Origin: Candidatus Poribacteria bacterium
GTDB lineage: Bacteria; Poribacteria; WGA-4E; WGA-3G
Direction: 5' to 3'
NCBI GenBank assembly: GCA_028821605.1
Contig: JAPPFM010000058.1
Location: 124,280 to 188,279, forward strand
Length of the DNA stretch: 64,000 nt
Position numbers and translations under genes: made by a program. How positions within the stretch are numbered: position 1 is the first letter of the stretch; the number at the start of each line of letters is the position of its first letter. Of the stretch, positions 1 through 64,000 are shown piece by piece. The notes beneath the pieces were generated by a model that saw only the letters and a program-made list of their open reading frames with translations, had not been told where the DNA came from and ran no database searches.

Positions 1-1
1 C

Positions 2-1369
2 CCGATCGCACAACTCCCTTACGAAATCACACGAGCGGCGACAAATGCCGGAAACCACCTGCGGACTGCGTCCCATCTGTTTTTCAATAGACGGATGATG
101 ACCGTCGGTTTATGCATCGCTGCCGTTCTGAATCTTCTCTATAGTTTACACCAAATCGATCCTGTTTTCCCGACAATTCCGCTCTATCACGGATTTCGAC
201 TCGGTGAAAAGCCGTGGAGTGCGATGAATAATCCCGGTTTTCGCATTAGCTTCTTTCCGTTTGCGATTGGGGTCGGTTTCCTGATCCCACTCGATTTGGG
301 GTTCTCCTGCTGGTTTTTTCACCTGTTTTGGCACTTTGAACGGATTATTGGTGAGATGTTCGGTTGGCGAGGGGCTGTCGGATTTCCGCGAGAAATGGCA
401 CAAATTCGAGGGGTCTGGATAGCCCTATTTCTCTGGACTCTGTGGATGGGGCGTTCACATGTTAAGGTGGTGCTGCAGACGATTTTCAACAACCGCGCGC
501 CCACCACGAATGACGAAGGCGAAGCGTTACGTTATAGAACAGCAGGCATCGGCGCGCTCATCGGATTTATCTTGATTCTGGCGTTTTGTCTGAAGGCGGG
601 AATGTCGCTCTGGTTTGCAGCCTTATTTTTCGCGCTCTATTTCGCGATGTCGGTGACAATCACCCGTATCCGTGCCGAACTGGGACCGCCCGCGCACGAC
701 CTCTACAATGCTGGTCCAGATTTACTCCTGACAGACGCGCTTGGCACACGTCGTATCGGCAACCGGAACCTCTCGGTGATGTCGCTCTTTTTCTGGTTGA
801 ACCATCTCTCGTATCGCGCGCATCCAATGCCACATCAATTGGAGGGATTGAAACTCGCACATCAAACCCGTTTCAATCCGACGCAACTGCTGTGGGTATT
901 GGCGATTGCCATCTTCGTGGGTGCACTCTCTGCAGCGTGGGGACACTTGCACCTCTCATACCAAGTCGGTTTAGAACAAGCGCGCTCGTGGTATGCTCGC
1001 GCAGCTTTCAACAGACTCGCGGGATGGCTCTATAACCCCAGCGAAACGAGTATCAGTGGCATGCTCTATACCGCTGGTGGATTTGGGTTCTCGGTTAGCC
1101 TCCTGCTCCTACGATGGCGATTTATCCAGTGGCCCCTGCATCCTGTTGGATACGTCGTTTCAAGTTGGTGGACCTTTACCGGACTGTGGTTTCCGCTCTT
1201 AATCAGTTGGATCATTAAAAGGATATTGCTCTCGACAGGCGGTGTTCGGTTATATCGGCGTTCAATCCCATTTTTCATCGGGTTGGTTATCGGCGATGTG
1301 ATCGTCGCATCCATAATTAGTATTTTGGGATTGATTTTCGATTTTCGCGTCGTTTACCTGAGTTGGTAA
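2..1369 (+). CDS. DUF6784/DUF6785-type polytopic membrane protein, 5' end cut off
   Basis: The reading frame stays open to the left edge, through codons upstream of the first ATG at 95, so this is the C-terminal part (about 455 residues) of a longer gene. It is strongly hydrophobic with roughly ten membrane segments separated by short loops. It has the pattern I associate with DUF6785 followed by DUF6784: a conserved IGVGFLIPLDLGFSCWFF stretch, then a loop with TRIRAELGPPAHDL. These domains are found in large uncharacterised membrane proteins of Planctomycetes and Poribacteria, sometimes loosely annotated as peptide transporters. Substrate is unknown. It is separate from the OPT-like protein at 41265. 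Next gene is 126 bp downstream behind its own promoter. Confidence 0.75.
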   Translation, partial: PIAQLPYEITRAATNAGNHLRTASHLFFNRRMMTVGLCIAAVLNLLYSLHQIDPVFPTIPLYHGFRLGEKPWSAMNNPGFRISFFPFAIGVGFLIPLDLGFSCWFFHLFWHFERIIGEMFGWRGAVGFPREMAQIRGVWIALFLWTLWMGRSHVKVVLQTIFNNRAPTTNDEGEALRYRTAGIGALIGFILILAFCLKAGMSLWFAALFFALYFAMSVTITRIRAELGPPAHDLYNAGPDLLLTDALGTRRIGNRNLSVMSLFFWLNHLSYRAHPMPHQLEGLKLAHQTRFNPTQLLWVLAIAIFVGALSAAWGHLHLSYQVGLEQARSWYARAAFNRLAGWLYNPSETSISGMLYTAGGFGFSVSLLLLRWRFIQWPLHPVGYVVSSWWTFTGLWFPLLISWIIKRILLSTGGVRLYRRSIPFFIGLVIGDVIVASIISILGLIFDFRVVYLSW

Positions 1370-1399
1370 ACCTCTTACGAAAAAGAATGGGAAAATTGC

Positions 1400-1429
1400 T
1401 TGACATCTGAGATATATTGGTGCTAAACT
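1400..1429 (+). promoter_or_regulatory. Predicted sigma70 promoter for the pyrD gene pair
   Basis: TTGACA at 1400-1405, an 18-bp spacer, then TAAACT at 1424-1429. It lies 66 bp before the small membrane protein gene and about 340 bp before pyrD, so it could drive both. Read by eye only. Confidence 0.5.
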
Positions 1430-1495
1430 TTTCACGAAGAACAGAAAGCTTAATTTTATAACACATCTCAAAACACGTCATACGGAGACCCTTTC

Positions 1496-1765
1496 ATGAA
1501 AAGGCACCATATTGTTGGTATTATCGCTGGAATATGTGGGATAGGCTTCACAGTACACAGTGCCCTTTCGGCAGACATCATCGACGCACTCATAAACTTC
1601 ATCCTATTCTCTGTTTTAGCCGTTTCGACCTTTTTTAAGGACAAATTACCTTCAAAATGGTCCCAACCGATATTACCATCTTGGGTACATATCGTTTTAA
1701 TTTGCATTTCATTGCTTGGGTTACTTTTTCTCAATAGAATAGCAAAACTACCCTCATTTAGATAA
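1496..1765 (+). CDS. Small hydrophobic membrane protein
   Basis: 89 residues, family not recognised. The chain has three hydrophobic stretches (about residues 6-28, 30-47 and 63-82) with a short basic loop KDKLPSK between the second and third, so a small three-span membrane protein is likely. A GGAG ribosome site lies about 9 bp before the ATG. The stop codon is one base before the pyrD start, which suggests co-transcription and translational coupling. The sequence gives no hint of a role in pyrimidine synthesis. Confidence 0.6.
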   Translation: MKRHHIVGIIAGICGIGFTVHSALSADIIDALINFILFSVLAVSTFFKDKLPSKWSQPILPSWVHIVLICISLLGLLFLNRIAKLPSFR

Positions 1766-1766
1766 A

Positions 1767-2708
1767 ATGGACACAACAGACTTACCGCTCAGTATAAATA
1801 TCGGCGGGATACAGATGCGAAATCCCGTCATGACGGCATCCGGCACCTTCGGCTACGGCAGTGAATACGTGGATTTCGTGGATCTGAACCGACTCGGTGC
1901 GGTCGTCGTTAAAGGTATCACAAGCGTGCCGTGGCCAGGCAATCCGATGCAACGCATCATGGAAACCCCCTCCGGTATGCTCAATGCGATTGGACTACAA
2001 AACGTCGGCGTAGACGGTTTCATTTCAGAGAAGCTGCCCTACCTTCGTAATTTTGATGTACCCGTAATTGTCAATGTCTGTGGCAAAACGGTCAAAGAAT
2101 ACCTGACAGTGATTGAGAAACTAAACACAGCAGACGGTGTCGCTGGCGTGGAACTCAACATCTCCTGTCCGAACTTAGATTGCGGCGGTATGAGTTTCGG
2201 TGTCGATGCAACGTTGGCACATCAACTCGTCACAGAGGTCCGAGCAAAAACACACCTCCCACTCTTGGTGAAACTCTCCCCAAACGTTACAGATATTAGC
2301 ATTATTGCGCGTGCTGTTGAGGATGCGGGCGCGAACGCGCTTTCCGCCATCAACACGCTTCTCGGTATGGCGATTAACGCTGAAACACGGAAACCGGAAC
2401 TCGCGAACGTGACAGGTGGACTCTCCGGCCCTGCGATAAAGCCGGTGGCATTACGATTGGTTTGGGAGGTTTACAAGAGTGTCTCAATCCCGATTATCGG
2501 CATGGGGGGCATTATGACTGCAACAGATGCCATTGAATTTTTTATCGCTGGTGCATCCGCCGTGGCAATCGGGACAGCGAACTTCGTCAATCCACACGCA
2601 TCAATAGAAGTGGTAAAAGGCATCCACGCCTATCTCAAACAAGCAAATATGAGGTCAATGAAAGAATTGGTTGGTAGTTTGCAGGTTGATTCGTCAACAA
2701 TTGTCTAA
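1767..2708 (+). CDS. pyrD: Dihydroorotate dehydrogenase, class 1B type catalytic subunit
   Basis: Oxidises dihydroorotate to orotate in de novo pyrimidine synthesis using FMN, in the cytoplasm. The 313-residue length and layout fit the family: MRNPVMTASGTFGYG near residue 17-31, VVVKGITSVPWPGNP at 47-60, and NISCPN with the presumed catalytic Cys134, which marks class 1 enzymes of the B type. KLSPN and the C-terminal phosphate-binding GMGGIMTATDA also fit. Class 1B enzymes normally pair with the PyrK electron-transfer subunit; no pyrK is visible in this window, so it must be elsewhere or replaced. The ATG follows the preceding stop codon by one base. pyrB lies 219 bp downstream on the same strand. 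Confidence 0.93.
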   Translation: MDTTDLPLSINIGGIQMRNPVMTASGTFGYGSEYVDFVDLNRLGAVVVKGITSVPWPGNPMQRIMETPSGMLNAIGLQNVGVDGFISEKLPYLRNFDVPVIVNVCGKTVKEYLTVIEKLNTADGVAGVELNISCPNLDCGGMSFGVDATLAHQLVTEVRAKTHLPLLVKLSPNVTDISIIARAVEDAGANALSAINTLLGMAINAETRKPELANVTGGLSGPAIKPVALRLVWEVYKSVSIPIIGMGGIMTATDAIEFFIAGASAVAIGTANFVNPHASIEVVKGIHAYLKQANMRSMKELVGSLQVDSSTIV

Positions 2709-2814
2709 ACTAGGATTTACAAGATAAGGAAGGTTTGTAGCAGGTGCCTTGGGTGTTTTCGCTCTCCTATACCGGTTGGAAATTCTGATACAGATCTTCT
2801 GCGATCAAAAACCA

Positions 2815-2922
2815 AGCCTGTAATGAAATGGAAGGGTTTTTGCTTGGGGATTTCTTCAGATATACGAATAGGCACATCAAACGCCAAACTCACCTGACCG
2901 AACCGCAAGGAAAATTAAAAAA
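2815..2922. repeat. Interspersed repeat, copy 1 (upstream of pyrB)
   Basis: A stretch starting AGCCTG, continuing through AGGCACATCAAA and ending CCGAACCGCAAGGAAAATTA recurs with few differences at 24978-25064. In both places it stops within a few bases of the start codon of the next gene, so it may contribute the leader or ribosome-binding region. The middle of this copy is longer and contains TTTTTGCTTGGGG, a motif that also recurs around 20500 and 20635. Confidence 0.7.
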
Positions 2923-2927
2923 GAAAA

Positions 2928-4007
2928 ATGAGGCATCTGATAACACTCGACGATTTATCGAATTTTGAGATTGAACAGATTTTTAGACTCACAGGAGGCA
3001 TGCAGTCGCAACTGGAGACATGGGCAGGCATCAGCAGGAGCAAACTGCTCGCAACGCTCTTCTATGAACCGAGTACACGTACCCGGCTTTCGTTTGAAAG
3101 TGCAATGGAACGACTCAACGGTGGTACGCTTGGTTTCGCTGACCCAAGCGCGACTTCTACCAGCAAAGGCGAAACGCTCGCCGACACTGCGCGGATGGTG
3201 ACGAATTATGCCGACATCATTGTCGTGCGGCACAACTGGGCGGGCGCAGCACGTGTTATGGCACAATACGCACATATCCCCGTCATCAATGGCGGTGATG
3301 GAAGCCACACACATCCAACACAAGCACTCGCGGATCTGTATACCATTATACGGCGAAAATCGAAAGTAGAAGGGTTAACCGTCGGTATCTGCGGCGATCT
3401 CCAGTTTGGACGTGCGGCACACTCCTTCGCTTTGGCGGTTGCGAGATTCGGTGGGCAACTGGTTCACATCGCGCCGAAGCCGCTACAGATGCCGCCGTGG
3501 GTACTCGCGCAGCTGGAACAGTGCCACGGACAGATACCGCTTGAAGTAGAGAGTATCACAGACGTGATTGAAAGGCTGGATGTTATCTATGTGAATCGGC
3601 TTCAGGAGGAACGACTGCCATCGAACATGGATCCAGTCGCCGTGCGCGGTAGTTATCTGCTAAATGCAAAAGTCATGAAAAACGCGAAGCCGGACGCGAT
3701 GATTATGCATCCACTCCCGCGCGTCAATGAACTTGCCTATGAGTTAGACGACGACCCACGTGCTGCTTACTTCGAGCAATCCGCCAATGCAGTGCCGGTT
3801 CGGATGGCACTCATCGCCAGTCTCATGGGGTTGGAACAACTCATCTTGACCCAACCCCCGAAACGAGACATTGGTCCCTCCACACGGACGTGTGAAAACG
3901 CAAATTGCGTTACGAACTATGAGACCTACTTAACACCGGAGCGTGAAACGTTCAATGGTGATGTTAAATTAGACGCTTGTGCGTATTGTGGAAATCTACT
4001 TTCATAA
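2928..4007 (+). CDS. pyrB: Aspartate carbamoyltransferase with fused PyrI-type zinc domain
   Basis: Transfers the carbamoyl group of carbamoyl phosphate to aspartate, the committed step of pyrimidine synthesis. Residues 1-310 are a normal PyrB chain: carbamoyl-phosphate motif FYEPSTRTRLSFESA, then GDGSHTHPTQAL, GDLQFGRAAHS and the aspartate-loop region MHPLPRVNEL. The last 38 residues are extra and hold C322-x4-C327-x23-C351-x2-C354. This spacing matches the zinc site of the separate regulatory chain PyrI of E. coli, but the PyrI nucleotide-binding allosteric domain is missing. PyrB-PyrI fusions are known in Thermotoga; a fusion carrying only the zinc part is less usual. The zinc domain may help hold the subunits together without CTP control; this is inference. 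Confidence 0.93.
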   Translation: MRHLITLDDLSNFEIEQIFRLTGGMQSQLETWAGISRSKLLATLFYEPSTRTRLSFESAMERLNGGTLGFADPSATSTSKGETLADTARMVTNYADIIVVRHNWAGAARVMAQYAHIPVINGGDGSHTHPTQALADLYTIIRRKSKVEGLTVGICGDLQFGRAAHSFALAVARFGGQLVHIAPKPLQMPPWVLAQLEQCHGQIPLEVESITDVIERLDVIYVNRLQEERLPSNMDPVAVRGSYLLNAKVMKNAKPDAMIMHPLPRVNELAYELDDDPRAAYFEQSANAVPVRMALIASLMGLEQLILTQPPKRDIGPSTRTCENANCVTNYETYLTPERETFNGDVKLDACAYCGNLLS

Positions 4008-4036
4008 GGCAATCATATTCGAGTTACATTTTCTGT

Positions 4037-4843
4037 TTAGTTATTACCCCACCACTCTTCAGATCGAGGGATCGGCTTGCTATCAAATGTCAAAACTAGA
4101 TCTTCGCGATGCTCGTCGTCATCGAGTGTAAACTGTTCCGACGTTGCAATAAGTTCCTGAAACCTCGCTGTAACTTTGTAAGATCCAGGGGCAGATACAT
4201 ATCGCATAAAAAAACCATTAGCATCTGTACGAGTTGGGGTGCTATACCCTGCACTAAGCCCCTTGCGCTTGTATTCCGTTCTAAGAAGAATTGGCCAGTT
4301 AGCAAGTGGCGTTCCATCTTTAAAAATGATTTTCCCTTGAAGCCGCATCCGAGCTTTTACAGTGATTTCAATACCCTCTATCTGCTCGCCCGGAGTGACT
4401 GAAAAAGATGCACGCTGGTCGGATAAAAGCGGACTCTGTAATTCATCCGGATAGTAAACAATCCTGCCGATTTTGACAGAGATAAGTTGATATTTTATAT
4501 CGCCGTAACTCTCTTGATCATGGCTGGGAACTAATACAAATTGAATTTGCCCGGGACGGACTTCAGTGATAGAGAAAAGTCCTGTTTCATCAGTCTCCGT
4601 TTCCAAAATCACACCAGATAGTACCTGAAAATCCTCATTTATAGTTTCAATATACTCAGCGAATAGCGCGAGTTTCGGAATCGGGTCCCCATTCGTATCA
4701 ATAACACGACCAGCAAGGGTTGTCTTGTCATCATCCATTACATCCCGTGAGGGGTTATCCATTTCACCACAACCCAGCAGCGTACAAATTGCAATTACGA
4801 GAAAAATCACCACTATTTCATGTAAGAAGTTTTGACGACTCAT
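4037..4843 (-). CDS. Exported lipoprotein, carboxypeptidase-regulatory-like (array member 12, lectin domain absent)
   Basis: 268 residues from the ATG at 4843, chosen because an AAGGAG site precedes it and because paralogues begin with the same MxRQNFLHE; the longer frame to 4876 lacks this support. The N-terminus is a lipoprotein signal with lipobox LLGC (about residues 21-24). It is followed by two beta-sandwich domains of the carboxypeptidase regulatory type: first with GRVIDTNGDPIPKL and TDETGLFSITEVRPG, second with IIFKDGTPLANWPILL. The lectin domain of the upstream paralogues is missing and the chain stops after the second domain. It is the last gene of the minus-strand array and ends 30 bp from the convergent pyrB. 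Probably a surface-anchored binding or structural protein; function unknown. Confidence 0.8.
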   Translation of the reverse strand: MSRQNFLHEIVVIFLVIAICTLLGCGEMDNPSRDVMDDDKTTLAGRVIDTNGDPIPKLALFAEYIETINEDFQVLSGVILETETDETGLFSITEVRPGQIQFVLVPSHDQESYGDIKYQLISVKIGRIVYYPDELQSPLLSDQRASFSVTPGEQIEGIEITVKARMRLQGKIIFKDGTPLANWPILLRTEYKRKGLSAGYSTPTRTDANGFFMRYVSAPGSYKVTARFQELIATSEQFTLDDDEHREDLVLTFDSKPIPRSEEWWGNN

Positions 4844-4932
4844 AGTTAACGCTTCTCCTTTATATAGACAACCCAAGACACACCTGTCTCACCTCTGGGG
4901 CTTCCGGTTTATAGTCTTGAAAGTGTCATATT

Positions 4933-5703
4933 TCATTTGGGAGCACTTGGCAACTTCAAAATCAAATCTTCACGGCGTTCTCCAGCATTGAGTATAAATT
5001 CTTCTGATACCGCAGAAACCTCGTCATATTCTACGGACACCGTATAAAATCCTATCCTATTCACATATCGCTCAAGGTAACCCTGGGAATCAGTACGCGC
5101 CGGTCCCCAGGACCTCCCACTATTATGTCCATTTAAATTCCGTGTTTTTATGCTGATGCTAACTTCCTTATTTGCTAAAGGCGTGCCGTCGGTGAAAACG
5201 ACGGTTGTGCCAATCCGCATCCGCCGCTGCACGACGATTTCAACGTCTTGGACATGCACACCGGGCGTAATGGAAAAGGTAGTTCGATCAAAAGATGATA
5301 GCGTATGGAGATCGAAATCTGGTTTGAGGGAAATCTCGCCGATTTTGATAGACAGAATCCCATAAAATGGTTCAGTATCATCAACTTCAACGTAAGGAAC
5401 CACAGCCAATCGCCATGAACCCGGATGAATGTCAGTTATCGAGAAACGACCTGATGCATCGGTCTCTATTTCTAAATTGACATCAGATGTCTGTAATTCA
5501 ACCTCGTTTGGCTGAATAGCTAAGGTGAGCTCAGCAACTGGATCTCCATTTTCATCAACAACGCGTCCGGAAAAAACTGCCGTCCCGTCTTCTGAGGGTT
5601 TGAATGGAGATGCATACTCAGTTTCACCACAACCCAGCAGCGTACAGATTGTAATTACAACGGCAATCAACACTATTTCATGTAAGAAATTTTGACGATT
5701 CAT
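4933..5703 (-). CDS. Exported lipoprotein, carboxypeptidase-regulatory-like (array member 11)
   Basis: 256 residues. Signal sequence MNRQNFLHEIVLIAVVITIC with lipobox LLGC, then SGRVVDENGDPVAEL (first beta-sandwich), TDASGRFSITDIHPG, the linker motif ISIKIGEISL, and second domain with RMRIGTTVVFTDGTPLANKE. It ends at the leucine-lysine strand that in longer paralogues precedes the lectin domain. AGGAGG lies 8 bp before the ATG. Very close in the signal region to the gene at 4037 and clearly produced by tandem duplication. It should sit in a membrane facing outward. No enzyme motif is present. Confidence 0.8.
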   Translation of the reverse strand: MNRQNFLHEIVLIAVVITICTLLGCGETEYASPFKPSEDGTAVFSGRVVDENGDPVAELTLAIQPNEVELQTSDVNLEIETDASGRFSITDIHPGSWRLAVVPYVEVDDTEPFYGILSIKIGEISLKPDFDLHTLSSFDRTTFSITPGVHVQDVEIVVQRRMRIGTTVVFTDGTPLANKEVSISIKTRNLNGHNSGRSWGPARTDSQGYLERYVNRIGFYTVSVEYDEVSAVSEEFILNAGERREDLILKLPSAPK

Positions 5704-5826
5704 AGGTATCCTCCTCTTTATATCGGTAGAATTTTTCTCTGCATGTCGTCCAAGTTAAGGCATGAATCAATTTACAGGTGCCCGGACTTAAAAAGGTCAC
5801 ACTTCACTTGGGCGCACTTGTTAACT

Positions 5827-6576
5827 TCAACTTAACTTCAAAATCAGATCTTCGCGACGTTCCCCAACTTCGAGTACAAATATCTCCGATGTTGCGCAAA
5901 ACCATTTATATTCAACTGACACCCTATAGCCGATTGCCTCGCTCCTATCTACATACTGCACAAAGTATCCCTGAGCATCGGTCTGTACAGACCCCTGGAT
6001 ACCTCCAACAACACTACTTCTTTGCGAATCGAACGCTCTTATGTTGAGGCTAACTTTTTTGTTTGCCAAGGGTGTACCATCCTCTAAAACGACTTTCGCG
6101 CGAATCCGCATCCGGAGTCGCACCGTGACCTCTACGTTTTCGATTCGCGCACCCGACCCGATAAAAAAGGTGTTCTGAGTGCAAGGATCAGGGGATAGGT
6201 CTTTCGGAGAGTAAGCAGAAACCGCGATTTTAAAGGAAAGAAGTTGATATTCCGGTTCAAGAGGGAGACCATCCTGATACTCAGGCACTAACATGAAATC
6301 AGCTTTTCCGGGATAGATATCCCTGATAGAGAAATGACCTGTATCATTGGTCTCCGCGTCGTAAACCGCTATATCGGTCTCATCATCAACGTCACAGGGT
6401 ACAATGACTAACGCAAGTCCAGCAACCGGATTTCCAGCTTCATCAACAACGCGTCCTGAAAAATTCGCCCTGTCTACTTCTATAGTTTCTATAGTTTCAC
6501 CACAACCCAGCAAAGCCCAAATTGTAACTGTAAGGGGGATTACCACTACTTTATGCAAAAGGTTTCGGCAGCTCAT
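5827..6576 (-). CDS. Exported lipoprotein, carboxypeptidase-regulatory-like (array member 10)
   Basis: 249 residues with signal MSCRNLLHKVVVIPLTVTIW and lipobox LLGC. First beta-sandwich domain begins at FSGRVVDEAGNPVAGL; the second contains RMRIRAKVVLEDGTPLANKK and TDAQGYFVQYVDRS. As in its two downstream neighbours the chain ends before any lectin domain. GAAGGA precedes the ATG by about 9 bp. A 186-bp gap separates it from the upstream paralogue at 6763. The three lipoproteins form a sub-block at the downstream end of the array, so loss of the lectin domain probably happened once before they were duplicated. Confidence 0.8.
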   Translation of the reverse strand: MSCRNLLHKVVVIPLTVTIWALLGCGETIETIEVDRANFSGRVVDEAGNPVAGLALVIVPCDVDDETDIAVYDAETNDTGHFSIRDIYPGKADFMLVPEYQDGLPLEPEYQLLSFKIAVSAYSPKDLSPDPCTQNTFFIGSGARIENVEVTVRLRMRIRAKVVLEDGTPLANKKVSLNIRAFDSQRSSVVGGIQGSVQTDAQGYFVQYVDRSEAIGYRVSVEYKWFCATSEIFVLEVGERREDLILKLS

Positions 6577-6623
6577 AAGCCATTTCCTTCTTATTCAGTT
6601 ATGGGTTGTCAGCAAGAGAACCT

Positions 6624-6654
6624 TGTGGCAGTTCTACATCTTTTGAATGCCACA
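6624..6654. repeat. 31-bp inverted repeat TGTGGC...GCCACA, copy 1
   Basis: TGTGGCAGTTC, a short variable centre, then GAATGCCACA. The same pattern with the same 31-bp length occurs at 43310-43340 next to a GTTGTCAG repeat, and GTTGTCAG is also present just before this copy (from 6605). It lies in the 186-bp gap between two array genes. Confidence 0.55.
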
Positions 6655-6762
6655 GGAAAACTGAATGTCTCTGTAGACTTTGTGGGAATGACTGACAAAT
6701 TAATTGGAAAAAATTGTCTGGGGGGAAGTGAGCATAGAACAAAAATTGTAGATTCAAAACCA

Positions 6763-8154
6763 TTATTTTTCTTTGACAGCGGAACTGTCAAACACGTCTG
6801 TTTTTTCAAGGATTGCCTGTCGAGTCGTATTCCAGAGCAGATCACCAGGACCGACGGCATGCCACTGTCCATTCACAAACGTCATAACAGCACTGTCTTT
6901 CTCTTCCGGTGAGAGAGAACTACGCGGGAATTTATACTTGGATCCCCAATTTTCATAGGTAAGTGGTTCACCGTTCTGCCATACCCATTCACCCTCTTTT
7001 TTGGCATCACTGAGTCCAATCCAATAGAGATGGTTGCCAAAGAGTCCTAAAAGCCACTGCTGTTCCGCTGCGTCGTTAATCGCGACGAGGTGTGCACCTT
7101 GGGCAGCGGCTCGGTCTTGCGCATGTTCCAGACTTCTACACCAAATTTTCATATACGCGTGTCCATTTTCAGGATTTACAGCCCATACACCTCTCTCCAA
7201 AAGGGACTTTATTTGCCGAGGTGGGACAGAACGACTGGTTTGAGTGGTGGTAGTTTTATCAGGTGGTGTTGAAGTGCCAATCGACTGGGCATCTGTCTGC
7301 TCATTAGATAGTGTCTTAACAGGCATATCTGCTCTTTCGAGGATTGCCTCTTTGATAAAAGGTGCATGTTTACCTCCCAGCGCAACAGCCCACCATTGGA
7401 TGTCAGAGAAGACGTAATCGTTCACCTCGGTGTTACCACCGGACTGTTCATTCTCTACCCAGTTAGTATACGTAACTGGTTCACCGCTGTGCCAGACCCA
7501 CTGCCCCTCATTAGCGACATCGCTGAGTCCAATCCAAAAACTATCTGGTTCAAAGACCTCTTGTATCCATACGTCTTCTGCTTCATCGTTAATGGAGACG
7601 AGATACGCATTTTCTGCAGCAGCAAGGGTCATTGCATCCATTACATCGTGGCAATAAATCCTTTTGTAAGCGTGTCCATTTATAGGATTCACTGCCCATA
7701 CCCTTGGGGGTTCAAGAAACGCTTCTAATGTGGTGTCTACTTGATCAAATCCCCATCTATCTATCGGAACGCGATTCTCATCAAGTGTCAAGAGTAGATG
7801 AACTTCCGGTTGTCCCTCCTGCAAAATAAAAGAGGGTGCTTTGGCGAGATGCCGCTGATACGCAACACCAACTACATAGAAGTTGGGTTTATTACCTACG
7901 TTAAGGGTTTCCACAAAGTATCCGTCGGCATCGGTCTGCATTGTACTTGCTGTACCTCCGGAGCCGCCTGCATCCAAGCCTTTGCGTAGCACCATAACAT
8001 ATATATCCGCGTTCACAAGCGGTGTTCCATTGGCGTGGACGACTCGCGCGCGAATTTGTGGGCGATCTGCCTGCACTTTAGTGACGACAGTAAAGGAAAA
8101 GGCCACAATCCCAGCGAGGATACCAAGCTTTAGACCGAGACGTTGAAGATTCAT
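6763..8154 (-). CDS. Exported protein with one beta-sandwich and two C-type-lectin-like domains (array member 9)
   Basis: 463 residues. Signal peptide [20 protein letters not shown], predicted cleavage near residue 29. It has only the second type of beta-sandwich domain ([16 protein letters not shown], about 34-125), then lectin domain 1 (about 152-280, [15 protein letters not shown]) and lectin domain 2 (about 330-455, [15 protein letters not shown]). Both carry the WIGL and GEPxTYxNW signatures of the C-type lectin fold but lack most of the usual disulphide cysteines. Domain 1 most resembles the single lectin domain of the gene at 9622; domain 2 is nearly the same as that of the gene at 8211. 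The protein therefore looks like a chimaera of its neighbours. AAGGAG precedes the ATG. Likely ligand: glycan or protein, not known. Confidence 0.85.
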
Positions 8155-8210
8155 GTAGATTCTCCTTTTTTGAATGTTGAGATGTCAAATAAACCGGAGT
8201 CCGAGAAATA

Positions 8211-9548
8211 TTATTCCCCATCAAGCACATTTGATTTTTCAAGGATCGCCATCTTCGTCTTATGCCAGAGCAGGTCACCGGGACCAACGGCATGCCATTG
8301 TCCATTCGCAAACGTCATAATAGCAGTGTCCTTCTTTTCTGGTGAAAGCGGACTCCGCGGGAAACGGTGCTTGGGTCCCCAATTCGTATAGGTGAGCGGC
8401 TCACCGTTCTGCCAGACCCATTCGCCTTCGTTTTCAGCATCACTGAGTCCAATCCAATAGAGGTGATTCCCGAAGAGTCCCAAAAGCCACTGCTGTTCCG
8501 CTGCGTCGTTAATCGCGACGAGGTGTGCACCTTGCGCGGCGGCTCGATCTCGTGCCTCATCCAGACTGTCGCACCGAATCTTTTTATAGCCGTGTCCATT
8601 CGCGGGGTTCACAGCCCACGCATCCTTCTCCCATGGCGGTCGCATCTGCCTAACGGGGTTAGTAGGTTCAGTATTTGTTACACGAGGTTTTACTTCCCCC
8701 TCTTGAATATTAACTTGTCCCTTGTTAGTTGGTACAGAGCGGTTTGTTTCGGTGAGTGTTGGTTTCTCAGGTGGTGTCGATCCACCAGTCAATTTATCTA
8801 AAACTTTCGGCAGAGATTCCGTTTGTGGAGCAGCAGGCGGTACATCGCCATCAAGCGTCAAAACTAAATCATCATAGCGCGCACCTTTTTCAAGCAAAAA
8901 TTGCTCTGATTTCGCTGAGAGTCCTTTATATTTTACAGTGACCGTGTAGTGTGCTGGAACATCATCGTTATCCATATAATGCACAAAATATCCCTCAGAG
9001 TCCGTAGTAGCCCCTCCAGTCGACCTACCACCATCGCCTTCGACGCGCGTGGCAACAGAAGTATTCGTTAGTGGTTTCCCATTTTTGAAAACGACTTTCG
9101 CCCGAATTCGTACCCGCGGACGGACGGTAACCGTTATGTCTTCAATATGATTGCCCGATTTGACCCCGAATGTGATGCCGCCGAAAGGCGGGCGCATGTC
9201 CTGATAAAGCGTTATACCCTTGATTTTGATTGAAACGAGCGCATCATCCGCCTCAAAGTTGAGTATAGGCTTCTCATTTTCTTTGGATGGCTGCGTTGGA
9301 AGCGCAATTTGAACAGGTCCAGCAGGGATATTGGTGAAAGTGAAAGCCCCCTTTTCATCAGTCACGGATATTAGAGAACCTTGTAAAAGACCAATGGCAA
9401 ATCCAGCAATTGGTTTCCCCTCCGTGTCAACGACGGTACCAGAGAGTGTTGTCCGGTTCTGTGCGAGACAAGGAACGGATGCAATGAGGGAGAGCACCAT
9501 TACAACTCCGAAAAGGTATGCAATGCGTGTGAAACTTAAGTGATTCAT
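8211..9548 (-). CDS. Exported beta-sandwich plus C-type-lectin-like protein (array member 8)
   Basis: 445 residues. Signal peptide ends near LIASVPCLAQ. First carboxypeptidase-regulatory-like domain starts at LSGTVVDTEGKPIAGF; second contains RVRIRAKVVFKNGKPL and TDSEGYFVHYMDN. A Pro/Thr-rich linker (about 230-315) follows, then a lectin-like domain with [44 protein letters not shown] and GEPLTYTNW. The lectin domain is almost the same as the second one in the downstream gene 6763, which implies a recent duplication or gene conversion. AAGGAGG stands 8 bp before the ATG. Only 56 bp separate it from 6763, so they are probably in one transcript. Confidence 0.85.
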   Translation of the reverse strand: MNHLSFTRIAYLFGVVMVLSLIASVPCLAQNRTTLSGTVVDTEGKPIAGFAIGLLQGSLISVTDEKGAFTFTNIPAGPVQIALPTQPSKENEKPILNFEADDALVSIKIKGITLYQDMRPPFGGITFGVKSGNHIEDITVTVRPRVRIRAKVVFKNGKPLTNTSVATRVEGDGGRSTGGATTDSEGYFVHYMDNDDVPAHYTVTVKYKGLSAKSEQFLLEKGARYDDLVLTLDGDVPPAAPQTESLPKVLDKLTGGSTPPEKPTLTETNRSVPTNKGQVNIQEGEVKPRVTNTEPTNPVRQMRPPWEKDAWAVNPANGHGYKKIRCDSLDEARDRAAAQGAHLVAINDAAEQQWLLGLFGNHLYWIGLSDAENEGEWVWQNGEPLTYTNWGPKHRFPRSPLSPEKKDTAIMTFANGQWHAVGPGDLLWHKTKMAILEKSNVLDGE

Positions 9549-9621
9549 TGTAAGTCCTCCTTATAGAATAAACAAATGTAGATTGGATCAAACTGGAAGC
9601 GAACCCAACGTTGGGTTGTCG

Positions 9622-10845
9622 CTAATTATCCTCGGCGGATGTTTCAACAGGGACATCTGTCCTTTCGAGAATTGCTGTTTTGACAAAATTTGCATGCCCA
9701 CTTCCAGGTGCGACCATTTCCCATCTACCATGTCCGGAGATAACGTAATCATTCACTTCAGTGTTGTTTCCTACTCGTTCATGTTCACCCCAGTTAGTAT
9801 AAGTAACAGGTTCACCACTATCCCAAACCAACTGTCCCTCTTCGGCGGCATCGTTGAGTCCAATCCAAAAACGTTCTCGTTCAAAGATTCCATCCAACCA
9901 TTCATTTTCCGCTTTATCATTGATGGAAACGAGATACGCATTTTCTGCAGCGGCTTGGGTCGTCGCATCTGCTATACTGTTACAATGAATCTTTTTGTAA
10001 GCGTGTCCATTCGCGGGGTTCACAATCCACACGGCTGGTGGATTAAGAAATGCCGTTAATGCAGCGGATACAGGTGGACCTATCGGCGGACGTGCAAGCG
10101 GATCTGGATTCCCGTTGAGTGTCAAAAGGAGATGAACTTGTGGCTGCCCTTCATGTAAAATGAAAGAATGTGCTTTCGCAAAAAGCCCCTGATATTCAAT
10201 ACCAAGCGTGTAGAATTTAGGATCGTCATCCACCCTAAGGTCTTCTACGAAATACCCTTCTGCATCGGTTTGTCTTGTACCACCAGAACCACCAGAACCA
10301 CTTCCATCCAGATCTCTACGTAGCATTCTAATAGATATACGAGCATTGGCAAGCGGTGTTCCATCAGCAGAGACGACTCGCGCGCGGACCTGTGGTGGGA
10401 TATTTGTGTTCACCGTGATCACAACGTCTTCGATGTCCATCCCTGCTTCCAAGGCAAACCTTACTTTACCGAAATGTGGATGGTCTCCCGGATAAAGGGT
10501 GAGCTCACCCATTTGGATAGAAAGGATTTTTCCTTTCGTCCGTTCATCTTCTACGATAAAGCTAACGGACTCCGTTGGCGCAATATTTACGAACGAAAAA
10601 TGCCCATCTAAACCGACCGGCTTTTGCCAGAAAGGCACGAATCGCACTCGTCGCTCATCATCCTCTACGGTTTTATACCGATGGAGTGCTACCGAAGTGC
10701 CGATAACCGGATCCCCTAGCTCATCAACGACATGTCCAGAAATCGTCGCGCTTTGTTGGGCAACGACAGATGATGATACCAGAAGGGAGAGTATCATCAT
10801 CAACAAAAGCAATCCAAGATTTTGTTTGAAACTTTGCAGATTCAC
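9622..10845 (-). CDS. Exported beta-sandwich plus C-type-lectin-like protein, GTG start (array member 7)
   Basis: 407 residues from a GTG at 10845. This start is preferred to an upstream ATG at 10983 because AAGGAG lies 8 bp before it, because the resulting N-terminus (NLQSFKQNLGLLLLMM) matches the paralogue at 8154, and because the longer version would overlap the end of the upstream gene. Signal peptide, then ISGHVVDELGDPVIG (first domain), QVRARVVSADGTPLANAR (second) and a lectin-like domain with [43 protein letters not shown] and GEPVTYTNW. The array context implies a surface-exposed or secreted binding protein. Confidence 0.85.
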   Translation of the reverse strand: MNLQSFKQNLGLLLLMMILSLLVSSSVVAQQSATISGHVVDELGDPVIGTSVALHRYKTVEDDERRVRFVPFWQKPVGLDGHFSFVNIAPTESVSFIVEDERTKGKILSIQMGELTLYPGDHPHFGKVRFALEAGMDIEDVVITVNTNIPPQVRARVVSADGTPLANARISIRMLRRDLDGSGSGGSGGTRQTDAEGYFVEDLRVDDDPKFYTLGIEYQGLFAKAHSFILHEGQPQVHLLLTLNGNPDPLARPPIGPPVSAALTAFLNPPAVWIVNPANGHAYKKIHCNSIADATTQAAAENAYLVSINDKAENEWLDGIFERERFWIGLNDAAEEGQLVWDSGEPVTYTNWGEHERVGNNTEVNDYVISGHGRWEMVAPGSGHANFVKTAILERTDVPVETSAEDN

Positions 10846-10936
10846 AGTAAATTCTCCTTTTGTAATATTGATGCATTGGCGCAGTAAATTGCCCTTATGT
10901 AAACGTTTATTCGGACAGGAATACCTTTTACAACTA

Positions 10937-12382
10937 TCATTTCTCTGCGGCGGACGGATTATCAAGCACGTCTGTTTTTTCAAGGATCGCCATCTCCGTC
11001 ATACGCCAAACGAGACTGTCAGGACCAACGGCATACCATTTTCCATCGTTGAAGGTCATCATAACAGCATAGACCCTCTCACTAACATCCAAGGATTCAC
11101 CAAAGATATAATCGGGTAACCAGTCCGAATAGGTGATAGGTTCACCACTCTCCCATCGCCATTGCGTTGCGTCAGAAGATGCGCCCACCGGTGGGACACG
11201 GCTGAGTCCGATCCAATAAAGTTTACGCTCAAAAACCTCTGATAACCACACCTGCTCTGCCGCGTCGTTAATAGTGACAAGATGCGCATTTTCTTCCTTC
11301 GCTCGTGCAACAGCATCGTCGCGAGTTTCACAATGAATCCTTTTGTAGGCATGCAAATTCGCCGGATTGACTACCCATACATCTTCAGAGACCCGCATTG
11401 ATTTTCTCGGCGGTGGCGTAGCAGTAGATGAACGATCAAGGGTCTTTGTGTCAGGTAATGCTTGTGGGGCAATATGGGATGGCGGTTGTGGAACAGTATG
11501 AGACGGTGGTTGTAGGACAATCGGTTCACTATCGAATTTCAACGTCAATCCGTCAAGACGTTCCCCTGGATCAAGGCGGATCGGTCCAGCCTTCGCGGAA
11601 AGACCTTCGTATTCCACAGAAAATGTATAGAATGCAGGATCATCTTTCTCATCCAGATAATAGACAAAATAACCCTCAGCATCCGTTCGCGGTTCTCCGC
11701 CCGATTGTCCGTTACCAGTCCCATCAACAGTATGAAAACGGAAACGTAGGTGGAGACGCGCGTTTGCGAGCGGTGTTCCATCTTTGAAAACAATGCGTCC
11801 TCGAATTCGCATGCGAGGTTGTACCGTGACCTCTACATTCTCAATATGGGTTCCGGGTTTGACGCTAAACCCAATCTGCTCGTGATCGGTACGCGGATAG
11901 AACGTTATCCCCTGGATGCGGAGAGATAAAACCTCAACATCGGGTTCAAAATCATCATCCTCCATCTCCATGATTCCACTTGCGTGGCGCGCAGCAATGT
12001 CCTGTTCTTTCTTAGCCTTTGCAATGTTTGTCGCAAGTTCGTCTGGCAAAAACGTCTCTACATCGTAAGGAAGTATACCGAAATAGGAAATTCCCGGCGC
12101 AATATCCGTAATGAAAAACCGCCCGTCCGCATCTGTAAGTGCGCGTCGCACAGTAGAATACTGCATTGGAAAAAACGCGGATCGAATACCCGATCCCATA
12201 ACCATAGCAGGTACAATCATAACCGGCAATTTCGCAACAGGATTTCCTTCCGCATCAACGACGCGACCAGAGAAGGTTGCGGTTTCTGCGTCAGTAATGC
12301 TGTGTGAAGCAAATCCGATGAAAAGCGAACCAATTACTATGAACAATGCAAAAACCTTGTTACTGGCTTTCAAACGTTTCAC
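10937..12382 (-). CDS. Exported beta-sandwich plus C-type-lectin-like protein, GTG start (array member 6)
   Basis: 481 residues, starting at GTG 12382 with AAGGAG 7 bp upstream. Signal peptide covers about 1-32. First domain: FSGRVVDAEGNPVAKL, with an insert rich in charged residues before VLSLRIQGITFYP; second: RMRIRGRIVFKDGTPLANAR and TDAEGYFVYYLDEKDDPAF. After a Pro-rich linker (VPQPPSHIAPQ) the lectin-like domain shows NPANLHAYKRIHC, AHLVTINDAAEQVWL, YWIGLSRV and GEPITYSDW. It lies 30 bp downstream of the sigma-factor fusion gene and is almost certainly co-transcribed with it. Closest sister is the gene at 14578, with the same linker logic and the same WIGLSRV variant. Confidence 0.85.
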   Translation of the reverse strand: MKRLKASNKVFALFIVIGSLFIGFASHSITDAETATFSGRVVDAEGNPVAKLPVMIVPAMVMGSGIRSAFFPMQYSTVRRALTDADGRFFITDIAPGISYFGILPYDVETFLPDELATNIAKAKKEQDIAARHASGIMEMEDDDFEPDVEVLSLRIQGITFYPRTDHEQIGFSVKPGTHIENVEVTVQPRMRIRGRIVFKDGTPLANARLHLRFRFHTVDGTGNGQSGGEPRTDAEGYFVYYLDEKDDPAFYTFSVEYEGLSAKAGPIRLDPGERLDGLTLKFDSEPIVLQPPSHTVPQPPSHIAPQALPDTKTLDRSSTATPPPRKSMRVSEDVWVVNPANLHAYKRIHCETRDDAVARAKEENAHLVTINDAAEQVWLSEVFERKLYWIGLSRVPPVGASSDATQWRWESGEPITYSDWLPDYIFGESLDVSERVYAVMMTFNDGKWYAVGPDSLVWRMTEMAILEKTDVLDNPSAAEK

Positions 12383-12412
12383 AATTTCTCTCCTTTTGAA
12401 TAAAGCATAAGC

Positions 12413-14461
12413 CTACTTCTTCGCGGGTAACGTTTCCTTCTCAATGAGTGCTGTCCGAATCCAACCCCATTGTGGATTTCCGGCGTTAACGTCCTCCCAT
12501 TTCCCTGAAGGATTAAGGATGACATAATCTTCAGCCTCATTGTTTGGGTCATGGGGTTCCTGAAATTCCCAGTTGGTATAGGTAACCGGTTCGCCGTTGT
12601 CCCATTGCCACTCTCCTTCTGTTGCAACATCATTCAGTCCAATCCAAATCGGTTGATTTCCAAAGACAGCTTGCAACCACTTCTGCTCTGCCTCGTCGTT
12701 AATTGTGACGAGATACGCCCCTTCGGCGGCGGCTTGCGCTCGCGCATCTTCCCAATTCTCACACTTAATCTTCTTGTAAGCATGCCCGCCAGTTTGTAGA
12801 GAAAAGTCCGGCTTTATCACCCATACATCTTGTGCACGACCACCTACGGAGGCGGACGCGCTCGCGAAAACTCCACGCCGCGCTTGGAAAGGCTCTTCTG
12901 GCAAACCATCAAAGGTAAAAACGATGTCGTGTGTTGGATCACCGGGCTTAAGCACAATCGGGTCTGCTTCGACAGTCTGACCCTGATAGGTCAGAGAAAA
13001 CATGTAAAATGTTGGTTGCTCCATATCCCTGTCCACATAGTGTGAAAAGTATCCTTCAGCGTCCGTACGAACACTGCCAGAACCAGAAGACTCACCGTGC
13101 TGACTTACTGTCCGCAAACGGCGTTTGACTTTTGCGTTGGCAATCGGTCTTCCGTTAATGCGTTGTACTTTCCCTCGGATGTGCGGACTTTGCAACGTAA
13201 CCTCAATATTTTCAATGAATTCACCCGGGGTTGGGGCAAATACAATTCCACGGTGCATCATTCCGCTTGGATAGAAAAACAATCCTCCGATTTGAACCCT
13301 CAAAATGCGGACTGACGAACTGCGAAGTGGAAATAGTGACAACAACACAGGACCGGAGATGTTATCGGTGATAGTAAAACGCCCCTCTGCATCACTCTCC
13401 ACGTGGCGCGTAGGCGTATCCTCAAGAGCATGCTCTTGCACATGAATCGGAAACCAAGCCCCATTGCCATCTACGACAGGTGTAATGGCTATCTTGATCC
13501 CAGAAACCGGTTCCCCTGCTTCATCAAGGATGTGACCGGAGGCGGTGGAAAATAGCGTTGCATCACGGTTCTGATGCGTCTTATTGTCTCTACCGGTTGC
13601 ATCGTTGTCGCCAAGTTGAGTCCGAATGTGTGGTTTGGACTCAAGATTTAGCACAACGGGTGCCTCAATTAGTTCAACCGTCATCTCTGACATTGCGTCA
13701 AAACTATACGGCTTTTGGACACGCGACAAGTATTGATGGCTTCCAACACCTAACATCAAAAATACCACCGCAACCGTAGAAACAGTAATTGCCCACGGCA
13801 GCAGTGGTTTACTACCAGACGGCGCAGCGGGTTTCATACGCGCAATCTCACGCATGATATTTTCTGTGAGATGCGGCGTGATTTGAAAATTGGCCAAGGC
13901 TTCCCGAATCATCGGTTCGTCCTTCCTTAAACGCTGCTGCGCACGACGGAGACGACTCCTAATCGTATTTGCTGACACACCTAAAAACGCGCCAATCTCT
14001 GTACTGGACATCTCACCGAAGTAATGTAGTGTGACCACTGTGCGTTCACTCTCTTGGAGTTTCGCAAGCAATTTTTTCACGACTTCGCGCTGTGCTTCCA
14101 CGGTTGTCCGTTCATTTTCTTCAACAACATATCTCGAATATGTCGCCTTTTCTAATCGAGCACTGCTCGTTTCCTCAAGTGACTGCGTCTGTAAACGCTT
14201 TTTACGCAGCCATGTACTGCAGTGGTTCGCAGCGATCACATAAAGCCAACTCGCAAAACTCTGCGGTTTTTTCAGCTTTGCTAATTCTTGATATGCCTTT
14301 AAGAATGTATCCTGCGTAATTTCCTCGGCGACGTGGAAATCTCCAATTTTACGCCACACCAGCGTGTGAACGGGCTTTTGGTACTTTTTCACAAGTTCAG
14401 TGAAAGCGGTATCATCGCCATCAAGCACACGGTGAATGAGTTCAACATCAATGTTTTTCAT
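12413..14461 (-). CDS. ECF sigma factor fused to a membrane span and lectin-bearing ectodomain
   Basis: 682 residues. Residues 10-88 are sigma region 2 (AEEITQDTFLKAYQEL, SFASWLYVIAANHC) and 128-180 are sigma region 4 with a helix-turn-helix (STEIGAFLGVSANTIRSRLR). After a basic linker one hydrophobic span follows (about 220-240, LLPWAITVSTVAVVFLMLG). The rest would lie outside: two beta-sandwich domains (about 304-380 and 427-515) and a C-type-lectin-like domain (546-676; [24 protein letters not shown]). ECF sigma factors direct RNA polymerase to stress or surface regulons; here the sensor appears to be part of the same chain. Release of the sigma part, for example by proteolysis, is inference. 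The ectodomain closely matches the product at 16024. GGAGG precedes the ATG by 7 bp and a 116-bp gap upstream may hold its own promoter. Confidence 0.92.
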   Translation of the reverse strand: MKNIDVELIHRVLDGDDTAFTELVKKYQKPVHTLVWRKIGDFHVAEEITQDTFLKAYQELAKLKKPQSFASWLYVIAANHCSTWLRKKRLQTQSLEETSSARLEKATYSRYVVEENERTTVEAQREVVKKLLAKLQESERTVVTLHYFGEMSSTEIGAFLGVSANTIRSRLRRAQQRLRKDEPMIREALANFQITPHLTENIMREIARMKPAAPSGSKPLLPWAITVSTVAVVFLMLGVGSHQYLSRVQKPYSFDAMSEMTVELIEAPVVLNLESKPHIRTQLGDNDATGRDNKTHQNRDATLFSTASGHILDEAGEPVSGIKIAITPVVDGNGAWFPIHVQEHALEDTPTRHVESDAEGRFTITDNISGPVLLSLFPLRSSSVRILRVQIGGLFFYPSGMMHRGIVFAPTPGEFIENIEVTLQSPHIRGKVQRINGRPIANAKVKRRLRTVSQHGESSGSGSVRTDAEGYFSHYVDRDMEQPTFYMFSLTYQGQTVEADPIVLKPGDPTHDIVFTFDGLPEEPFQARRGVFASASASVGGRAQDVWVIKPDFSLQTGGHAYKKIKCENWEDARAQAAAEGAYLVTINDEAEQKWLQAVFGNQPIWIGLNDVATEGEWQWDNGEPVTYTNWEFQEPHDPNNEAEDYVILNPSGKWEDVNAGNPQWGWIRTALIEKETLPAKK

Positions 14462-14577
14462 AAATTACCTCCGATTGCCCTATAGTGACGCTTATGAGGT
14501 GTAAAACTGGTGCATAATTTTTCAAAGAATTGGAGGGTGTTAAAATAAAAAAAGCGATAAGGTGCTATGTGTCGTGT

Positions 14578-16005
14578 TCATTGTCTTTCTGCAGCGGATG
14601 GATTGTCAAGTCCATCTGCTTTTTCAAGGATCGCCATCTCCGTCATATCCCAGATAACACTATCGGGACTCACCGGATACCATTTCCCACCAGAGAGCGT
14701 CATGACGACATAGTCTCTTTCATCAGCATCCAAAGATTCAGAAAAGAACTCATTGGGTAACCAGTTGGCATAGGTGATAGGGTCGCCGTTGTCCCACTGC
14801 CACCATTTTTTTGCCCGCTTAGAAAGCGCGCCTGTCGTGGAAACGCGACTGAGTCCGATCCAATAAAATTTGTGTCCAAAAACCGCTTCCAACCACGCCT
14901 GTTCTGCTGCGTCATTAATCGCGACGAGATGTGCTTTCTCTTCGGTTGCTTGGACAATTGCATCATCGCGAGTTTCGCAGTGAATCCGTTTATAAGCGTG
15001 TCCATTTTCGGGATTGACGACCCATACATCACGAGACCTCGGTTTCAACGGTGGCTCCGGTACAGGCAGGGACGGTTCAGGCTCGTCTATTTCCGTTTTT
15101 TGAGGGGGGCGTTTGGGGGAAATCGGTTCACTGTCAAATGTCAATGTCAATCCATCGAACCGGTCTCCTGGATCAAGCCGAATCGGTTTAGCCTCCACAG
15201 AAAGACCTTGGTATTCCGCGGAAAATGTGTAGAAGGCAGGATCATCCTTCTCATCTATATATAAAACAAAATAGCCTTTAGTGTCTGTCCACAAATCTCC
15301 ACCGGAGCCGCTGGAACCGGAGCCATCTACAGTTCGAGAACGAGCGTAGAGGCCGACGCGCGTATTGGCAAGCGGCGTTCCATCTTTGAAAAGAACACGT
15401 CCGCGAACTCGCATCCTCGGTTGTACGGTGACTTCCACATCTTGAATATGTGCGCCCGATTTGACACCAAACGCGATTTGATCGTAATCGTTGCGAGCGT
15501 ATAAGGTTAACCCTTGTACGCGAATGAACAAAATTTCAACGTCTGGCTCAAAATCAGCCTGATCCATACCGAAGTTACTGGAAACGAATGCTTCTATATC
15601 GTTTTGTGTGGTCTCCGTCCAATCTATGGATATGAACTCATCCACAAGCTTTTCAAAGTCTTTGGGCAGGCGCCCATCTATGTCGTCTGGAAGGGCACCG
15701 ATGTACACCGGACCTGAAGGAACATCCTTTACGGAAAACCGACCTTCTAAATCTGTGTGTGCGCGGCGCAACTGCGCGTATTCATCTGGTAAAAATACCG
15801 TCCACATGTCCCCATACCCACCACCATCAAGAGGCGCAATAAATATCGGTAACTCGACAACTGGGTTTCCATCCAAATCAACAACGCGTCCGGTAACGGT
15901 ACCTGTATCTTCCTGCGCAACAGTGTGTGAAATGAAACCGATAAAAAGAGCGACTATCACCATCAACAATAACAAAACGTGCCTTTTAGCATCTAAACAT
16001 TTCAT
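14578..16005 (-). CDS. Exported beta-sandwich plus C-type-lectin-like protein (array member 4)
   Basis: 475 residues. Signal peptide MKCLDAKRHVLLLLMVIVAL, then VTGRVVDLDGNPVVEL (first domain), a charged insert, ILFIRVQGLTLYA, RMRVRGRVLFKDGTPLANTR (second domain) and TDTKGYFVLYIDEKDDPAF. A short Pro/Glu linker leads to a lectin-like domain with [36 protein letters not shown] and GDPITYANW. AAGGAG lies 6 bp before the ATG. It begins 18 bp after the gene at 16024, so the two form an operon. It is the nearest relative of the gene at 10937, on the other side of the sigma fusion; the pairs 16024/14578 and 12413/10937 look like a duplicated two-gene block. Confidence 0.85.
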   Translation of the reverse strand: MKCLDAKRHVLLLLMVIVALFIGFISHTVAQEDTGTVTGRVVDLDGNPVVELPIFIAPLDGGGYGDMWTVFLPDEYAQLRRAHTDLEGRFSVKDVPSGPVYIGALPDDIDGRLPKDFEKLVDEFISIDWTETTQNDIEAFVSSNFGMDQADFEPDVEILFIRVQGLTLYARNDYDQIAFGVKSGAHIQDVEVTVQPRMRVRGRVLFKDGTPLANTRVGLYARSRTVDGSGSSGSGGDLWTDTKGYFVLYIDEKDDPAFYTFSAEYQGLSVEAKPIRLDPGDRFDGLTLTFDSEPISPKRPPQKTEIDEPEPSLPVPEPPLKPRSRDVWVVNPENGHAYKRIHCETRDDAIVQATEEKAHLVAINDAAEQAWLEAVFGHKFYWIGLSRVSTTGALSKRAKKWWQWDNGDPITYANWLPNEFFSESLDADERDYVVMTLSGGKWYPVSPDSVIWDMTEMAILEKADGLDNPSAAERQ

Positions 16006-16023
16006 GGTTTTCTCCTTTAGGGT

Positions 16024-17283
16024 TTACTTCTTTAGAGGCACTTCTTCTTTTTCAAGGAGTGCGGACTGAATAAGCTTCCATCTTATGTCTCCAGGACCAA
16101 TGTCCACCCATTGGGCGGCGAACAAGATGACGTAATCTTCATCGCCTTTATCGGTATCGTGCGGTTCATCCGTCGCCCAATTTGTATATGTGACGGGTTC
16201 CCCGCTGTGCCATTGCCACTGTCCTTCTTCCTGAACATCGCTAAGCCCAATTAAGGTGCGATGCGCGACGAAAACCTGTTCCAGCCAGTTTTGTTCCGCT
16301 TCATCGTTAATTGCAACGAGGTAAGCACCTTCTTTCGCTGCTTGCGCGATAGCATCTTCCACGCCGCTAAAAGGGACTTTTTTGTAGGCGTGACCATTTG
16401 CCGGATTGACGACCCACACGCCTCCCGCGTCAAGCCCACCACCAACCCGCGCTGACGCGCCAGCATGGAAATGAGGCGGAGCGTTCCGAGGCATATCAAG
16501 GGGCAGTGGGACCTCAAACGTAAAGACTACTTCGTGAAATAGATCTTCAGGTTTGACCACAATTGGATCTAACTGCACTTGATGCTCCTGATATGTCACA
16601 GACATAAAGTAAAATGCCGGACTATTCATATATCTCGTCATATATCCTACAAAGTTTCCTTCGTCATCCGTCTCCGCGCTCCACCTCCCACTACCATCGT
16701 ATTCTCCATCTAAACTGAGTTGCCTTAACCCGACCCTGATACGTTGTGCATTGGCGAGTGGACTCCCGTCCATCCTCAGAACTTTCGCTCGGAGTTGTAA
16801 AAAACGCTGCACCGTGACCTCAACGTTTTCAATGCGGTCACCCGGTTCCGCAGAAAATATAACGCCACGTCCCCACGATTCATCAGGTGCATAGAGAAAC
16901 AGATCACCGATTTGGACCCTCAAAATTTCCGCCTCTGGCGCATTATACGGAAATAATCCTAACAACACGGGACCAACAATGGCATCCGTAATAACGAAAC
17001 GTCCTTCCGCATCGGTTTCCCCTTGGAATGCCATCGGATCGCCTTGCCCTCCACCTTCTTCGACCTCAAACTCAATTGGAAACCATGCTCCATGACCGTC
17101 TTGGACAGGAACAATAACTACCGTAAGTCCGGCAATTGGCTGTCCTGCTGCATCAATAACGCGACCGGAGAGTGTGGTCAACGCATCGTTCTGTGCACCA
17201 CTCTCCCAAGCACTCGCGAGAAAAAGCACTACAATTCCAAGCAGAAATACGAGGGTTTTCATCCTGAAGTACAAACAAGTCAT
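16024..17283 (-). CDS. Exported beta-sandwich plus C-type-lectin-like protein, sister of the sigma-fusion ectodomain (array member 3)
   Basis: 419 residues from ATG 17283, which has AAGGAG 5 bp upstream; the longer frame to 17376 has no such site. Signal peptide to about WESGAQ, then LSGRVIDAAGQPIAGL. It shares with the sigma fusion several unusual stretches: GxGAWFPI, GPVLLxLFP, ILRVQIGxLF, an RGVIF segment and an Ala/Gly-rich linker before the lectin-like domain (ASARVGGG here, ASASVGG there). The lectin part has [49 protein letters not shown] and an EPHDTD segment resembling the calcium-site loop of classical C-type lectins. No sigma domain is present. Confidence 0.86.
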   Translation of the reverse strand: MTCLYFRMKTLVFLLGIVVLFLASAWESGAQNDALTTLSGRVIDAAGQPIAGLTVVIVPVQDGHGAWFPIEFEVEEGGGQGDPMAFQGETDAEGRFVITDAIVGPVLLGLFPYNAPEAEILRVQIGDLFLYAPDESWGRGVIFSAEPGDRIENVEVTVQRFLQLRAKVLRMDGSPLANAQRIRVGLRQLSLDGEYDGSGRWSAETDDEGNFVGYMTRYMNSPAFYFMSVTYQEHQVQLDPIVVKPEDLFHEVVFTFEVPLPLDMPRNAPPHFHAGASARVGGGLDAGGVWVVNPANGHAYKKVPFSGVEDAIAQAAKEGAYLVAINDEAEQNWLEQVFVAHRTLIGLSDVQEEGQWQWHSGEPVTYTNWATDEPHDTDKGDEDYVILFAAQWVDIGPGDIRWKLIQSALLEKEEVPLKK

Positions 17284-17627
17284 TTTCTCTCCTTCCACCC
17301 GCCTTCCTCCATACGCACTTACAATGCGGGTTCCTGCGATTTTCGTTGCTTTTCGGAACCGATTCCCAATGCTCATTGAAGTAACAGAAAATCAAACATC
17401 CAATGCATCTTAACAAAAGGTGATCCAAAGTGGTTATACCGATTCACGATAATCTATGAACCGCCTTTACATGTAAGTATAAAAATGAAACTGAAAAAGT
17501 TAAGGGTAAATTTTATTTTTTCAAATAGGACGGGTCCCCGTAACCGCCCAAACCTGAACGCAGGCAGGGGGCCCTGCGAAAGATAGACGGCCGAATGCAA
17601 ATTGCGTAAACCTAAACAGTACAGGAT
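17284..17627. other. 344-bp gap inside the lectin array
   Basis: No gene seen. The part next to 17628 (about 17525-17625) is the 3' region of the upstream gene and contains a GC-rich hairpin, GCAGGGGGCCCTGC near 17562. The remainder is AT-rich and should hold the promoter of the 16024 transcript; no clear -35/-10 pair was found. A GGAACC at about 17320 recalls an ECF -35 box but lacks a well-spaced partner. Confidence 0.4.
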
Positions 17628-18899
17628 TCACTCGTTGATAGTAGAAACCAATCCGTCCTTTTCGATGACCGCCTGTTTTGCTATTTCCCATAACAGACTT
17701 TTGGGACTGATAGCTTGCCACTCTCCCCTGATAAAAGTGAACACAACATAGTCTTTCTCAGTGTCTGGAGATTTATCACGGGCGATCGGATGGACCACCC
17801 AGTTGGTGTAGGTGACAGGTTCACCGCTATCCCACTGCCATTCTCCCTCTTTTTTCGCATCCGTAAGTCCGATCCAAAAAGGTTGACCTCCGAAAATCAC
17901 CTGAACCCAGTGTTGTTCCGATTCGTCGTTGATTGAGACAAGGTGAGCCCCTTCCTCAACTGCCTTGCGCTGGGCATCGTGCCAGTCTTCACACTGAATC
18001 CTTTTATAAGCGTGTCCATTCGCGGGATTAATTATCCACACGCCTTCCGTTGGCGATGTGGATGGTTCTTGAAATTTTATTTTACCGGGGGCTTTAATCT
18101 TGGGAGGAGGCAGTTCGACAACATCCGGCTTACCTTCAAGTGTGAAGACAATCTCCTCAGGCTGCACGCTATCTTTGAGCAAAAAGGGACCTGCGCCCGC
18201 GGAAAGGTCCCTATATTCCATGGACAGTGTGTAAAATCCCGGTTCATCTACGTATTGGACAAAGTACCCGTCGGCATCTGTAAAAGGGTGTGCTCCGCTG
18301 TTCCCACTATGATTCAGACGGGTCTCATGCCGCCATCCGATGTCAAAATCTAATTCGGCGTTGGCGAGGGGCGCACCGTCGGCATAAACAACTCTTCCAC
18401 GAATCCGAAGCCTCGGTTTGACAATAACCTTAACGTTTTCAATATTCTCACCGGGTTTGAGAGCGAACGTAAGTCCCTCATAAAAGTCCGGATCTCCTAT
18501 ATTGAAGAAGGTGACCTTTCCAATCTGAATAGAGACGATTTTCTTATCCGGCTCAATTTTGCCACCCCTTATAAATTCCGTCTCCGAATCAAATACATCC
18601 AGTGGGATATCAGGAAGTGCGCTTAATTGAACAAACCCCGGTTGGATATCGCTGACAGTGAAAGCACCCGTTGAATCAGTTCGCCACGGCAGAAATTCAT
18701 CAGCAGGTAGCATAAATCCGTTGTGTAAGGTTACAGGTCGAATAGCAAACGTGAAGTTAGTAACACGGTTCCCCTCCAGATCAACAACTTCCCCCGAAAA
18801 TCCACTCAGCGGCTCTTCCGCTGCTTCAATACCCGTTACGATAGGCAAAAGCATCAATGCAAAGACGACTAATTTTGGTATAGTATAGGTCCGGTTCAT
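17628..18899 (-). CDS. Exported beta-sandwich plus C-type-lectin-like protein (array member 2)
   Basis: 423 residues from ATG 18899, preceded by AAGGAG at 8 bp; the in-frame ATG six codons earlier overlaps that ribosome site and is rejected. Signal peptide MNRTYTIPKLVVFALMLLPI. First domain FSGEVVDLEGNRVTNF; then IVSIQIGKVTFFNIG; second domain RLRIRGRVVYADGAPLANAE with [19 protein letters not shown]; then a short linker and a lectin-like domain with [44 protein letters not shown] and GEPVTYTNW. It starts 28 bp after the first gene of the array and must be co-transcribed with it. Confidence 0.85.
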   Translation of the reverse strand: MNRTYTIPKLVVFALMLLPIVTGIEAAEEPLSGFSGEVVDLEGNRVTNFTFAIRPVTLHNGFMLPADEFLPWRTDSTGAFTVSDIQPGFVQLSALPDIPLDVFDSETEFIRGGKIEPDKKIVSIQIGKVTFFNIGDPDFYEGLTFALKPGENIENVKVIVKPRLRIRGRVVYADGAPLANAELDFDIGWRHETRLNHSGNSGAHPFTDADGYFVQYVDEPGFYTLSMEYRDLSAGAGPFLLKDSVQPEEIVFTLEGKPDVVELPPPKIKAPGKIKFQEPSTSPTEGVWIINPANGHAYKRIQCEDWHDAQRKAVEEGAHLVSINDESEQHWVQVIFGGQPFWIGLTDAKKEGEWQWDSGEPVTYTNWVVHPIARDKSPDTEKDYVVFTFIRGEWQAISPKSLLWEIAKQAVIEKDGLVSTINE

Positions 18900-18927
18900 G
18901 TCAATCTCTCCTTTCATTTTGGATCAC

Positions 18928-20208
18928 TCAACGCTTTTCAACGTCTCTGTCTAACTCCGGTAATCCAACGGTGAAACGTTCTTTTTCCAGAATAGCGCGC
19001 TCAGTTATACCTGCGAGAGAGCTATCCTGACGTGTCTCCTGCCACTTCCCCGTCAATCCGACGAGGACGGTATAATTCTGATGTGCACCGTCATCTTGAC
19101 GGGACTTTTCACCGCCAGCAATCTTCTCTGGAAAAGCCCAATTGGTGTAGGTGACCGGTTCGCCGTTATCCCAATGTGGATTTTTCTCTTTTGAAGCGTC
19201 GGTCAGCCCGATCCAAAAGTATTCTTTCCCAAAAACTTCAAGGAGCCATTCCCCTTCTGCTTCATCGTTGATGGCAACGAGATGCGCTCCTTCGGCAGCA
19301 GCTTGGGCGCGTGCCTCTTCACGGGTTTCACAATAAATCCTTTTGTAGGCATGCCGGTTTTCAGGGTTGATTGCCCACACGCCTTGGCGATCGCGCGCCT
19401 CTGCAGCTTTAAAGCGTTCCCTGGCAATCTTCTCGTCATCCCTAAACCGTTCTCTCGCAGGGTCAGGGATACGAGCCACCGCCTGCTCAGGCTTTGGAAG
19501 TGAGGCACCGTCGAGGGTTAAGACAAGGTCATCGTGCCGCTCGCCATCTTTAAGCAGTATCTCCTCGGATTCTGCGGACTGTCCCTCATATCCCACGGAG
19601 ACAGTATAGTAGGCAGGTTCATCCACATATTCCACAAAGTAACCATCGAGGTCAAGGTCTCTCGTGCCGCCCCCACTCCCTCTACCACCACCATCTATGT
19701 CGCGACTTTCTATTCTGATGCCAACTCGCTCATTGCGAAGCGGAGTACCGTCTGCAGTGAGAACACGTCCACGAATCCGCATCCGAGTACGGACAGTTAT
19801 CTCTACGTCTTTAACATCCGCTCCCGGCGCAATAGCAAACGTGAGCCTTCCAGAACGGCGTTGGCGTTCATCCAAATAGAAAGATACACCCTCAATTTCG
19901 ACAACGCGAATTTCATACGCCGAAGCACGTACAGGAAGTAGTGTCAATTGAACTGAAGGAGAATTAATATCGCTAATCAGGAACTCACCTGCCTCATTCG
20001 TTTCATCCTGTTGAGAAAGGATAAACACTGGCTCATCTTGGTCTTGGGGTGTAGTGATTCTGAATGCGGGAAGTGCTAACTTGATGCCAGAAACGGGTTT
20101 CCCGGTTTCATCTACAACTTTTCCTGAAAATGTCGTCGCGACACTCTGGACGGACGTTGTAAACAGAAGCACGAAAATCACAAGAGAGGTATAGTAAGAA
20201 CGGGTCAT
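18928..20208 (-). CDS. Exported beta-sandwich plus C-type-lectin-like protein (array member 1)
   Basis: 426 residues. Signal peptide MTRSYYTSLVIFVLLFTTSV. First domain FSGKVVDETGKPVSGI; second RMRIRGRVLTADGTPLRNER with an RGSGGG loop. A charged helical linker (ARERFRDDEKIARERFK) precedes the lectin-like domain: [54 protein letters not shown]. The helical linker differs from the Pro-rich linkers of the sisters. AAGGAGG lies 8 bp before the ATG. It is the first gene of the array, behind a good promoter match at 20249-20277. Confidence 0.85.
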   Translation of the reverse strand: MTRSYYTSLVIFVLLFTTSVQSVATTFSGKVVDETGKPVSGIKLALPAFRITTPQDQDEPVFILSQQDETNEAGEFLISDINSPSVQLTLLPVRASAYEIRVVEIEGVSFYLDERQRRSGRLTFAIAPGADVKDVEITVRTRMRIRGRVLTADGTPLRNERVGIRIESRDIDGGGRGSGGGTRDLDLDGYFVEYVDEPAYYTVSVGYEGQSAESEEILLKDGERHDDLVLTLDGASLPKPEQAVARIPDPARERFRDDEKIARERFKAAEARDRQGVWAINPENRHAYKRIYCETREEARAQAAAEGAHLVAINDEAEGEWLLEVFGKEYFWIGLTDASKEKNPHWDNGEPVTYTNWAFPEKIAGGEKSRQDDGAHQNYTVLVGLTGKWQETRQDSSLAGITERAILEKERFTVGLPELDRDVEKR

Positions 20209-20248
20209 TGTGAAGTCCTCCTTCTTTGAAATTTGTTAGTTGTGCAAA

Positions 20249-20277
20249 ATAATAACATGTTTGGGGGATTACGTCAA
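20249..20277 (-). promoter_or_regulatory. Predicted sigma70 promoter for the lectin array
   Basis: On the minus strand TTGACG, a 17-bp spacer and TATTAT, placing a start point about 32 bp before the first array gene. It looks like a housekeeping promoter and not an ECF type, so the array's first transcript may not need the fused sigma factor. Confidence 0.5.
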
Positions 20278-20698
20278 TCTTAGGGGTATTCTTTAGGTTA
20301 GAGAATTGTTATACAACACGTAACGTAATCTTAAAAAACTTGTTTACCACAGTGTGAGTCTGATAGAGGATTAAATTTAAATCCTCGCCTTACGATTTAT
20401 TTAAAGACGCAATTTTGGAGCAGAAATGGTGCATAAAATCAAATATAATGAGTGAGTATCGCGACTTTTACAGAAGTGAGAGTCGGGAATCGGAGTGTTT
20501 TGCTTGGGTGTTTCTACCCTCCTACAGAAGGATTAAATGCCCACACGTCACTGAGATTATAGTAAAATCTACTACTACGTGGACATTGCAGGGAGGCGAG
20601 GATACAATCCTCGCCAGCAATTGTGAGGGTGTTTTTGCTTGGGTGTTTCCCTCTTTCACTGAGCAACTGTCCATATATTTTGGAATTCACTATAATTG
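20278..20698. other. Intergenic region with several hairpins and a twice-repeated motif
   Basis: No gene seen between the divergent lectin array and the sugar-acid genes. Visible structure: a near-palindrome GAGGATT-AAATTTA-AATCCTC near 20376; a perfect hairpin at 20595-20615; and TTTTGCTTGGGTGTTT occurring twice (from about 20498 and from about 20632), each followed by a CCCTC-type pyrimidine stretch. This looks like an accumulation of repeat remnants. Confidence 0.5.
20595..20615. repeat. Perfect 9-bp stem hairpin GGCGAGGAT-aca-ATCCTCGCC
   Basis: Nine-base arms with a three-base loop. No T-run follows on either strand, so it is more likely a repeat-family palindrome than a terminator. The CGAGGAT core is also seen in the weaker palindrome near 20376. 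Confidence 0.6.
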
Positions 20699-20727
20699 TT
20701 GACAGAATTCAGGGAAAATGGTAGTAT
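20699..20727 (+). promoter_or_regulatory. Predicted sigma70 promoter for the sugar-acid cluster
   Basis: TTGACA at 20699-20704, 17-bp spacer, TAGTAT at 20722-20727. The leader of about 75 bases contains a GGGG/CCCC hairpin and a GAGGAG ribosome site before the ATG at 20808. Confidence 0.55.
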
Positions 20728-20807
20728 GACATTTAAAGTCCACAAGACAATCCGTTTCAAGCGGTGGGGTGCTGCTTGCAAGCCCCTATCTAATTTGAGG
20801 AGTCTCA

Positions 20808-21911
20808 ATGAAGATAACAAAACTGGAAACTTTTCTGGTACAACCGCGTTGGCTCTTTCTTAAAATCCACACAGATGAAGGATTAGTCGGTCTCGGTGAA
20901 CCGATCTTAGAGGGACGCGCGAAAACGTGTGCACAAGCCGTTGACGAACTTGCACCTTATCTCATCGGTGAAGACCCAAGACGCGTTGTCCACCACTGGC
21001 AGGCGATGTATCGCCACGCATTCTATCGCGGCGGTCCGATTCTGACAAGCGCATTAAGTGGTGTGGAGCAAGCACTCTGGGACCTCGCAGGGAAGTCGCT
21101 CGGTGTGCCTGTCTATCAACTCTTCGGCGGACCGACACGCGACCGCATCAGACTCTACAAAGGTGGCGGCGACCCAGACGGGATCAAAGAGTGGATTGAT
21201 AAAGGGTTTACCGCATTCAAAACAGGTCCCGCAGGCGGCAGACCGGCACGCATCATTGAGAACAAAGCCTTCATCGACAAAGCTGTAGATCATTTCGCAG
21301 CACTGCGCGAAGCCGCAGGCACAGAAGTTGACCTCGCGATTGACTTCCACGGTGCCGTCAGTCCGCAAACTGCCAAAGTTCTGATTAAAGCGTTGGAACC
21401 TTACCAACCGATGTTCATTGAAGAGCCGATTCAGTGCCAAAATGTGGATACACTCGCTGAAATCGCGCGGAGTACTCACCTCCCAATTGCAACCGGCGAA
21501 CGGGTCTTTACAAAATGGGGGTTCCGTGAAATCTTAGAGAAACAGGCGGCATCCATCCTCCAACCAGACCTCTGTCACGCCGGAGGTATCAATGAAGTGC
21601 GTATCATTGCCGGTATGGCAGAAGCCTACTACGGCGGTATCGCCCCGCATAATCCGCTCGGTCCCATCTCCTTAGCGGCGTGTATCCAGTTAGATGCGTC
21701 GATTCCAAACTTCGTGATGCAGGAGCATACAACGCTCGGTGAAGGGTATCTCAAGAACCCCTTCGTCTTTAAAGATGGGTTCGTTGAACTCCCGACCGGT
21801 CCCGGACTCGGTATAGAACTGGATGAAGACGCACTCGAAGATAAGATTGACCACGATTGGCAGAATCCAACGTCATACCACCCCGACGACGGCTCCGTTG
21901 TTGATTGGTAA
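20808..21911 (+). CDS. dgoD: Galactonate dehydratase-like enzyme of the enolase superfamily
   Basis: 367 residues, similar along its length to E. coli D-galactonate dehydratase, which removes water from galactonate to give 2-keto-3-deoxygalactonate. Shared landmarks: MKITKLETF and PRWLFLKIHTDEG at the N-terminus, the FYRGGPILTSALSGVEQALWD block, metal ligands D179 (in DFHG, with H181), E205 (IEEP) and E231 (GER), the catalytic His281 in APHNPLGP, and the C-terminal PGLGIELDE. GAGGAG lies 5 bp before the ATG. Two sugar isomerase genes follow, so a role in sugar-acid catabolism fits. Exact substrate in this superfamily cannot be fixed from sequence alone. Confidence 0.85.
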   Translation: MKITKLETFLVQPRWLFLKIHTDEGLVGLGEPILEGRAKTCAQAVDELAPYLIGEDPRRVVHHWQAMYRHAFYRGGPILTSALSGVEQALWDLAGKSLGVPVYQLFGGPTRDRIRLYKGGGDPDGIKEWIDKGFTAFKTGPAGGRPARIIENKAFIDKAVDHFAALREAAGTEVDLAIDFHGAVSPQTAKVLIKALEPYQPMFIEEPIQCQNVDTLAEIARSTHLPIATGERVFTKWGFREILEKQAASILQPDLCHAGGINEVRIIAGMAEAYYGGIAPHNPLGPISLAACIQLDASIPNFVMQEHTTLGEGYLKNPFVFKDGFVELPTGPGLGIELDEDALEDKIDHDWQNPTSYHPDDGSVVDW

Positions 21912-21916
21912 GGAAT

Positions 21917-22053
21917 AGTCGTCAGTTACCGGTTGTCAGTTATCAGTTAAGAGCCTCTTGTGACAGTCCAGTTAACCGTTTTTTCCACAACGACCCTCTT
22001 TAACTCTCACTGCGAGGCAAACTGAAGACTGACAACTGAAAACTGAAAACTAA
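21917..22053. repeat. Composite GTTATCAGT inverted repeat R1
   Basis: Left arm GTCAGTTACCGGTTGTCAGT and a right arm of the complementary words (ACTGACAACTGAAAACTG), separated by about 65 bp. The right arm ends 7 bp before the start codon at 22061. Members R2-R6 (41169, 43254, 45848, 52064, 57302) share these words; R1 and R6 also share GTTAAGAGCC and a CTCACTGCGA-GCAAACTGA segment. Confidence 0.75.
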
Positions 22054-22060
22054 TAAAACT

Positions 22061-22861
22061 ATGAAATTTATAATGTTCACAAAACATCTGGAAGGTTTAG
22101 AAATTCCAGAGATTATCACTGCCTTACAATCGGTAGGGGTCAGTGGTGCCGACTTGTGTGTTCGTCCGGGCTATCCGGTGAACCCAGAAAACGCGGCAGA
22201 GGCATTACCGGCAGCAGCGAAGGAGTTCGCCGCTGAAGGCTTGTCTATCCCACTCGTCACAACGCCGGGAGATTTTCTCGATCCGGCACAGGAAAAAACT
22301 CGCCGCGTCTACGCCGCTGCAGGTGAAGCAGGTGTTGAAAACATCAAACTGGGATACTGGCACTGGCACGCAGAAGACGGCGGGTACTGGGCACAGGTCG
22401 ATTTCATCCGTAAGCAATTGGACGGGTTTGCAAAACTCTCCGAGCAACACGGCCCCCGGACATGCATCCACAACCATTCTGGAACCTCTATGGGATTGAA
22501 CTCATGTGCAGTGATGAATCTTGTAAAGGGTTTCGATCCGCAACACGTCGGCGTTTTTGCTGATACAGGGCATCTGTCGATCGTCGGTGAACCCATCAAC
22601 ATGGCACTCGATATCGTCAAATCACATCTCGCAGTTATGGCGTTTAAGGACTTGGCGCGTTCCCCCGGTGCACGTGGGGGCAGTGTTGTCCGAATGGGAA
22701 AAGGCTTCGTTGATTGGGAAACGGCAGTGAACACACTACAAACAATCAAATTCTCAGGTCCCGTGAGTTTCCATAGCGAATACAGCGGAGAACCTGTGGA
22801 CTCTGTCATCGATCTCGCTCGTATAGATGTCCGCTTCATTAACGGTTTATTGGGGAAATAA
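22061..22861 (+). CDS. Sugar phosphate isomerase/epimerase family TIM barrel
   Basis: 266 residues of the xylose-isomerase-like (AP endonuclease 2 fold) family. Metal-binding landmarks can be seen along the barrel: CIHNHSG, FADTGHLSIVGEP and FHSEYSGEP near the C-terminus. Family members isomerise or epimerise sugars and inositol derivatives, or act as keto-sugar enzymes; the specific reaction is not evident. No strong ribosome site is seen; the start codon follows the R1 repeat by 7 bp. It is 4 bp from the next gene, a second member of the same superfamily, so the two products may act in successive steps. Confidence 0.82.
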   Translation: MKFIMFTKHLEGLEIPEIITALQSVGVSGADLCVRPGYPVNPENAAEALPAAAKEFAAEGLSIPLVTTPGDFLDPAQEKTRRVYAAAGEAGVENIKLGYWHWHAEDGGYWAQVDFIRKQLDGFAKLSEQHGPRTCIHNHSGTSMGLNSCAVMNLVKGFDPQHVGVFADTGHLSIVGEPINMALDIVKSHLAVMAFKDLARSPGARGGSVVRMGKGFVDWETAVNTLQTIKFSGPVSFHSEYSGEPVDSVIDLARIDVRFINGLLGK

Positions 22862-22865
22862 TAGA

Positions 22866-23675
22866 ATGGCACAATTTCAGTTAGGCTTAAATACAAGCAC
22901 AATCCGTCCTGCTGGATTAATGGATAAGATTCGGATCGCTGCCGAAACCGGCTATTCAGCGATCGAGTTATGGAACGACGACTTAACGGCTCATGAGGAA
23001 CAGGGCGGTTCACTCGCTGATGTCAAAAAAGCACTTGATGACAACGGGCTTTCGGTGCCTACCGTTATCGCCTTACACGGTTGGCTCAACACAACAGGCA
23101 CTGAACATCAGGAAGCGATTGAAGAAGCAAAACGGCGGATGGCGCAAGCCGCTGCTGTCGGGTCAACTTATATCATTTCAAGCCCACCCCGTGAAGTCGC
23201 GGATCTCCAATTAGGCGGCGAGAACTATCGCGAACTCCTTGAACTCGGACGTGAATTCGGCGTTAAACCCGCCATGGAGTTCCTCGGTTTCGTTGATGGT
23301 GTCAACCAAGTCAAGCACGCATGGGAAGTGATGGAAGTGGCAGATCACCCAGACAGCACGATTGTGCTTGATCCGTTCCATATCTATCGTGGCGGCGGAG
23401 AGATAGAAGATATGAAAGGCATCCCCGGCGAAAAAATCGCTGTCTTTCACTTCAACGACGCGCCTGCTGAACCTGCGCGTGCGGAGCAATCGGATGCTGA
23501 TAGGGTGTATCCGGGCGACGGTATCCTTGATCTCGGACAGATGATCTCCATTCTAAAAGATGCAGGATATGCAGGTGTCATCTCGCTGGAATTGTTCAAT
23601 CCAAGTTACTGGGAACAAGACCCCGCAGAAGTTGCCCGCATCGGATTGGAAAAGATGAAATCCGTTTTGCCTTAA
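22866..23675 (+). CDS. Second sugar phosphate isomerase/epimerase family TIM barrel
   Basis: 269 residues from ATG 22866, just after the stop of the previous gene; the longer frame from 22827 would overlap that gene. Same xylose-isomerase-like fold: AIELWNDD near the N-terminus, then AMEFLGFV, VLDPFHIYRGGG, VFHFNDAPAEP and SLELFNPSYW, which supply the usual acidic and histidine metal ligands. Distantly related to its neighbour, so this is not a recent duplication. Translational coupling with 22061 is likely. Substrate unknown; context suggests sugar or polyol catabolism. Confidence 0.83.
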   Translation: MAQFQLGLNTSTIRPAGLMDKIRIAAETGYSAIELWNDDLTAHEEQGGSLADVKKALDDNGLSVPTVIALHGWLNTTGTEHQEAIEEAKRRMAQAAAVGSTYIISSPPREVADLQLGGENYRELLELGREFGVKPAMEFLGFVDGVNQVKHAWEVMEVADHPDSTIVLDPFHIYRGGGEIEDMKGIPGEKIAVFHFNDAPAEPARAEQSDADRVYPGDGILDLGQMISILKDAGYAGVISLELFNPSYWEQDPAEVARIGLEKMKSVLP

Positions 23676-23721
23676 CTTCGGACAGCAGCAGGCTTGGAAG
23701 ATACAAAAGCCAAAAAGCATA

Positions 23722-23749
23722 TTGATTTCCCACGCGTACGTGGTATAAT
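23722..23749 (+). promoter_or_regulatory. Predicted promoter with palindromic operator-like spacer
   Basis: TTGATT at 23722-23727, 16-bp spacer, perfect TATAAT at 23744-23749. The spacer contains the inverted repeat CCACG-CGTA-CGTGG (23730-23743), well placed for a repressor to block polymerase. Confidence 0.6.
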
Positions 23750-23776
23750 AATAGAAAGAATATTTATTCTACAAGT

Positions 23777-23800
23777 ATCCTCACACTTCTGGGTGAGGAT
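23777..23800 (+). promoter_or_regulatory. Leader hairpin ATCCTCAC-N8-GTGAGGAT
   Basis: Eight-base perfect stem, eight-base loop, followed only by TTT before the ribosome site (GAAGGA) of the gene at 23820. It could affect transcript stability or early termination; the short T-run makes a strong terminator unlikely. Confidence 0.45.
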
Positions 23801-23819
23801 TTTAGAAGGAAAACATTGA

Positions 23820-24965
23820 ATGACTTATGTTGACGGATTATTGTCATCGTTGACGCGTGTCAAGAAAGCACGCTCGTTACGCGCCTCCTCGTGGGATACG
23901 ACAGGCAGGAATAACGATGCATGGAATGTTGAACCGGGTGAAACCCGTGTTATCGCAGACATTCAAGGATCCGGATGTATCAACCATATTTGGATGACGC
24001 AGCCAAACGGGTATCGAAACGTCTTGATTCGGATGTTTTGGGACGATGAGGAACATCCAAGCGTCCTGTGTCCATTAGGTGACTTCTTTGGACTCGGCAA
24101 CGAAATCGTTAATTCGTATGATTCCATCCCCTTCTCTGCCTCCACACACCAAAACAACACATTCAATACAGGCTGCGCGCTGAATTGCTACTTGCAGATG
24201 CCCTTTAATCGCAGTGCAACGATAGAACTCGTCAACGAAGGCGATACAACCCACCGTCAATACTTCTATATTGATTATGAACTGTACCCCGAACCGCACG
24301 GTGACGATGTCGCCTATTTCCATGCCCAATTCCATCGTGAAAACCCGTGTGACGGATGGGGACATGAAATTACTGTGAATACACGGGAAGCAAATATCAT
24401 CAATGCCGAACGACTCGCGTGGGATAACAATTACCTTATCCTGTCAGCGGAAGGTAGAGGTCACTATATCGGTTGTAACCTATCGGTGACCAACTTTCAA
24501 GGCACGTGGTGGGGTGAAGGTGATGATATGATCTGGGTCGATGGTTACAAATGGCCCCCCGATTTGCACGGCACAGGTTCAGAGGACTACCTCAACCAAG
24601 CGTGGGGGATGCAACAAAACGCTTATGCACACAACGGATCTGCTATTCACGAAAACAACACTGACGGCTACCAGACCTCTTATGTTTATCACATCGAAAA
24701 CCCTATCCGCTTCGAGAAGGAGATTCGGGTTACAATAGAGCACGGACACGGCAATCACCTCAGCAATGAAACGTCCTCCGTCGCATACTGGTACCAAATT
24801 GAGCCGCATGCGCCGTTTGGTATACTGCCTGTGGCGCAACGCAAACCGGTACTGAAGGATGAATCTGGTGCATGGCAGATTGAGTCTTCCACCCAAACGC
24901 CCTCAGCGGAAATCGTGCTTAACGATGAGATGAAGCAGATGAAACAGAAATGGAGCCGGTTGTAA
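23820..24965 (+). CDS. DUF2961 protein (glycoside hydrolase family 172-like)
   Basis: 381 residues. Motifs fit DUF2961: SSWDTTGRNNDAW, IQGSGCINHIWMT, CPLGDFFGLGN, SFxxSTHQNN-type acidic/polar core and HGTGSEDYLNQAWG. Some members of this family are now known as GH172 enzymes acting on furanosides such as difructose anhydride or arabinofuranosides. No signal peptide is visible, so it may act in the cytoplasm. It has its own promoter and leader and lies downstream of the sugar isomerase pair. Confidence 0.85.
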   Translation: MTYVDGLLSSLTRVKKARSLRASSWDTTGRNNDAWNVEPGETRVIADIQGSGCINHIWMTQPNGYRNVLIRMFWDDEEHPSVLCPLGDFFGLGNEIVNSYDSIPFSASTHQNNTFNTGCALNCYLQMPFNRSATIELVNEGDTTHRQYFYIDYELYPEPHGDDVAYFHAQFHRENPCDGWGHEITVNTREANIINAERLAWDNNYLILSAEGRGHYIGCNLSVTNFQGTWWGEGDDMIWVDGYKWPPDLHGTGSEDYLNQAWGMQQNAYAHNGSAIHENNTDGYQTSYVYHIENPIRFEKEIRVTIEHGHGNHLSNETSSVAYWYQIEPHAPFGILPVAQRKPVLKDESGAWQIESSTQTPSAEIVLNDEMKQMKQKWSRL

Positions 24966-24977
24966 GCCAAAGCACTT

Positions 24978-25064
24978 AGCCTGAAACGAAGTGGAAGGCG
25001 GACATATGGAAAGGCACATCAAATCCCCAACCCAGCTTACCGAACCGCAAGGAATAATTAAAAA
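24978..25064. repeat. Interspersed repeat, copy 2 (upstream of 25065)
   Basis: AGCCTGAAACGAAGTGGAAGG, then AAGGCACATCAAAT and CCGAACCGCAAGGAATAATT, running into the start codon of the next gene. Matches the copy at 2815-2922 at both ends, but with a shorter middle. Confidence 0.7.
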
Positions 25065-28000
25065 ATGTCCATTGGTTTTCAACACTTTTTAGCCGCTTGC
25101 ATCGGACAAACAGAAGAAGAGACCGATCAACCCGACGATGCACAGCATGATGACGAACCCCAACAAACGGAATTGGAACTCGCAACGGATGATAATCCCG
25201 TAAGTGATGCTGATTCCGTAGATGCCCCAGTTTCCGAACACGTGGAAAGCGAAGAAAAGGATGTTTCGTCTCCACCAGAAGAAGCAACCGTATCGGATGA
25301 TCCTCCCCCTGTCACTACAGACGAGGGTGCCGAAACGCCTAAGGACAGCGATCCATCCCCGATAAGTGACAGTCTCGAAGCAGGCGAAGACAACGTTCCT
25401 GAGGAGGTTACCAACCTTGATGCCGCCGATGGTGAAGAGGCACCTCAATCATTAGAAGGTGCCGATTCGGCTTCTGAGGACGAGGTGGAGATTGTCCCGC
25501 CTGAGACAGAAACCGAGGATGCCGTGGAGGAAAGCCCACAAGTTGCCGACAGCGAAGTTTCAGAAACTGAAACGCAAGAAACAGACGAAACAGCCCCAAG
25601 CGATGATGCTGAAGCGGAACCTGAACCGCCACCGCTGGAGCTTGGGATTATTGAGGAAATTTATGACTTCGTAGAGATGTTTGAACAAGGCACCGTTTCT
25701 GGGACAGAGCAAGCATCTGCCAGCGGTACAGATTCCTCAGGTGGTGTGGTAAAACCTGCCATTTTTGAACATCCAACCCCAACAGAAACCGCGAGAATTG
25801 ACTACACACTCTCACTTCCCGATGCCGATGACAAAGAGAAACTCTTCTTACACTTTTCGATCGGCTTGCGGGATGGTGTCGTATTTGACGATGCAGCGCG
25901 AACACCCGGGGGTGTAAAGTTTGCTATTGAAATTGTTGATCTTCCGAACACAGATTTGGAGGTTTCCACACCAGAAAGATGCTTTGAATCTGTGTCAACC
26001 GAATGTCACTGGACAGAAAAAAGCATAGATCTGACACATTACGCCGGTAAAGAGATCGTCGTCTCGTTTTTGACGGCGTGTAACGTAGAAGGCAACAGCA
26101 ACTACGCGTGGGCGTTGTGGGGTAAACCACAGTTACGCAAACTTAAACAGACATCGCTCCGGAAAGGGAAAAGAGATAAGGAACCGGAAGTTCGATGCGG
26201 TATTGCCCTCTTACACTTCAGCGATGATGCGATGCAGCTGCAGGAGTTCAGCCAATCTACATCAACAGCGGTTTCCATGCTAACGGATATTCTGCTTGAA
26301 TCACACGAATCAGAAAAACCACCTGTCAAGATATCCATTTATGCAGCACAGCCGAAATTGGAGATTGTGAGCGTAGGTGCGACAGCGGCAGTTGTCGCAG
26401 CAGGCGAGGATTTTGAGGTGCAATGCACGCTTCGGAATATCGGCAGTGCGCCACTTGGTAAGGCAGATACGGCGCGGATCTCTATCAACGGTGTGAAACT
26501 ACGCCGCGGACGTCCGAGACACACCGTCAAAGAAATTGAACCAGGTGAAGAAACCTCCATTTTTTGGATAGCCCGTCGTCTTTCAAATCCGACTGTAGTT
26601 CCTCTTTCCGTTTCGCTCAAATGCCAAACGTCAGCCGGAGAAGAACGTCAAACGGTTCAAGGGAGCGTTGCGATTCGTCCCGCGGCACCTAAGTTCGCTA
26701 CTAAAACTGTAAAAGAACTGCACACCTACACCCAAGACGGTAGTGTCGTGATAGGGAATAGACATCTTCGCCTCGTTTTCGTCCGTGGTACTGAAGCGAC
26801 ATCAAAGACCGAGAACGAAGACAGTTTCGACAAAAAGGCCGCTGGTAGCTTTGCGTATTACGTGCTTTTTGTTGCAAAAGGGGGTCATTATCAACAGGTA
26901 GCAACCAGTCCTACCTTCTCTGAGGTAACCTACTTAGACGCATCGCAAAATCGCCAGACTTTGCGACTCGCGCCTACGGTTTATCAACTCTCAGGAAACA
27001 ACATGGGAGAGTCCATCATCCGCTTAAGTGGCTCGAATACAGATGTTGACGGTGTGGAATGGGCTTATGAGATGCAGTGGACGCTTGCTGAACGGGCGAC
27101 ACGGGTGAAAACGGAATATCAATTGCAAACGGACGGAAACAGAGAACTCCTCGCCTTCCAAGGTCCGATGCTTTACGCGGGACAAGGGCGTAACCGTGAG
27201 AAGAAAACGGCGGCACTTTTCCCTGGGCTTGAATTCTTGGAGAACGACGAACGTTCTTCAAGCGCGCGTGATGCAGCACCTCCGCTCGATAACCGGCTTG
27301 TACCGCACCCTTATAAAATTACAGTGCCGGTCATGGCAGTAGAAATGCAGAAATCGTTAGTCGGCATTGTTTGGAATCCTCTGGATACTTGGGATGGTGA
27401 GAATCAGATGCTCTCTACGATATTCGCCTCTCCCAATTGGTATCAGTCCCAAAAAAACCACGTTCTCGGTGTGTTCTTACCGACTATACCTGCGTGGGTC
27501 CAAGAAAATCAGGCAGAGGCTTCCATTCCGTATCCGCTGATGTCATCGCGTCCGTTGTCCATCAAAAGCGAAATCATTGTCGATGGAAACGCCTCCATTT
27601 TAGATGCTGTAGCACATTGGAAGGACGCTTACGGCACGCCTAAATCATTACCACCACCGCGTAGCGACGAAGAAGAGGTTCTGCTTTCACGGCACGGGTT
27701 TATGCACACCACATGGGATGAAGACACACGAAAATCCCGTCACTGTGTAGACTGGGCTGCTCAAAATGAACCGGGTTTTGGCACTTTGCTCTGGTACGAC
27801 TACCTCGCGACAAAGGACGAACAGGTGAAGGAACGAGTGCAAGAAATTGCCAAAAACACTATAGACGAATTCGGTACGGGTGGCTTGGCGGCACGCGGCT
27901 CGTGTCACATTTTGAGATGGGAGTTCCCCTTTTATATCGGCAATGTTGATGCAGCACTAACTTACATGGAGGAGGAAATGCAGCAACGCATTGCCACGCA

Positions 28001-29093
28001 AGAATCTGATGGAAGTTGGCGGTGGCATCCGACGAGCGAACGAACTGCCCCCCTTGGAGAACCGGGCGAAGCCGTGCTCGGCACCTGTGCAGAGTCGGTG
28101 TATTTACTCCTCAAACACGCGCGAATTACCGGAAATAAAACCTCGCGTGAGGCAGGTTTGAAGGCACTTAAATTCATTCAGCAATTCTCCGTACCGCGCG
28201 GCGCACAAATGTGGGAATGCCCGATGTATCAACCGGATGTCCTCGCAGCTGCACATGCTATCGGTGCCTACGTTGAAGCTTATGAACTGACAAGCGAAAA
28301 AGAACATCTCAAGCGCGCAACGTATTGGGCAGAGACAGCACTCCCGTTCCTCTACCATTGGCACCTGTCTGACCGACCCGGTATGCAGTTCGCTTCAATC
28401 CCTGTTTTCGGGACGAGTTTCCATACACACCCTTGGTTCGGTGTCCCTGTTCAATGGAACGGATTAGTTCTCGCCTACCACTTACAACGACTGAACCAGC
28501 ACACCGAGGATGAAAAATGGCATCAGGTTGCTGAAGGTATTACGATAAGTGCGATGCATCAGCAGTGGGACGACGGTGAACTCAAAGGCACCTATCCCGA
28601 TGGATTTTACGGTTTTTGTACCGAAGGTAAGGGACCGCATCTGAACCCCGAAGATATTATGGTGAATGTCTACACACTCCGAGGGCTTGATCCGGGTATA
28701 AAGACCGTTATAACGGGTGAGATACACGTCAGCTCTGGCGCAAGAGTAGAGGAACTCGCTTTAACCAACGGTCAGTTGAACTGGCAGCTCGGTTACGCTG
28801 ACAATGAAACAAGCTATTCACTCATCGTTGGTTGCGGACGCGCGCCACAGGCACTCCGGGCACGATATGAACTCACATCCCCGCCGGATGATGCTCCTAC
28901 CGATACAGATACGTCCGCTGAAGATTCTGAACCTGTCAACGGATCGAATAGATACGCAGAAATTGAGGTTCCCGCTGTGCAGTCATTTGAAGATGTTGAA
29001 TCCGGATGGCTTTATATTGAAGATAAGGACGCTATACTGGTAAAATATCTGCACGCCAATACGGATGTGCAGTTCAAGCTTTTGACACAGTAG
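25065..29093 (+). CDS. Large protein with acidic head, beta domains and alpha-toroid-like C-terminal region
   Basis: 1342 residues, not assigned to a known family. Residues about 15-190 are low-complexity and rich in Asp, Glu, Ser, Thr and Pro. A beta-rich part follows, including a CARDB-like stretch near 430-530 (VQCTLRNIGSAPLG). The C-terminal third (about 880-1230) has helical hairpins with Trp/His-rich motifs (GSWRWHP, CAESVYLLLKHARITG, PMYQPDVLAAAHAIGAYVEAY), suggesting an alpha/alpha toroid like those of polysaccharide lyases or glycosidases. No normal signal peptide is seen; LAAC at residues 9-12 resembles a lipobox, but the leader is too short and uncharged. The start follows an in-frame stop and the repeat copy 2. 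Possible carbohydrate-active enzyme, unproven. Confidence 0.7.
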   Translation: MSIGFQHFLAACIGQTEEETDQPDDAQHDDEPQQTELELATDDNPVSDADSVDAPVSEHVESEEKDVSSPPEEATVSDDPPPVTTDEGAETPKDSDPSPISDSLEAGEDNVPEEVTNLDAADGEEAPQSLEGADSASEDEVEIVPPETETEDAVEESPQVADSEVSETETQETDETAPSDDAEAEPEPPPLELGIIEEIYDFVEMFEQGTVSGTEQASASGTDSSGGVVKPAIFEHPTPTETARIDYTLSLPDADDKEKLFLHFSIGLRDGVVFDDAARTPGGVKFAIEIVDLPNTDLEVSTPERCFESVSTECHWTEKSIDLTHYAGKEIVVSFLTACNVEGNSNYAWALWGKPQLRKLKQTSLRKGKRDKEPEVRCGIALLHFSDDAMQLQEFSQSTSTAVSMLTDILLESHESEKPPVKISIYAAQPKLEIVSVGATAAVVAAGEDFEVQCTLRNIGSAPLGKADTARISINGVKLRRGRPRHTVKEIEPGEETSIFWIARRLSNPTVVPLSVSLKCQTSAGEERQTVQGSVAIRPAAPKFATKTVKELHTYTQDGSVVIGNRHLRLVFVRGTEATSKTENEDSFDKKAAGSFAYYVLFVAKGGHYQQVATSPTFSEVTYLDASQNRQTLRLAPTVYQLSGNNMGESIIRLSGSNTDVDGVEWAYEMQWTLAERATRVKTEYQLQTDGNRELLAFQGPMLYAGQGRNREKKTAALFPGLEFLENDERSSSARDAAPPLDNRLVPHPYKITVPVMAVEMQKSLVGIVWNPLDTWDGENQMLSTIFASPNWYQSQKNHVLGVFLPTIPAWVQENQAEASIPYPLMSSRPLSIKSEIIVDGNASILDAVAHWKDAYGTPKSLPPPRSDEEEVLLSRHGFMHTTWDEDTRKSRHCVDWAAQNEPGFGTLLWYDYLATKDEQVKERVQEIAKNTIDEFGTGGLAARGSCHILRWEFPFYIGNVDAALTYMEEEMQQRIATQESDGSWRWHPTSERTAPLGEPGEAVLGTCAESVYLLLKHARITGNKTSREAGLKALKFIQQFSVPRGAQMWECPMYQPDVLAAAHAIGAYVEAYELTSEKEHLKRATYWAETALPFLYHWHLSDRPGMQFASIPVFGTSFHTHPWFGVPVQWNGLVLAYHLQRLNQHTEDEKWHQVAEGITISAMHQQWDDGELKGTYPDGFYGFCTEGKGPHLNPEDIMVNVYTLRGLDPGIKTVITGEIHVSSGARVEELALTNGQLNWQLGYADNETSYSLIVGCGRAPQALRARYELTSPPDDAPTDTDTSAEDSEPVNGSNRYAEIEVPAVQSFEDVESGWLYIEDKDAILVKYLHANTDVQFKLLTQ

Positions 29094-29116
29094 GGGTTGG
29101 GTAACCCAACCCCTAC
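29090..29116. repeat. Perfect 13-bp arm palindrome overlapping a stop codon
   Basis: GTAGGGGTTGGGT, one base, then its exact complement. The TAG stop of the 1342-residue protein is inside the left arm. The same arm sequence recurs in a larger structure at 40878-40926. No T-run follows, so a repeat-family element is more likely than a terminator. Confidence 0.7.
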
Positions 29117-29178
29117 GCGCAGATACACGACGGGGTAAACTTTTTATAAGTCCCGCCAAAACAAGGAGACGCTACAAA

Positions 29179-29514
29179 ATGGCTAAAAAGATCGTTTTCA
29201 CCACATTTATTCTGGTTGCCGTGGCAATTGTTGCCTTTACCCTGTTTTCACATAACGCTATTGCCCAAGCCGATGCGGCATCCGGAGAGGTCCCGATGAT
29301 AGACTTCAAAGTCTTGGGCGGTTTTATCATTGAAGGCATCGTTTTTAGTATCGTCGGTTTAATAGTTCTGATGATAGGCTATAAAGTCTTCGATATGGCG
29401 ACCCCCTACGATCTAAACCGTCAGATTGCCGAAGAGAACAACACCGCTGCTGGCATTGCAGTTGCCGGTGTTCTCGTCTCACTCGGTATCATCGTTGCCG
29501 CCGCGATGGGTTAG
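29179..29514 (+). CDS. DUF350 family small membrane protein
   Basis: 111 residues. First hydrophobic segment at 5-30 may be a signal or span, followed by spans at about 48-72 and 90-110. The motif YKVFDMATPYDL and the AAGIAVAGVLVSLGIIV ending fit DUF350, a family of small bacterial inner-membrane proteins of unknown function. AAGGAG lies about 10 bp before the ATG. Placed between the large acidic-headed protein and the dioxygenase; no functional tie is apparent. Confidence 0.75.
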   Translation: MAKKIVFTTFILVAVAIVAFTLFSHNAIAQADAASGEVPMIDFKVLGGFIIEGIVFSIVGLIVLMIGYKVFDMATPYDLNRQIAEENNTAAGIAVAGVLVSLGIIVAAAMG

Positions 29515-29650
29515 CAGAAAGATGGCGGATGGAAGTTTGGAAGATAGGAAGATTGGGCACCCGCCCTTCTATGCTTCCACCCTTCCAATCCCTCCTTCAA
29601 ATTGCTTTTATCTGCATCCACATGCACCAAAAACGAGGGAAGATAGAAAA

Positions 29651-30460
29651 ATGGCACAAACAACCTACTTAGCAGATCAGGTTGCCAGCGATGAACAAAT
29701 TCAGGAATGGGTGGAGACCTTCCACCAGCGAGGCTGTCTGTTTTTGCAAAATGTCTTGACACCTGATCACTGCACGCAACTTCGACAGGATTTAGAGTGG
29801 GCACTCAAAAACGATCCGAATGGCTTAAATGGTGGAAGCCCCGGTGGTCGCATGCACTTGAGTCATCGGATGTTTGAACACAGTGAAGCGAATCGTCGAT
29901 TGTTCGACCTTGAACCGATTGTCTCCTTCGCTGAAGCACTTGTCGCCGAAAACTGCCATGTCATTCACAACAACTCGTTCCAAACCTTTCCAGGTGGCGG
30001 AATCACGTCGTGGCACCAAGACGACGCACCGCACTATATCGTGACGGAGGGTGAACCACCAAAGAACGTCCGGCTGCCGGTACTACTCTTTACGGCGAAT
30101 TATTATCTCACCGATGTCACCGAGATCGAACACGGCGGCACAGAAGTCGTTCCGGGTTCTCATCTTTTTGGTGCATCACCCCCAAACCCGATAGAAGGAA
30201 CAGAGTGGGAGGATAAAGTCCAGTATAACCTCGGAAAAGCGGGAAGTGTCATCATGTTCAACAATCAGGTATGGCATCGCGGTGGTCCTAATCAGACCCA
30301 GCGCGTCCGATATATCACACAGGTGACGTACGGGCGCCGCCTTGTCGGGCATAAATATTATCCGTTTATGAACTACAATATGCCTGATTCTGTCTACAAA
30401 GACGCAAGTCCCCGTTTACGTCGCTTACTCGGCTTCCTCAATCACGGTGCCTACGGTTAA
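29651..30460 (+). CDS. Phytanoyl-CoA dioxygenase family protein
   Basis: 269 residues from ATG 29651; the frame runs further upstream, but that part overlaps the DUF350 gene and does not look like this family. PhyH enzymes are non-haem Fe(II), 2-oxoglutarate-dependent oxygenases. The iron triad is visible: His and Asp in SWHQDDAPHY and the distal His in NQVWHRGG, with an Arg-containing QRVRYITQVTYG for 2-oxoglutarate. HGGTEVVPGSH matches the conserved loop after the double-stranded beta helix begins. This family is strongly expanded in Poribacteria. The substrate cannot be told. Confidence 0.9.
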   Translation: MAQTTYLADQVASDEQIQEWVETFHQRGCLFLQNVLTPDHCTQLRQDLEWALKNDPNGLNGGSPGGRMHLSHRMFEHSEANRRLFDLEPIVSFAEALVAENCHVIHNNSFQTFPGGGITSWHQDDAPHYIVTEGEPPKNVRLPVLLFTANYYLTDVTEIEHGGTEVVPGSHLFGASPPNPIEGTEWEDKVQYNLGKAGSVIMFNNQVWHRGGPNQTQRVRYITQVTYGRRLVGHKYYPFMNYNMPDSVYKDASPRLRRLLGFLNHGAYG

Positions 30461-30520
30461 ATTACTGTGCCTATTCCCTAAAAATAGCGCGACTGAACAT
30501 TCACGGTAAGGAATTGAAGA

Positions 30521-31342
30521 ATGCACCAAGAATACCTGAATGCGCTTGTAGATAAAGCCGCGTCAGACGCGCATATTTTGGCATCATGGCTCGAAGGGAG
30601 CTTCGGAAGGGGTGCCGCCGATAGATATTCAGATATCGATATCCATTTATTGGTTGCCGAAGACAATAAGGAAACTTTCCAACAGGGACTGGAATCTTGG
30701 TTATCTGACATTCAGCCGTTGGTTCTCTTTAGAGATACATTCCCCGGACAGATGATAACCTGTATCACGACAATAGGCTTGCGGCTTGATGTTTGGATAC
30801 ATGTAGGAAATACAATTTCCCTTGAGCGTAACAGTGTTCGCGTGTTATCTGCCGTTGAAGGCTGTATCCAATTTAAGGCGGCGTGTAGAAACGACGAACC
30901 GCAGGATGTTGCACCAACATTAAAGCAGCACATCAACGAGTTCTGGCGTGTACTTGCCATCCTTCCTACAGTTTTGGGACGTGAGGAGCACATCGCTGGA
31001 TTTATGGGGACTACATTTGTCGTGACATCGCTCACAGAGGTGTTAATTATAGGAAATGGAAAACAGAGGGATAGAGGTGTAAAGAACATCAATGTGTTCT
31101 TACCGCAAGCACTTAGGGAGGAGATTGAGACTGCCCTAACAATGCAAGGCATTGATAGAGACAGTATTGCGAGAGCACATCTCCGGTTGGCAACCATTAT
31201 GCAACGTTGTGGACAGGACATTGCAGAACAGCACGGACTTACTTACCCTTTCGCCTTGGAAGAGGCTGTCCTCAATTATATCTCCAGAGAATTACAGACC
31301 TTAGGACTTTCTGATTGCTTAGGTGAATTACATAGGCTTTAG
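30521..31342 (+). CDS. Nucleotidyltransferase-fold protein
   Basis: 273 residues. The N-terminus carries the nucleotidyltransferase signature GSFGRGAADRYSDIDIHLL (residues about 26-44) with the SDxD metal-binding pair and a third acidic residue in LRLDVWIHV. The rest is helical, as in aminoglycoside adenylyltransferase-like and other small-molecule nucleotidyltransferases. AAGGAA lies 7 bp before the ATG. It may modify a small molecule; there is no evidence that it confers resistance. Confidence 0.75.
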   Translation: MHQEYLNALVDKAASDAHILASWLEGSFGRGAADRYSDIDIHLLVAEDNKETFQQGLESWLSDIQPLVLFRDTFPGQMITCITTIGLRLDVWIHVGNTISLERNSVRVLSAVEGCIQFKAACRNDEPQDVAPTLKQHINEFWRVLAILPTVLGREEHIAGFMGTTFVVTSLTEVLIIGNGKQRDRGVKNINVFLPQALREEIETALTMQGIDRDSIARAHLRLATIMQRCGQDIAEQHGLTYPFALEEAVLNYISRELQTLGLSDCLGELHRL

Positions 31343-31406
31343 GCTGCTAACCAAAAGTTTGCCCTACTTATTGCCTCCTTTCTCCTCCATTAGCCAACGA
31401 AAAAAT

Positions 31407-32459
31407 ATGAAAGCGATTGTTTTCTCAGAACAAGGTAGCACAGAGGTCCTTCAGTATACAGACGTGCCGAAACCGACACTTGAGGCTAACGAAGTGCTGG
31501 TTAAAGTCGAAGCCTGTGCGGTGAATTATCTGGACCTTCACGCCCGACGGAACCGACCAGAGATTGCGGAGAAGTTTCAACGGGGTGAGACACCACATAT
31601 ACTTGGCTCCGACATCGCTGGGACAATCGCCGATATTGGAGTGGACGCGGCACGCGGTGTAGCAGTCGGGGATCGGGTTGTCCTCGCGCCATGTATTCCG
31701 TGCGGCACTTGTAGCGATTGCTACAATGGCGCGGAAAACTTGTGTGATACGCAAGAACTTATCGGTTTCCAAACGAATGGTGGATACGCAGAATACGTGA
31801 AAGCACCCGCCCAAAATGCCATTCAGATACCAGACACACTGTCGTTCGTTAATGCCGCCGCGATGCCGATAGCCTATCTCACAGCGTGGCATATGCTGAT
31901 GACGCGTGCACACCTTCGTCCCGAAGATGATGTTTTAATACTCGGTGTTGGTGGTGGTGTCGGAAGTGCAGGGTTGCAGATTGCAAAGTTAAGCGGTGCC
32001 AGAGTCTTTGCCACAGCGAGCAGTGATAAGAAACTCGCACGCGCACGAGACATAGGTGCGGACGTTACGATCAATTATAAGGATACTGATTTCTCGGAAG
32101 TGGTACTTGACGTAACGGGCGGGCGAGGGGTAGATATTGTCCTTGAACACGTCGGTGCTGCAACATGGGAACAGAGTATCGCGAGTCTTGCTAAAAATGG
32201 GAGGCTCGTTTCGTGTGGTGTAACAACAGGCAATATAGGAACCATTAACATCCGAAAATTATATCAGAAGCAGTTAACAGTGATGGGTTCTGCCCTCGGT
32301 ACGGTGACTGAACTCCGGACACTTGTCCATCTCGCAGGACAAGGGAAACTGGAACCTATTATTGACCGAGTTCTGCCACTCCAGCGGGCAGATGAGGCAC
32401 ACCTGCTGTTGGAGAATCGTCAAAATTTTGGAAAAATTTGCCTCTGCCCTACCCTCTAA
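31407..32459 (+). CDS. Zinc-binding alcohol dehydrogenase / quinone reductase family
   Basis: 350 residues from ATG 31407, where the typical MKAIVFSEQGSTEVL N-terminus begins; the longer frame from 31323 overlaps the preceding gene. GroES-like domain with structural zinc cysteines in PCIPCGTCSDCYNGAENLC, then a Rossmann domain with VLILGVGGGVGSAGLQIAK for NAD(P)H and EHVGAATWEQSIASL. Members oxidise alcohols or reduce quinones and enones. The gene overlaps nothing and is followed by a convergent regulator. Confidence 0.87.
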   Translation: MKAIVFSEQGSTEVLQYTDVPKPTLEANEVLVKVEACAVNYLDLHARRNRPEIAEKFQRGETPHILGSDIAGTIADIGVDAARGVAVGDRVVLAPCIPCGTCSDCYNGAENLCDTQELIGFQTNGGYAEYVKAPAQNAIQIPDTLSFVNAAAMPIAYLTAWHMLMTRAHLRPEDDVLILGVGGGVGSAGLQIAKLSGARVFATASSDKKLARARDIGADVTINYKDTDFSEVVLDVTGGRGVDIVLEHVGAATWEQSIASLAKNGRLVSCGVTTGNIGTINIRKLYQKQLTVMGSALGTVTELRTLVHLAGQGKLEPIIDRVLPLQRADEAHLLLENRQNFGKICLCPTL

Positions 32460-32488
32460 CTGGTGGGACTTCTTTGGTGCGAAACATA

Positions 32489-32881
32489 CTACTCTACGTT
32501 TGAGGAGGGGTCTTCTGTCTTTTGTGCTTCTGCTTTCGTTTTGAGAAATTCGTAGAATTCGTAAAGCGTTTCCTTGTCCTTCTCCGTAAATTCCATCATA
32601 CCCCTGAACATAGCACTAATCTTTGGATCAGCTAAGAGGTCGTCATAGCTTTTCTCAGTTTTCCCAAGGAGGTAATCGGTCGTAACTTTCAAGGCATCAG
32701 AAAGACTTGAAAGTGTTTTAAACGAGGGTTTTCGGGCGCCGGATTCAAATTGTGAGATTGCAGCAGGTGTTAGATTTGCCACCTTCGCGAGTTCTGTTTG
32801 CGTCAATTTCAATTCACGACGACGCAGTTTTATACGTGAAACAACCTTGTCAGTACTTGAGTCCTTTGATTCTTTCGCCAC
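32489..32881 (-). CDS. XRE-family transcriptional regulator
   Basis: 130 residues from GTG 32881, chosen because AAGGAG lies 6 bp upstream; the ATG at 32965 lacks a ribosome site. Residues 15-70 are a helix-turn-helix of the XRE/Cro type (LKLTQTELAKVANLTPAAIS, FESGARKPSFKTLSSLSDAL). The C-terminal half is helical and charged and may be a dimerisation or sensor region. It is divergent from the giant permease-like gene, with promoters 8 bp apart and a palindrome between them, so autoregulation and control of that gene are likely (inference). Confidence 0.87.
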   Translation of the reverse strand: MAKESKDSSTDKVVSRIKLRRRELKLTQTELAKVANLTPAAISQFESGARKPSFKTLSSLSDALKVTTDYLLGKTEKSYDDLLADPKISAMFRGMMEFTEKDKETLYEFYEFLKTKAEAQKTEDPSSNVE

Positions 32882-33017
32882 GTTTGGCTCCTTTATCAGA
32901 CGGCAAGAGGGCGTTATATCGCCGCTGAGTTTTTGAATTTTAGCATCGCTGCGGCGTTGCAGCAAAATATGGTTTTAAGAGAGTGCTGTTTCAATGAGAG
33001 GTAAAGACGCGAAATAT

Positions 33018-33046
33018 ATTTTAATCTAAAAAAGCCTTAAATGCAA
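33018..33046 (-). promoter_or_regulatory. Predicted promoter of the XRE regulator
   Basis: On the minus strand TTGCAT (33041-33046), 17-bp spacer, TAAAAT (33018-33023). Its -35 box overlaps the left arm of the inverted repeat CAAATT-TT-AATTTG at 33044-33057. Confidence 0.5.
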
Positions 33047-33054
33047 ATTTTAAT

Positions 33055-33082
33055 TTGACAAAAATTGTGATAATAGTATAAA
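33055..33082 (+). promoter_or_regulatory. Predicted strong promoter of the giant M28/FtsX-like gene
   Basis: TTGACA at 33055-33060, 16-bp spacer and TATAAA at 33077-33082 (TATAAAAT allows 17). The -35 box overlaps the right arm of the inverted repeat at 33044-33057, a plausible operator for the XRE protein. Confidence 0.6.
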
Positions 33083-33537
33083 ATATACGTATTACGCCTT
33101 CTAAAATTACGTCAAAAGGCTCCGAAAAACGGAGAGAAGATCTGAAAAACCAGAAAAAGGTGGGAGACTTTACAACATCAACTACCCGCTGACTGTAAGT
33201 CAGAGGAACCTATTAAGACCTTCCTTCTCGACTGTTCTACTTTCGCGGTCTCAGAAACCCGTAATTTTACCCGTCCGCCACCGTAGGTAGGAAGCCTCTC
33301 TACGGATACTCTCGTATCTGAATAGACTTCAGGCACATCCCGTTTGAGGCGTTGTTCGAGTAAACAAATATAGCCGAGTTTTTAAGAGACATGTGGCATG
33401 CGAAAAATCGCTGCTCTCCAATACATTAGGTGTGCGAATTCAAAAAAGGTTTAATCTTTTTTTGGAAAAATACATAAGGAGGACGGACTTTCGTCTCCTG
33501 AATGTGTTCAGGGGTTTTAGTCTGTAAATTTGATTTG
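33083..33537 (+). other. Long structured leader of the giant gene
   Basis: About 450 bases without a gene but with several hairpins: CTCCG-N5-CGGAG near 33120; CC(G)CTGACT-gta-AGTCAG(A)GG at 33186-33206, preceded by ATCAACTACC, a pattern like the ends of IS200/IS605-type elements; CCGTA...TACGG near 33281-33305 followed by GATAC-tctc-GTATC; and two overlapping hairpins at 33477-33499 and 33497-33512. The first of these hides an AGGAGG. I could not match the region to a known riboswitch. Confidence 0.45.
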
Positions 33538-36500
33538 ATGAAAACTTGTGGTAGACGCGAGCAGTACTCGCTACGCTTCAGTGCTCTAATAAATGTATTA
33601 ACCCTTCTCCTTTCTGTTTTGCTTTTCAGTGGGCAACCGTGCGACACCGCATCCGCACAAGCAGTTTCCAGCACCGGTATGAAAACTGCAGCCATTCAGA
33701 TTCGAGATGACCTCTCTATCGGCAACATTCGAAAGGACCTGGCACGCCTCTCAAGCCTTGATAGCCGCGTAACTGGTTATCCGCAAGCTGCGAGTGGTAG
33801 TAAATATATCTTTGACCGGTTTGCTGAGATTGGCTTGCAAAACGTGGAAAGCCGTGAATTCCCTGTGACTGTGCCGATCGACCATGGCGATAGTGTTATT
33901 GAAGTCCTCTCGCCGGAAGCGACTGTGTTGCATACCTTTAAACTTACACCGCTCTGGCCCAATCTCGTACGGACCTCCCTGTTAGCAGATGGCATTAAAC
34001 ATACCGTTTTACGAGACGAAACACTTGAAGATATAGCCTCAAGCTACCAAATTCCTGAAGCAACTATTCTCGCAGACGAGCGGAACAAATTTTTGGCAAC
34101 GCCTGTCGTCGAAGGAAGCACAGTTTTCATCCCAACAGGCGGCTTGTCCGGTCCGCTCCTTTATGGCGATGACGGCGAACTCGCTGACTTCAACGGTACC
34201 AACATCGGTGGATTCTGGTATAGACTTCAAGATGGAGACACTCTCACAGCTCTCGCCCATCGCTATCGTATCACCGAAGCCAGTATTACTGACGACATAC
34301 TCAACGAACACTTGCAAAAGGCATCCGATGGCATTGACAACGATGAGGACGGCACTGTTGACGAATACGGTGAAATACCCCTGCTCTCTGAAATTCTGGG
34401 ATGGGCAACAGACGGTATTGACAACGATGCCGATGGTTGGACAGATGAAATCCCCGGTGACGCTACTGATGGGATTGATAACAACAACGATGGACAAGTC
34501 GATGAAACAGGCGAGTTCGTCGCAGCGAGCGAATCACATGTCTTCATCCCGAAAGGTGCCATAATCCTCCTTGATTTTAATTCCAGTACCCGCTACATCA
34601 ACGCCGCAATGCTCGGTGGCACTGCCGTCATCTTTATCGAACCCGAAACCACCATCCGCGGGGAAGCAGAAAACAAGTTCGGTACCGTTCCCGCCAACAT
34701 ACCGCGATTTTGGATTTCCAAAAAAGATGCCGATGTTCTCACCAACCTGCTTGAAGAACAAAATTCCCAGGGCAATGAGGTTAATGTCCGAGTCAGGGGT
34801 AAGATGACGTGGGAACGCCGTGTTGGACAGAACATACGCGGGTTCTTAGAAGGTGGTGACCCGACGCTACGCGATGAACTCATTGTCCTCACTGCTTATT
34901 ACGACTCCATGTCCGTTGTGCCAGCAATGGCACCCGGTGCGGATCCTACCTGCGGCATCGCAACCCTCATGGAACTCGCGCGCCTCTTTAGTCAACCGCA
35001 ATATCGTCCAGGTTACTCTGTGCTCTTTGTCGCAATTGACGGACATTTTCAAGGGCTTGCCGGGATGCGTGCCTTCATGGAAGGCATCGGACAGGATATC
35101 GTGGGCGCGGCTACGGACTCACCCGGTACCCCGACAATGCACGGACTTCGCCGTGGACTCTCTACAGATATCATCGAGTTTGAAGAATTGGGCAGAAGAC
35201 TTCTACTCTCTATTGACCGGAGTGTACTTGTTGATCTCCCTGCCGATTTCTTCCACGGCATACACAATGTAAAGGCTGATTTGGACTCGCTCGGAATAAC
35301 CCTTGACGGTTTGGCAAAGACACGATCTGAAATCGAATCCCTCACGGCGAAACAACGAGACTTTTCAGAACGCCAGAAGAAACAGACAGATAGAAATCGA
35401 AAACGTGAGAAACAAGGCTTTACCGGTGAAGAAAAGAGTCGGTTGTTGGCAAATCTTGCGCGCTCAAAGAAAGAGTCACTGCAAACAACACACTTTCTCC
35501 GAGACATTGTTCAAAGATTAACCGAGGTCCGCACCTCCGCACTTGACACAAGTCGAGCTGCGCAACGCGAATTGATTGAAGCACTCGCGCTACCGATAGC
35601 CCGTCTTGACACATGGGCAGTCGAAAAACTCATTCATGCAATAGAAACCGGTGCTACCAACGAATATGCTACGCACCCAAATCATGCATATCTTCTCCCG
35701 GTACAACAGGGTTCAGATTGGCAAATCTCAATACCCGAAGATCTCCCGCCAGAATTCGTCCCTGACATTGAGATGCTTAACAAAACGCTTGCAAACTGGG
35801 AGATGAGCGACAAAAGCAAATTTGCCTTGATGTGGACTCCCGAGAAAATACTTGACCGGCATCTTGATCTACACTCACTCAATAAAATTAAAAACGCACG
35901 CAGTGTTTTGCGCAATGCCAACGCCTCCCAAGAAGCCTCAATCCAGCGAGAGATCCAGTTACTTGAAAAGGTTCTCGCGCAAATACCTGATAGCCAACCC
36001 GCTGAAGATGAGATCAAAACAAGCATCCGGAGACTCAAGGAAACACCGATGGGCAAACCGAGCGGTGATTCCTTAATTTATAGCGGTAAGTTTTTGTCGA
36101 AAGCCGGAATCGAACGACTCAATATTATTGACACCCAACTTCGCCAGCGATTATCCGAATCTGAAGACACCGTCGATATTGCTATACTGATAACAGACAT
36201 TCTCAAAGATAAACAAGGTATCTTTGAAATTGCCCTTCGGAACGCCCGGTTAGAACGAACACGCATCCAGTACTTGATCGCAACAGCTGGAACGTTAGGG
36301 CGGGAATACTTGGATGAAGAACGCCTCATCTTGGAAAATTACCTCTCAGATGACGAAGTCGAACAGGCACTTTCGCTACGCTCTCGCATCGCATCACATA
36401 TTAGCGAAACAGAGTTGTTGGCGACCGTCAAAAAGCGCGCGGACACAGATATTGTCGCACTCGAAAATCTCTTTGAACGGTTACCCACATTAGATACCGA

Positions 36501-39500
36501 TTTGGATGAAGAGACGAAGACACTCCTACGCGATAATCTGCTAACGCTACGAAACGCACGTTTCCGAAACATTCAGAGCCGCGTTGAAAAAATGTTGCGC
36601 ATTGACACTAACGAATACAATCGGAAACTCGGACAGATTGAGGCAGCTATTGCTCTCCAAGACCTGTTTAATCGCTACTACACCTCCCTCTATGTCAGCA
36701 TTGACCTCTCCTCACAGTCGAATCAGTTCGGGGTGTTCAATAAGGGATGGTTCTACGATCAACAGCCCGAATTTGTGCTGCGTCGTGAGTTCGCGAGTAT
36801 CGGTAATAAACTTGCTGCTTACGCTGAAGATGCCGATTTCGGTGTCCGTGTCCGAAAACTTTGGCAGTGGACAGACGACCAAATCCGACAAGCCGTCATG
36901 ACACGTCAATGGACGGTTGCAAATGGGATATCTGACAAAGCCGCCCTTGAAGGAAAAACGCTTGAAACGCTGCTGAGTTCGCACTTCAGCAAACTCACCG
37001 GTCTCAGCGGTGTGAGCCGACTGATGAAGATGCAGTTTGAGCAGTGGCGCAACCAAGGCGAACCCTCCGAGGATATGCTCAAAGATATGGATTATATCCG
37101 CAAAGAGGTAGAGCGTTTCATCCGAAACGATGTGCGCACAGCAAAGAAAAATCGGAAGAACAATATCCGTACGCGTGAGCAGCTGGATGCAATGCTCCGA
37201 CTTCGGTATGAAGATCCAGATACCTTCTCCGAGGACGAAATTGAGGACATTAGAACCCTCATTTCAATCGCGGGTCTCGGTGGCGAGTCGAACTTTGTTA
37301 ACGCCATCTCCGCAAGTGGTGGAAAGACTTGGAAAACCTATATCCCGGGTAAGATCGCCTTTGACAGCGAGGTAGCAACACTTGTTGGAAAAACTGGCAT
37401 CGCTTTTGCGACTATTGAAGATGCCCGTGTTTTAACGGATACCCCACTCGATACAATTGAACGCGTCGATTTGCAGGAAGGTGGCAATCTCCATCAACAA
37501 GCACAGACATTGGCATCACTACTCATTCAAGCACTCCGTGATGAAGAGATGCCCACCGCAGCACGCGTCGGGAATTTCTACTGTAACCTCTTCGGCGATG
37601 TCGTTGAATTCGATGCACGCGAGTCCGCACTCCCGAACAAACCGGTGCCTTATCCTATTTTGACACTCCGCAGAAAGCATAAATCCATGATGGGTGTGCG
37701 TGGCGATCTGTTTGTAATGGGCGACAACAAAGGAAACTTTGAGGTTGCCGGATTAGCCATGGAAGGCAGAGCGACACGTCGCCTCGGTGGTGCCCAAGAG
37801 GTCGAAGCATACATCCTTGATCCGGATTCCGGGGACATCGTCTATGCCCCGGACTTGGGGAATTACGGTGCGAAACTGCTGCCGAATAAAGTTCCAATCA
37901 ATACCCGCAGACGTGGGTGTCGTGTCGTTGCGTTCCCTTGCGTCTCTACGACTATCTATGATTTGGTGGACCAACGGTATCTACGGACATTGCGAGAGCT
38001 TGAAGTCTACGACGCACTCACCGATAGTGCGCCGGAGAAGTTCGGAATGTCCAAACCGTGGCAGCAAGAAGGGGTCTCCGCAGCTGAACCGATCGCCCTC
38101 GTTTATAGCGAACCGAACACCCGTATTAAAGTCGGGATGGCTTACGGACAGATCGGCAAACGTCTTCTACTCATTAAAGCAACGAAGAGCGGTATGAAGA
38201 ACCCGACACTTTACACCGGTGAAGGGTTCGTCGTCCGTGAAAACGGAAGGATCCGTCTTACACCCTATGTTGTTGTTCGTGATATGTGGTGGCTTGATGA
38301 GAACCGATCGCGACTCTATAAACGGTTCGGTATCTCCAGCGATCGACTCGATAAACTCCATCAATTCGCGAATGAATACCTCGCACGTGCGGAGACCGAA
38401 TTGCTTCAAAACGATTATCAACAGGCACTCAAACTCGCACGTGCCGCGTGGGGTTACGAATCACGCGCATACCCCGATGTCAAACAGACGGGTAACGATG
38501 TCGTTAACGGCGTAATGTTCTATCTCGCTTTGCTGATGCCATTTGCCTACTTTATGGAGCGGCTTATCTTCGGTTTTCCGAATATCCACAAGCAGATTAT
38601 CGGATCGTTCGGCATCTTTCTACTTGTGTTTTTCTTCTTAAGCCAAGTTCACCCTGCATTTCAGATTACGACGACTCCTGTGATTATCTTGATTGCGTTC
38701 GTTGTCCTTGCCTTAACAGTCATCGTTATCAGTATTATTGTGCGGAAATTTGAGGAACAACTCGAAAAAATTCGCCAAGAGGGGAACAAAGTCTATAAAG
38801 CCGATGTCGGTAGGTTGAGTGCAAGTGCAGCAGCGTTTAGTTTGGGAATTTCCAACATGCGGAAACGGAAAGGACGTACAATCCTGACATGCTGCACGTT
38901 GGTAATCCTTACTTTTACTGTGATCTCGTTTACCTCTGTGCGGACGTTTATGCATCCGAATCGAACGAGTCTACCGCAGGTGACACCACGCTATACGGGA
39001 CTTCTTATCCGTGACCAATACTGGCGTCCACTTGAGGAACCGGTGCTTACCTCCGTGCTAAACGACATGCAGAAGACGCAGATCACACTTACAGCATTAG
39101 AGCGACTTCTGGCGCGTAAGAATGAACTGTTAGTCAAGCAGGGGCAACAGCCTATTGATATTGCGGAAGCACGCACGGCTTTAGAGCAAGGGGGTTTCAT
39201 TGAACGGGTAGACGAAGAATCTGTTGTGACGGTTCGGAACGTCGTCGCTCCACGTGCGTGGTATCAGTCCTCAGGAACAGGCGATCAATCATTCGTCCAA
39301 CTCACACGCACGTCAAATCCGGCAGATCCATCACCACCGACGCATCAACTTACGGGTGAAGCGTTGACGTTCGCGGCAAACATGCTCGTGGGTATGAACG
39401 AAGCAGAACCGGGTGTTAGCGGTATTGACAGATATCTCCAATACGGAAAATGGTTTAACCCAGTAGATGCCAATGAATGGCCAACGGAGTGGCCCTATGC

Positions 39501-40866
39501 TATTGTACTTCCCAAAGGGATGGCAGAATTGCTTAAAATCACCGAAAGCGATATGGGGAAAGCCACTGTCTCTGTTTACGGTGCTGACTTCACCGTCGTT
39601 GGTGTCCTCGGCATCGGCTTCAAGGACCTCACCGATAACGATGGTGAGGAACTCACACCTGTTGACTATCAATTGATGCAACAGCAGCGAAGCCGCGGTG
39701 CCACTGGTGATGAAACACTTGAAGGTGAATTACAGAAATATCTCCATCTCACGCCAGATAGTATTGCCATCCTCCCTTATGAGGTCGTTATGAACCAAGG
39801 CGGAACGCTCCGAAGTGTCGCCGTTAACATGGAACCGAGAGATGACGACCCGAAATTGCTTGGCGCGATAGATAAATTGGACCTTATCATGGCACCGCTC
39901 ATGAACCGCATCGCACTTGATTTCTTTGTCGGGCGTGATAAAGACACATACCTCTACAGTAGTATCGGGATGACAAGTTTCAGTGGGATGGGCAATCTAT
40001 TTGTCCCAATCTTGATCGCCGCGCTTATTGTGCTCAACACTATGCTTGGAGCAGTCTATGAACGGGTTCGTGAAATTGGTATTTACAGTTCCGTTGGACT
40101 CGCGCCTGTGCATATCGCCTTCCTCTTCCTCGCAGAGGCATGCGTATACGCGATTGTCGGCGCGGTATTAGGCTATCTCATGGGGCAAGCGATAGCAACG
40201 ACCCTCGTGCATTTCGGCTGGCTTGCCGGATTGACACTCAATTACTCGTCAATGTCAACTGTTGTTGCAACGATTATCGTCATGGCTGTGGTGTTGCTGA
40301 GTACCATGTACCCAGCAATTAAAGCCTCACGGATGGCTGTTCCTGATATTGAACGTAAATGGAAACTTCCCGAACCCGAGGGCGACGTATGGCACTTCAA
40401 CCTGCCCTTCACCGTCCTTGAAGAGGAAGCACTCGGACTGAATGTCTTTATGCGGGATTATTTCGAGGCGCACGCAGATGAATCCGCCAGTGACTTCTAT
40501 ACGGATCAGGTTGCGTTTAGTCAAGTGGAAGACGAGGATTCCTACCAAATCGGGATGATGGTCTGGTTGGCACCTTACGACTTGGGTGTGAGCCAGTCTA
40601 TCCAATTCGTCACATCCCCAGCGGGTGGTGAAGAGGAAGACCTCTACAAAATCACGTTGGATGTGCATCGCGAGAGCGGCGAGATCGCCTCTTGGAAGCG
40701 AGTGAATCGACGGTTCCTCAACTTGCTACGGAAACAACTCCTGATTTGGCGGACGTTCAGTGTCGATGTTCGATCAGAGTTCCATGAACGCGGCAGAGCC
40801 GAAGGTACAGATGGATCGGCGGAAGAAGCACCACAGATGGAACCAGCACCGACCCCAGCGGATTAA
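33538..40866 (+). CDS. Giant degenerate-M28 peptidase / FtsX-type permease fusion
   Basis: 2442 residues from ATG 33538, which gives a normal signal peptide (MKTCGRR then a hydrophobic stretch to ASAQA). An ATG at 33502 lies inside a hairpin and is less likely. Residues about 55-515 follow the M28 peptidase fold, interrupted by two LysM-like segments (about 154-198, 225-245) and three calcium-binding DGIDNxxDGxxDE repeats (264-276, 292-304, 311-323). The usual metal ligands are altered: AYYDS, GADPTCG and DGHFQGL stand where HxD, GADDN and GEEQGL are expected, so it is probably not a peptidase. About 560-1380 is helical and charged. Membrane spans lie near 1655-1740 and 1783-1800, with an FtsX domain at about 2155-2270 and an acidic tail. 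It may need the ATPase at 45035. Confidence 0.85.
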   Translation: MKTCGRREQYSLRFSALINVLTLLLSVLLFSGQPCDTASAQAVSSTGMKTAAIQIRDDLSIGNIRKDLARLSSLDSRVTGYPQAASGSKYIFDRFAEIGLQNVESREFPVTVPIDHGDSVIEVLSPEATVLHTFKLTPLWPNLVRTSLLADGIKHTVLRDETLEDIASSYQIPEATILADERNKFLATPVVEGSTVFIPTGGLSGPLLYGDDGELADFNGTNIGGFWYRLQDGDTLTALAHRYRITEASITDDILNEHLQKASDGIDNDEDGTVDEYGEIPLLSEILGWATDGIDNDADGWTDEIPGDATDGIDNNNDGQVDETGEFVAASESHVFIPKGAIILLDFNSSTRYINAAMLGGTAVIFIEPETTIRGEAENKFGTVPANIPRFWISKKDADVLTNLLEEQNSQGNEVNVRVRGKMTWERRVGQNIRGFLEGGDPTLRDELIVLTAYYDSMSVVPAMAPGADPTCGIATLMELARLFSQPQYRPGYSVLFVAIDGHFQGLAGMRAFMEGIGQDIVGAATDSPGTPTMHGLRRGLSTDIIEFEELGRRLLLSIDRSVLVDLPADFFHGIHNVKADLDSLGITLDGLAKTRSEIESLTAKQRDFSERQKKQTDRNRKREKQGFTGEEKSRLLANLARSKKESLQTTHFLRDIVQRLTEVRTSALDTSRAAQRELIEALALPIARLDTWAVEKLIHAIETGATNEYATHPNHAYLLPVQQGSDWQISIPEDLPPEFVPDIEMLNKTLANWEMSDKSKFALMWTPEKILDRHLDLHSLNKIKNARSVLRNANASQEASIQREIQLLEKVLAQIPDSQPAEDEIKTSIRRLKETPMGKPSGDSLIYSGKFLSKAGIERLNIIDTQLRQRLSESEDTVDIAILITDILKDKQGIFEIALRNARLERTRIQYLIATAGTLGREYLDEERLILENYLSDDEVEQALSLRSRIASHISETELLATVKKRADTDIVALENLFERLPTLDTDLDEETKTLLRDNLLTLRNARFRNIQSRVEKMLRIDTNEYNRKLGQIEAAIALQDLFNRYYTSLYVSIDLSSQSNQFGVFNKGWFYDQQPEFVLRREFASIGNKLAAYAEDADFGVRVRKLWQWTDDQIRQAVMTRQWTVANGISDKAALEGKTLETLLSSHFSKLTGLSGVSRLMKMQFEQWRNQGEPSEDMLKDMDYIRKEVERFIRNDVRTAKKNRKNNIRTREQLDAMLRLRYEDPDTFSEDEIEDIRTLISIAGLGGESNFVNAISASGGKTWKTYIPGKIAFDSEVATLVGKTGIAFATIEDARVLTDTPLDTIERVDLQEGGNLHQQAQTLASLLIQALRDEEMPTAARVGNFYCNLFGDVVEFDARESALPNKPVPYPILTLRRKHKSMMGVRGDLFVMGDNKGNFEVAGLAMEGRATRRLGGAQEVEAYILDPDSGDIVYAPDLGNYGAKLLPNKVPINTRRRGCRVVAFPCVSTTIYDLVDQRYLRTLRELEVYDALTDSAPEKFGMSKPWQQEGVSAAEPIALVYSEPNTRIKVGMAYGQIGKRLLLIKATKSGMKNPTLYTGEGFVVRENGRIRLTPYVVVRDMWWLDENRSRLYKRFGISSDRLDKLHQFANEYLARAETELLQNDYQQALKLARAAWGYESRAYPDVKQTGNDVVNGVMFYLALLMPFAYFMERLIFGFPNIHKQIIGSFGIFLLVFFFLSQVHPAFQITTTPVIILIAFVVLALTVIVISIIVRKFEEQLEKIRQEGNKVYKADVGRLSASAAAFSLGISNMRKRKGRTILTCCTLVILTFTVISFTSVRTFMHPNRTSLPQVTPRYTGLLIRDQYWRPLEEPVLTSVLNDMQKTQITLTALERLLARKNELLVKQGQQPIDIAEARTALEQGGFIERVDEESVVTVRNVVAPRAWYQSSGTGDQSFVQLTRTSNPADPSPPTHQLTGEALTFAANMLVGMNEAEPGVSGIDRYLQYGKWFNPVDANEWPTEWPYAIVLPKGMAELLKITESDMGKATVSVYGADFTVVGVLGIGFKDLTDNDGEELTPVDYQLMQQQRSRGATGDETLEGELQKYLHLTPDSIAILPYEVVMNQGGTLRSVAVNMEPRDDDPKLLGAIDKLDLIMAPLMNRIALDFFVGRDKDTYLYSSIGMTSFSGMGNLFVPILIAALIVLNTMLGAVYERVREIGIYSSVGLAPVHIAFLFLAEACVYAIVGAVLGYLMGQAIATTLVHFGWLAGLTLNYSSMSTVVATIIVMAVVLLSTMYPAIKASRMAVPDIERKWKLPEPEGDVWHFNLPFTVLEEEALGLNVFMRDYFEAHADESASDFYTDQVAFSQVEDEDSYQIGMMVWLAPYDLGVSQSIQFVTSPAGGEEEDLYKITLDVHRESGEIASWKRVNRRFLNLLRKQLLIWRTFSVDVRSEFHERGRAEGTDGSAEEAPQMEPAPTPAD

Positions 40867-40877
40867 AAAGAAGCAGT

Positions 40878-40926
40878 GTAGGGGCGAGGTCACCTCGTCC
40901 GCACGGGTTGGGAAACCCAACCCCTA
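40878..40926. repeat. Compound palindrome GTAGGGG...CCCCTAC with two inner hairpins
   Basis: Outer arms GTAGGGG and CCCCTAC enclose a GCGAGGT/ACCTCGT hairpin and a GGGTTGGG-AAA-CCCAACCC hairpin. The right half matches the palindrome at 29090-29116. It lies between the giant gene and the small membrane gene 40957. Confidence 0.7.
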
Positions 40927-40956
40927 CAGATTGCTAATTAAAAAAGGACAGAAAAC

Positions 40957-41145
40957 GTGGAGAAAATAGCAAGCCTTATCATCATCATTGGCACTCTCTT
41001 ATGGCTGTTTAGTATTCTCGTCCTCGAAGGGCGTTGGCAATGGCAGATGTTCTCAGCCCTTGTGTTGGCAGTTGGCATCTTCTCGGCGCATTTCTGGGAA
41101 GAATTGCGAGACACGGACAACGACACAGACAACACAGACAGCTAA
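40957..41145 (+). CDS. Small membrane protein, GTG start
   Basis: 62 residues from GTG 40957 with AAGGA 9 bp upstream. Two hydrophobic segments (about 4-22 and 30-48) separated by LEGRWQWQ, then an acidic tail EELRDTDNDTDNTDS. Family not recognised. Position directly after the giant permease suggests an accessory subunit or simply a membrane chaperone-like role; no direct evidence. Confidence 0.55.
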   Translation: MEKIASLIIIIGTLLWLFSILVLEGRWQWQMFSALVLAVGIFSAHFWEELRDTDNDTDNTDS

Positions 41146-41168
41146 GAGTCAGGCGAAGAGTAAGAATT

Positions 41169-41244
41169 AGTTGTCAGTCATCAGTTATCGGTTGTCAGAA
41201 AGAAATTTTCTTACCGATAACTGATAACCGATAACCGATAACTA
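41169..41244. repeat. Composite GTTATCAGT inverted repeat R2
   Basis: Left arm GTTGTCAGTCATCAGTTATC, right arm with ACCGATAACTGATAACCGA repeated words; ends 20 bp before the TTG start at 41265. Confidence 0.75.
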
Positions 41245-41264
41245 ATGGAAGGAGAACACTCAAT

Positions 41265-43253
41265 TTGGCAAGAGAACGAGTAACACAAGCAGATGAATGG
41301 CAAGCTTGGGCACAGCGGTACGACATGGAAGGCGGTATCCGTACCTTTGAGTCGGGGTTAACGGTTAAGGTGTTCGTCGGAGCACTTTTCGTTGGCTTGC
41401 TGATGATGCCGGGTTCCATCTATCTGAGTTATGTATCCGGCCAGTCCGGTGCTGGCGCAGCCCCCTGGGTTGCCGTTATTCTATTCACCGAGCTCGCGCG
41501 GCGGTCTTTCACGACTGCCCGGCGACAGGAACTTTATATGCTGCTCGGGTTAACAGGCGCGGCAGTCGGAAGTGGGCTGCAATACCGGAATTTTATCTGG
41601 TATGCCTATTTCATCAATACCCCGCAGGCAGCTTCCTACGAAATCGCAGACAAAATACCGGATTGGATTGTACCCGCAGGTGATTCCGTCGGCGTGCTCA
41701 CTCGAAGTCTGCTGCACCCCGACTGGCTCCTACCCATCGGTATCTATCTTGCAGGAAAACTTCTTGGCACGTTGCGATCTGTCAGTGCACAGTATATTTT
41801 GTTCCGCCTCACGGCGGACCTTGAACGACTTCCGTATCCGATGGCACCGATTAGTGCCCAAGGCGCAACTGCACTCGCAGAAACAACAGGAAAAGAAGAA
41901 ACTTGGCGGTGGCGGGTCTTCTCCATCGGCTCTATGGCAGGACTCATCTGGGGGTTCCTCTATATTGGTGTGCCTGCGCTCACAGGCGTCATGATGAGCC
42001 AACCCATCCAGATTCTGAAGATTCCGTGGATAGATTTCACACAGAGTATCGAAGGTTTCGCACCAACAGGCGTTTTTGCCCTTCACACCGATTTTCAACA
42101 GATGGTCTTTGGGTTCGTGCTACCGTTCCCGGTTGTGATGACAGAATTTATTGCTGCAATGGCAACGCAATTTGTCTTGAATCCACAGATTCTGTACCGA
42201 AACGAGATTCTCCACCAGTGGCAACCCGGTTTGGATGTCCGTGGTGTCGGCTTGTTCAATGGACTGGATTTCTGGATTAGCTGCAATATGGGGAAATCCT
42301 TCAGTTTCGCGATCGTTGGACTGGCAGCTTCTGTTCCGATGCTCTTTAAAATGCGGAAATCCAAGAAAACTGCAGGCGAACGCGGCACCTTTGCTCCGCC
42401 GCCGAACCGTGGCGACTTCCCGATATGGTTGATGGGATTACTATGGCTCGCCGGTATGGGTGGGTTTGTCTGGCTCATCCACTGGATGGTCCCGAATTTC
42501 CCGTTGAGTTTCCTATTAGGTTTCGCATTCCTGTATACACCGCTCAACTCGTATATCACCGCACGGACCTTCGGGGTGTTGGGACGCGACCTTTTTGAAA
42601 TACCGTATCTACACGAAATTACCTTCATTTTGAGCCGCTATGAAGAGGTAGATATCTGGTTCGCACCATTACCGGACGAAGACTATGGACGTGGTACGCA
42701 GAGTTGGCGAGTACTTGAATTGACAGGAACGACCTTCACTTCAAACCTCGCTGGCACACTACTGATTATGCCGATTTTGCTCATCAGTGGAATTGTGGTG
42801 CTTCACTTTATTTGGAAGATTGCACCTATTCCCAGTGCCCAGTATCCGTTTGTACAGATGATGTGGCCCATTAACGCCACAAATGAATGTCTCATGAAAA
42901 CGTCGCTGCGGGACGGAAATAGCCAAATGCTCCAAGCACTTCGGGGTGACTACGTCGCTGCGGGATTTACTGGAAGTATCGCAATCTACGGGATGTTGTG
43001 GGTCTTCAGACTGCCCTCAATGTGGTTCTATGGCATCATCGGTGGCATCGGGGCGGATCCAGGAAGTATGATTGCCAGACTCCTCGGCGCGATCATTGGA
43101 CGGTTTTATATGATTAAGCGATTCGGCATGAAACGCTGGTACATGTTTAACCCAGTACTCGCAGCGGGGTTTACGTGTGGTGTCGGTCTCATCGGCATGG
43201 GGACTGTGGCTATTGCCCTTGTCTCCAAAGCGGTTATTGTCAAACCGTTTTAA
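41265..43253 (+). CDS. OPT-like polytopic membrane transporter, TTG start
   Basis: 662 residues. Start is TTG 41265 with AAGGAG about 10 bp upstream; no in-frame ATG precedes it. Around 14 hydrophobic segments. The N-terminal SGLTVKVFVGALFVGLLMMP, PGSIYLSYVSGQSGAGAAPW and TELARRSF resemble bacterial OPT-type oligopeptide or metal-chelate transporters and the DUF6785 group. Uptake or export of a small peptide or related compound is possible. It lies in the cluster of the giant FtsX-like protein and LolD-type ATPase, but OPT proteins are secondary transporters and do not need that ATPase. Confidence 0.75.
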   Translation: MARERVTQADEWQAWAQRYDMEGGIRTFESGLTVKVFVGALFVGLLMMPGSIYLSYVSGQSGAGAAPWVAVILFTELARRSFTTARRQELYMLLGLTGAAVGSGLQYRNFIWYAYFINTPQAASYEIADKIPDWIVPAGDSVGVLTRSLLHPDWLLPIGIYLAGKLLGTLRSVSAQYILFRLTADLERLPYPMAPISAQGATALAETTGKEETWRWRVFSIGSMAGLIWGFLYIGVPALTGVMMSQPIQILKIPWIDFTQSIEGFAPTGVFALHTDFQQMVFGFVLPFPVVMTEFIAAMATQFVLNPQILYRNEILHQWQPGLDVRGVGLFNGLDFWISCNMGKSFSFAIVGLAASVPMLFKMRKSKKTAGERGTFAPPPNRGDFPIWLMGLLWLAGMGGFVWLIHWMVPNFPLSFLLGFAFLYTPLNSYITARTFGVLGRDLFEIPYLHEITFILSRYEEVDIWFAPLPDEDYGRGTQSWRVLELTGTTFTSNLAGTLLIMPILLISGIVVLHFIWKIAPIPSAQYPFVQMMWPINATNECLMKTSLRDGNSQMLQALRGDYVAAGFTGSIAIYGMLWVFRLPSMWFYGIIGGIGADPGSMIARLLGAIIGRFYMIKRFGMKRWYMFNPVLAAGFTCGVGLIGMGTVAIALVSKAVIVKPF

Positions 43254-43415
43254 TAGTTGTCAGTCGTCAGTACGCTCACTTCGTTCGCTTTCAGTGGTCA
43301 GTTAGGTCCTGTGGTAGTTCCGTGTATCCTGAACGCCACAAATCGTTCCTACTGATAACTGAAAATCATCAAAACGAGTAACTGATAACTGACAACTGAT
43401 AACCGATAACTATTA
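43254..43415. repeat. Composite GTTATCAGT inverted repeat R3
   Basis: Starts directly after the stop codon of the preceding gene (GTTGTCAGTCGTCAG) and ends AACTGATAACCGATAACTAT, 4 bp before the ATG at 43420. It encloses the 31-bp TGTGG...CCACA element at 43310-43340. Confidence 0.75.
43310..43340. repeat. 31-bp inverted repeat TGTGG...CCACA, copy 2
   Basis: TGTGGTAGTTC, variable centre, GAACGCCACA. Same length and word order as the copy at 6624-6654. Confidence 0.55.
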
Positions 43416-43419
43416 AAAG

Positions 43420-44454
43420 ATGGACTGGACTAATTTTGGTTGGGCAGGCATAGAACTGGAAATACCCACAACATGGGAACTCAGCGGACTTAGCGGAGAT
43501 CAGAAAGCAGGGTATCTCCGACTTGACGACGCAGAGATGCCTCGTCTTGAACTCAAATGGGCGCATACTCGACGCAAAAAGCCAGATCTTCATGCGATGC
43601 TTGACGAATATTTCAAGTTGATTCGCAAGACCTACAAGAAAGGTGGCGAACTCTCTTTCCGTCGGAACGTTAATCTCATTAAAGAAGAAGAATTCTTTAA
43701 GGGACGCACCGTTCTCGGCTTTAGCTGGAAAGGGAGTATACGTGCCAACGGGTTGATTTTTCACACCGGAAAACGAATCACGATTGTGCAGGTGATGGGG
43801 AGACTCAAAGAGAACTGGCGACCCACGGTCCTTCGGATTTTCCAATCAATTGTAGACCGTAGCGAGGAATCACTGACGCTATGGAGTGCCTATGGACTCA
43901 AGCTGGGTGTTCCGAAAGAATACAAACTGGAACGTCAGAAATTACTCAGTGGCTATTTGTTGTTTGCCTTTGTTGCAAAGCCGGTTCGCTTTCAAAGTGT
44001 GGTAAAGCTTGCTAAACTCGCAAGCAGCCGACTGCGGAACAACGGTTCTGTAGAAGATTTAGACACGCCTCCACCCGACATAGGTCGTCTCAGTGTTGAA
44101 CGGTATGGACCAGCAGAGGTGATGCTGAATGACTATAAAGACACACCGAATCCGCTGGAGGCATGGTTTCGCGCCAAATACGCAAAAGCAATTCGTGGCT
44201 ACGGATTTGAAGTAAAGTCCGAGACAAATTCGGAGGATGAACAGCTGACACTTACTGGAGAACAGACACGACTCTACGACGGTATACCGTTCAGTCCGGT
44301 GCTGATGCTCGACAAACTATCCAAGCGGACAGCACTTGTGTTTCATCTCTGGCGATGCAACCACTCCAATCGTATTTACGTCATTCAGTCTATCGGTAGC
44401 ATCAATGCGTCCCCGACTGTCCAGAAGGTTGCTGAAAGTATTGTGTGTCATTAA
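43420..44454 (+). CDS. Two-domain protein of unknown function in the giant-permease cluster
   Basis: 344 residues, no signal peptide and no membrane span. The chain looks like two copies of one fold: the first half begins WAGIELEIPTTWELSG with GYLRLDDAEMPRLELKW, the second begins YGLKLGVPKEYKLERQ with GYLLFAFVAKPVRFQSV. The EIPxxW start recalls PsbP/DcrB-like or stress-related small beta domains, but I cannot name a family. No ribosome site is visible; the repeat R3 ends just before the ATG. It is followed by the PqqD-like gene 63 bp later, and the conserved order with ATPase and permease suggests a shared system. Confidence 0.65.
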   Translation: MDWTNFGWAGIELEIPTTWELSGLSGDQKAGYLRLDDAEMPRLELKWAHTRRKKPDLHAMLDEYFKLIRKTYKKGGELSFRRNVNLIKEEEFFKGRTVLGFSWKGSIRANGLIFHTGKRITIVQVMGRLKENWRPTVLRIFQSIVDRSEESLTLWSAYGLKLGVPKEYKLERQKLLSGYLLFAFVAKPVRFQSVVKLAKLASSRLRNNGSVEDLDTPPPDIGRLSVERYGPAEVMLNDYKDTPNPLEAWFRAKYAKAIRGYGFEVKSETNSEDEQLTLTGEQTRLYDGIPFSPVLMLDKLSKRTALVFHLWRCNHSNRIYVIQSIGSINASPTVQKVAESIVCH

Positions 44455-44517
44455 AAGTAGCAGGCAGACTCCGTTCTGCCGTTCGCCTATTCAAGAAACC
44501 ATGATAACGAAGCAAAA

Positions 44518-44991
44518 ATGCTGAACAGAATTTTATACGCCCTCAAAATTAAGAAGCGTCCCGATGTGGACCGGAGTCAGGTGATGAAGTCGTTTCCCGT
44601 GCGGAACCAACTCATAACCTGGGAGGTAGACGATAAAGGCGAAGCCTCACTCGTCATTCCACAGAAAGATAAACTCTGGACTCGACTCGCCGGTAAACTC
44701 TTTATGCTCCCCGATAAAAGGGTTATCGTATTGGATTCTATCGGAACTTATGTGTGGCAGATGTGCGATGGTAAGCATACCATTTCGCAGATTATAAAGG
44801 GAGTCCAAAACCAATACCAATTGACTCGTAAAGAGGCAGAAACGTCGCTCTTTACGTTCATGCAACAACTCGGCAAACGGAACTTCATAGGGTTCGCTAT
44901 TCCTAATCCTCAACAGAATACACCAGCAACGCCAGAGTCGGAACCCGAACCCGCAAAGCCGGGATTTTTTGGGTCCCTATTGAGACGGTAA
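44518..44991 (+). CDS. PqqD-like protein
   Basis: 157 residues. The middle (about 75-135) has the PqqD pattern: VIVLDSIGTYVWQMCDGKHT, then ISQIIKGVQNQYQLTRKEAE and FMQQLGKRNFIGF, with helices of a winged-helix-like fold. PqqD family members bind and present precursor peptides to radical SAM or other maturation enzymes (RiPP recognition element). No radical SAM enzyme or clear precursor peptide is visible nearby. The C-terminal tail is Pro/Glu-rich and ends FFGSLLRR. It is 43 bp before the ATPase gene. Confidence 0.78.
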   Translation: MLNRILYALKIKKRPDVDRSQVMKSFPVRNQLITWEVDDKGEASLVIPQKDKLWTRLAGKLFMLPDKRVIVLDSIGTYVWQMCDGKHTISQIIKGVQNQYQLTRKEAETSLFTFMQQLGKRNFIGFAIPNPQQNTPATPESEPEPAKPGFFGSLLRR

Positions 44992-45034
44992 GTAGAACCT
45001 TTGATTGAAAATTTAGGAAAAATAGGAGAGAGAA

Positions 45035-45847
45035 ATGAATACACAAACAGAGATAGGTGATGTTGGCGCAACTTTTGCCGAAACACCAGAACGCTTTGAG
45101 CGCCTTATTCCGAAAGAAAACACAGTCCGCGTCCGAAACCTCATTAAGCGGTACGAGATGGGTACACAGACTGTAGATGCCCTCCGCGGTGTTAATTTTC
45201 AAATCCAGCGCGGTGAGTACATCTCAATCATGGGTCCCTCTGGTTCCGGGAAGTCAACGCTCTTCAACATGATTGGCGGCTTAGATAAACCGACCGAAGG
45301 CAGAGTTTACATTGACGAAGTGGACATCGCACAACTTGATGCGTACGAACTCGCGTGGCTCCGCTGTCGAAAGATCGGTTATATCTTCCAGTCATTCAAC
45401 CTCATCCCTGTTATGACAGCACTTGAAAACGTCTCACTTCCGATGATCTTTGCGGGTATGAGTGCTGATGAGAGCCGGGAGAAAGGTGTGGATCTCCTCA
45501 AACTCGTTGGATTGGGGGACCGCGTGCAACACAAACCGTTAGAACTCTCCGGTGGACAGCAGCAGCGTGTCGCAATCGCACGTTCGCTCGCGAACGACCC
45601 AGCGATTGTCCTCGCCGATGAACCAACCGGAAACCTTGATACCAAAACCGGGTTAGAGATCATAGCACTGCTCCGTCGCCTTAACGATGAAAACGGTGTG
45701 ACCATTATCACAGCAACACACGACCATAAGATGTTAGATGTCTCCGACCGTATTTTCCACATGGCAGATGGCAAAGTAGACAAAATCGAGACACGCGAGG
45801 AGATTGATCTCCATGTCGGTAAATTAGACGGTGAAGAGGTCGGGTAA
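45035..45847 (+). CDS. LolD/MacB-type ABC transporter ATP-binding protein
   Basis: 270 residues. Walker A GPSGSGKST (about 67-75), Q-loop YIFQSFNLIPVMTALENV, signature LSGGQQQR, Walker B IVLADEPTGNLDT and switch His in ATHD. This is the MacB/LolD/FtsE class that powers FtsX-type permeases by mechanotransmission. An N-terminal extension of about 30 residues precedes the ABC domain. AGGAG lies 7 bp before the ATG. Its likely partner is the FtsX-like giant protein at 33538; another possible partner is the MacB-like permease at 54950. Confidence 0.92.
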   Translation: MNTQTEIGDVGATFAETPERFERLIPKENTVRVRNLIKRYEMGTQTVDALRGVNFQIQRGEYISIMGPSGSGKSTLFNMIGGLDKPTEGRVYIDEVDIAQLDAYELAWLRCRKIGYIFQSFNLIPVMTALENVSLPMIFAGMSADESREKGVDLLKLVGLGDRVQHKPLELSGGQQQRVAIARSLANDPAIVLADEPTGNLDTKTGLEIIALLRRLNDENGVTIITATHDHKMLDVSDRIFHMADGKVDKIETREEIDLHVGKLDGEEVG

Positions 45848-46008
45848 ATAGTTTTCAGTTTTCATGCTTCCCAGTGAGAACAGTTGTCAGTAAGAAAGTT
45901 GTGAAGTGTGCTAAAGTTTCAAAGTTGAGAACTTTATGGACTTCCCTAACTTTAGAACACTTTACAGACTTCTTTAACTGAAAACCGATAACTGAAAACC
46001 ATTGAAAA
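45848..46008. repeat. Composite GTTATCAGT inverted repeat R4
   Basis: Starts right after the ATPase stop codon (AGTTTTCAGTTTTCATG, AGTTGTCAG) and ends AACTGAAAACCGATAACTG and AAACCATTGAAAACC, a few bases before the start of the gene at 46017. Centre has an AAAGTTTC/AACTTT inverted stretch. Confidence 0.65.
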
Positions 46009-46016
46009 CCATTGAA

Positions 46017-47138
46017 ATGAATATCTACAAACGCTTAGGCATTCGCACAGTTATCAACGGCAACGCGACGCTCACACGGCTCGGTGGTTCAATTATGCCA
46101 CCTGAAGTTGTTGAGGCGATGGTTGAAGCCTCAAAGCACTTTGTAGATATTATTGAACTCCAAAAACGGGTCGGTGAAGAAATTGCGGCACTCACACATA
46201 ACGAGGCAGCTTATGTCTCTTGTGGTGCTGCCGCTGCGTTGACACTCAGTACCGCAGCATGTATCACCGGACTCGATGCCGCCAAGCGCGAAAAATTGCC
46301 CCACCTCGACGCATCAATGAAAAGCGAAGTCATCGTGCACCGCCACGGTCGTGTCGGATACGACTTTGCTGTACGACAAGTAGGTGTCACATTCGTAGAA
46401 ATAGGCGATGAAAACGGAACGACCCGCGACGAGTTAGAGAACGCTATCAGTGAAAAAACCGCCGCGATCTTCTACTTCGCGAACCCGGGTAGAGAACATC
46501 TCTGGGTGTCTTATGAAGAAGCCATCGCGATTGCCAAAAGACACGGTGTTCCCCTCATCGTTGATGCCGCTGCACAATTACCACCCCCAGAAAATCTATG
46601 GCGTTTCACGGAGATGGGAGCGGATTTAGCACTCTTTAGTGGTGGAAAAGGCTTGTGTGGTCCTCAAAGTAGCGGCTTAATCGTGGGGAACAAATCGTTG
46701 ATTGAGGCTATCGCTTTCAACGGACCACCGCATCCGTTTATCGGCAGGGGTATGAAGGTCGGTAAAGAGGAGATGGTCGGTTTGCTTGCCGCTGTCAACT
46801 GGTATCTGGATCAGGACTACGAAGCGTTACAGCAATCCTACGAAGATCAGGTTACCTATTATGACGAGGTGTTCGCGGACATCCAAGGCGTTACAGTACA
46901 TCGTAGTTTTCCCTCCGAAGCTGGACAACCGATGCCCCGCACTGAAATCCGATTTGACGCAGAACAACTCGGTATCACACGCGATGAAATCCTCCAGCAA
47001 CTCACAGAAGGTGAACCCTCTATTGACATCGCAGGCGCAGGTGCAGACGGTGTTCTTATCAATGGACAAACCCTGATGCCCGGAGAGGTAGAAATTATCG
47101 CCCAAAGATTAAAGGAAATCTTAGGTAAGACAGCATGA
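46017..47138 (+). CDS. SelA/DgaE-like PLP-dependent enzyme
   Basis: 373 residues from ATG 46017; a TTG at 46002 is also possible but lies in the repeat. Fold type I PLP enzyme of the SelA-related group: TVINGNATLTRLGGS at the N-terminus, EAAYVSCGAAAALTLSTAAC, D183 in IVDAAAQLPPP and the Schiff-base Lys211 in LFSGGKGLCGPQSSG. The group includes selenocysteine synthase and D-glucosaminate-6-phosphate ammonia-lyase (DgaE). With no selenium genes nearby, an amino-sugar acid or amino-acid lyase role is more likely. It overlaps the next gene by 4 bp (ATGA). Confidence 0.82.
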   Translation: MNIYKRLGIRTVINGNATLTRLGGSIMPPEVVEAMVEASKHFVDIIELQKRVGEEIAALTHNEAAYVSCGAAAALTLSTAACITGLDAAKREKLPHLDASMKSEVIVHRHGRVGYDFAVRQVGVTFVEIGDENGTTRDELENAISEKTAAIFYFANPGREHLWVSYEEAIAIAKRHGVPLIVDAAAQLPPPENLWRFTEMGADLALFSGGKGLCGPQSSGLIVGNKSLIEAIAFNGPPHPFIGRGMKVGKEEMVGLLAAVNWYLDQDYEALQQSYEDQVTYYDEVFADIQGVTVHRSFPSEAGQPMPRTEIRFDAEQLGITRDEILQQLTEGEPSIDIAGAGADGVLINGQTLMPGEVEIIAQRLKEILGKTA

Positions 47139-47845
47139 AATTGAATAACGGTATTCGCCTGACATGGCTCGGACATTCCACCTTCAAAATCGAAGCAGAT
47201 GGACAAACACTCCTCATAGATCCATGGGTGACAAACAACCCAGTATGTCCAGATGCCCTCAAAACCTTCGACACCCTCAATGTGATACTCATAACACACG
47301 GGCACGCGGATCATATCGGCGATGCGGTATCTCTTGCGAAAGAACACACACCGACAGTCGTGTCCATCGTCGAAATCGCAGGGTGGCTCGGTAAACAGGG
47401 TGTTGACAACACAATTGGGATGAACAAGGGCGGCACTGTCACCGTCGGCGGCATAAAGGCAACGATGGTCTCAGCAAACCATAGCAGCAGCTTCACAGAG
47501 GAAGACGGCACGACAGTTTATTTAGGTGAACCAGCGGGTTATGTTATTGAATTCGCGAACGGCTATAAGATCTATCACGCTGGAGATACGAATGTCTTCG
47601 GAGATATGGGGATTATCGGCGAGATCTATCAACCTGACTTGGCACTGCTACCCATTGGTGACCATTTCACGATGGGACCCCGTGAAGCCGCTTATGCCGC
47701 ACAATTACTCAATGTCCCAGCGATCCTACCCATCCATTACGGCACTTTCCCACTCTTAACAGGAACCCCTGAAGAACTCCGTAAATTGACAGCATCCCAA
47801 GATGTGGAAATTATTTCGTTAGCGGTCGGGGAAACATTAGATTAG
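47135..47845 (+). CDS. UPF0173 metal-dependent hydrolase (metallo-beta-lactamase fold)
   Basis: 236 residues. N-terminal LTWLGHSTFKIEADG, metal motif THGHADHIGDA (HxHxDH), NHSSSF, the phosphate-like AGDTNVFGDM motif and C-terminal LPIHYGTFPLL all fit the YtkL/UPF0173 family. Substrate unknown. Its ATG overlaps the stop of the PLP enzyme, so the two are translationally coupled. Its 3' end overlaps the convergent galU by 9 bp. Confidence 0.9.
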   Translation: MKLNNGIRLTWLGHSTFKIEADGQTLLIDPWVTNNPVCPDALKTFDTLNVILITHGHADHIGDAVSLAKEHTPTVVSIVEIAGWLGKQGVDNTIGMNKGGTVTVGGIKATMVSANHSSSFTEEDGTTVYLGEPAGYVIEFANGYKIYHAGDTNVFGDMGIIGEIYQPDLALLPIGDHFTMGPREAAYAAQLLNVPAILPIHYGTFPLLTGTPEELRKLTASQDVEIISLAVGETLD

Positions 47846-48733
47846 AGAATTCCGATAGGGGCTTTGTAATCCAAAGGCGTTTACAGTTTTGAGTAAATCC
47901 TGTGGGTTGCCTGTATCGTATCGCTTACCTGCGACGTGGTAACCGTGCATGCCTTCCTGTTTTATGATTTCTGTCATCGCATCCCGTAACTGAATCTCGC
48001 CGTGCGTTACAATTCGGTGTTTGTAATTGTAATCCAGAATATCAAAGAGGAGGGGGGTCAGAAGGTCGATTCCGAAGTTGCAGAGGTATTGCTGTTCTGG
48101 GATACCTTCCACGCGGAGATGCTGCTGCGCGAACGCCACTGTCGGTTTTTCTGCAATTTGTGATAACGTAAAGAGCCTCTCAGATTCTACAGAAGGGCTG
48201 CCGTGAACAATGCCGTTGAGCGAGAGTTCATTTTCATGACAAAGGTCAAGGCTTGTGACAGATTGCCCAACCTCTGTGTAAACATCCATGAGCTGCTTGG
48301 CACAAGAAACACCCGATTCCGGAATATAGAGATGGTCTCCAAGCAGAATCATAACCGGCTCACCATCCGCGAAATCCCTTGCACAATAGATGGCGTGCCC
48401 GAATCCTTCCGGTTCCGCCTGAATTGCGAAATGCAGTCGATTCCCTATTTCTTCCAACCGATCTGCCTGCCCTGCTAACTCCGGTTTTTCACGAATCGCA
48501 TCGGCGACAGCACCAGAAAAATAGGTGGTAATCGGTTCAACCTGTTGCGGCTGAGCGACGATACACACCTCTTCCACACCTGCCGTTAGTGCTTCCTCAA
48601 TAACCATCTGAATGATCGGCTTTGCGATACCATCCTGATCGATAATCGGAAAGAGTGCTTTCGGTACGGCTTTTGTGGCGGGGAAAAGACGTGTCCCGTA
48701 TCCAGCAATGGGGATAATCGCTTTTCTAATTAT
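47837..48733 (-). CDS. galU: UTP-glucose-1-phosphate uridylyltransferase with non-canonical start
   Basis: Makes UDP-glucose from UTP and glucose 1-phosphate for glycan synthesis. An ATG-started frame begins only at 48607 and would lack the nucleotide-binding motif. The same frame continues upstream through KAIIPIAGYGTRLFPATKAV, exactly the family's N-terminus, to a TAG at 48740-48742. Between this stop and the motif there is no ATG, GTG or TTG: the codons are AAT CCC ATA ATT AGA AAA. Homologues commonly begin MIRKA, so translation would start at ATA (48733) or ATT (48730), with GGAG 9-12 bp upstream. Full length is then 298 residues, normal for GalU. A sequencing error is possible. Confidence 0.85.
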   Translation of the reverse strand: MIRKAIIPIAGYGTRLFPATKAVPKALFPIIDQDGIAKPIIQMVIEEALTAGVEEVCIVAQPQQVEPITTYFSGAVADAIREKPELAGQADRLEEIGNRLHFAIQAEPEGFGHAIYCARDFADGEPVMILLGDHLYIPESGVSCAKQLMDVYTEVGQSVTSLDLCHENELSLNGIVHGSPSVESERLFTLSQIAEKPTVAFAQQHLRVEGIPEQQYLCNFGIDLLTPLLFDILDYNYKHRIVTHGEIQLRDAMTEIIKQEGMHGYHVAGKRYDTGNPQDLLKTVNAFGLQSPYRNSLI

Positions 48734-48739
48734 GGGATT

Positions 48740-48895
48740 CTACTCCGTTTTTTCCGTTGTTAAAAATGGGTTATCTTTCATAAGCGCATAATCAATATCA
48801 GCATGAAGATTTTCGCGGTTCATAATCGAAAAGGTCTTCCGCAGTATAGTCCATACGGTTTCAAGAGGATATGAAAAACGGAAACCCAAACCAAG
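48740..48895 (-). other. Short open frame ending just before galU
   Basis: A frame of 51 codons without a clear start, ending TAG at 48740, in phase with galU. The readable part is SYPLETVWTILRKTF, then SIMNRENLHADIDYALMKDNP and a KTE terminus. It could be the C-terminal remnant of a gene once upstream of galU. The KTE-stop is also kept in the relic copy near 50015. Its 5' part overlaps the terminator at 48874. Not counted as a gene. Confidence 0.35.
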
Positions 48896-48918
48896 TTATT
48901 ACTGGATTCAGGTTTCCG
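48874..48918 (-). terminator. Predicted rho-independent terminator after the discoidin-like gene
   Basis: On the minus strand CGGAAACC, a 24-base loop, GGTTTCCG, then TTTTTC. It lies 27 bp after the stop of the gene at 48945. Confidence 0.6.
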
Positions 48919-48944
48919 ATTTAGAAAATGTTCGATATTTGCGC

Positions 48945-49640
48945 TTATCGGACGTTTTTGAGGTGTCCCCATGTAGTTGTGAGTTTGGCTTTAGGGTCTA
49001 CGGCGGTCAGAGTATCGCCAAAGTACTCAATTTCGCCAATTTGAAAGTACGCCCCAGCCGGGTTCGATGCAGTGTCAAAAGTAACATGCCGGAAAAAACG
49101 ATACCCAGTTTTTTGAACGTCGTAATCTTCCCCTGCCTCAAAAAGGACGACTTGCAGTCGCTGATCCCAAAAACTTTTCCCGTCGTGAGCAAAGATGGTC
49201 GTAAACTTCTTGCCGTCGTTCGACCCTTGAACCTCCCACACTGTCGGGTCCCTCGGAGGAACATCGTTCGCTGAAGATACGGTGAAGTGTGTTAATGCGT
49301 ACTGCTCCTCAAACTCAGCTGTCACGTGTAGACCTTCTTTCGGAATGCCGCCCCCACGTCCGCAGCACCATTTGTCATTGCTGGGGCCAAGACGGTTATC
49401 AAAGACGTTAAACGCAAATTCACCGCCCGCGAATCCAGGTTCATCGTTGGCTGAGAAAATGGCGTTGTAACCTTTATCTGCTTCAGGCTCACCATCGTCT
49501 TCTGGATCGGTTAGGTCTCCACCTAACAGTTCATCCGTTCCTACGCCTAAGACTTCCTCCGCCTGTGCCATGTCGCTTGTGCTGATAACACAATAGGCTA
49601 TCATCAGCACAAATCCTGCTAATACCAACATAATTTTCAT
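48945..49640 (-). CDS. Exported discoidin-like (F5/8 type C) protein
   Basis: 231 residues from ATG 49640 (AGGAG 10 bp upstream; a TTG at 49649 is too close to that site). Signal peptide MKIMLVLAGFVLMIAYCVIS. The mature part has NDEPGFAGGEFAFNVFDNRL, LTHFTVSSANDVPPRDPTVW, EVQGSNDGKKFTTIF and YFQIGEIEYFG, the usual series of a galactose-binding/discoidin beta-sandwich that binds carbohydrates or surfaces. The last residues, KLTTTWGHLKNVR, resemble those of the LamG protein at 50105 (KLSATWGYLKALR), suggesting a shared C-terminal signal. Confidence 0.78.
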   Translation of the reverse strand: MKIMLVLAGFVLMIAYCVISTSDMAQAEEVLGVGTDELLGGDLTDPEDDGEPEADKGYNAIFSANDEPGFAGGEFAFNVFDNRLGPSNDKWCCGRGGGIPKEGLHVTAEFEEQYALTHFTVSSANDVPPRDPTVWEVQGSNDGKKFTTIFAHDGKSFWDQRLQVVLFEAGEDYDVQKTGYRFFRHVTFDTASNPAGAYFQIGEIEYFGDTLTAVDPKAKLTTTWGHLKNVR

Positions 49641-49787
49641 GTCGTTCAATCTCCTAAAGAAATGAATCTCACTTTTACGTGAGTTTTACGTTAAGTAGGT
49701 GAGTTTGAATAAACTGCACCCATTTTACCATTTTACCATACTAATCTTTACGAATCCGTGTTCCACAATGATATATTATTCCATATT

Positions 49788-49815
49788 ATTATAGAAAATT
49801 CAATATCATTTTCAA
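49788..49815 (-). promoter_or_regulatory. Predicted promoter of the discoidin-like gene
   Basis: On the minus strand TTGAAA, 16-bp spacer, perfect TATAAT in a very AT-rich stretch, about 150 bp before the ATG. The leader also contains CTCAC-N6-GTGAG near 49667. The rest of the 49641-50104 gap is the relic at 49877-50011 and nothing else seen. Confidence 0.5.
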
Positions 49816-49876
49816 AAATATAGAAAACAACGCAAAGAATTAGATTATCATAGAAAACTTTGTGCAGTTACCTGCC

Positions 49877-50011
49877 CTATTGTGAACTTTCACCACGGAG
49901 TGCCTCAAGAACGACCTCCGCTTTAAACTCGGGGGTGATGTTTCTTCGTTCGCGTTGCGGGGAAAGGCGTGTTCCGTATCCAGCAATCCGAATAAGCACT
50001 TTTTTAATGAT
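49877..50011 (-). pseudogene. Relic: galU 5' end joined to IS3-type transposase OrfA fragment
   Basis: On the minus strand the frame reads IKKVLIRIAGYGTRLSP, clearly a diverged copy of the galU N-terminus, then switches to RERRNITPEFKAEVVLEAL and RGESSQ, typical of the N-terminal helix-turn-helix of IS3-family OrfA, and stops. DNA similarity to the true galU start extends upstream over the GGAGTAG segment, so about 75-95 bp were copied. The codons at the start position are ATC ATT, again not ATG. It marks a past insertion or recombination event; not functional. Confidence 0.65.
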
Positions 50012-50104
50012 GGGGTTCTACTCCGTTTTTAATCGTGTTGGGCTGAGGCATGGAAACCCCGCCCAACAACTTTAGTAGTGCTCGTTTTCTGTAGGTGCCC
50101 GCTT

Positions 50105-50875
50105 TTAATTTCGCAACGCCTTGAGGTATCCCCAAGTGGCTGAGAGTTTCCCAGCAGGCTCAACGGGCAATTGATCGCTCTTAGACTCAAAATTCTGTTC
50201 GACCTCTTTTTCATCAAGGATCCGATCATAGATGCGGACATTATCTATCATCCCGATGAGGAACCTGCCATCGTGTTCACTACCGATGCGCCGTTCCTTC
50301 ATGTTTTCAGGAGTTGTGCCAGCATTCCCTTCATCAACTAACTCACCATCAACATAGAGTTTGAGTTCGTTGTCTTTGGTATTGCTGGTGTAGACAATGT
50401 GATACCACCTGTCGGTTTCAGCATTCAAGCGAATTTTGACACCGTCGTTTTTATGAACTTGAATCTGGTTTCCTTCAAATTTGAAATGGACCTTGCCAGC
50501 CGCCCACTGCCACGTTGAAACGATGCCTTGAATGCCACCGAACTGTCCCTCAAGCGCGTAGCATTCAATAGATACATGATCGAAATCACCCATATCGGGG
50601 ATTTTAACGTAGTTGTCGGGTTTCCCTTCAAACTCCATCGCTTCTCCGGTGCCATCTGTCGCACCTTCGACAAAATTGAGTTTACCAACGACTTCTGCAT
50701 CGTTTTTGCCAAGAACATCTTTGACAGTCTTGCCATCCAAATCAGCTTCATTGAGCGTCCACATGGCAACGAGTCCATCTGTTACGAAATCTTGTGCATC
50801 AGCCGCTGTCACATAGCAGAACACAGTGAGAAGTGCGGCAAGTACACAGATTATTCTGATATTCCTTAGACGCAT
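50105..50875 (-). CDS. Exported LamG-domain protein
   Basis: 256 residues. Signal peptide MRLRNIRIICVLAALLTVFC with cleavage near AADAQ. One laminin-G/concanavalin-like domain: GLVAMWTLNEADLDG, AMEFEGKPDNYVKIPD, WYHIVYTSN, LKLYVDGELVDEGN and IGMIDNVRIYDRILDEKEV, the standard LamG_3 order. Such domains bind glycans or proteins outside the cell. The C-terminus PAGKLSATWGYLKALRN shares a motif with the neighbouring discoidin-like protein. AAAGGAG lies about 9 bp before the ATG. Confidence 0.87.
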   Translation of the reverse strand: MRLRNIRIICVLAALLTVFCYVTAADAQDFVTDGLVAMWTLNEADLDGKTVKDVLGKNDAEVVGKLNFVEGATDGTGEAMEFEGKPDNYVKIPDMGDFDHVSIECYALEGQFGGIQGIVSTWQWAAGKVHFKFEGNQIQVHKNDGVKIRLNAETDRWYHIVYTSNTKDNELKLYVDGELVDEGNAGTTPENMKERRIGSEHDGRFLIGMIDNVRIYDRILDEKEVEQNFESKSDQLPVEPAGKLSATWGYLKALRN

Positions 50876-51024
50876 TTAAATTTCTCCTTTCGATTGTAAC
50901 AATTAGATGTAGAGGGATACAAGAATTGTCCCTCATCTTTAGTCGCTGATTAATAAGACACATCTACAACAATCAGGTTCGCTAAAACCTTTCCATACAT
51001 TTTACCTGATAGATTTTGGGTCTG

Positions 51025-52053
51025 TCAAGTCAATTTGCCTGTGTCCGGTGGTATTGGCTTCGCCAATTTACGTTCAAGCGTGAGATTATCCTCGTAAACC
51101 GTTTTGATTAACTCTTCAATATCAGGCTCTTGGACGGATATATCTACAATCTTGAACTTTTGGAGAATTGCACCGATGAGATCCGCTGTGCTAATTTTTT
51201 CTGGAGAGAACCGATACTGCACGCGAGCACCTTCTTGAAAGGTAACATGCGCATTGGATATACTGATGTCTGGATAGACTTCGGCATAATCAACAGTCAA
51301 AAGTCGTTCTGTCGAAAGCAATCGCCGAAGTGTGGTGAGTTCTCCATCAAAACAGAGACGCGCGTTGTCAATGAGAATGACGCGCTTGCACAATTTTTCG
51401 ACATCGTCTAAATCATGTGTTGTCAATACAACCGTGACCTCCCGCTCGGCGTTGATTTTTTGGATAAATTCCCGGATACGCGCCTTGGCGACGACATCCA
51501 AACCGATCGTCGGTTCATCAAGGAACAAGACATCGGGATTGTGGAGCAGCGCAGCGGCGATGTCCGCACGCATCCGCTGACCGAGGCTCAACTGGCGGAC
51601 TGGTGTCTGGAAAAAATCGCCAAGATTGAGCAGTGCATCGAACATCTCTACATTGTCACGGTATTGTGCCTGCGGAATCCGATAGATACGCTGTAGTAGC
51701 TCGAATGACTCTTGGACGGGCAAATCGAACCATAAATGTGAACGCTGCCCAAACACAACACCAATGTGTTTGGCATTCTCCTTTCGCTGCCGATGCGGAA
51801 TATAGCCGTTTACAGTCACGCTGCCTGACGAAGGCACCAAAATGCCGGTTAACATCTTGATAGTCGTTGACTTGCCCGCACCATTTGGTCCTAAATATCC
51901 CACAATTTCGCCACGTTGGACCGTGAATGAAACGCTGTCCACTGCCCGAATAACGCGATGTTTACGGGAAAAAAGGTTCACAAAACTCCCGAAAAAGCCT
52001 TTGCGGTGATGATAGACTTTGAAGGTCTTGCTCAGATTATCAACTTCAATCAT
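51025..52053 (-). CDS. ABC-2 type exporter ATP-binding protein
   Basis: 342 residues. Walker A GPNGAGKST, Q-loop region VVFGQRSHLWFDLP, signature LSLGQRMR, Walker B VLFLDEPTIGLD and ATHD-like LTTHDLDD. The insertion HHRKGFFGSFVNLFSRKH before the ABC core and a C-terminal regulatory part fit the COG4586 subfamily, which works with COG4587 and COG3694 permeases, both encoded upstream. Substrate of this family is not known; a lipid, glycan or drug-like export is possible. It is the last gene of a minus-strand operon, separated from the permease gene by repeat R5. Confidence 0.9.
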   Translation of the reverse strand: MIEVDNLSKTFKVYHHRKGFFGSFVNLFSRKHRVIRAVDSVSFTVQRGEIVGYLGPNGAGKSTTIKMLTGILVPSSGSVTVNGYIPHRQRKENAKHIGVVFGQRSHLWFDLPVQESFELLQRIYRIPQAQYRDNVEMFDALLNLGDFFQTPVRQLSLGQRMRADIAAALLHNPDVLFLDEPTIGLDVVAKARIREFIQKINAEREVTVVLTTHDLDDVEKLCKRVILIDNARLCFDGELTTLRRLLSTERLLTVDYAEVYPDISISNAHVTFQEGARVQYRFSPEKISTADLIGAILQKFKIVDISVQEPDIEELIKTVYEDNLTLERKLAKPIPPDTGKLT

Positions 52054-52063
52054 ATTTTTTAAG

Positions 52064-52161
52064 GGTTTTCAGTTGTCAGTTCCTTTGTTGTGTCATTTAC
52101 TTTTCTTTTGCTTCCACAAATGGACTCTTAACTGACAACCGATAACTGACGACTGACAACT
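52064..52161. repeat. Composite GTTATCAGT inverted repeat R5
   Basis: GGGTTTTCAGTTGTCAGT at one end (10 bp from the ATPase start codon) and ACTGACAACCGATAACTGAC plus GACTGACAACTATT at the other, next to the permease stop codon. Confidence 0.75.
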
Positions 52162-52163
52162 AT

Positions 52164-52964
52164 TCAATGCCCGGTGCTTTGATAGCGTAAAACGCCCCAT
52201 CTCCAGAACAGCATGGTGATACCGAGAAAAAGGAAACCCGCGAACGGGGCTAACTGCACACCAATCGGTGAGACCCCAGACGATCCAACTTTCTCCAGAA
52301 GAAAAAGGGATGGAAAATAGTTAACACACGCCAGTGGGATAACAAAAGTGAAAAAATGCCGAAACCACCACCGATAGATAGAAAACGGGTAACTTCCCAT
52401 GAACACACCACCGTTCGTGAAGATATTAATGATCTCAATCGATTGGACAGTCCAAAAACAACTTGTCGCACCGATGACGAAGAGACCTATAAAAAAGCAG
52501 GTCCCACTCATCAGCGTAACCAACAGATAGCCCACCTTAGCAAATGACCAAGAGACAGTGAGCTGCGAATTGGCAATAAGCAACACAACAACTGCTTGCG
52601 CTATCCTTCCGACCCGACGGAGCAGAAATTCATGTGCGAAAACCTGATAGAAAGTGCCGAGAGGTCGGACCAGCATTGTATCAAAGCCGCCACGTACAAT
52701 ATTTCTCTGAAAGACATCAAAACCCCTCCCAACCATCTCAGCGACAGCAAAGCAGATACCAACTATGCCGTAGAGGAATCCAACTTCCCATAGACTCCAC
52801 CCCGCCAACTGTTTGAAACGGTTAAAAAGGAGCGCAATCATGAAAAAATCCATGACGGAGATACTCGCTTGCGCAAACAGTTCAAAAAGAAACGAGAGTC
52901 GGTACTCCATCTGTGATCGGATGCGAAGTTTTACGAAATGAAAGTAGAGTGAAAGATGGTGCAT
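52164..52964 (-). CDS. ABC-2 type permease (COG3694-like)
   Basis: 266 residues with six hydrophobic segments. RSQMEYRLSFLFELFAQ at the N-terminus and RGGFDTMLVRPLGTFYQV match the COG3694 permease family. It is the second membrane subunit of the exporter, 15 bp downstream of the other permease gene. Together with the ATPase at 51025 it should form a heterodimeric exporter in the inner membrane. Confidence 0.87.
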   Translation of the reverse strand: MHHLSLYFHFVKLRIRSQMEYRLSFLFELFAQASISVMDFFMIALLFNRFKQLAGWSLWEVGFLYGIVGICFAVAEMVGRGFDVFQRNIVRGGFDTMLVRPLGTFYQVFAHEFLLRRVGRIAQAVVVLLIANSQLTVSWSFAKVGYLLVTLMSGTCFFIGLFVIGATSCFWTVQSIEIINIFTNGGVFMGSYPFSIYRWWFRHFFTFVIPLACVNYFPSLFLLEKVGSSGVSPIGVQLAPFAGFLFLGITMLFWRWGVLRYQSTGH

Positions 52965-52979
52965 TTTTGGAGATACCTA

Positions 52980-53795
52980 CTAACCGCCCTGTATAACCAG
53001 TCTTGAAAACCCACGGCTTAAAAGAAACCGTCCCAGCCCAATAAAAAAGAGGTTCCACGCCATCTGCTTACTTATCGCAATCCAGATGTTGATGCCTGTA
53101 ATCTTGCCCAAATAGATACTAAACGGGACATCAATCAAGCCTTCAAACGGTAACCATCTTGCGATGTGTGCTAACCACTCGGGCCACAGCGCGATCGGAA
53201 CCAACATTCCGGAAAACAGGAAAATTATGGAGTAAGAGATTCCAGAAATCCCCGTTGTATCCAGCGTCCAGAACGCACTACTAAAAATCGTGATCGTGAT
53301 CGCAGCACTCATGAGAATAGAGAGCGTCATTGAAACTGCGAACGCTATTAGGACGGTGGATTGCTGCGGAATTGCAACCTTGAAAAAGAGAATACTGATA
53401 AGAAAAGTTGGAAGCCCCCGCATGAGCAGGTAATAGCAGGCTTTACCAAATTCATCCGTGAACCAATACGTCTGGAAGTCAACCGGTTTTGTTAATTGGA
53501 GTGCGACGCTGCCATCTTTAATCGCGTTCGTAATTTCAGAGCGAGCCCCCCAAAACGGCATAAGCATGAAAAAAGACTGACAGAGAACGAAATAGGTGAT
53601 AACCTCATCCAGATTGAGGGGCTGCGGACCGGTATACACTGCATAAAAAGCGGTATAGACAAAAACATACACCAACAAAAAGAAGAAATTGGTAATCAAC
53701 CCTGCAAGGTTCGCAACCCGATATTGCATCTGCTTCTGGAACGACTTCCTTGCAAATGCCAAATAGACATGGAATGTCAGATAGAGGGAGTTCAT
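52980..53795 (-). CDS. ABC-2 type permease (COG4587-like)
   Basis: 271 residues, six hydrophobic segments. SFQKQMQYRVANLAGLITNF near the N-terminus, NAIKDGSVALQLTKPVDFQT in the first large loop and the SGMLVPIALWPEWL motif are those of the COG4587 permease. Its ATG overlaps the stop of the upstream oxidoreductase (ATGA, 53792-53795), so the exporter is translationally coupled to that enzyme gene. Confidence 0.87.
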   Translation of the reverse strand: MNSLYLTFHVYLAFARKSFQKQMQYRVANLAGLITNFFFLLVYVFVYTAFYAVYTGPQPLNLDEVITYFVLCQSFFMLMPFWGARSEITNAIKDGSVALQLTKPVDFQTYWFTDEFGKACYYLLMRGLPTFLISILFFKVAIPQQSTVLIAFAVSMTLSILMSAAITITIFSSAFWTLDTTGISGISYSIIFLFSGMLVPIALWPEWLAHIARWLPFEGLIDVPFSIYLGKITGINIWIAISKQMAWNLFFIGLGRFLLSRGFSRLVIQGG

Positions 53796-54838
53796 CCGGT
53801 CGCGGTACCTAAATCTACGATAGGCACAGATCGTCCCTTTTCCGCAGATTCGTAAATACCATCAAGCATCTGCATCAGCATGATGCCCTGTTCCGCTGAG
53901 GAGATAGGTTTCTTGCCATCAACGACGCATTCCACGAAGTGTTTCACCTCTTCGTCAAAGCCGTTAATCGAAGGCGCACTGAGGGGTTTATCCACTTCCT
54001 TACCATTTTCCTCCGTGTAAAGGGTGAAGGGGTTGAGCGTCACTCCTGCTTTTGTTCCAGCGATTTTAATGTAATTGTCGCCCGGCAGGTTCAGCGCCCA
54101 TGTTGTTTCAAGGATAATCGTCGCGCCATTTTCAAAGCGGATTTGGGCGAAGGTCCCGTCGTCAACATCGTATTTAACATCGTCTGGCACGAGGTGTCCA
54201 AAGTGAGAATACGACGTGCCCATGACTTCAACCGGTCTGGGGGAGTTCATTAACCACCAGATACAATCTAACGCATGAACACCGATGTCAATGAGCGCGC
54301 CACCGCCTGCGCGTTCTTTATCAACAAACCAGCCTTCTTTGCCGATAGGAACGCCGCGCCGTCGGACGTAAGCGGCTTTACCAAAATAAACGTCGCCGAG
54401 TTCACCCGCTTCAACAAGCTGCTTGAGATGCTGAGAACTTCCATCGAACCGCTGTACGAGAGCGTACATTAAGGTCTTTCCATTTTGAGCGGCTGTATCC
54501 GCCATAGCCTTTGCCTCCTGAGCACTCCGAGCAGGAGGTTTTTCACAAAGCACATGTTTGCCAGCGTTCAGCGCGTCAATAGAAATAGGCGCGTGGAGGA
54601 AGTTGGGCAAACAAACACTCACAGCATCAATATCCTGATTTTTCAGCATCTCCAAGTGGTCGGTATATGTATTCGGTATTTTATGTTGCTTCGCCACCTC
54701 TTGGACGCGCGCTTTATCCAAGTCGCAGACAGCGATAACCTCTGAACGCTGGTCAAGTGTATAGCCTTTGAGATGTTGCATCCCGGGCCAACCGAGTCCG
54801 ACAACGGCGGCGCGGACCTTCGTTGCTTGATGTCGCAC
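53792..54838 (-). CDS. Gfo/Idh/MocA family oxidoreductase
   Basis: 348 residues from GTG 54838, which has AAGGAG 8 bp upstream; the ATG at 54856 overlaps that site. N-terminal Rossmann fold with AAVVGLGWPGMQHLKGY, then AVSVCLPNFLHAPISIDAL and GKHVLCEKPPARS, the catalytic EKP motif, and GGGALIDIGVHALD. Members oxidise or reduce sugars and inositols with NAD(P). It is the first gene of the ABC-2 exporter operon, which may mean that the exported compound is sugar-derived (inference). Confidence 0.9.
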   Translation of the reverse strand: MRHQATKVRAAVVGLGWPGMQHLKGYTLDQRSEVIAVCDLDKARVQEVAKQHKIPNTYTDHLEMLKNQDIDAVSVCLPNFLHAPISIDALNAGKHVLCEKPPARSAQEAKAMADTAAQNGKTLMYALVQRFDGSSQHLKQLVEAGELGDVYFGKAAYVRRRGVPIGKEGWFVDKERAGGGALIDIGVHALDCIWWLMNSPRPVEVMGTSYSHFGHLVPDDVKYDVDDGTFAQIRFENGATIILETTWALNLPGDNYIKIAGTKAGVTLNPFTLYTEENGKEVDKPLSAPSINGFDEEVKHFVECVVDGKKPISSAEQGIMLMQMLDGIYESAEKGRSVPIVDLGTATG

Positions 54839-54949
54839 AGGACGTGCTCCTTTCATTTTTGGAAAATAGTTCTCGATACGGGGCTGTCAATCGTCACGGA
54901 TGCCTTTTAACTGAAGGCTGATTGCTGATGGTTTCCGAAAAGCCAATCA

Positions 54950-56185
54950 CTATTCGTGACGCAGTGCCTCTGTTGGGGTGAGACCTGCAGCCTTGTTTGC
55001 TGGGTAGAGTCCAAAGAATATGCCGATCAATCCTGAAACGCTAAACGCGATCAACGCGGCTTGGACGGAGACAACGGCGGGCCAACTCGCCTTCATGAGT
55101 TTTGAAATAACTAAACCCGAAATAGAAGCGAGGCTACTTCCGATGAGAATACCGATAAGCCCACCACAAATGCTTAAAACGATGGCTTCAATGAGAAATT
55201 GAATTAGAATGTCACGGCGTTTCGCGCCAAGGGCTTTGCGCAAGCCAATTTCACGAGTTCTCTCTGTCACGGAGACTAACATGATATTCATAATACCGAT
55301 ACCACCGACAAACAGAGCAACGCTCGCAACACCGCCCAAGAGTATCTGAACGATTCGACTGACATTGCCTACCTGTTTTATAATCTCTTTCGCCGTGAAA
55401 AATTCAAAATATTTTTCATCGCCGTGTTGCTGACGCATAGCAACCTTGATTTCAGCGACGGCTTGTTCGACTTTTTCATAACTCTCGGCTTGCGCCCACA
55501 GATAGATCCAGCCTTTCCATTGCCCAATAAAACGGATCCCCATTGTGGTGAGTGGAATAATTACCCGATTATCCCACCCTTCGGATGCCATACTATTGCC
55601 CTTTTCCTCCATGACCCCAATGACGGTGAACCGTTCCGTGTTGATTTTGAGTTCAAGCCCAATCGGATCATCCATTTTAAATAGATCTTTTCGGACTTCA
55701 GACCCGATGACACAGATCGGTTCTCTCCGTTCCATGTCGCTCTGGGTAATAAATCTACCCGCTTGAATGTACCAGTTATTAACCTCTTCATAGAAGGGTG
55801 TAACGCCGAGAACTTGAAGCGACTGATTAACGTTTTTGCGCGACACAGTAAAACTCATCTCTGACAGTGCTACCGCTGATTTCAGAGAAGGACAGTTTTC
55901 AAGGAGAAAATCAAGGTCTTCGTATTCAATATACTCCGGATGCTTATTCTCAACATACGAGCCATCTTCCCTACGAAACGCCTCTTTCCTAAAGCAGACA
56001 ATCATACCTGCACCGCCGATACGCTCCAATTCAGCAAGCATAAGATGTTCCGCACCGCCGCCGACTGAAACAACAGCCACGACTGCTGCGATGCCGATGA
56101 TAATCCCAAGCGTTGTTAGCACGGAGCGCAACTTGTTACGTTTCAGCGCTGTCAAGCCAACAGAGACCCCTTGCGTAATCTGCAT
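54950..56185 (-). CDS. MacB-like FtsX-type permease
   Basis: 411 residues. One N-terminal span (RNKLRSVLTTLGIIIGIAAV), a periplasmic MacB-PCD domain (about 45-270) and a C-terminal FtsX domain with three spans (GGVASVALFVGGIGIMNIML, TERTREIGLRKALGAKRRDI). Such permeases use a LolD/MacB ATPase and often an adaptor to move substrates across the envelope. No ATPase lies next to it; the LolD-type ATPase at 45035 is a candidate. The ribosome site is weak. Confidence 0.9.
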   Translation of the reverse strand: MQITQGVSVGLTALKRNKLRSVLTTLGIIIGIAAVVAVVSVGGGAEHLMLAELERIGGAGMIVCFRKEAFRREDGSYVENKHPEYIEYEDLDFLLENCPSLKSAVALSEMSFTVSRKNVNQSLQVLGVTPFYEEVNNWYIQAGRFITQSDMERREPICVIGSEVRKDLFKMDDPIGLELKINTERFTVIGVMEEKGNSMASEGWDNRVIIPLTTMGIRFIGQWKGWIYLWAQAESYEKVEQAVAEIKVAMRQQHGDEKYFEFFTAKEIIKQVGNVSRIVQILLGGVASVALFVGGIGIMNIMLVSVTERTREIGLRKALGAKRRDILIQFLIEAIVLSICGGLIGILIGSSLASISGLVISKLMKASWPAVVSVQAALIAFSVSGLIGIFFGLYPANKAAGLTPTEALRHE

Positions 56186-56213
56186 GGTTCTTTAAATTTT
56201 TTTAGGAGACTTC

Positions 56214-57290
56214 TTACTCTCCCGGTTTCATTGATTCGCCGTGCAACAAAAACGCACGGATATCATAACGTCCCGGGCGCTCGATGGGCAAATCTCCGTT
56301 CTCAATCATCAAATCCAGTGGATTGGCATGTGTCCGCAGCGGCAATTGGACGACCTCGTGCATCCGTGCGGATTCGTAGATTGCCATGATAATTTCGACA
56401 GCGGCGCGTCCGTGCTTTGCTTCACCACGATGTTCGGGACCGCCTTCAATCCATTCAATGAGTTCGGCTGCCTGCGCGACGTGCTGGTTCGCTCCGTCAG
56501 ACGGACGTTCTTCCCAGTCGGTAGCCTTGTTGTTGAGGAGGCGGACGCGTCCTTCCGTTACATCGGCAATGCCATCTGTCCCGTAGACGATGCCTCCTTG
56601 ATAGTTCGGTCTACCGATTTCCTGCAGGAGCTGACCGATACAACCGTTTGAAAAACCGATAATTCCGGCACTCCGGTCTTCAATTTGAATATCGCGTTCG
56701 TAACGTTCCGTTTTCCGTTCAACGTTGCCGATAACCCACTGCGGATCTGGATCTCCGAGGACATAGCGCATCATATCAAAGAGGTGCGAGCAATCATTCA
56801 ACAACCCTTGTCCACCCTGACAGACAACCTGTTGGGGTTCACCGATTGCCCCTTCAGAGATGAGGTTCCGGGCATCCGTCCACGCGGAATTGAATCTGCG
56901 TTGATGTCCAATCACCACCTTGACATCGTTCCGGTTCGCGACGATTAACATTTCATCGCATTCACCGAGACTTACACCCATCGGTTTTTCACAGAGCACC
57001 GCCTTTGGACTCCGAGCACACGCCGCGATTGTCATAGGTGCGTGGAGTTTGTGCCATGTCGCGACACTGACAATATCAAGATCCTCGTTATCCAACATTT
57101 CACGCGCATCCAAATAACAGTTTTCAGCGGATACGCCATAAGTGTCTGCGAACTTGTCAAGGGCTGCTTGAATCGGATCGGCGAGTGCAACGATCTCTGT
57201 TTGCTCAACACCCTCATAGCCGCGGGCGTGGGCATTGGCAATACCACCACATCCGATAATTCCAACGCGATATTTAGATGCCATATTCAT
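56214..57290 (-). CDS. Gfo/Idh/MocA family oxidoreductase
   Basis: 358 residues. Rossmann motif VGIIGCGGIANAHARGYEG, then VSVATWHKLHAPMTIAAC and KAVLCEKPMGVS with the EKP catalytic lysine; NDCSHLFDMMRYVLGD supplies the usual His-Asp part of the active site. A second ATG two codons later (57284) has better spacing from AGGA and may be the real start. Distantly related to the enzyme at 53792, and likely acts on a different sugar or sugar alcohol. Confidence 0.9.
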   Translation of the reverse strand: MNMASKYRVGIIGCGGIANAHARGYEGVEQTEIVALADPIQAALDKFADTYGVSAENCYLDAREMLDNEDLDIVSVATWHKLHAPMTIAACARSPKAVLCEKPMGVSLGECDEMLIVANRNDVKVVIGHQRRFNSAWTDARNLISEGAIGEPQQVVCQGGQGLLNDCSHLFDMMRYVLGDPDPQWVIGNVERKTERYERDIQIEDRSAGIIGFSNGCIGQLLQEIGRPNYQGGIVYGTDGIADVTEGRVRLLNNKATDWEERPSDGANQHVAQAAELIEWIEGGPEHRGEAKHGRAAVEIIMAIYESARMHEVVQLPLRTHANPLDLMIENGDLPIERPGRYDIRAFLLHGESMKPGE

Positions 57291-57301
57291 ATTTCCTATA
57301 A

Positions 57302-57500
57302 GGGTTATCAGTCGTCAGTTGTCGGTTTTCGGTTAAGAGCCGCTTTTGTAACAATCTCTCCAAATTTGGTTTCCCACACGCGGAAACCAAATTTGTCTCT
57401 GCTTTACATTCTTGGTATACCCCAGAACGAGGTAAATTGTTACTCGGAGACCTCTTTACTGAAAACTGATAAATCTCACTGCGATGCAAACTGACAACTA
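57302..57500. repeat. Composite GTTATCAGT inverted repeat R6
   Basis: GGGTTATCAGTCGTCAGTTG and CGGTTTTCGGTTAAGAGCC at one end; ACTGAAAACTGATAA and GCAAACTGACAACTATTAA at the other. It shares GTTAAGAGCC and CTCACTGCGA with R1. The centre has a second palindrome, CAAATTTGGTTTCC with GGAAACCAAATTTG near 57360-57393. Confidence 0.75.
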
Positions 57501-58604
57501 TTAATTACTTGTATCTTCACCAAAATGCAAAGCAACAAGGACTAAATCACGAATATCCACTATGCCATCACCGTTCACATCCCCTTTAAGGGATTCGCCA
57601 GACTGACCGACTTCGTTAGCGACAAGCACTAAATCTTGAACATTCACGGTTCCGTCGTCATTGACATCCCAAGGTGTTGGTGGGGGAGGCGGCATTTCTA
57701 TGGTTGTTGTCGTTGTGGCTTCAGCAGTCTTCGTGCCATCTGTCTGGGAAGCTGCCGTTACCCGAATCGGGTAATCGCCGGGTTTTGTAAGGAGATCTCC
57801 AGAGACCTTCAATGTTACCTCTGTAGCTGCACCGGCTTCAAGCTCGATTGAACGTTCGCTAAGGGCACCAAGCACACTACCTCCAATACCCACCTCCGCT
57901 GAGGCTTCAAGTGTTATCGTGTCCATCATATTGCCAGTGTTCGTGACTTTGAGCATGTAACTCACACCTGCAACAGCATCTATTGTAGATCGTGCCGCTT
58001 CGCCGACAATCTCTAAGGAGACACCAGCAACTGTGGGAACTGGTGGTGTTGATTCTTCACTTGTTGTATAGATATAGTCATCTATAGGGTTGAAATTTCC
58101 ATTGGAAGCGTTTCCGGCAGCATAGAAGGTAATAGGTCCTATATCAGCGTCAGGAGCAGTCCATTGGAATTCCCAACTGTGAGTATCGTTTGTGCCTTGA
58201 GCAGTGCCAATAGAAGTGTGTTTAATGTACTGTTTACTATTTGCTTCCGATAGCTGCGTATTTCCTGCAGCATCCGCAGCAAATGAACCAGCACTTGCAC
58301 CATCGGCATCCAGGGCAGTCATCTCAAAACCCCAACGACTCTGTCCAGTACGCGACAAATTCACGACAATTGTATACACCTCATTCGGTATGTATGTATC
58401 AGGAACCGTTAACATCAGTGAACCATCTGAGACATTGAGATCATTGCCTGTGTGACATCCTGTTTGGGCACAAGTGTTTTCACTCGGTGCTCCTGTCTTC
58501 TCATCCGGTGGGCCAAAAGAGAACGCAAATGCGCTGCCAGTACTTGCGACGAAAAGTAACACAAGCACTCCCCAAATAGGTAAGCCATTTTTTCGATAAA
58601 TCAA
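57501..58604 (-). CDS. Exported protein with Reeler-like domain and C-terminal dockerin, TTG start
   Basis: 367 residues from TTG 58604, chosen because AAGGAG lies 6 bp upstream; the longer ATG frame to 58643 runs into the hairpin region. Signal peptide with IYRKNGLPIWGVLVLLFVAS. The N-terminal domain begins GAPSENTCAQTGCHTG, typical of Reeler / choice-of-anchor domains. A Thr/Ala-rich beta domain follows, then a Pro linker and a dockerin type I pair: DVNDDGTVNVQDLVLVANEV and DVNGDGIVDIRDLVLVALHF, each a calcium-binding EF-like loop. The cohesin protein is the adjacent upstream gene. Confidence 0.82.
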   Translation of the reverse strand: MIYRKNGLPIWGVLVLLFVASTGSAFAFSFGPPDEKTGAPSENTCAQTGCHTGNDLNVSDGSLMLTVPDTYIPNEVYTIVVNLSRTGQSRWGFEMTALDADGASAGSFAADAAGNTQLSEANSKQYIKHTSIGTAQGTNDTHSWEFQWTAPDADIGPITFYAAGNASNGNFNPIDDYIYTTSEESTPPVPTVAGVSLEIVGEAARSTIDAVAGVSYMLKVTNTGNMMDTITLEASAEVGIGGSVLGALSERSIELEAGAATEVTLKVSGDLLTKPGDYPIRVTAASQTDGTKTAEATTTTTIEMPPPPPTPWDVNDDGTVNVQDLVLVANEVGQSGESLKGDVNGDGIVDIRDLVLVALHFGEDTSN

Positions 58605-58632
58605 AAACTTCTCCTTTTGCGTATACACCAAA

Positions 58633-58701
58633 AAACGCCCCAACGCCGACTGCTAATCGGCGTTGATTCGCGGTTAGCTAAACCGGCAGATTGGGGCGTT
58701 T
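58633..58701 (-). terminator. Three-way-junction terminator after the cohesin gene
   Basis: Outer 11-bp stem (AAACGCCCCAA with TTGGGGCGTTT) enclosing two inner hairpins: AACGCCGA/TCGGCGTT and CGGTT/AACCG. On the minus strand the outer stem is followed by TTTTTT, so it should end transcription 70-140 bp after the gene at 58772. It then separates this gene from the dockerin gene. Confidence 0.6.
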
Positions 58702-58771
58702 ACTTTTGAAGTGTTAGTTTTGGCTCGCGAGCTTCGCCAAAACACACTTTATAGCACTTTCGCTGTTATAC

Positions 58772-61237
58772 CTATTTGAGGATAACCATCCGTCGGGTTG
58801 CAGTAAAGTCTGCAGTCTGCAGCGTGTAGAAATAAATACCACTCGCTACGCGCTCGCCTACAGCATTCCTACCATCCCAATACGCAGCACTTGATGGCGT
58901 CATATATGAACCCGTCGCCTGCCAACCCAAATCTAAACTCCGAACTAAATGACCCGATACATTATATATCTGGATCGACACTTCCGTCGCTTGACTCAAC
59001 TGATACGGAATCCACGTTTCTGGGTTGAACGGATTCGGGAAGTTCTGTGCGAGAATCGTATCTTCTGGACGCACATCACCAACCCGCAGTTCCAGATTCA
59101 GGAACGCATCGCGAATATCTGCCGTCGCAACTGTCCGCTGGAACGGACCCGAAACGATCGTGCCACGTTCATCGTAAAGTGCGATTTTCAGTTTATCGCC
59201 TGCTTCAACAACGCTCTTACGGTTGAGGTCTGCCCAGACAGCAGAGGATCGTCTCACGTCGCTGGTGACGTTTTCCGTAGCGATTGTGCCGGTGCGGAGG
59301 TTTTCTGCGACGAGGGTGTAAGTCGTCCCTGTTTCCATACCGTGGATATCGCTGGTGACGATGAATGCCCATGCGCTCTTAAATGTGGTAAGTGCGGGGG
59401 CAGCAGGTGCAGCATCGCCAGCATCAGCGGCTGCGTCATCAGCTGCGTCATCTGCGGCTGCGTCCCCAGCGTCAGCGGCGGCATCGTCTGCGGCTGCGTC
59501 ATCAGCTGCGGCATCGTCAGCAGGTGCATCTTCAGGGGCGGGTTCTTCTGGCGGTGGTTCCGGTGGTTTGGGTTGGTTGTCCCACGCCTGACCGCTGAAC
59601 TTCACCATTGCTCCTGCCGGCGTATTTACGATATATCCCATACCACCGTCAATGCCAAATCCATCACCTTCATCAGCAGCAGTGTAACCGACGAAATTTT
59701 GCGTTGCCGCATCAAATTGGATCACAACTGTCGCACCGAGCATTTCTGCCAGTGATTTCGCAGTGTAGGGTTCTTCCGGCATCAAGGGAATAGAAATCAT
59801 GTTCAAGCCGGGTCCAAGCGTGACATCAAAATTAGAGATTACCGGTTCCGGCGGTGCTTCTACGACTGGCTCCGGCGGTGCTTCTACCTCTGGTTCCGCG
59901 GGTGCTTCAACAGGGGCAATCGTCAACATCGCTGTCGGCTCTTCCCAAGCAAACGCTTCACCCACATCACCAACACCTTGAATCCCTTCGTGTGGCGCAA
60001 TCACACCACCTTCGGTCGGGACACGTTCGTTGCTACCTTCAGGATCCGCAGCAGCATCTAAACCCAGAGGCCCTGGAATATCAGAAGCCATTTCCGTGTT
60101 TTCTTCACTACCGGCATCATACGAATTCAAGTCAATGCTCGCGGATACAGGCGCGCCATCCTCATCAAAGAGTGCCACGTCGGTCGCGGCGACGAATGCA
60201 TCATTCGTTGACACTAACATCGAACCGACAGAAAGCGAAGAGTTTACCATATCCGCCGTCACGGTGACAGTAACGGAGCCACCAGGAGGAACGACCTCAG
60301 TAGTGGGCATGGCGTTTGCGCCAGCAGCGGCTGCGAGTGCGGCCAGACCGGAGGTATCTCCGTTTTCAGCAAGAAGCACAAGTGCAGGACTCGCTGGCTG
60401 ACCAACTTGGGCAAGATTTATACCTGCAGCGTGTGTTACGAAGATGGGCGGTGAAAGGACTTGTCCACCCGTTCCGGGTTCACCAGTGGTGAGGTTCGTG
60501 AGTGTAATCTCGAACATCTGGCTGACAGGTTCAGGGGCTGGTTCTTCAGCAGGCGCATCTTCAGCTGCATCGTCGGCAACTGCGTCATCGGCAGGTACGT
60601 CTTCAGCAGTATCATCAGCGGCTGCATCGTCTGCAGCGGCATCATCCGCTTCGGTATCGTCATCGGCTGCGTCATCTGCCTCAGTATCATCAGCGGCTGC
60701 ATCGTCTGCAGCGGCATCATCCGCTTCGGTATCGTCATCGGCTGCGTCATCTGCTGCAGGAGCAGTCACCATGCCATCCATAGTCGTGACTTCTAATTCA
60801 GCGGCAGCGGCATCAGAGAGAACAACACCCGTTAAGCTAATAGTGGACGCTTTCGCTTCAATAACTTTAAACGTTACCGTAGCGAGCGTGCCATCGGCTG
60901 CTGCTGCTGCTGTTGCTCCACCAGCACCAACCAATACACTGCCATCACCAGGTCTTATAACTGGAAACGCGCCTGCAGGCAGGTAATCGGCGTTTGCAGC
61001 AGAAACATATTCGAGCGCAGTCGCATCGAAGTTTACGGTTGCTTGGTAACCGACGACCCCTGCACCACCCGTTACATTAATATTCACCATGAGTTGTTCC
61101 CCTGCCGCTGGAGATTCTACTTCAGCAGGATCTATAGAAACAACGGCTGCGCCGTAACTCATGGCTGTAAATCCCAAACACATTACAACAGCTAATAAGG
61201 AAAACAGGAATTTCCTATTAAAAAGCTGGTCTTTCAT
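58772..61237 (-). CDS. Exported multidomain protein: cohesin, spondin-N-like domain, acidic repeats and C-terminal sorting-type domain
   Basis: 821 residues from ATG 61237 (AAGGAG at 6 bp). Signal peptide to about SYGAA. Residues 31-165 look like a cohesin (VSIDPAEVESPAAGEQLMVN, YQATVNFDATALEYV). Asp/Ala repeats follow (170-250), then a spondin-N-like domain (ITLTNLTTGEPGTGGQVLSP, VTHAAG, LLAENGDTSGL). A middle domain has GPGLNMISIPLMPEEPYTA, then more Asp/Ala repeats, and the C-terminus is the FlgD/Por-sorting-like domain with NFPNPFNPETWIPYQLSQA and GIYFYTLQTADFTATRRMVI. Such tails are used by type IX-like secretion or for anchoring. Probably a cell-surface scaffold; interaction with the neighbouring dockerin protein is possible. 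Confidence 0.85.
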   Translation of the reverse strand: MKDQLFNRKFLFSLLAVVMCLGFTAMSYGAAVVSIDPAEVESPAAGEQLMVNINVTGGAGVVGYQATVNFDATALEYVSAANADYLPAGAFPVIRPGDGSVLVGAGGATAAAAADGTLATVTFKVIEAKASTISLTGVVLSDAAAAELEVTTMDGMVTAPAADDAADDDTEADDAAADDAAADDTEADDAADDDTEADDAAADDAAADDTAEDVPADDAVADDAAEDAPAEEPAPEPVSQMFEITLTNLTTGEPGTGGQVLSPPIFVTHAAGINLAQVGQPASPALVLLAENGDTSGLAALAAAAGANAMPTTEVVPPGGSVTVTVTADMVNSSLSVGSMLVSTNDAFVAATDVALFDEDGAPVSASIDLNSYDAGSEENTEMASDIPGPLGLDAAADPEGSNERVPTEGGVIAPHEGIQGVGDVGEAFAWEEPTAMLTIAPVEAPAEPEVEAPPEPVVEAPPEPVISNFDVTLGPGLNMISIPLMPEEPYTAKSLAEMLGATVVIQFDAATQNFVGYTAADEGDGFGIDGGMGYIVNTPAGAMVKFSGQAWDNQPKPPEPPPEEPAPEDAPADDAAADDAAADDAAADAGDAAADDAADDAAADAGDAAPAAPALTTFKSAWAFIVTSDIHGMETGTTYTLVAENLRTGTIATENVTSDVRRSSAVWADLNRKSVVEAGDKLKIALYDERGTIVSGPFQRTVATADIRDAFLNLELRVGDVRPEDTILAQNFPNPFNPETWIPYQLSQATEVSIQIYNVSGHLVRSLDLGWQATGSYMTPSSAAYWDGRNAVGERVASGIYFYTLQTADFTATRRMVILK
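60607..60754. repeat. 75-bp direct tandem repeat within the cohesin protein gene
   Basis: Two nearly exact copies with a period of 75 bp (25 codons) encode Asp/Ala/Thr/Glu-rich sequence between the cohesin and spondin-like domains. The copies start at about 60607 and 60682. It is likely a recent slippage or recombination product and may vary between strains. Confidence 0.8.
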
Positions 61238-61407
61238 AAGACACTCCTTATAATTCATTGATATTGTGACGTTTTCTCTACCTTTCGGTACAGATGTAGA
61301 TTCTCGTTTGAGAACGGACGTACCGCAAAATATAGGATCGCCTTGATACCTGTGTGCTTCCGTCAGACGCGCAAAAGCGGTTCGTTTAAACGAGGTTCTT
61401 AAAAGTA

Positions 61408-61436
61408 AGTTTATCCTAATGTTAAAACGTTGTCAA
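61408..61436 (-). promoter_or_regulatory. Predicted promoter of the cohesin gene
   Basis: On the minus strand TTGACA (61431-61436), 17-bp spacer, TAAACT (61408-61413). The leader of about 165 bases contains a TACC-GAAA-GGTA tetraloop hairpin. In the remaining gap up to 61629 there is only AT-rich sequence; nothing else seen. Confidence 0.6.
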
Positions 61437-61629
61437 ATCAAATTCAGTTTAAAATTAACAATTTTTTTGCAAATGCAGGAGAAACTATCCTTTGTTAATT
61501 TTTAAGTATACCACAAACCCTGAAACAAAACAAATTAATTGTGTTACGCGATTCGCCAGTAAAACTTCCACCGTTAGTCGCGCTCACAAAGTGCACCTAA
61601 CAGGTTCACGTAAATCCGGTTAAAACAGA

Positions 61630-62262
61630 TTATTGACTTGCCCGCGGCGCAAGCGTATTCCAGACATCGGCTAATTCAGAAACAGCCTTATAAACTGGAT
61701 AAATCGACTCCCACATGGCTTTGCGCGCTGCGGTGGCAGCATCCTCATCCCCTTCGGCGAGGGCAGCCTTGAGTTGATTGCCCATCTCTTGTTGGACTGC
61801 TGCACATGTTTGCGTCAATTCCTCAAGCAATTGTGCTGCGTGTATCTGGCGCGCGACGAGCTCCGCGACCGATACCTGCATATCCGGCTCAACATCGTAA
61901 GCGCGAGGTGGGGGGAAATTGTGAGATAACCGTTCCCCATCCTCTGTACGCGGCGTATGCGTGGGATGAATGTGTGGTGTAACAGAGAGATACATCGTCA
62001 TCGGTTCATCACCGAGAACGCGCACCGTATGGGGCTGATCTGCCAGAGCGACGCACATCTGTCCCGGTCCTAACTCCTCAGTTTCACCCTCAATTTCAAA
62101 TTCGACGCGTCCTTCCAGAATCAGGAAAATTTCATGCCCCAAGTCGTGGCTATGAAGTTGGGCACTCTGCCCAGGTTCCATCTTTAAAAAGCGTGAGCGA
62201 ATTTGCGGCGTTACCAATACATTCCGTATATCCGTGCGGTAATCGTAAACAGGAAATCCCAT
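61630..62262 (-). CDS. Cupin-domain protein with helical C-terminal half
   Basis: 210 residues. N-terminal cupin (about 10-110): H37-x-H39 and E44 in LHSHDLGHEIFLILEG, then LGPGQMCVALADQPHTV with H78. These residues would bind a metal. The C-terminal half (about 130-205) is helical, with AARKAMWESIYPVYKAVSEL, and is not a known enzyme part. Members bind small molecules, sense sugars or act as dioxygenases or isomerases. It diverges from the DUF5069 gene, with both promoters readable. Confidence 0.82.
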   Translation of the reverse strand: MGFPVYDYRTDIRNVLVTPQIRSRFLKMEPGQSAQLHSHDLGHEIFLILEGRVEFEIEGETEELGPGQMCVALADQPHTVRVLGDEPMTMYLSVTPHIHPTHTPRTEDGERLSHNFPPPRAYDVEPDMQVSVAELVARQIHAAQLLEELTQTCAAVQQEMGNQLKAALAEGDEDAATAARKAMWESIYPVYKAVSELADVWNTLAPRASQ

Positions 62263-62289
62263 TGCGTTCCTCCATGCGCTTTTGAGATG

Positions 62290-62318
62290 AATATAGCATT
62301 CTCCATGAAAAATGTCAA
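62290..62318 (-). promoter_or_regulatory. Predicted promoter of the cupin gene
   Basis: On the minus strand TTGACA (62313-62318), 17-bp spacer, TATATT (62290-62295), about 30 bp before the start codon. Confidence 0.6.
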
Positions 62319-62349
62319 GGCAAATTAGGAGATCGGTGTACTTTTTCGC

Positions 62350-62377
62350 TTGACACTCTCTTTAAATATGATAAAAT
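62350..62377 (+). promoter_or_regulatory. Predicted promoter of the triple DUF5069 gene
   Basis: TTGACA (62350-62355), 16-bp spacer, TAAAAT (62372-62377), 50 bp before the ATG. The two divergent -35 boxes are 31 bp apart. Confidence 0.6.
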
Positions 62378-62427
62378 ACTGGTAAAAGACACGATACTTT
62401 ATTTCTCGAATTGGAAGGACATAAACT

Positions 62428-63711
62428 ATGGATTTGACACGCCAACCACCACGTCGCCCTTCAAACCTGGGCATTGCTGGAATTGTCGGTGTAGCACGGA
62501 TGACAGACAAAGCACGCGCACATAACGCCGAAACCCTCGCCGATTATATTTACGGTGAGAGCTCAGGTTTGGATCAGCGCGTCTTAACGTTTTTAGGGAT
62601 TTCCGCCGATGCTTTCGCAGAAGTGGTTGATGAACATGACGATTCTGCACTCGGACACTGGATCCTTGAAACAAGCGGAAAGACAGCCGCAGAGATTGCC
62701 GAGTTTAATGATGCTGCACTCACCCAACTACCAGACACGGAGGCACACAAACAACGATTGAAGGATCGACTCGCTCGCTTCGCGCCCGGTAGAACCGATA
62801 TTACGACGGTGCTACAGTCCATGGAACTCGACGATTGGGGAAGTTTCTGGCAGGTCGACTTAACCGCCGGTCCACCGCGCAGTGCGCGTGCAAGAGACAT
62901 CGCTGGCATCTGCGGAGTTGCTCGCATGGCTGATAAGGGACGTGCTGAACGCGCCGAAAAAATCGGTGAATACGTATACGGCGACAATTCTGGGCAAGAT
63001 ATCCGTATCCTAACATTCCTCGGTATTTCGGCAGATGATTTCCAAGAGGCAGCAGTCAACAATCCAAACGATCTTGAAATCGGTGCGTGGGTACTGGAAA
63101 ACTGCGATAAATCACAGGACGAGATTGAGACGTTCAACCAGACGCTGGTAAACTACGGACCCAATGAAACGACACAGGAACGGTTTGAAGCACGATGCCA
63201 AGAAGTAGATCCGACCCGGACAGATATTACAACCTGGGTAGAACTTCAGGACGTGGACGATCAACTGAGTTTCGATATTATCGACCTTCAACGTCGCGCA
63301 CCGCGCAGTCCGTACAACACAGATGTCTACGGGATGGTACAACTTGCCCGGTTAATTGACAAGGGAAGAGCATTTAACAGCAACACACTGGGTGCCTATT
63401 TTTACGGCGAGGATTCAGGAATTGATCGAGCAACACTCGCTTTCCTTGGTATCTCTGCTGCAGAATTCGCTGAAGCACTAAAGACATTGCCAACCGATGC
63501 TGAAGTTGAGGCATGGCTGAAAGCAGATTATTCAAAAAGCGAAGTAGATATCGAAGCCTATAACGAACGGATGACCCAAATGGGTCCCACAGATGAACGC
63601 TATAAGGCAATAATGGCAAATATGATTAACAAGATTGCGCCAGAGCGTATAGACGTTAATACATGGTTCGCGTTGATGGCTCTTGACGATGAGAAGACGT
63701 TCGCTCTGTAA
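62428..63711 (+). CDS. Protein with three DUF5069 repeats
   Basis: 427 residues made of three similar units (about 1-145, 146-288, 289-427). Each has a PPRxPxN-type start, a VARMxDKxRA motif (VARMTDKARAHNAETLADYI, VARMADKGRAERAEKIGEYV, LARLIDKGRAFNSNTLGAYF), a YGxxSGxDxRxLTFLGIS motif, then an acidic part with W. DUF5069 proteins usually have a single unit of about 130-150 residues and an unknown function, so this is a triplication. No signal peptide; probably cytoplasmic. GGAAGGA lies about 10 bp before the ATG. It is followed by a good terminator. Confidence 0.87.
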   Translation: MDLTRQPPRRPSNLGIAGIVGVARMTDKARAHNAETLADYIYGESSGLDQRVLTFLGISADAFAEVVDEHDDSALGHWILETSGKTAAEIAEFNDAALTQLPDTEAHKQRLKDRLARFAPGRTDITTVLQSMELDDWGSFWQVDLTAGPPRSARARDIAGICGVARMADKGRAERAEKIGEYVYGDNSGQDIRILTFLGISADDFQEAAVNNPNDLEIGAWVLENCDKSQDEIETFNQTLVNYGPNETTQERFEARCQEVDPTRTDITTWVELQDVDDQLSFDIIDLQRRAPRSPYNTDVYGMVQLARLIDKGRAFNSNTLGAYFYGEDSGIDRATLAFLGISAAEFAEALKTLPTDAEVEAWLKADYSKSEVDIEAYNERMTQMGPTDERYKAIMANMINKIAPERIDVNTWFALMALDDEKTFAL

Positions 63712-63733
63712 ACAGGGCGCCAAGAAATGTGCA

Positions 63734-63780
63734 AAGCTGCCAGCATGTTTAATTCGTGACAGGCGGGCAGCTTCCTTTAT
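63734..63780 (+). terminator. Predicted terminator after the DUF5069 gene
   Basis: AAGCTGCC (63734-63741), a 24-base loop, GGCAGCTT (63766-63773), then CCTTTATTTTCC. The U-tract is interrupted, so it may be only partly efficient. Confidence 0.5.
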
Positions 63781-63809
63781 TTTCCTATAGCCTCTCCATG
63801 GAGTGAAAA

Positions 63810-64000
63810 ATGAAAAACCTTGAAGCGATTGCCGATGTTCAGTCTCGGAAAAGTAGTGTTGCTAATGCAGCCTGGTGGGGATTCGATCCGGAAGATGCGA
63901 CAGAAGCACTGCAAACCGCTATCGATTCTGGCGCGAAAAAGGTAATTGTTCCCAACATGCACACCGATTGGGTAATTCGACCAATTCGGCTCGCTGGGAA
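63810..64000 (+). CDS. Start of a protein resembling right-handed beta-helix / pectate-lyase-fold proteins, cut by window edge
   Basis: ATG 63810 with GGAG 8 bp upstream; the frame is open to the last base (63 residues seen). It reads WWGFDPEDATEALQTAIDSG, then AKKVIVPNMHTDWVIRPIRL. The pattern of many ALQxAIDSGAxxVxVP segments is common at the start of pectin-lyase-like beta-helix enzymes and glycoside hydrolase 28-like proteins. No signal peptide is visible. Assignment is tentative because the helix repeats are outside the window. Confidence 0.6.
   Translation, partial: MKNLEAIADVQSRKSSVANAAWWGFDPEDATEALQTAIDSGAKKVIVPNMHTDWVIRPIRLAG

Follow-up and report, generated by a model that had tools for sequence, protein, structure and literature searches.

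Sigma-factor and signal-peptide heads alternate on one lectin-type ectodomain in Candidatus Poribacteria

The window analysed here is the whole 64-kb stretch of DNA. It belongs to a 6.0-Mb genome of Candidatus Poribacteria, a sponge-associated type of bacterium, and contains an array of 12 co-oriented genes on the minus strand (4037-20208). Array proteins are built from CarboxypepD_reg-type Ig-like domains, and 9 of the 12 add a C-type-lectin domain (the Pfam scan covered six of the 12). ORF and domain scoring place gene a, the first of the array, at 18928-20208 and gene b at 17628-18917; they are followed by a free-standing gene, hereafter S (16024-17283), gene c (14578-16005), a sigma factor fusion of 682 aa, hereafter F (12413-14461), and gene d (10937-12382). 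Domain scoring, trees and gene order make c the partner of S in a block (S c), and d, the sister paralogue of c, the partner of F in a block (F d). The remaining array (4037-10983; ORF, domain scoring) consists of two-lectin, one-lectin and lectin-less relatives: the member at 6763-8154 has two lectin domains and one Ig-like domain, and three members within 4037-6576 are devoid of a lectin domain.

The interval 16024-17283, put forward as a secreted sister of F in an earlier sequence-only reading, holds a gene on the minus strand, the plus strand giving stops. The ORF runs from 17376 to 16024, and a start at 17283, 31 codons downstream, is plausible. Together, the ORF, Pfam and a fold search define a signal peptide followed by two CarboxypepD_reg-type Ig-like domains and a C-type-lectin domain, all on the minus strand. 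The hydrophobic signal peptide (M..SGAQ, 17191-17283; hydropathy peak and orthologue alignment) would, in our reading, be cleaved after AQ. Domain D1 (16807-17175; domain scoring, motif scan) carries the motifs GxGAWFPI, GPVLLxLFP and ILRVQIGxLF, and precedes D2 (16513-16794; domain scoring) and the lectin domain (16027-16416; Pfam, domain scoring).

F (ORF, Pfam, domain scoring) begins with an ECF sigma factor part (13922-14461, minus strand), in which Sigma70_r2, Sigma70_r4_2 and Sigma70_ECF all score over their Pfam cut-offs; regions 2 and 4 are thus present, as in ECF sigma factors, and no further sigma region was found in Pfam at E up to 0.1. Next comes a linker (13550-13921, minus strand; homology search, alignment, hydropathy) made of one transmembrane segment (13745-13801, the single hydropathy peak, residues 221-239) and a conserved juxtamembrane stretch. 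The ectodomain (12416-13549, minus strand; domain scoring, ectodomain tree) again comprises D1, D2 and a lectin domain.

The lectin domain is C-type-lectin-like in both sequence and modelled fold. Pfam Lectin_C is matched at 58.9 and 36.8 bits (the latter in S; cut-off 22.6), and CarboxypepD_reg in S scores 26.1, below its cut-off of 32.3. The structure model of S (pLDDT 79, pTM 0.51) displays Ig-like domains and a lectin fold, and was the model searched against solved structures: its lectin fold matches the C-type lectin domains of mouse scavenger receptor C-type lectin, CD23 and Endo180 (target TM 0.74-0.82), and its Ig-like domains weakly match pilin-type and other Ig-like proteins. For F, the model was of too low quality to be used (pLDDT 62, pTM 0.36). 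The usual calcium and sugar motif of C-type lectins is EPN or QPD with conserved disulphides. As this motif is degenerate in F and S rows, which read EPH, EPN, EPG, EPQ or EPD, and the usual cysteines are missing, sugar binding by their lectin domain is only putative.

How close are S and F? It had been claimed that several segments are shared by these two proteins only, and a six-frame scan of the whole window bears this out for G.GAWFPI, GPVLL.LFP and ILRVQIG.LF, each of which occurs twice, once in S and once in F. Two other segments fare less well: RGVIF is found literally in S only, F reading RGIVF instead, and the linker before the lectin domain is indeed Ala/Gly/Ser-rich in both F (ASASASVGGRAQ) and S (AGASARVGGG) according to our own reading of the alignment, but the search pattern matched S only. 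Within its own genome, the best paralogue of S is F (53% over residues 66-450, E 3.6e-109), the next one reaching 37% (E 4.0e-59). When domains are scored against F, D1 of S obtains 115.8 bits and that of every other window gene at most 41.0, while the margins are narrow for D2 (74.7 bits for S vs 67.7 for the next gene) and for the lectin domain (141.9 vs 132.3). The exclusivity of the S-F link thus rests on D1, as D2 and the lectin domain are nearly as close in other array members; the lectin domain was rejected as an exclusive link.

Trees agree with this relationship. In a whole-ectodomain tree of 102 of the 115 array-type proteins, chosen for matching both D2 and lectin (which leaves out a broken fusion in genome G004), six fusions, ten sisters and one free relative form one clade (SH-aLRT 100). 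The same fusion, sister and free-relative clade is recovered at SH-aLRT 99 with D1 and 98 with D2. A quick lectin tree does not separate fusion and sister rows from 13 other rows (like the D1 and D2 trees, it omits three distant own-genome rows and any row in which no more than 50 positions are filled), and a later lectin tree, using 48 of the 102 rows, unites fusions and sisters at 88/82, short of strong support. In none of the three domains did the ectodomain of F group elsewhere, the outcome that would have spoken against the proposed sisterhood, and these results confirm that, for each of the three domains, no other array member is as closely related to S or F as they are to each other.

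The sigma end of F has other kin. Its first 305 residues have 57 strong matches in the own genome (G000), F included, at 43-100% identity, and 42 of them extend through the membrane linker. Sigma-linker trees nest F among a type found on contig 16, where a run of ten sigma-linker genes (47523-87755) includes several with WD40, BNR or Ig-like ectodomains. A Pfam scan of ten family members found WD40, BNR/sortilin, Big_5 Ig-like, M16 peptidase or GHL15 domains in those with the linker, and AhpC/TSA and a complete DNA polymerase III beta clamp in two lacking a linker match; in three, no other known domain stood out. The clamp protein (L117:3725-5446, own-genome contig C55) joins a family ECF sigma factor to three clamp domains over cut-off. 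A second fusion of sigma factor, CarboxypepD_reg and lectin with another linker exists in two genomes from other families of the order (L085:5801-8074 in G024 and L086:3633-5891 in G026); its ectodomain groups with free array proteins of those genomes, not with F.

We searched 38 genomes of the genus with the F ectodomain, and fetched and read the resulting loci. The fused ectodomain was found in 10 genomes (G000, G004, G005, G006, G009, G012, G015, G042, G050, and G053), and an F-type ectodomain that is free and preceded by a signal peptide in five (G002, G048, G043, G044, and G052). S-type genes occur in 13 genomes, with a deeper S branch made of the S-type gene of G042 and one of the two in G051. 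Not every genome with the fusion also has the sister: seven do, while G015, G050 and G053 have none, the last being a single contig, 94% complete. Conversely, 6 of the 13 genomes with an S-type gene lack any F-type gene. As each occurs without the other, neither S nor F needs the other, and this distribution contradicts an obligate pair (fused vs S-type, Fisher p 0.016 over 38 genomes, relatedness ignored). In G004, about 0.78 Mb separates the fusion from an S-c pair (L068:1-8341), which is flanked by two other sigma fusions. A stop or frameshift disrupts the lectin end of the fusion in G004 (L069:5908-7584) and in G015 (L079:5037-7089), the sigma factor and linker staying open. Among the matches listed from the named genome collection, all 74 related loci belong to metagenome-assembled genomes of Candidatus Poribacteria.

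A tree of the protein body (everything after GAWFPI; 15 F-type and 14 S-type proteins) clarifies how fused and free forms are related. The 15 F-type proteins constitute one clade beside S, in which fused and free forms are intermixed, requiring at least four changes between the fused and non-fused states. Grouping all fused forms in one clade is rejected (p-AU 2.4e-9), as is grouping all free forms (2.4e-38); in a smaller body tree with one free form, a single fused clade is again rejected (p-AU 0.0051). S-type rows are a clade of their own (100/100) that contains no F-type row, whether fused or free.

One example concerns G050 (fused) and G052 (free), which are sisters with 318 of 340 body residues identical. 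At the DNA level, their upstream flanks (to position 5303 in G050 and 5954 in G052) are 96.4% identical and their downstream flanks (from 6418 and 6085, respectively) 92.8% identical; in between lie 1114 bp encompassing the leader, sigma factor and linker in G050, vs 130 bp encoding a signal peptide in G052. G002 and G048 provide another example. Their gene order is 'a b F(free) d' vs 'a b S c F d' elsewhere, so that exactly S and c are missing, and the ectodomain search found no S elsewhere in either genome (89% and 93% complete). The G002 protein is S-like to about residue 61 (26 of 32 diagnostic columns) and F-like from about residue 77 (66 of 76), a split that was placed post hoc and whose early stretch is trivially S-like in part, as it compares a signal peptide with a linker. 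A deletion between tandem S and F copies would be expected to leave such an arrangement. More generally, all five free forms have open signal-peptide starts, and the best non-free match of each of their heads is an S head.

All 10 fused genes have in common the junction DxxLFxxAxG and a leader motif, TTATGCACC-N17-GCGTCACTAT, located about 20 nt before the ATG; the motif is absent from the five free-form genes. In the window, it lies at 14482-14517 on the minus strand, 20 nt before the ATG of the fusion (motif search). A first sigma tree groups the fused sigma heads (91/78). In an enlarged sigma-linker tree (52 of 80 sigma rows, far branches being dropped and other genomes being represented by their best-matching loci), the 10 fused heads do not form one clade, as three other rows are placed among them, weakly supported, and a one-clade constraint is not rejected (p-AU 0.404). 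Four changes are needed on the body tree whether one assumes one gain and three losses, two gains and two losses, or four gains. As junction and leader are common to the 10 fused genes, we favour, short of proof, a single gain of the sigma head that would later have been lost three times, and we infer the direction of the head changes likewise.

Which protein contributed the ectodomain is a separate matter. The proposal that the fusion joined a sigma, transmembrane and linker segment to a secreted lectin-type protein holds, as the linker nests in non-lectin sigma fusions and the ectodomain in secreted array proteins. The part of that proposal in which S itself was copied does not: S and the F ectodomain are equal sisters (170 of 336 residues identical over the common body), and closer free forms sit in other genomes, namely G002 (205/338 identical to F) and G052 (207/336). 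S was accordingly set aside as a donor, given its separate clade in the body tree. Genes c and d are in turn sister paralogues: in the ectodomain tree, their 18 rows unite at SH-aLRT 100 and divide at 99 and 93. As these neighbours mirror the S/F split, (S c)(F d) seems to have arisen by duplication of a two-gene block. The gene after the F-type gene best matches c, not d, in G050, G053, G043, G044 and G052, and the duplication seems clear in one part of the genus only.

We then consider what the sigma factor may control. The leader motif ends in GCGTCACTAT in all 10 fused genes, i.e., with a -10 box of the CGTC type that is typical of ECF promoters, which makes it a candidate promoter for the fusion itself. 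A two-box matrix was built from 58 own-genome sigma leaders; a site above 14 was found in 41 of them (in-sample), and 99% of leaders shuffled base by base stay below 13.5. Two sites only exceed 16 in the 64-kb window: the F leader (28.0) and a site at the array head (28.6; 20401-20436, minus strand), 192 nt before the first array gene; the array-head site lay outside the training set. The maximum over 60 simulated windows was 20.1, with spacers of 13-15 in the simulations and 11-17 in the window scan. Genome-wide, a strict pattern yielded 12 matches vs none in a reversed control: six before sigma-family genes, one at the array head, two before TolB-like genes, one before an unfused ECF gene and two others. 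The two genes preceded by the motif at L168 (C2:251660) and L176 (C48:58183) read as TolB-type exported beta-propeller proteins, so that this sigma family may generally have exported repeat proteins among its targets. The unfused ECF-like sigma gene (L172, C31:2391; 220 aa) hints at a cascade. The top own-genome motif outside sigma leaders (32.6; L106, contig C32) has no clear ORF behind it.

An array-head site is present in 8 of the 9 testable fused genomes vs 3 of 11 others (G008, G017, and G051), 20 genomes being compared and G012 omitted as its contig starts inside the array; all five free-form genomes are without it. The fusion itself heads the array in G050 and G053, so that both hits lie in its own leader; without both genomes, the count becomes 6 of 7 fused vs 3 of 11, and the Fisher p of 0.0098 (relatedness ignored) refers to the 8/9 count. 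In G004, the site is 2006 nt upstream of the first lectin gene. The -10 box of the own array head is of the TCTTTAA subtype, as in other sigma-family branches, and that of the F leader reads TCACTAT (15.5 vs 8.7 bits for the array head by -10 subtype). Among 10 array heads scored, eight are of the TCTTTAA kind and two (G009 and G042) are F-like. Own-genome sigma leaders show two -10 subtypes, drawn by eye, TCAxTA (30 leaders) and TCTTTAA-like (11), which seem to follow branches of the sigma family. As the subtypes differ, F may not drive the array head, and the idea of F as a proven array driver is weakened.

From the relationships, domain make-up, two head types at one locus and conserved promoter motif described above, we propose the following scenario, which we consider reasonably probable as a whole: a block duplication, the capture of a sigma head by F, a one-protein sensor reading a ligand, and a reversible fused state. 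An ancestral pair of secreted lectin-type genes would have duplicated as a block to give (S c)(F d), after which the F copy would have swapped its signal peptide for a promoter leader, an ECF sigma factor, a membrane helix and the conserved linker, a type of head that dozens of further genes in these genomes also bear. F would most likely sit in the inner membrane, with the sigma factor in the cytoplasm and the lectin ectodomain outside. Binding of an external ligand would lead to release of the sigma part, for which regulated proteolysis seems the likeliest route, perhaps through an M50 (site-2-protease family) enzyme, a gene of this family being present. The freed sigma factor would then drive its own promoter and possibly lectin genes, and S, as a secreted relative, may bind the same ligand as F. 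The fused state would be reversible, as an S-like signal-peptide head is found in three lineages (G002/G048, G043/G044, and G052), and in G002/G048 this head apparently results from a deletion that joined tandem S and F copies.

Several independent fusions of related sigma-linkers to the F ectodomain, with free forms keeping an ancestral signal peptide, would account for the free state of the outgroup S, for the equal cost of four gains and of one gain with three losses, for the failure of the enlarged tree to unite the sigma heads, and for the signal-peptide heads of G052 and G043/G044 being most like each other. We nevertheless think this the less likely reading: the same kind of junction and leader occurs in all 10 fused genes, the first sigma tree unites their heads, and G002 and G048 lack exactly S and c, the G002 protein being S-like up to its switch point. 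A direct copy of the window S, or of its direct ancestor, as the source of the ectodomain is improbable, because S-type rows stand apart from fused and free F-type rows and free F-type proteins of other genomes are nearer to F, even if S is the nearest in-genome relative of F.

The ectodomain might serve as an anchor only and sense nothing, with the sigma factor constitutively tethered or otherwise controlled; the broken lectin ends of G004 and G015 beside an open sigma factor and linker, as well as the unrelated ectodomains borne by the same linker, point this way. Given that the lectin domain is intact and conserved in 8 of the 10 fused genomes and that a second lectin-type sigma fusion with another linker exists in G024/G026, we regard an anchor role as rather unlikely. 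As for an error of assembly or binning that would have joined or split the two genes, the related named records are metagenome-assembled genomes and some contigs are short, but junction, leader and linker recur in 10 genomes, three of them single-contig (G004, G009, and G053), the free form of G052 and the fused form of G050 have unbroken matching flanks, and the signal-peptide starts of the five free forms are all open, so that such an artefact is very improbable.

What stands out is not the array sister but that, on one ectodomain, a sigma-membrane head and a signal peptide have replaced each other repeatedly. A broader and more tentative reading is that promoter, sigma factor and membrane segment form a plug-in cassette that would convert secreted proteins to sensors and back, tandem sisters supplying the signal-peptide head. 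If so, relatives would, at a single locus, either export a lectin or couple that lectin to transcription. As close relatives carry the ectodomain with and without the sigma head, the origin and loss of one-protein signalling can be followed event by event. The output of the fusion is testable with defined promoters, and, provided that the lectins bind host glycans, this system may show how sponge symbionts tune their perception of these sugars.

Sigma factors anchored in the membrane and fused to an external domain have been described before, and few have been studied. Titles and abstract openings in the open-licence literature yielded no description of this lectin-sigma system. As described in passages on ECF52, SCO4117 of Streptomyces coelicolor combines an ECF sigma factor, a membrane segment and an external sugar-binding module in one polypeptide, for which autoregulation and proteolytic release have been proposed (PMC5826349, PMC8999054). 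F likewise unites an ECF sigma factor, a membrane segment (by hydropathy) and an external lectin-type module in one chain. According to the same passages, ECF52 proteins possess a zinc-finger domain and a proline-rich stretch and are confined to Actinobacteria, whereas F is poribacterial, as are all 74 related loci listed, and no zinc finger was found after its sigma part in Pfam at E up to 0.1. In addition, the F ectodomain consists of CarboxypepD_reg and C-type lectin domains, and its head is swapped for a signal peptide between genomes.

In IutY (ECF243) of Pseudomonas putida, as far as the source passages go, a sigma factor carries a membrane-bound extension and is freed by Prc and RseP (PMC8999054). 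The F sigma factor is similarly fused to a membrane-bound extension, but that of IutY is described as a fused anti-sigma factor in a siderophore system. The IutY extension is of the FecR type, and Pfam gave no match to a FecR-type anti-sigma extension in F. By the tests made, F is not a member of ECF52 or ECF243. Planctomycete ECF57 proteins carry large C-terminal repeat domains such as WD40 and belong to an expanded set of ECF sigma factors (PMC8567305, PMC8999054), and one own-genome sigma relative of F is a WD40 fusion; however, ECF57 belongs to another phylum, and the passages seen name no lectin-type ectodomain or head exchange for it. Finally, in the Sigma-I/RsgI system of Clostridium thermocellum, as presented in the part of the source consulted, a sigma factor under the control of an external, carbohydrate-binding domain drives its own gene and those for secreted carbohydrate-active proteins (PMC4711584), with sensor and sigma factor being separate proteins there and a single chain in F. 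In its presumed way of working, F would come closest to the ECF52, IutY and sigma-I/RsgI sensors.

Follow-up and report, generated by a model that had tools for sequence, protein, structure and literature searches.

What is accomplished by a single protein in which a peptidase-like fold is joined to a permease of the MacB/FtsX type? This question is raised by one reading frame in the window, the whole stretch of 64,000 nucleotides of Candidatus Poribacteria DNA that has been analysed. Positions 33538-40866 of the plus strand, on which all features lie unless the minus strand is named, constitute one uninterrupted frame of 2442 amino acids (MKTCGRR...), and translation from the first ATG at 33502 would give 2454 amino acids. 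The start at 33538 is the likelier one, because in close relatives the upstream ATG is missing and the ATG at 33538 retained. A chance reading frame or a mis-assembly has been ruled out by the same uninterrupted frame in around 80 genomes. In the best reading, this giant provides the large subunit in a subfamily of type VII (mechanotransmission) ABC systems that has gone undescribed and occurs in Poribacteria, Armatimonadota and Desantisbacteria. Six to seven genes make up this ATP-driven envelope machine, so far unstudied and common to the three phyla, and the giant is one of its parts. No published description was found in the literature on Poribacteria FtsX permeases, Armatimonadetes PqqD and ABC transporters and Armatimonadota FtsX proteins and peptidases.

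Domain layout of the giant protein

Within the frame, a dead M28/PA ectodomain is combined with two LysM domains, three acidic loops, a helical part, three extra transmembrane (TM) helices and a MacB/FtsX permease. Above curated Pfam cut-offs, FtsX (residues 2156-2266, 47.5 bits), M28 (residues 432-515, 32 bits) and LysM (twice, 26.4 bits with a gathering threshold of 20.9 bits) are recognized, with MacB_PCD and PA (15.4 bits) found below cut-off. The protein begins with a hydrophobic signal segment (residues 12-30, 33571-33627) followed by an AxA-type cleavage site around residue 41, as read from hydropathy and sequence. Profile alignment to the aminopeptidases 2ek8 and YwaD places the first part of the M28 fold at residues ~45-135 (33670-33942). 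Into this fold a PA-type domain is inserted (residues ~140-405, 33955-34752), assigned from the sub-cut-off Pfam hit, alignments and structural matches to PA-containing M28 proteins. The PA-type domain holds the first LysM (PF01476, residues 155-199, 34000-34134) and a second LysM stretch (residues ~226-340, 34213-34557) that is interrupted by three metal-type loops of the exact pattern DGIDNxxDGxxDE (residues 264-276, 292-304 and 311-323, 34327-34506). Judged from sequence and alignment, the acidic loops are nested within LysM 2 and LysM 2 within the PA domain. LysM-like and calcium repeats had been part of the original prediction, which is refined by this nesting.

The M28 core with its altered active site (Y454, D456, D469, H503, F504; 34795-35103; Pfam M28 and counts in 113 relatives) is followed by a first helical insertion (residues ~523-1043, 35104-36666), which is missing from six relatives (L132-L137) and modelled as long helices of high pLDDT. 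The fold resumes at residues ~1044-1345 (36667-37572), where structural and profile alignments together with residue counts place D1056, a second helical insertion and D1301. In comparison with an Armatimonadetes relative (L133), the PA domain of the Poribacteria giant is ~164 residues longer owing to the two LysM, the second with its acidic loops, and according to the alignments there are ~504 extra residues between His503 and Asp1056 and ~144 more ahead of Trp1265. A stretch of some 800 helical residues had been anticipated; a long helical part is indeed present, but it consists of these two insertions inside the M28 fold. A separate helical domain behind M28 has been ruled out, as the M28 strands resume beyond the helical insertion. 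The LysM domains with the acidic loops and the helical part are both absent from the core proteins of ~1500 amino acids in Armatimonadota and Desantisbacteria. In two Armatimonadota relatives (L134, L165), hydrophobic TM-like segments occupy the M28 insertion site in place of the helical part, so that this site varies by lineage.

Beyond the M28 fold a highly conserved, beta-rich ectodomain region was delineated from conservation and the model (residues 1340-1600, 37555-38337), without a relevant match among PDB sequences or Pfam. Three extra TM helices (residues ~1655-1734, 38500-38739; hydropathy and model) precede the type VII ABC permease unit at 38878-40308, in which one TM helix (residues 1781-1799) is followed by a MacB/LolC-like periplasmic domain and three TM helices (residues 2155-2257). 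By the order of signal segment, three TM helices and the 1+3 TM helices of FtsX seen in the hydropathy plot, the head and the MacB-like domain lie outside and the C-terminal domain inside. This conserved cytoplasmic C-terminal domain (residues ~2278-2420, 40369-40797), with a mean column identity of 68% across three phyla, has no relevant match among PDB sequences. Structural matches of its model to Bet v1/START-like, that is helix-grip, folds reach Z ~9, close to the background level of such comparisons, and are suggestive only.

The class of the permease is defined by several lines of evidence. The FtsX domain (PF02687) scores 47.5 bits with a cut-off of 25.5 bits. In a second model covering residues 1243-2440 (pLDDT 64.5, of moderate confidence), model residues 514-1032 match HrtB (Z 16.2), MacB (13.4), LolC (13.1) and FtsX (12.7), and the extracytoplasmic domain between TM1 and TM2 matches the periplasmic domains of MacB, LolE and YknZ (Z 9-12), with which the hydropathy layout agrees. 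Furthermore, MacB_PCD exceeds its cut-off in three relatives (L132, L136, L137). On the other hand, the giant stays far below the equivalog cut-offs for LolCE (17.3 vs 362 bits), FtsX (13.7 vs 255 bits) and MacB (28.5 vs 966 bits), its ATPase being encoded by a separate gene. A role as the sole LolCE replacement has been ruled out by better LolCE-like permeases in the same genome (237 bits). An ordinary MacB/FtsX permease is also encoded in the window at 54953-56185 (minus strand), flanked by two GFO/IDH/MocA oxidoreductase genes.

The M28 fold and its rewired pocket

That the head possesses an M28 fold is agreed upon by Pfam, profile search and structure prediction. In an AlphaFold2 model of residues 150-1345 (pLDDT 76.9), the M28 structural alignments span model residues 52 to 1188-1196, and the best matches are nicalin (9c7u, Z 17.5) and the active M28 peptidase 3iib (Z 17.5), equal scores that do not set nicalin apart, followed by YwaD (16.8), the Aeromonas aminopeptidase (14.6), the transferrin receptor (14.6) and nicastrin (14.3). 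Independently, the profile search finds 2ek8 (E 1.5e-23) and nicalin (E 1.3e-8).

Transferred to the numbering of the Aeromonas enzyme by profile alignment, His97 corresponds to Tyr454, Asp99 to Asp456, Asp117 to Asp469, Glu151 to His503, Glu152 to Phe504, Asp179 to Asp1056 and His256 to Asp1301. The motif 'DGHFQGL' had already been singled out as a changed ligand motif, and the profile alignment now places Glu151 at its His and Glu152 at its Phe; a reading of the EE pair as G/A-H was given up in favour of this H-F. The general base Glu151 is His in 113/113 relatives, in which the metal ligand set is likewise not found, Glu152 is Phe in 107/113 and Glu in none, His97 is Tyr in 104 of 113 and His256 is Asp in 116/117, with Asp179 and Asp99 each retained as Asp in all 113. 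Of the di-metal ligands His97, Asp117, Glu152, Asp179 and His256, three (His97, Glu152 and His256) are replaced in the giant and in nearly all relatives. Relatives with intact peptidase ligands, or a predicted fold other than M28, had been named in advance as observations that would overturn the original prediction; intact M28 ligands were sought in 113 giants from three phyla and found in none, and the predicted fold is M28.

Since metal ligands and general base are both replaced, the giant is not classified as an M28 peptidase, and catalysis by the standard mechanism appears very unlikely from the sequence. The argument for lost catalysis rests on the loss of the ligands, because the Aeromonas aminopeptidase with the lone E151H mutation is called 'functional' in the PDB title of 2anp. 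Because the same replacements have become fixed in all three phyla, a role in ligand binding has arguably been retained, with a pocket that would have been rewired rather than be decaying.

Gene set and distribution

The giant is present in 82 of the 85 Poribacteria genomes, usually as a single full-length frame of ~2350-2560 amino acids; identities amount to ~88-96% in the genus and, at the level of the class, mostly to 52-64%. Relatives outside Poribacteria, mostly of 1500-1800 amino acids, are ~40% identical; a whole-genome search located the giant in 181 of 251 Armatimonadota-type genomes, often with two to four matches per genome that represent pieces or copies, and in both Desantisbacteria genomes. 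When 84,980 species were scanned for a motif, 131 related loci were retrieved, and the 80 matches listed derive from Poribacteria, Armatimonadetes, Zipacnadia and Desantisbacteria; this single scan, with 80 of the 131 relatives listed, sets a bound on the spread beyond three phyla. In two loci (L039 and L041, genomes G036 and G039), a second, stand-alone giant paralogue of ~2560 amino acids occurs without the remaining gene set.

In the window, the giant is followed by a mini-protein of 62 amino acids with two TM helices (40957-41145), which starts with GTG, lies below the length cut-off of the list of reading frames and is found at the same place in ~70 Poribacteria loci with 41-88% identity. 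The next gene (41265-43253) codes for a multi-span membrane protein of 662 amino acids that belongs to no Pfam family (OPT, 13 vs gathering 25.8 bits), has no match among PDB sequences and is distantly similar to DUF6785/OPT-like proteins by profile comparison (hhalign probability 70%, E 3.9e-5). Thereafter follow a soluble protein of 344 amino acids without signal peptide (43420-44454), for which neither Pfam nor PDB sequences yielded a match and which looks PsbP/DcrB-like by eye only, and a PqqD-domain protein of 157 amino acids (44518-44991; Pfam PqqD 44.9 vs 23.4 bits), which stays below every equivalog cut-off of the PQQ, RiPP and lasso types. Exactly one PqqD domain is present per genome in the seven genomes tested, including the source genome. 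The last gene (45035-45847) encodes a LolD/MacB-type ATPase of 270 amino acids with Walker A, LSGGQ signature and Walker B (ADEP) motifs, at 237.7 bits in TIGR02211, below the cut-off of 307.75. With an FtsX domain, the structural matches and an ATPase in a gene set that recurs across phyla, the assignment to the mechanotransmission type in the original prediction is supported.

The gene order giant, [62-aa mini-protein], OPT-like, 344-aa, PqqD, ATPase in Poribacteria becomes giant, OPT-like, 344-aa, PqqD, sFtsX, ATPase in many Armatimonadota, and in a Desantisbacteria locus (L132) the same six genes form one cluster in which the giant and the OPT-like gene come last. The additional component sFtsX is a loop-less FtsX half-permease (~220-250 aa; 229 aa) with only a short TM1-TM2 loop and a near-invariant core, MSLxVxxVGIxNSMLMxVTERFxEIGTMKCLGALD, and an FtsX-only frame of this size is present in 12/12 genomes checked. 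In the Poribacteria loci read, sFtsX is unlinked to the giant and adjoins a second ATPase, here 59% identical to the first. In the source genome, sFtsX and this second LolD-like ATPase are located outside the window on contig 18 (L195, 7469-8926, minus strand), and they are probably the missing half of the machine. Among the loci read, two consecutive OPT-like genes occur in three Poribacteria (L043, L044, L045), and DUF6785/DUF6784 membrane proteins are encoded directly upstream of the giant in Desantisbacteria (L132, 4568-6589) and in one Armatimonadetes (L137, 677-2707).

Both PqqD and the OPT-like protein show almost perfect co-occurrence with the giant. Among the 251 Armatimonadota genomes, giant and PqqD are found together in 177, the giant alone in 4, PqqD alone in 9 and neither in 61 (Fisher 2e-43); equally, giant and OPT-like protein are found together in 175, the giant alone in 6, the OPT-like protein alone in 4 and neither in 66 (Fisher 3e-48), both values ignoring shared ancestry. 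In some Armatimonadota (L180-L183) the giant lies apart from the other genes of the set, and because the partners also accompany these unlinked giants, a functional connection is favoured over hitch-hiking.

Other genes of the window deserve mention. On the minus strand, 12416-14461 codes for 682 amino acids in which an ECF-type sigma factor is followed up by a C-type lectin domain and a carboxypeptidase-regulatory-like region as fusion partners; it is odd to find a transcription factor paired with domains that are usually extracellular. Also on the minus strand, 57504-61258 contains a dockerin and Reeler gene next to a cohesin and spondin-like gene with a Por_Secre_tail/CHU_C-like C-terminus, possibly a cohesin-dockerin pair, and a reading frame of 1342 amino acids at 25065-29093 has no Pfam match at E 0.001.

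Mechanism, alternatives and meaning

MacB-like ABC proteins are regarded, as a rule, as mechanotransmission machines, in which ATP hydrolysis drives work beyond the membrane and not carriage of the substrate across it (PMC5985334). The reading that we consider fairly probable is an asymmetric mechanotransmission ABC machine with a dead M28 head that binds a peptide-type ligand. The giant would pair with sFtsX above a dimer of LolD-like ATPases, although Poribacteria, with two ATPases, could form two separate transporters. Closure of the ATPases on ATP would be transmitted through the FtsX helices and the MacB-like periplasmic domain to the M28/PA head; this cycle we infer from the family, and the direction of transport is likewise one that we infer. 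The head, probably a grabbing device welded onto a MacB/FtsX-type permease, would not cut but grip a ligand in its rewired pocket and free it or pass it on with every cycle. In Poribacteria, the head may be tethered to the wall by its LysM domains and acidic loops and may reach further into the periplasm by means of the helical insertion. At the membrane and on its cytoplasmic face, the machine would have three obligate partners: the OPT-like protein, the 344-aa protein and the PqqD protein, whose fold binds peptides.

The M28, PqqD and OPT families deal with peptides in known cases. As members of these families usually bind peptides, although the OPT membership here is below the Pfam cut-off, a peptide or peptide-bearing molecule such as a lipopeptide, a lipoprotein or a muropeptide would be the leading guess for the ligand, a tentative one by analogy that is rather more apt to fail than to hold. 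An extended form, to which we give little credence, sees a core machine of the three phyla that would handle one peptide class from both sides of the membrane: PqqD would recognize the peptide in the cytoplasm, the OPT-like carrier move it and the dead head, gripping the peptide end outside, pull or release it, with a motor made of one giant-headed and one head-less half.

The main rival to a peptide ligand is the handling of lipids or lipoproteins as by LolCDE or YbbAP-TesA, in which a hydrophobic load would be lifted from the inner membrane, sensed or bound by the helix-grip domain and offered to an envelope acceptor by the M28 head. LolC and LolD are indeed among the closest permease and ATPase matches, the C-terminal domain has a Bet v1/START-like look (Z ~9), the distribution is near-universal and core-like, and YbbAP-TesA provides the precedent of a type VII permease with a partner of hydrolase fold (PMC12646458); but the curated LolCE and LolD cut-offs are not reached, permeases that score better as LolCE-like (237 bits) exist elsewhere in the genome, the resemblance to START folds lies close to background and PqqD is left unexplained, so that we regard this reading as possible but doubtful. 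Next in weight comes control of wall enzymes in the manner of FtsEX, where ATP-driven motion of the head would toggle such enzymes and LysM bind the machine to peptidoglycan. As FtsEX is described in the abstract of PMC11627006 as signalling and not transporting, and as LysM lies above cut-off and the structural matches include FtsX (Z 12.7), this has some appeal; its improbability follows from the absence of LysM in all relatives outside Poribacteria, an FtsX equivalog score of 13.7 vs 255 bits, a conserved set without wall hydrolase and an OPT-like transporter that is given no role. The same distribution bears on the original prediction of a wall-binding head, which does not hold as the defining trait: LysM and calcium loops are an elaboration of Poribacteria absent from the core family. 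Least of all do we expect an active metallopeptidase with an altered metal site, in which H503, D1056, D1301 and D/E469 would still hold metal and the His partly replace Glu151. These residues are almost invariant, and the E151H mutant is 'functional' by the title of 2anp, yet E152 is Phe and H97 Tyr in nearly all relatives and the standard ligand set is present in no relative checked.

Compared with known systems, the giant and its gene set share the four-TM FtsX unit, the MacB-like extracytoplasmic domain and a LolD/MacB-type ATPase in the gene set with MacB, LolCE, HrtB and FtsX. They differ from them in an M28/PA-containing ectodomain of ~1600 residues and three TM helices in front, a cytoplasmic domain behind and a second, loop-less FtsX partner, and by scores below all equivalog cut-offs. 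YbbAP-TesA of E. coli is an established case of a type VII transporter with a hydrolase at its side and likewise combines a type VII permease with an extracytoplasmic hydrolase-type protein (PMC12646458), which in that case is a separate and active esterase, whereas the fold here is unrelated M28, fused and dead. Given this precedent, the original idea of a novel kind of envelope machine goes further than the present evidence, which fits a variant within the type VII ABC systems. The loop-less second permease, the PqqD and OPT-like partners and the occurrence in three phyla are additions to the original prediction. Nicalin in the BOS complex and nicastrin equally carry a TM-anchored M28/PA ectodomain as a subunit of a larger complex, but are eukaryotic, with a single TM helix and without an ABC permease. 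The bacterial M28 aminopeptidases (YwaD and those of Aneurinibacillus and Aeromonas) share the fold and the motif positions with the giant, and YwaD and the Aneurinibacillus enzyme the PA insertion, but are free enzymes in which the residues replaced here, metal ligands and general base, are in place. With the PqqD/RiPP recognition proteins the PqqD domain is shared, here encoded with a permease set.

Type VII ABC systems such as MacAB-TolC, LolCDE, FtsEX and YbbAP-TesA run central processes of the envelope, each being defined by the cargo of its extracytoplasmic part. To these is added a whole subfamily, which nearly all Poribacteria and many Armatimonadota possess and in which a dead M28/PA fold has been recruited as the holding part, alongside a head-less partner and three proteins of unassigned role. 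The conversion of a pseudoenzyme into a receptor driven by a motor becomes tractable here, and for phyla of which few members have been cultured, the system probably accounts for much of the envelope biology.
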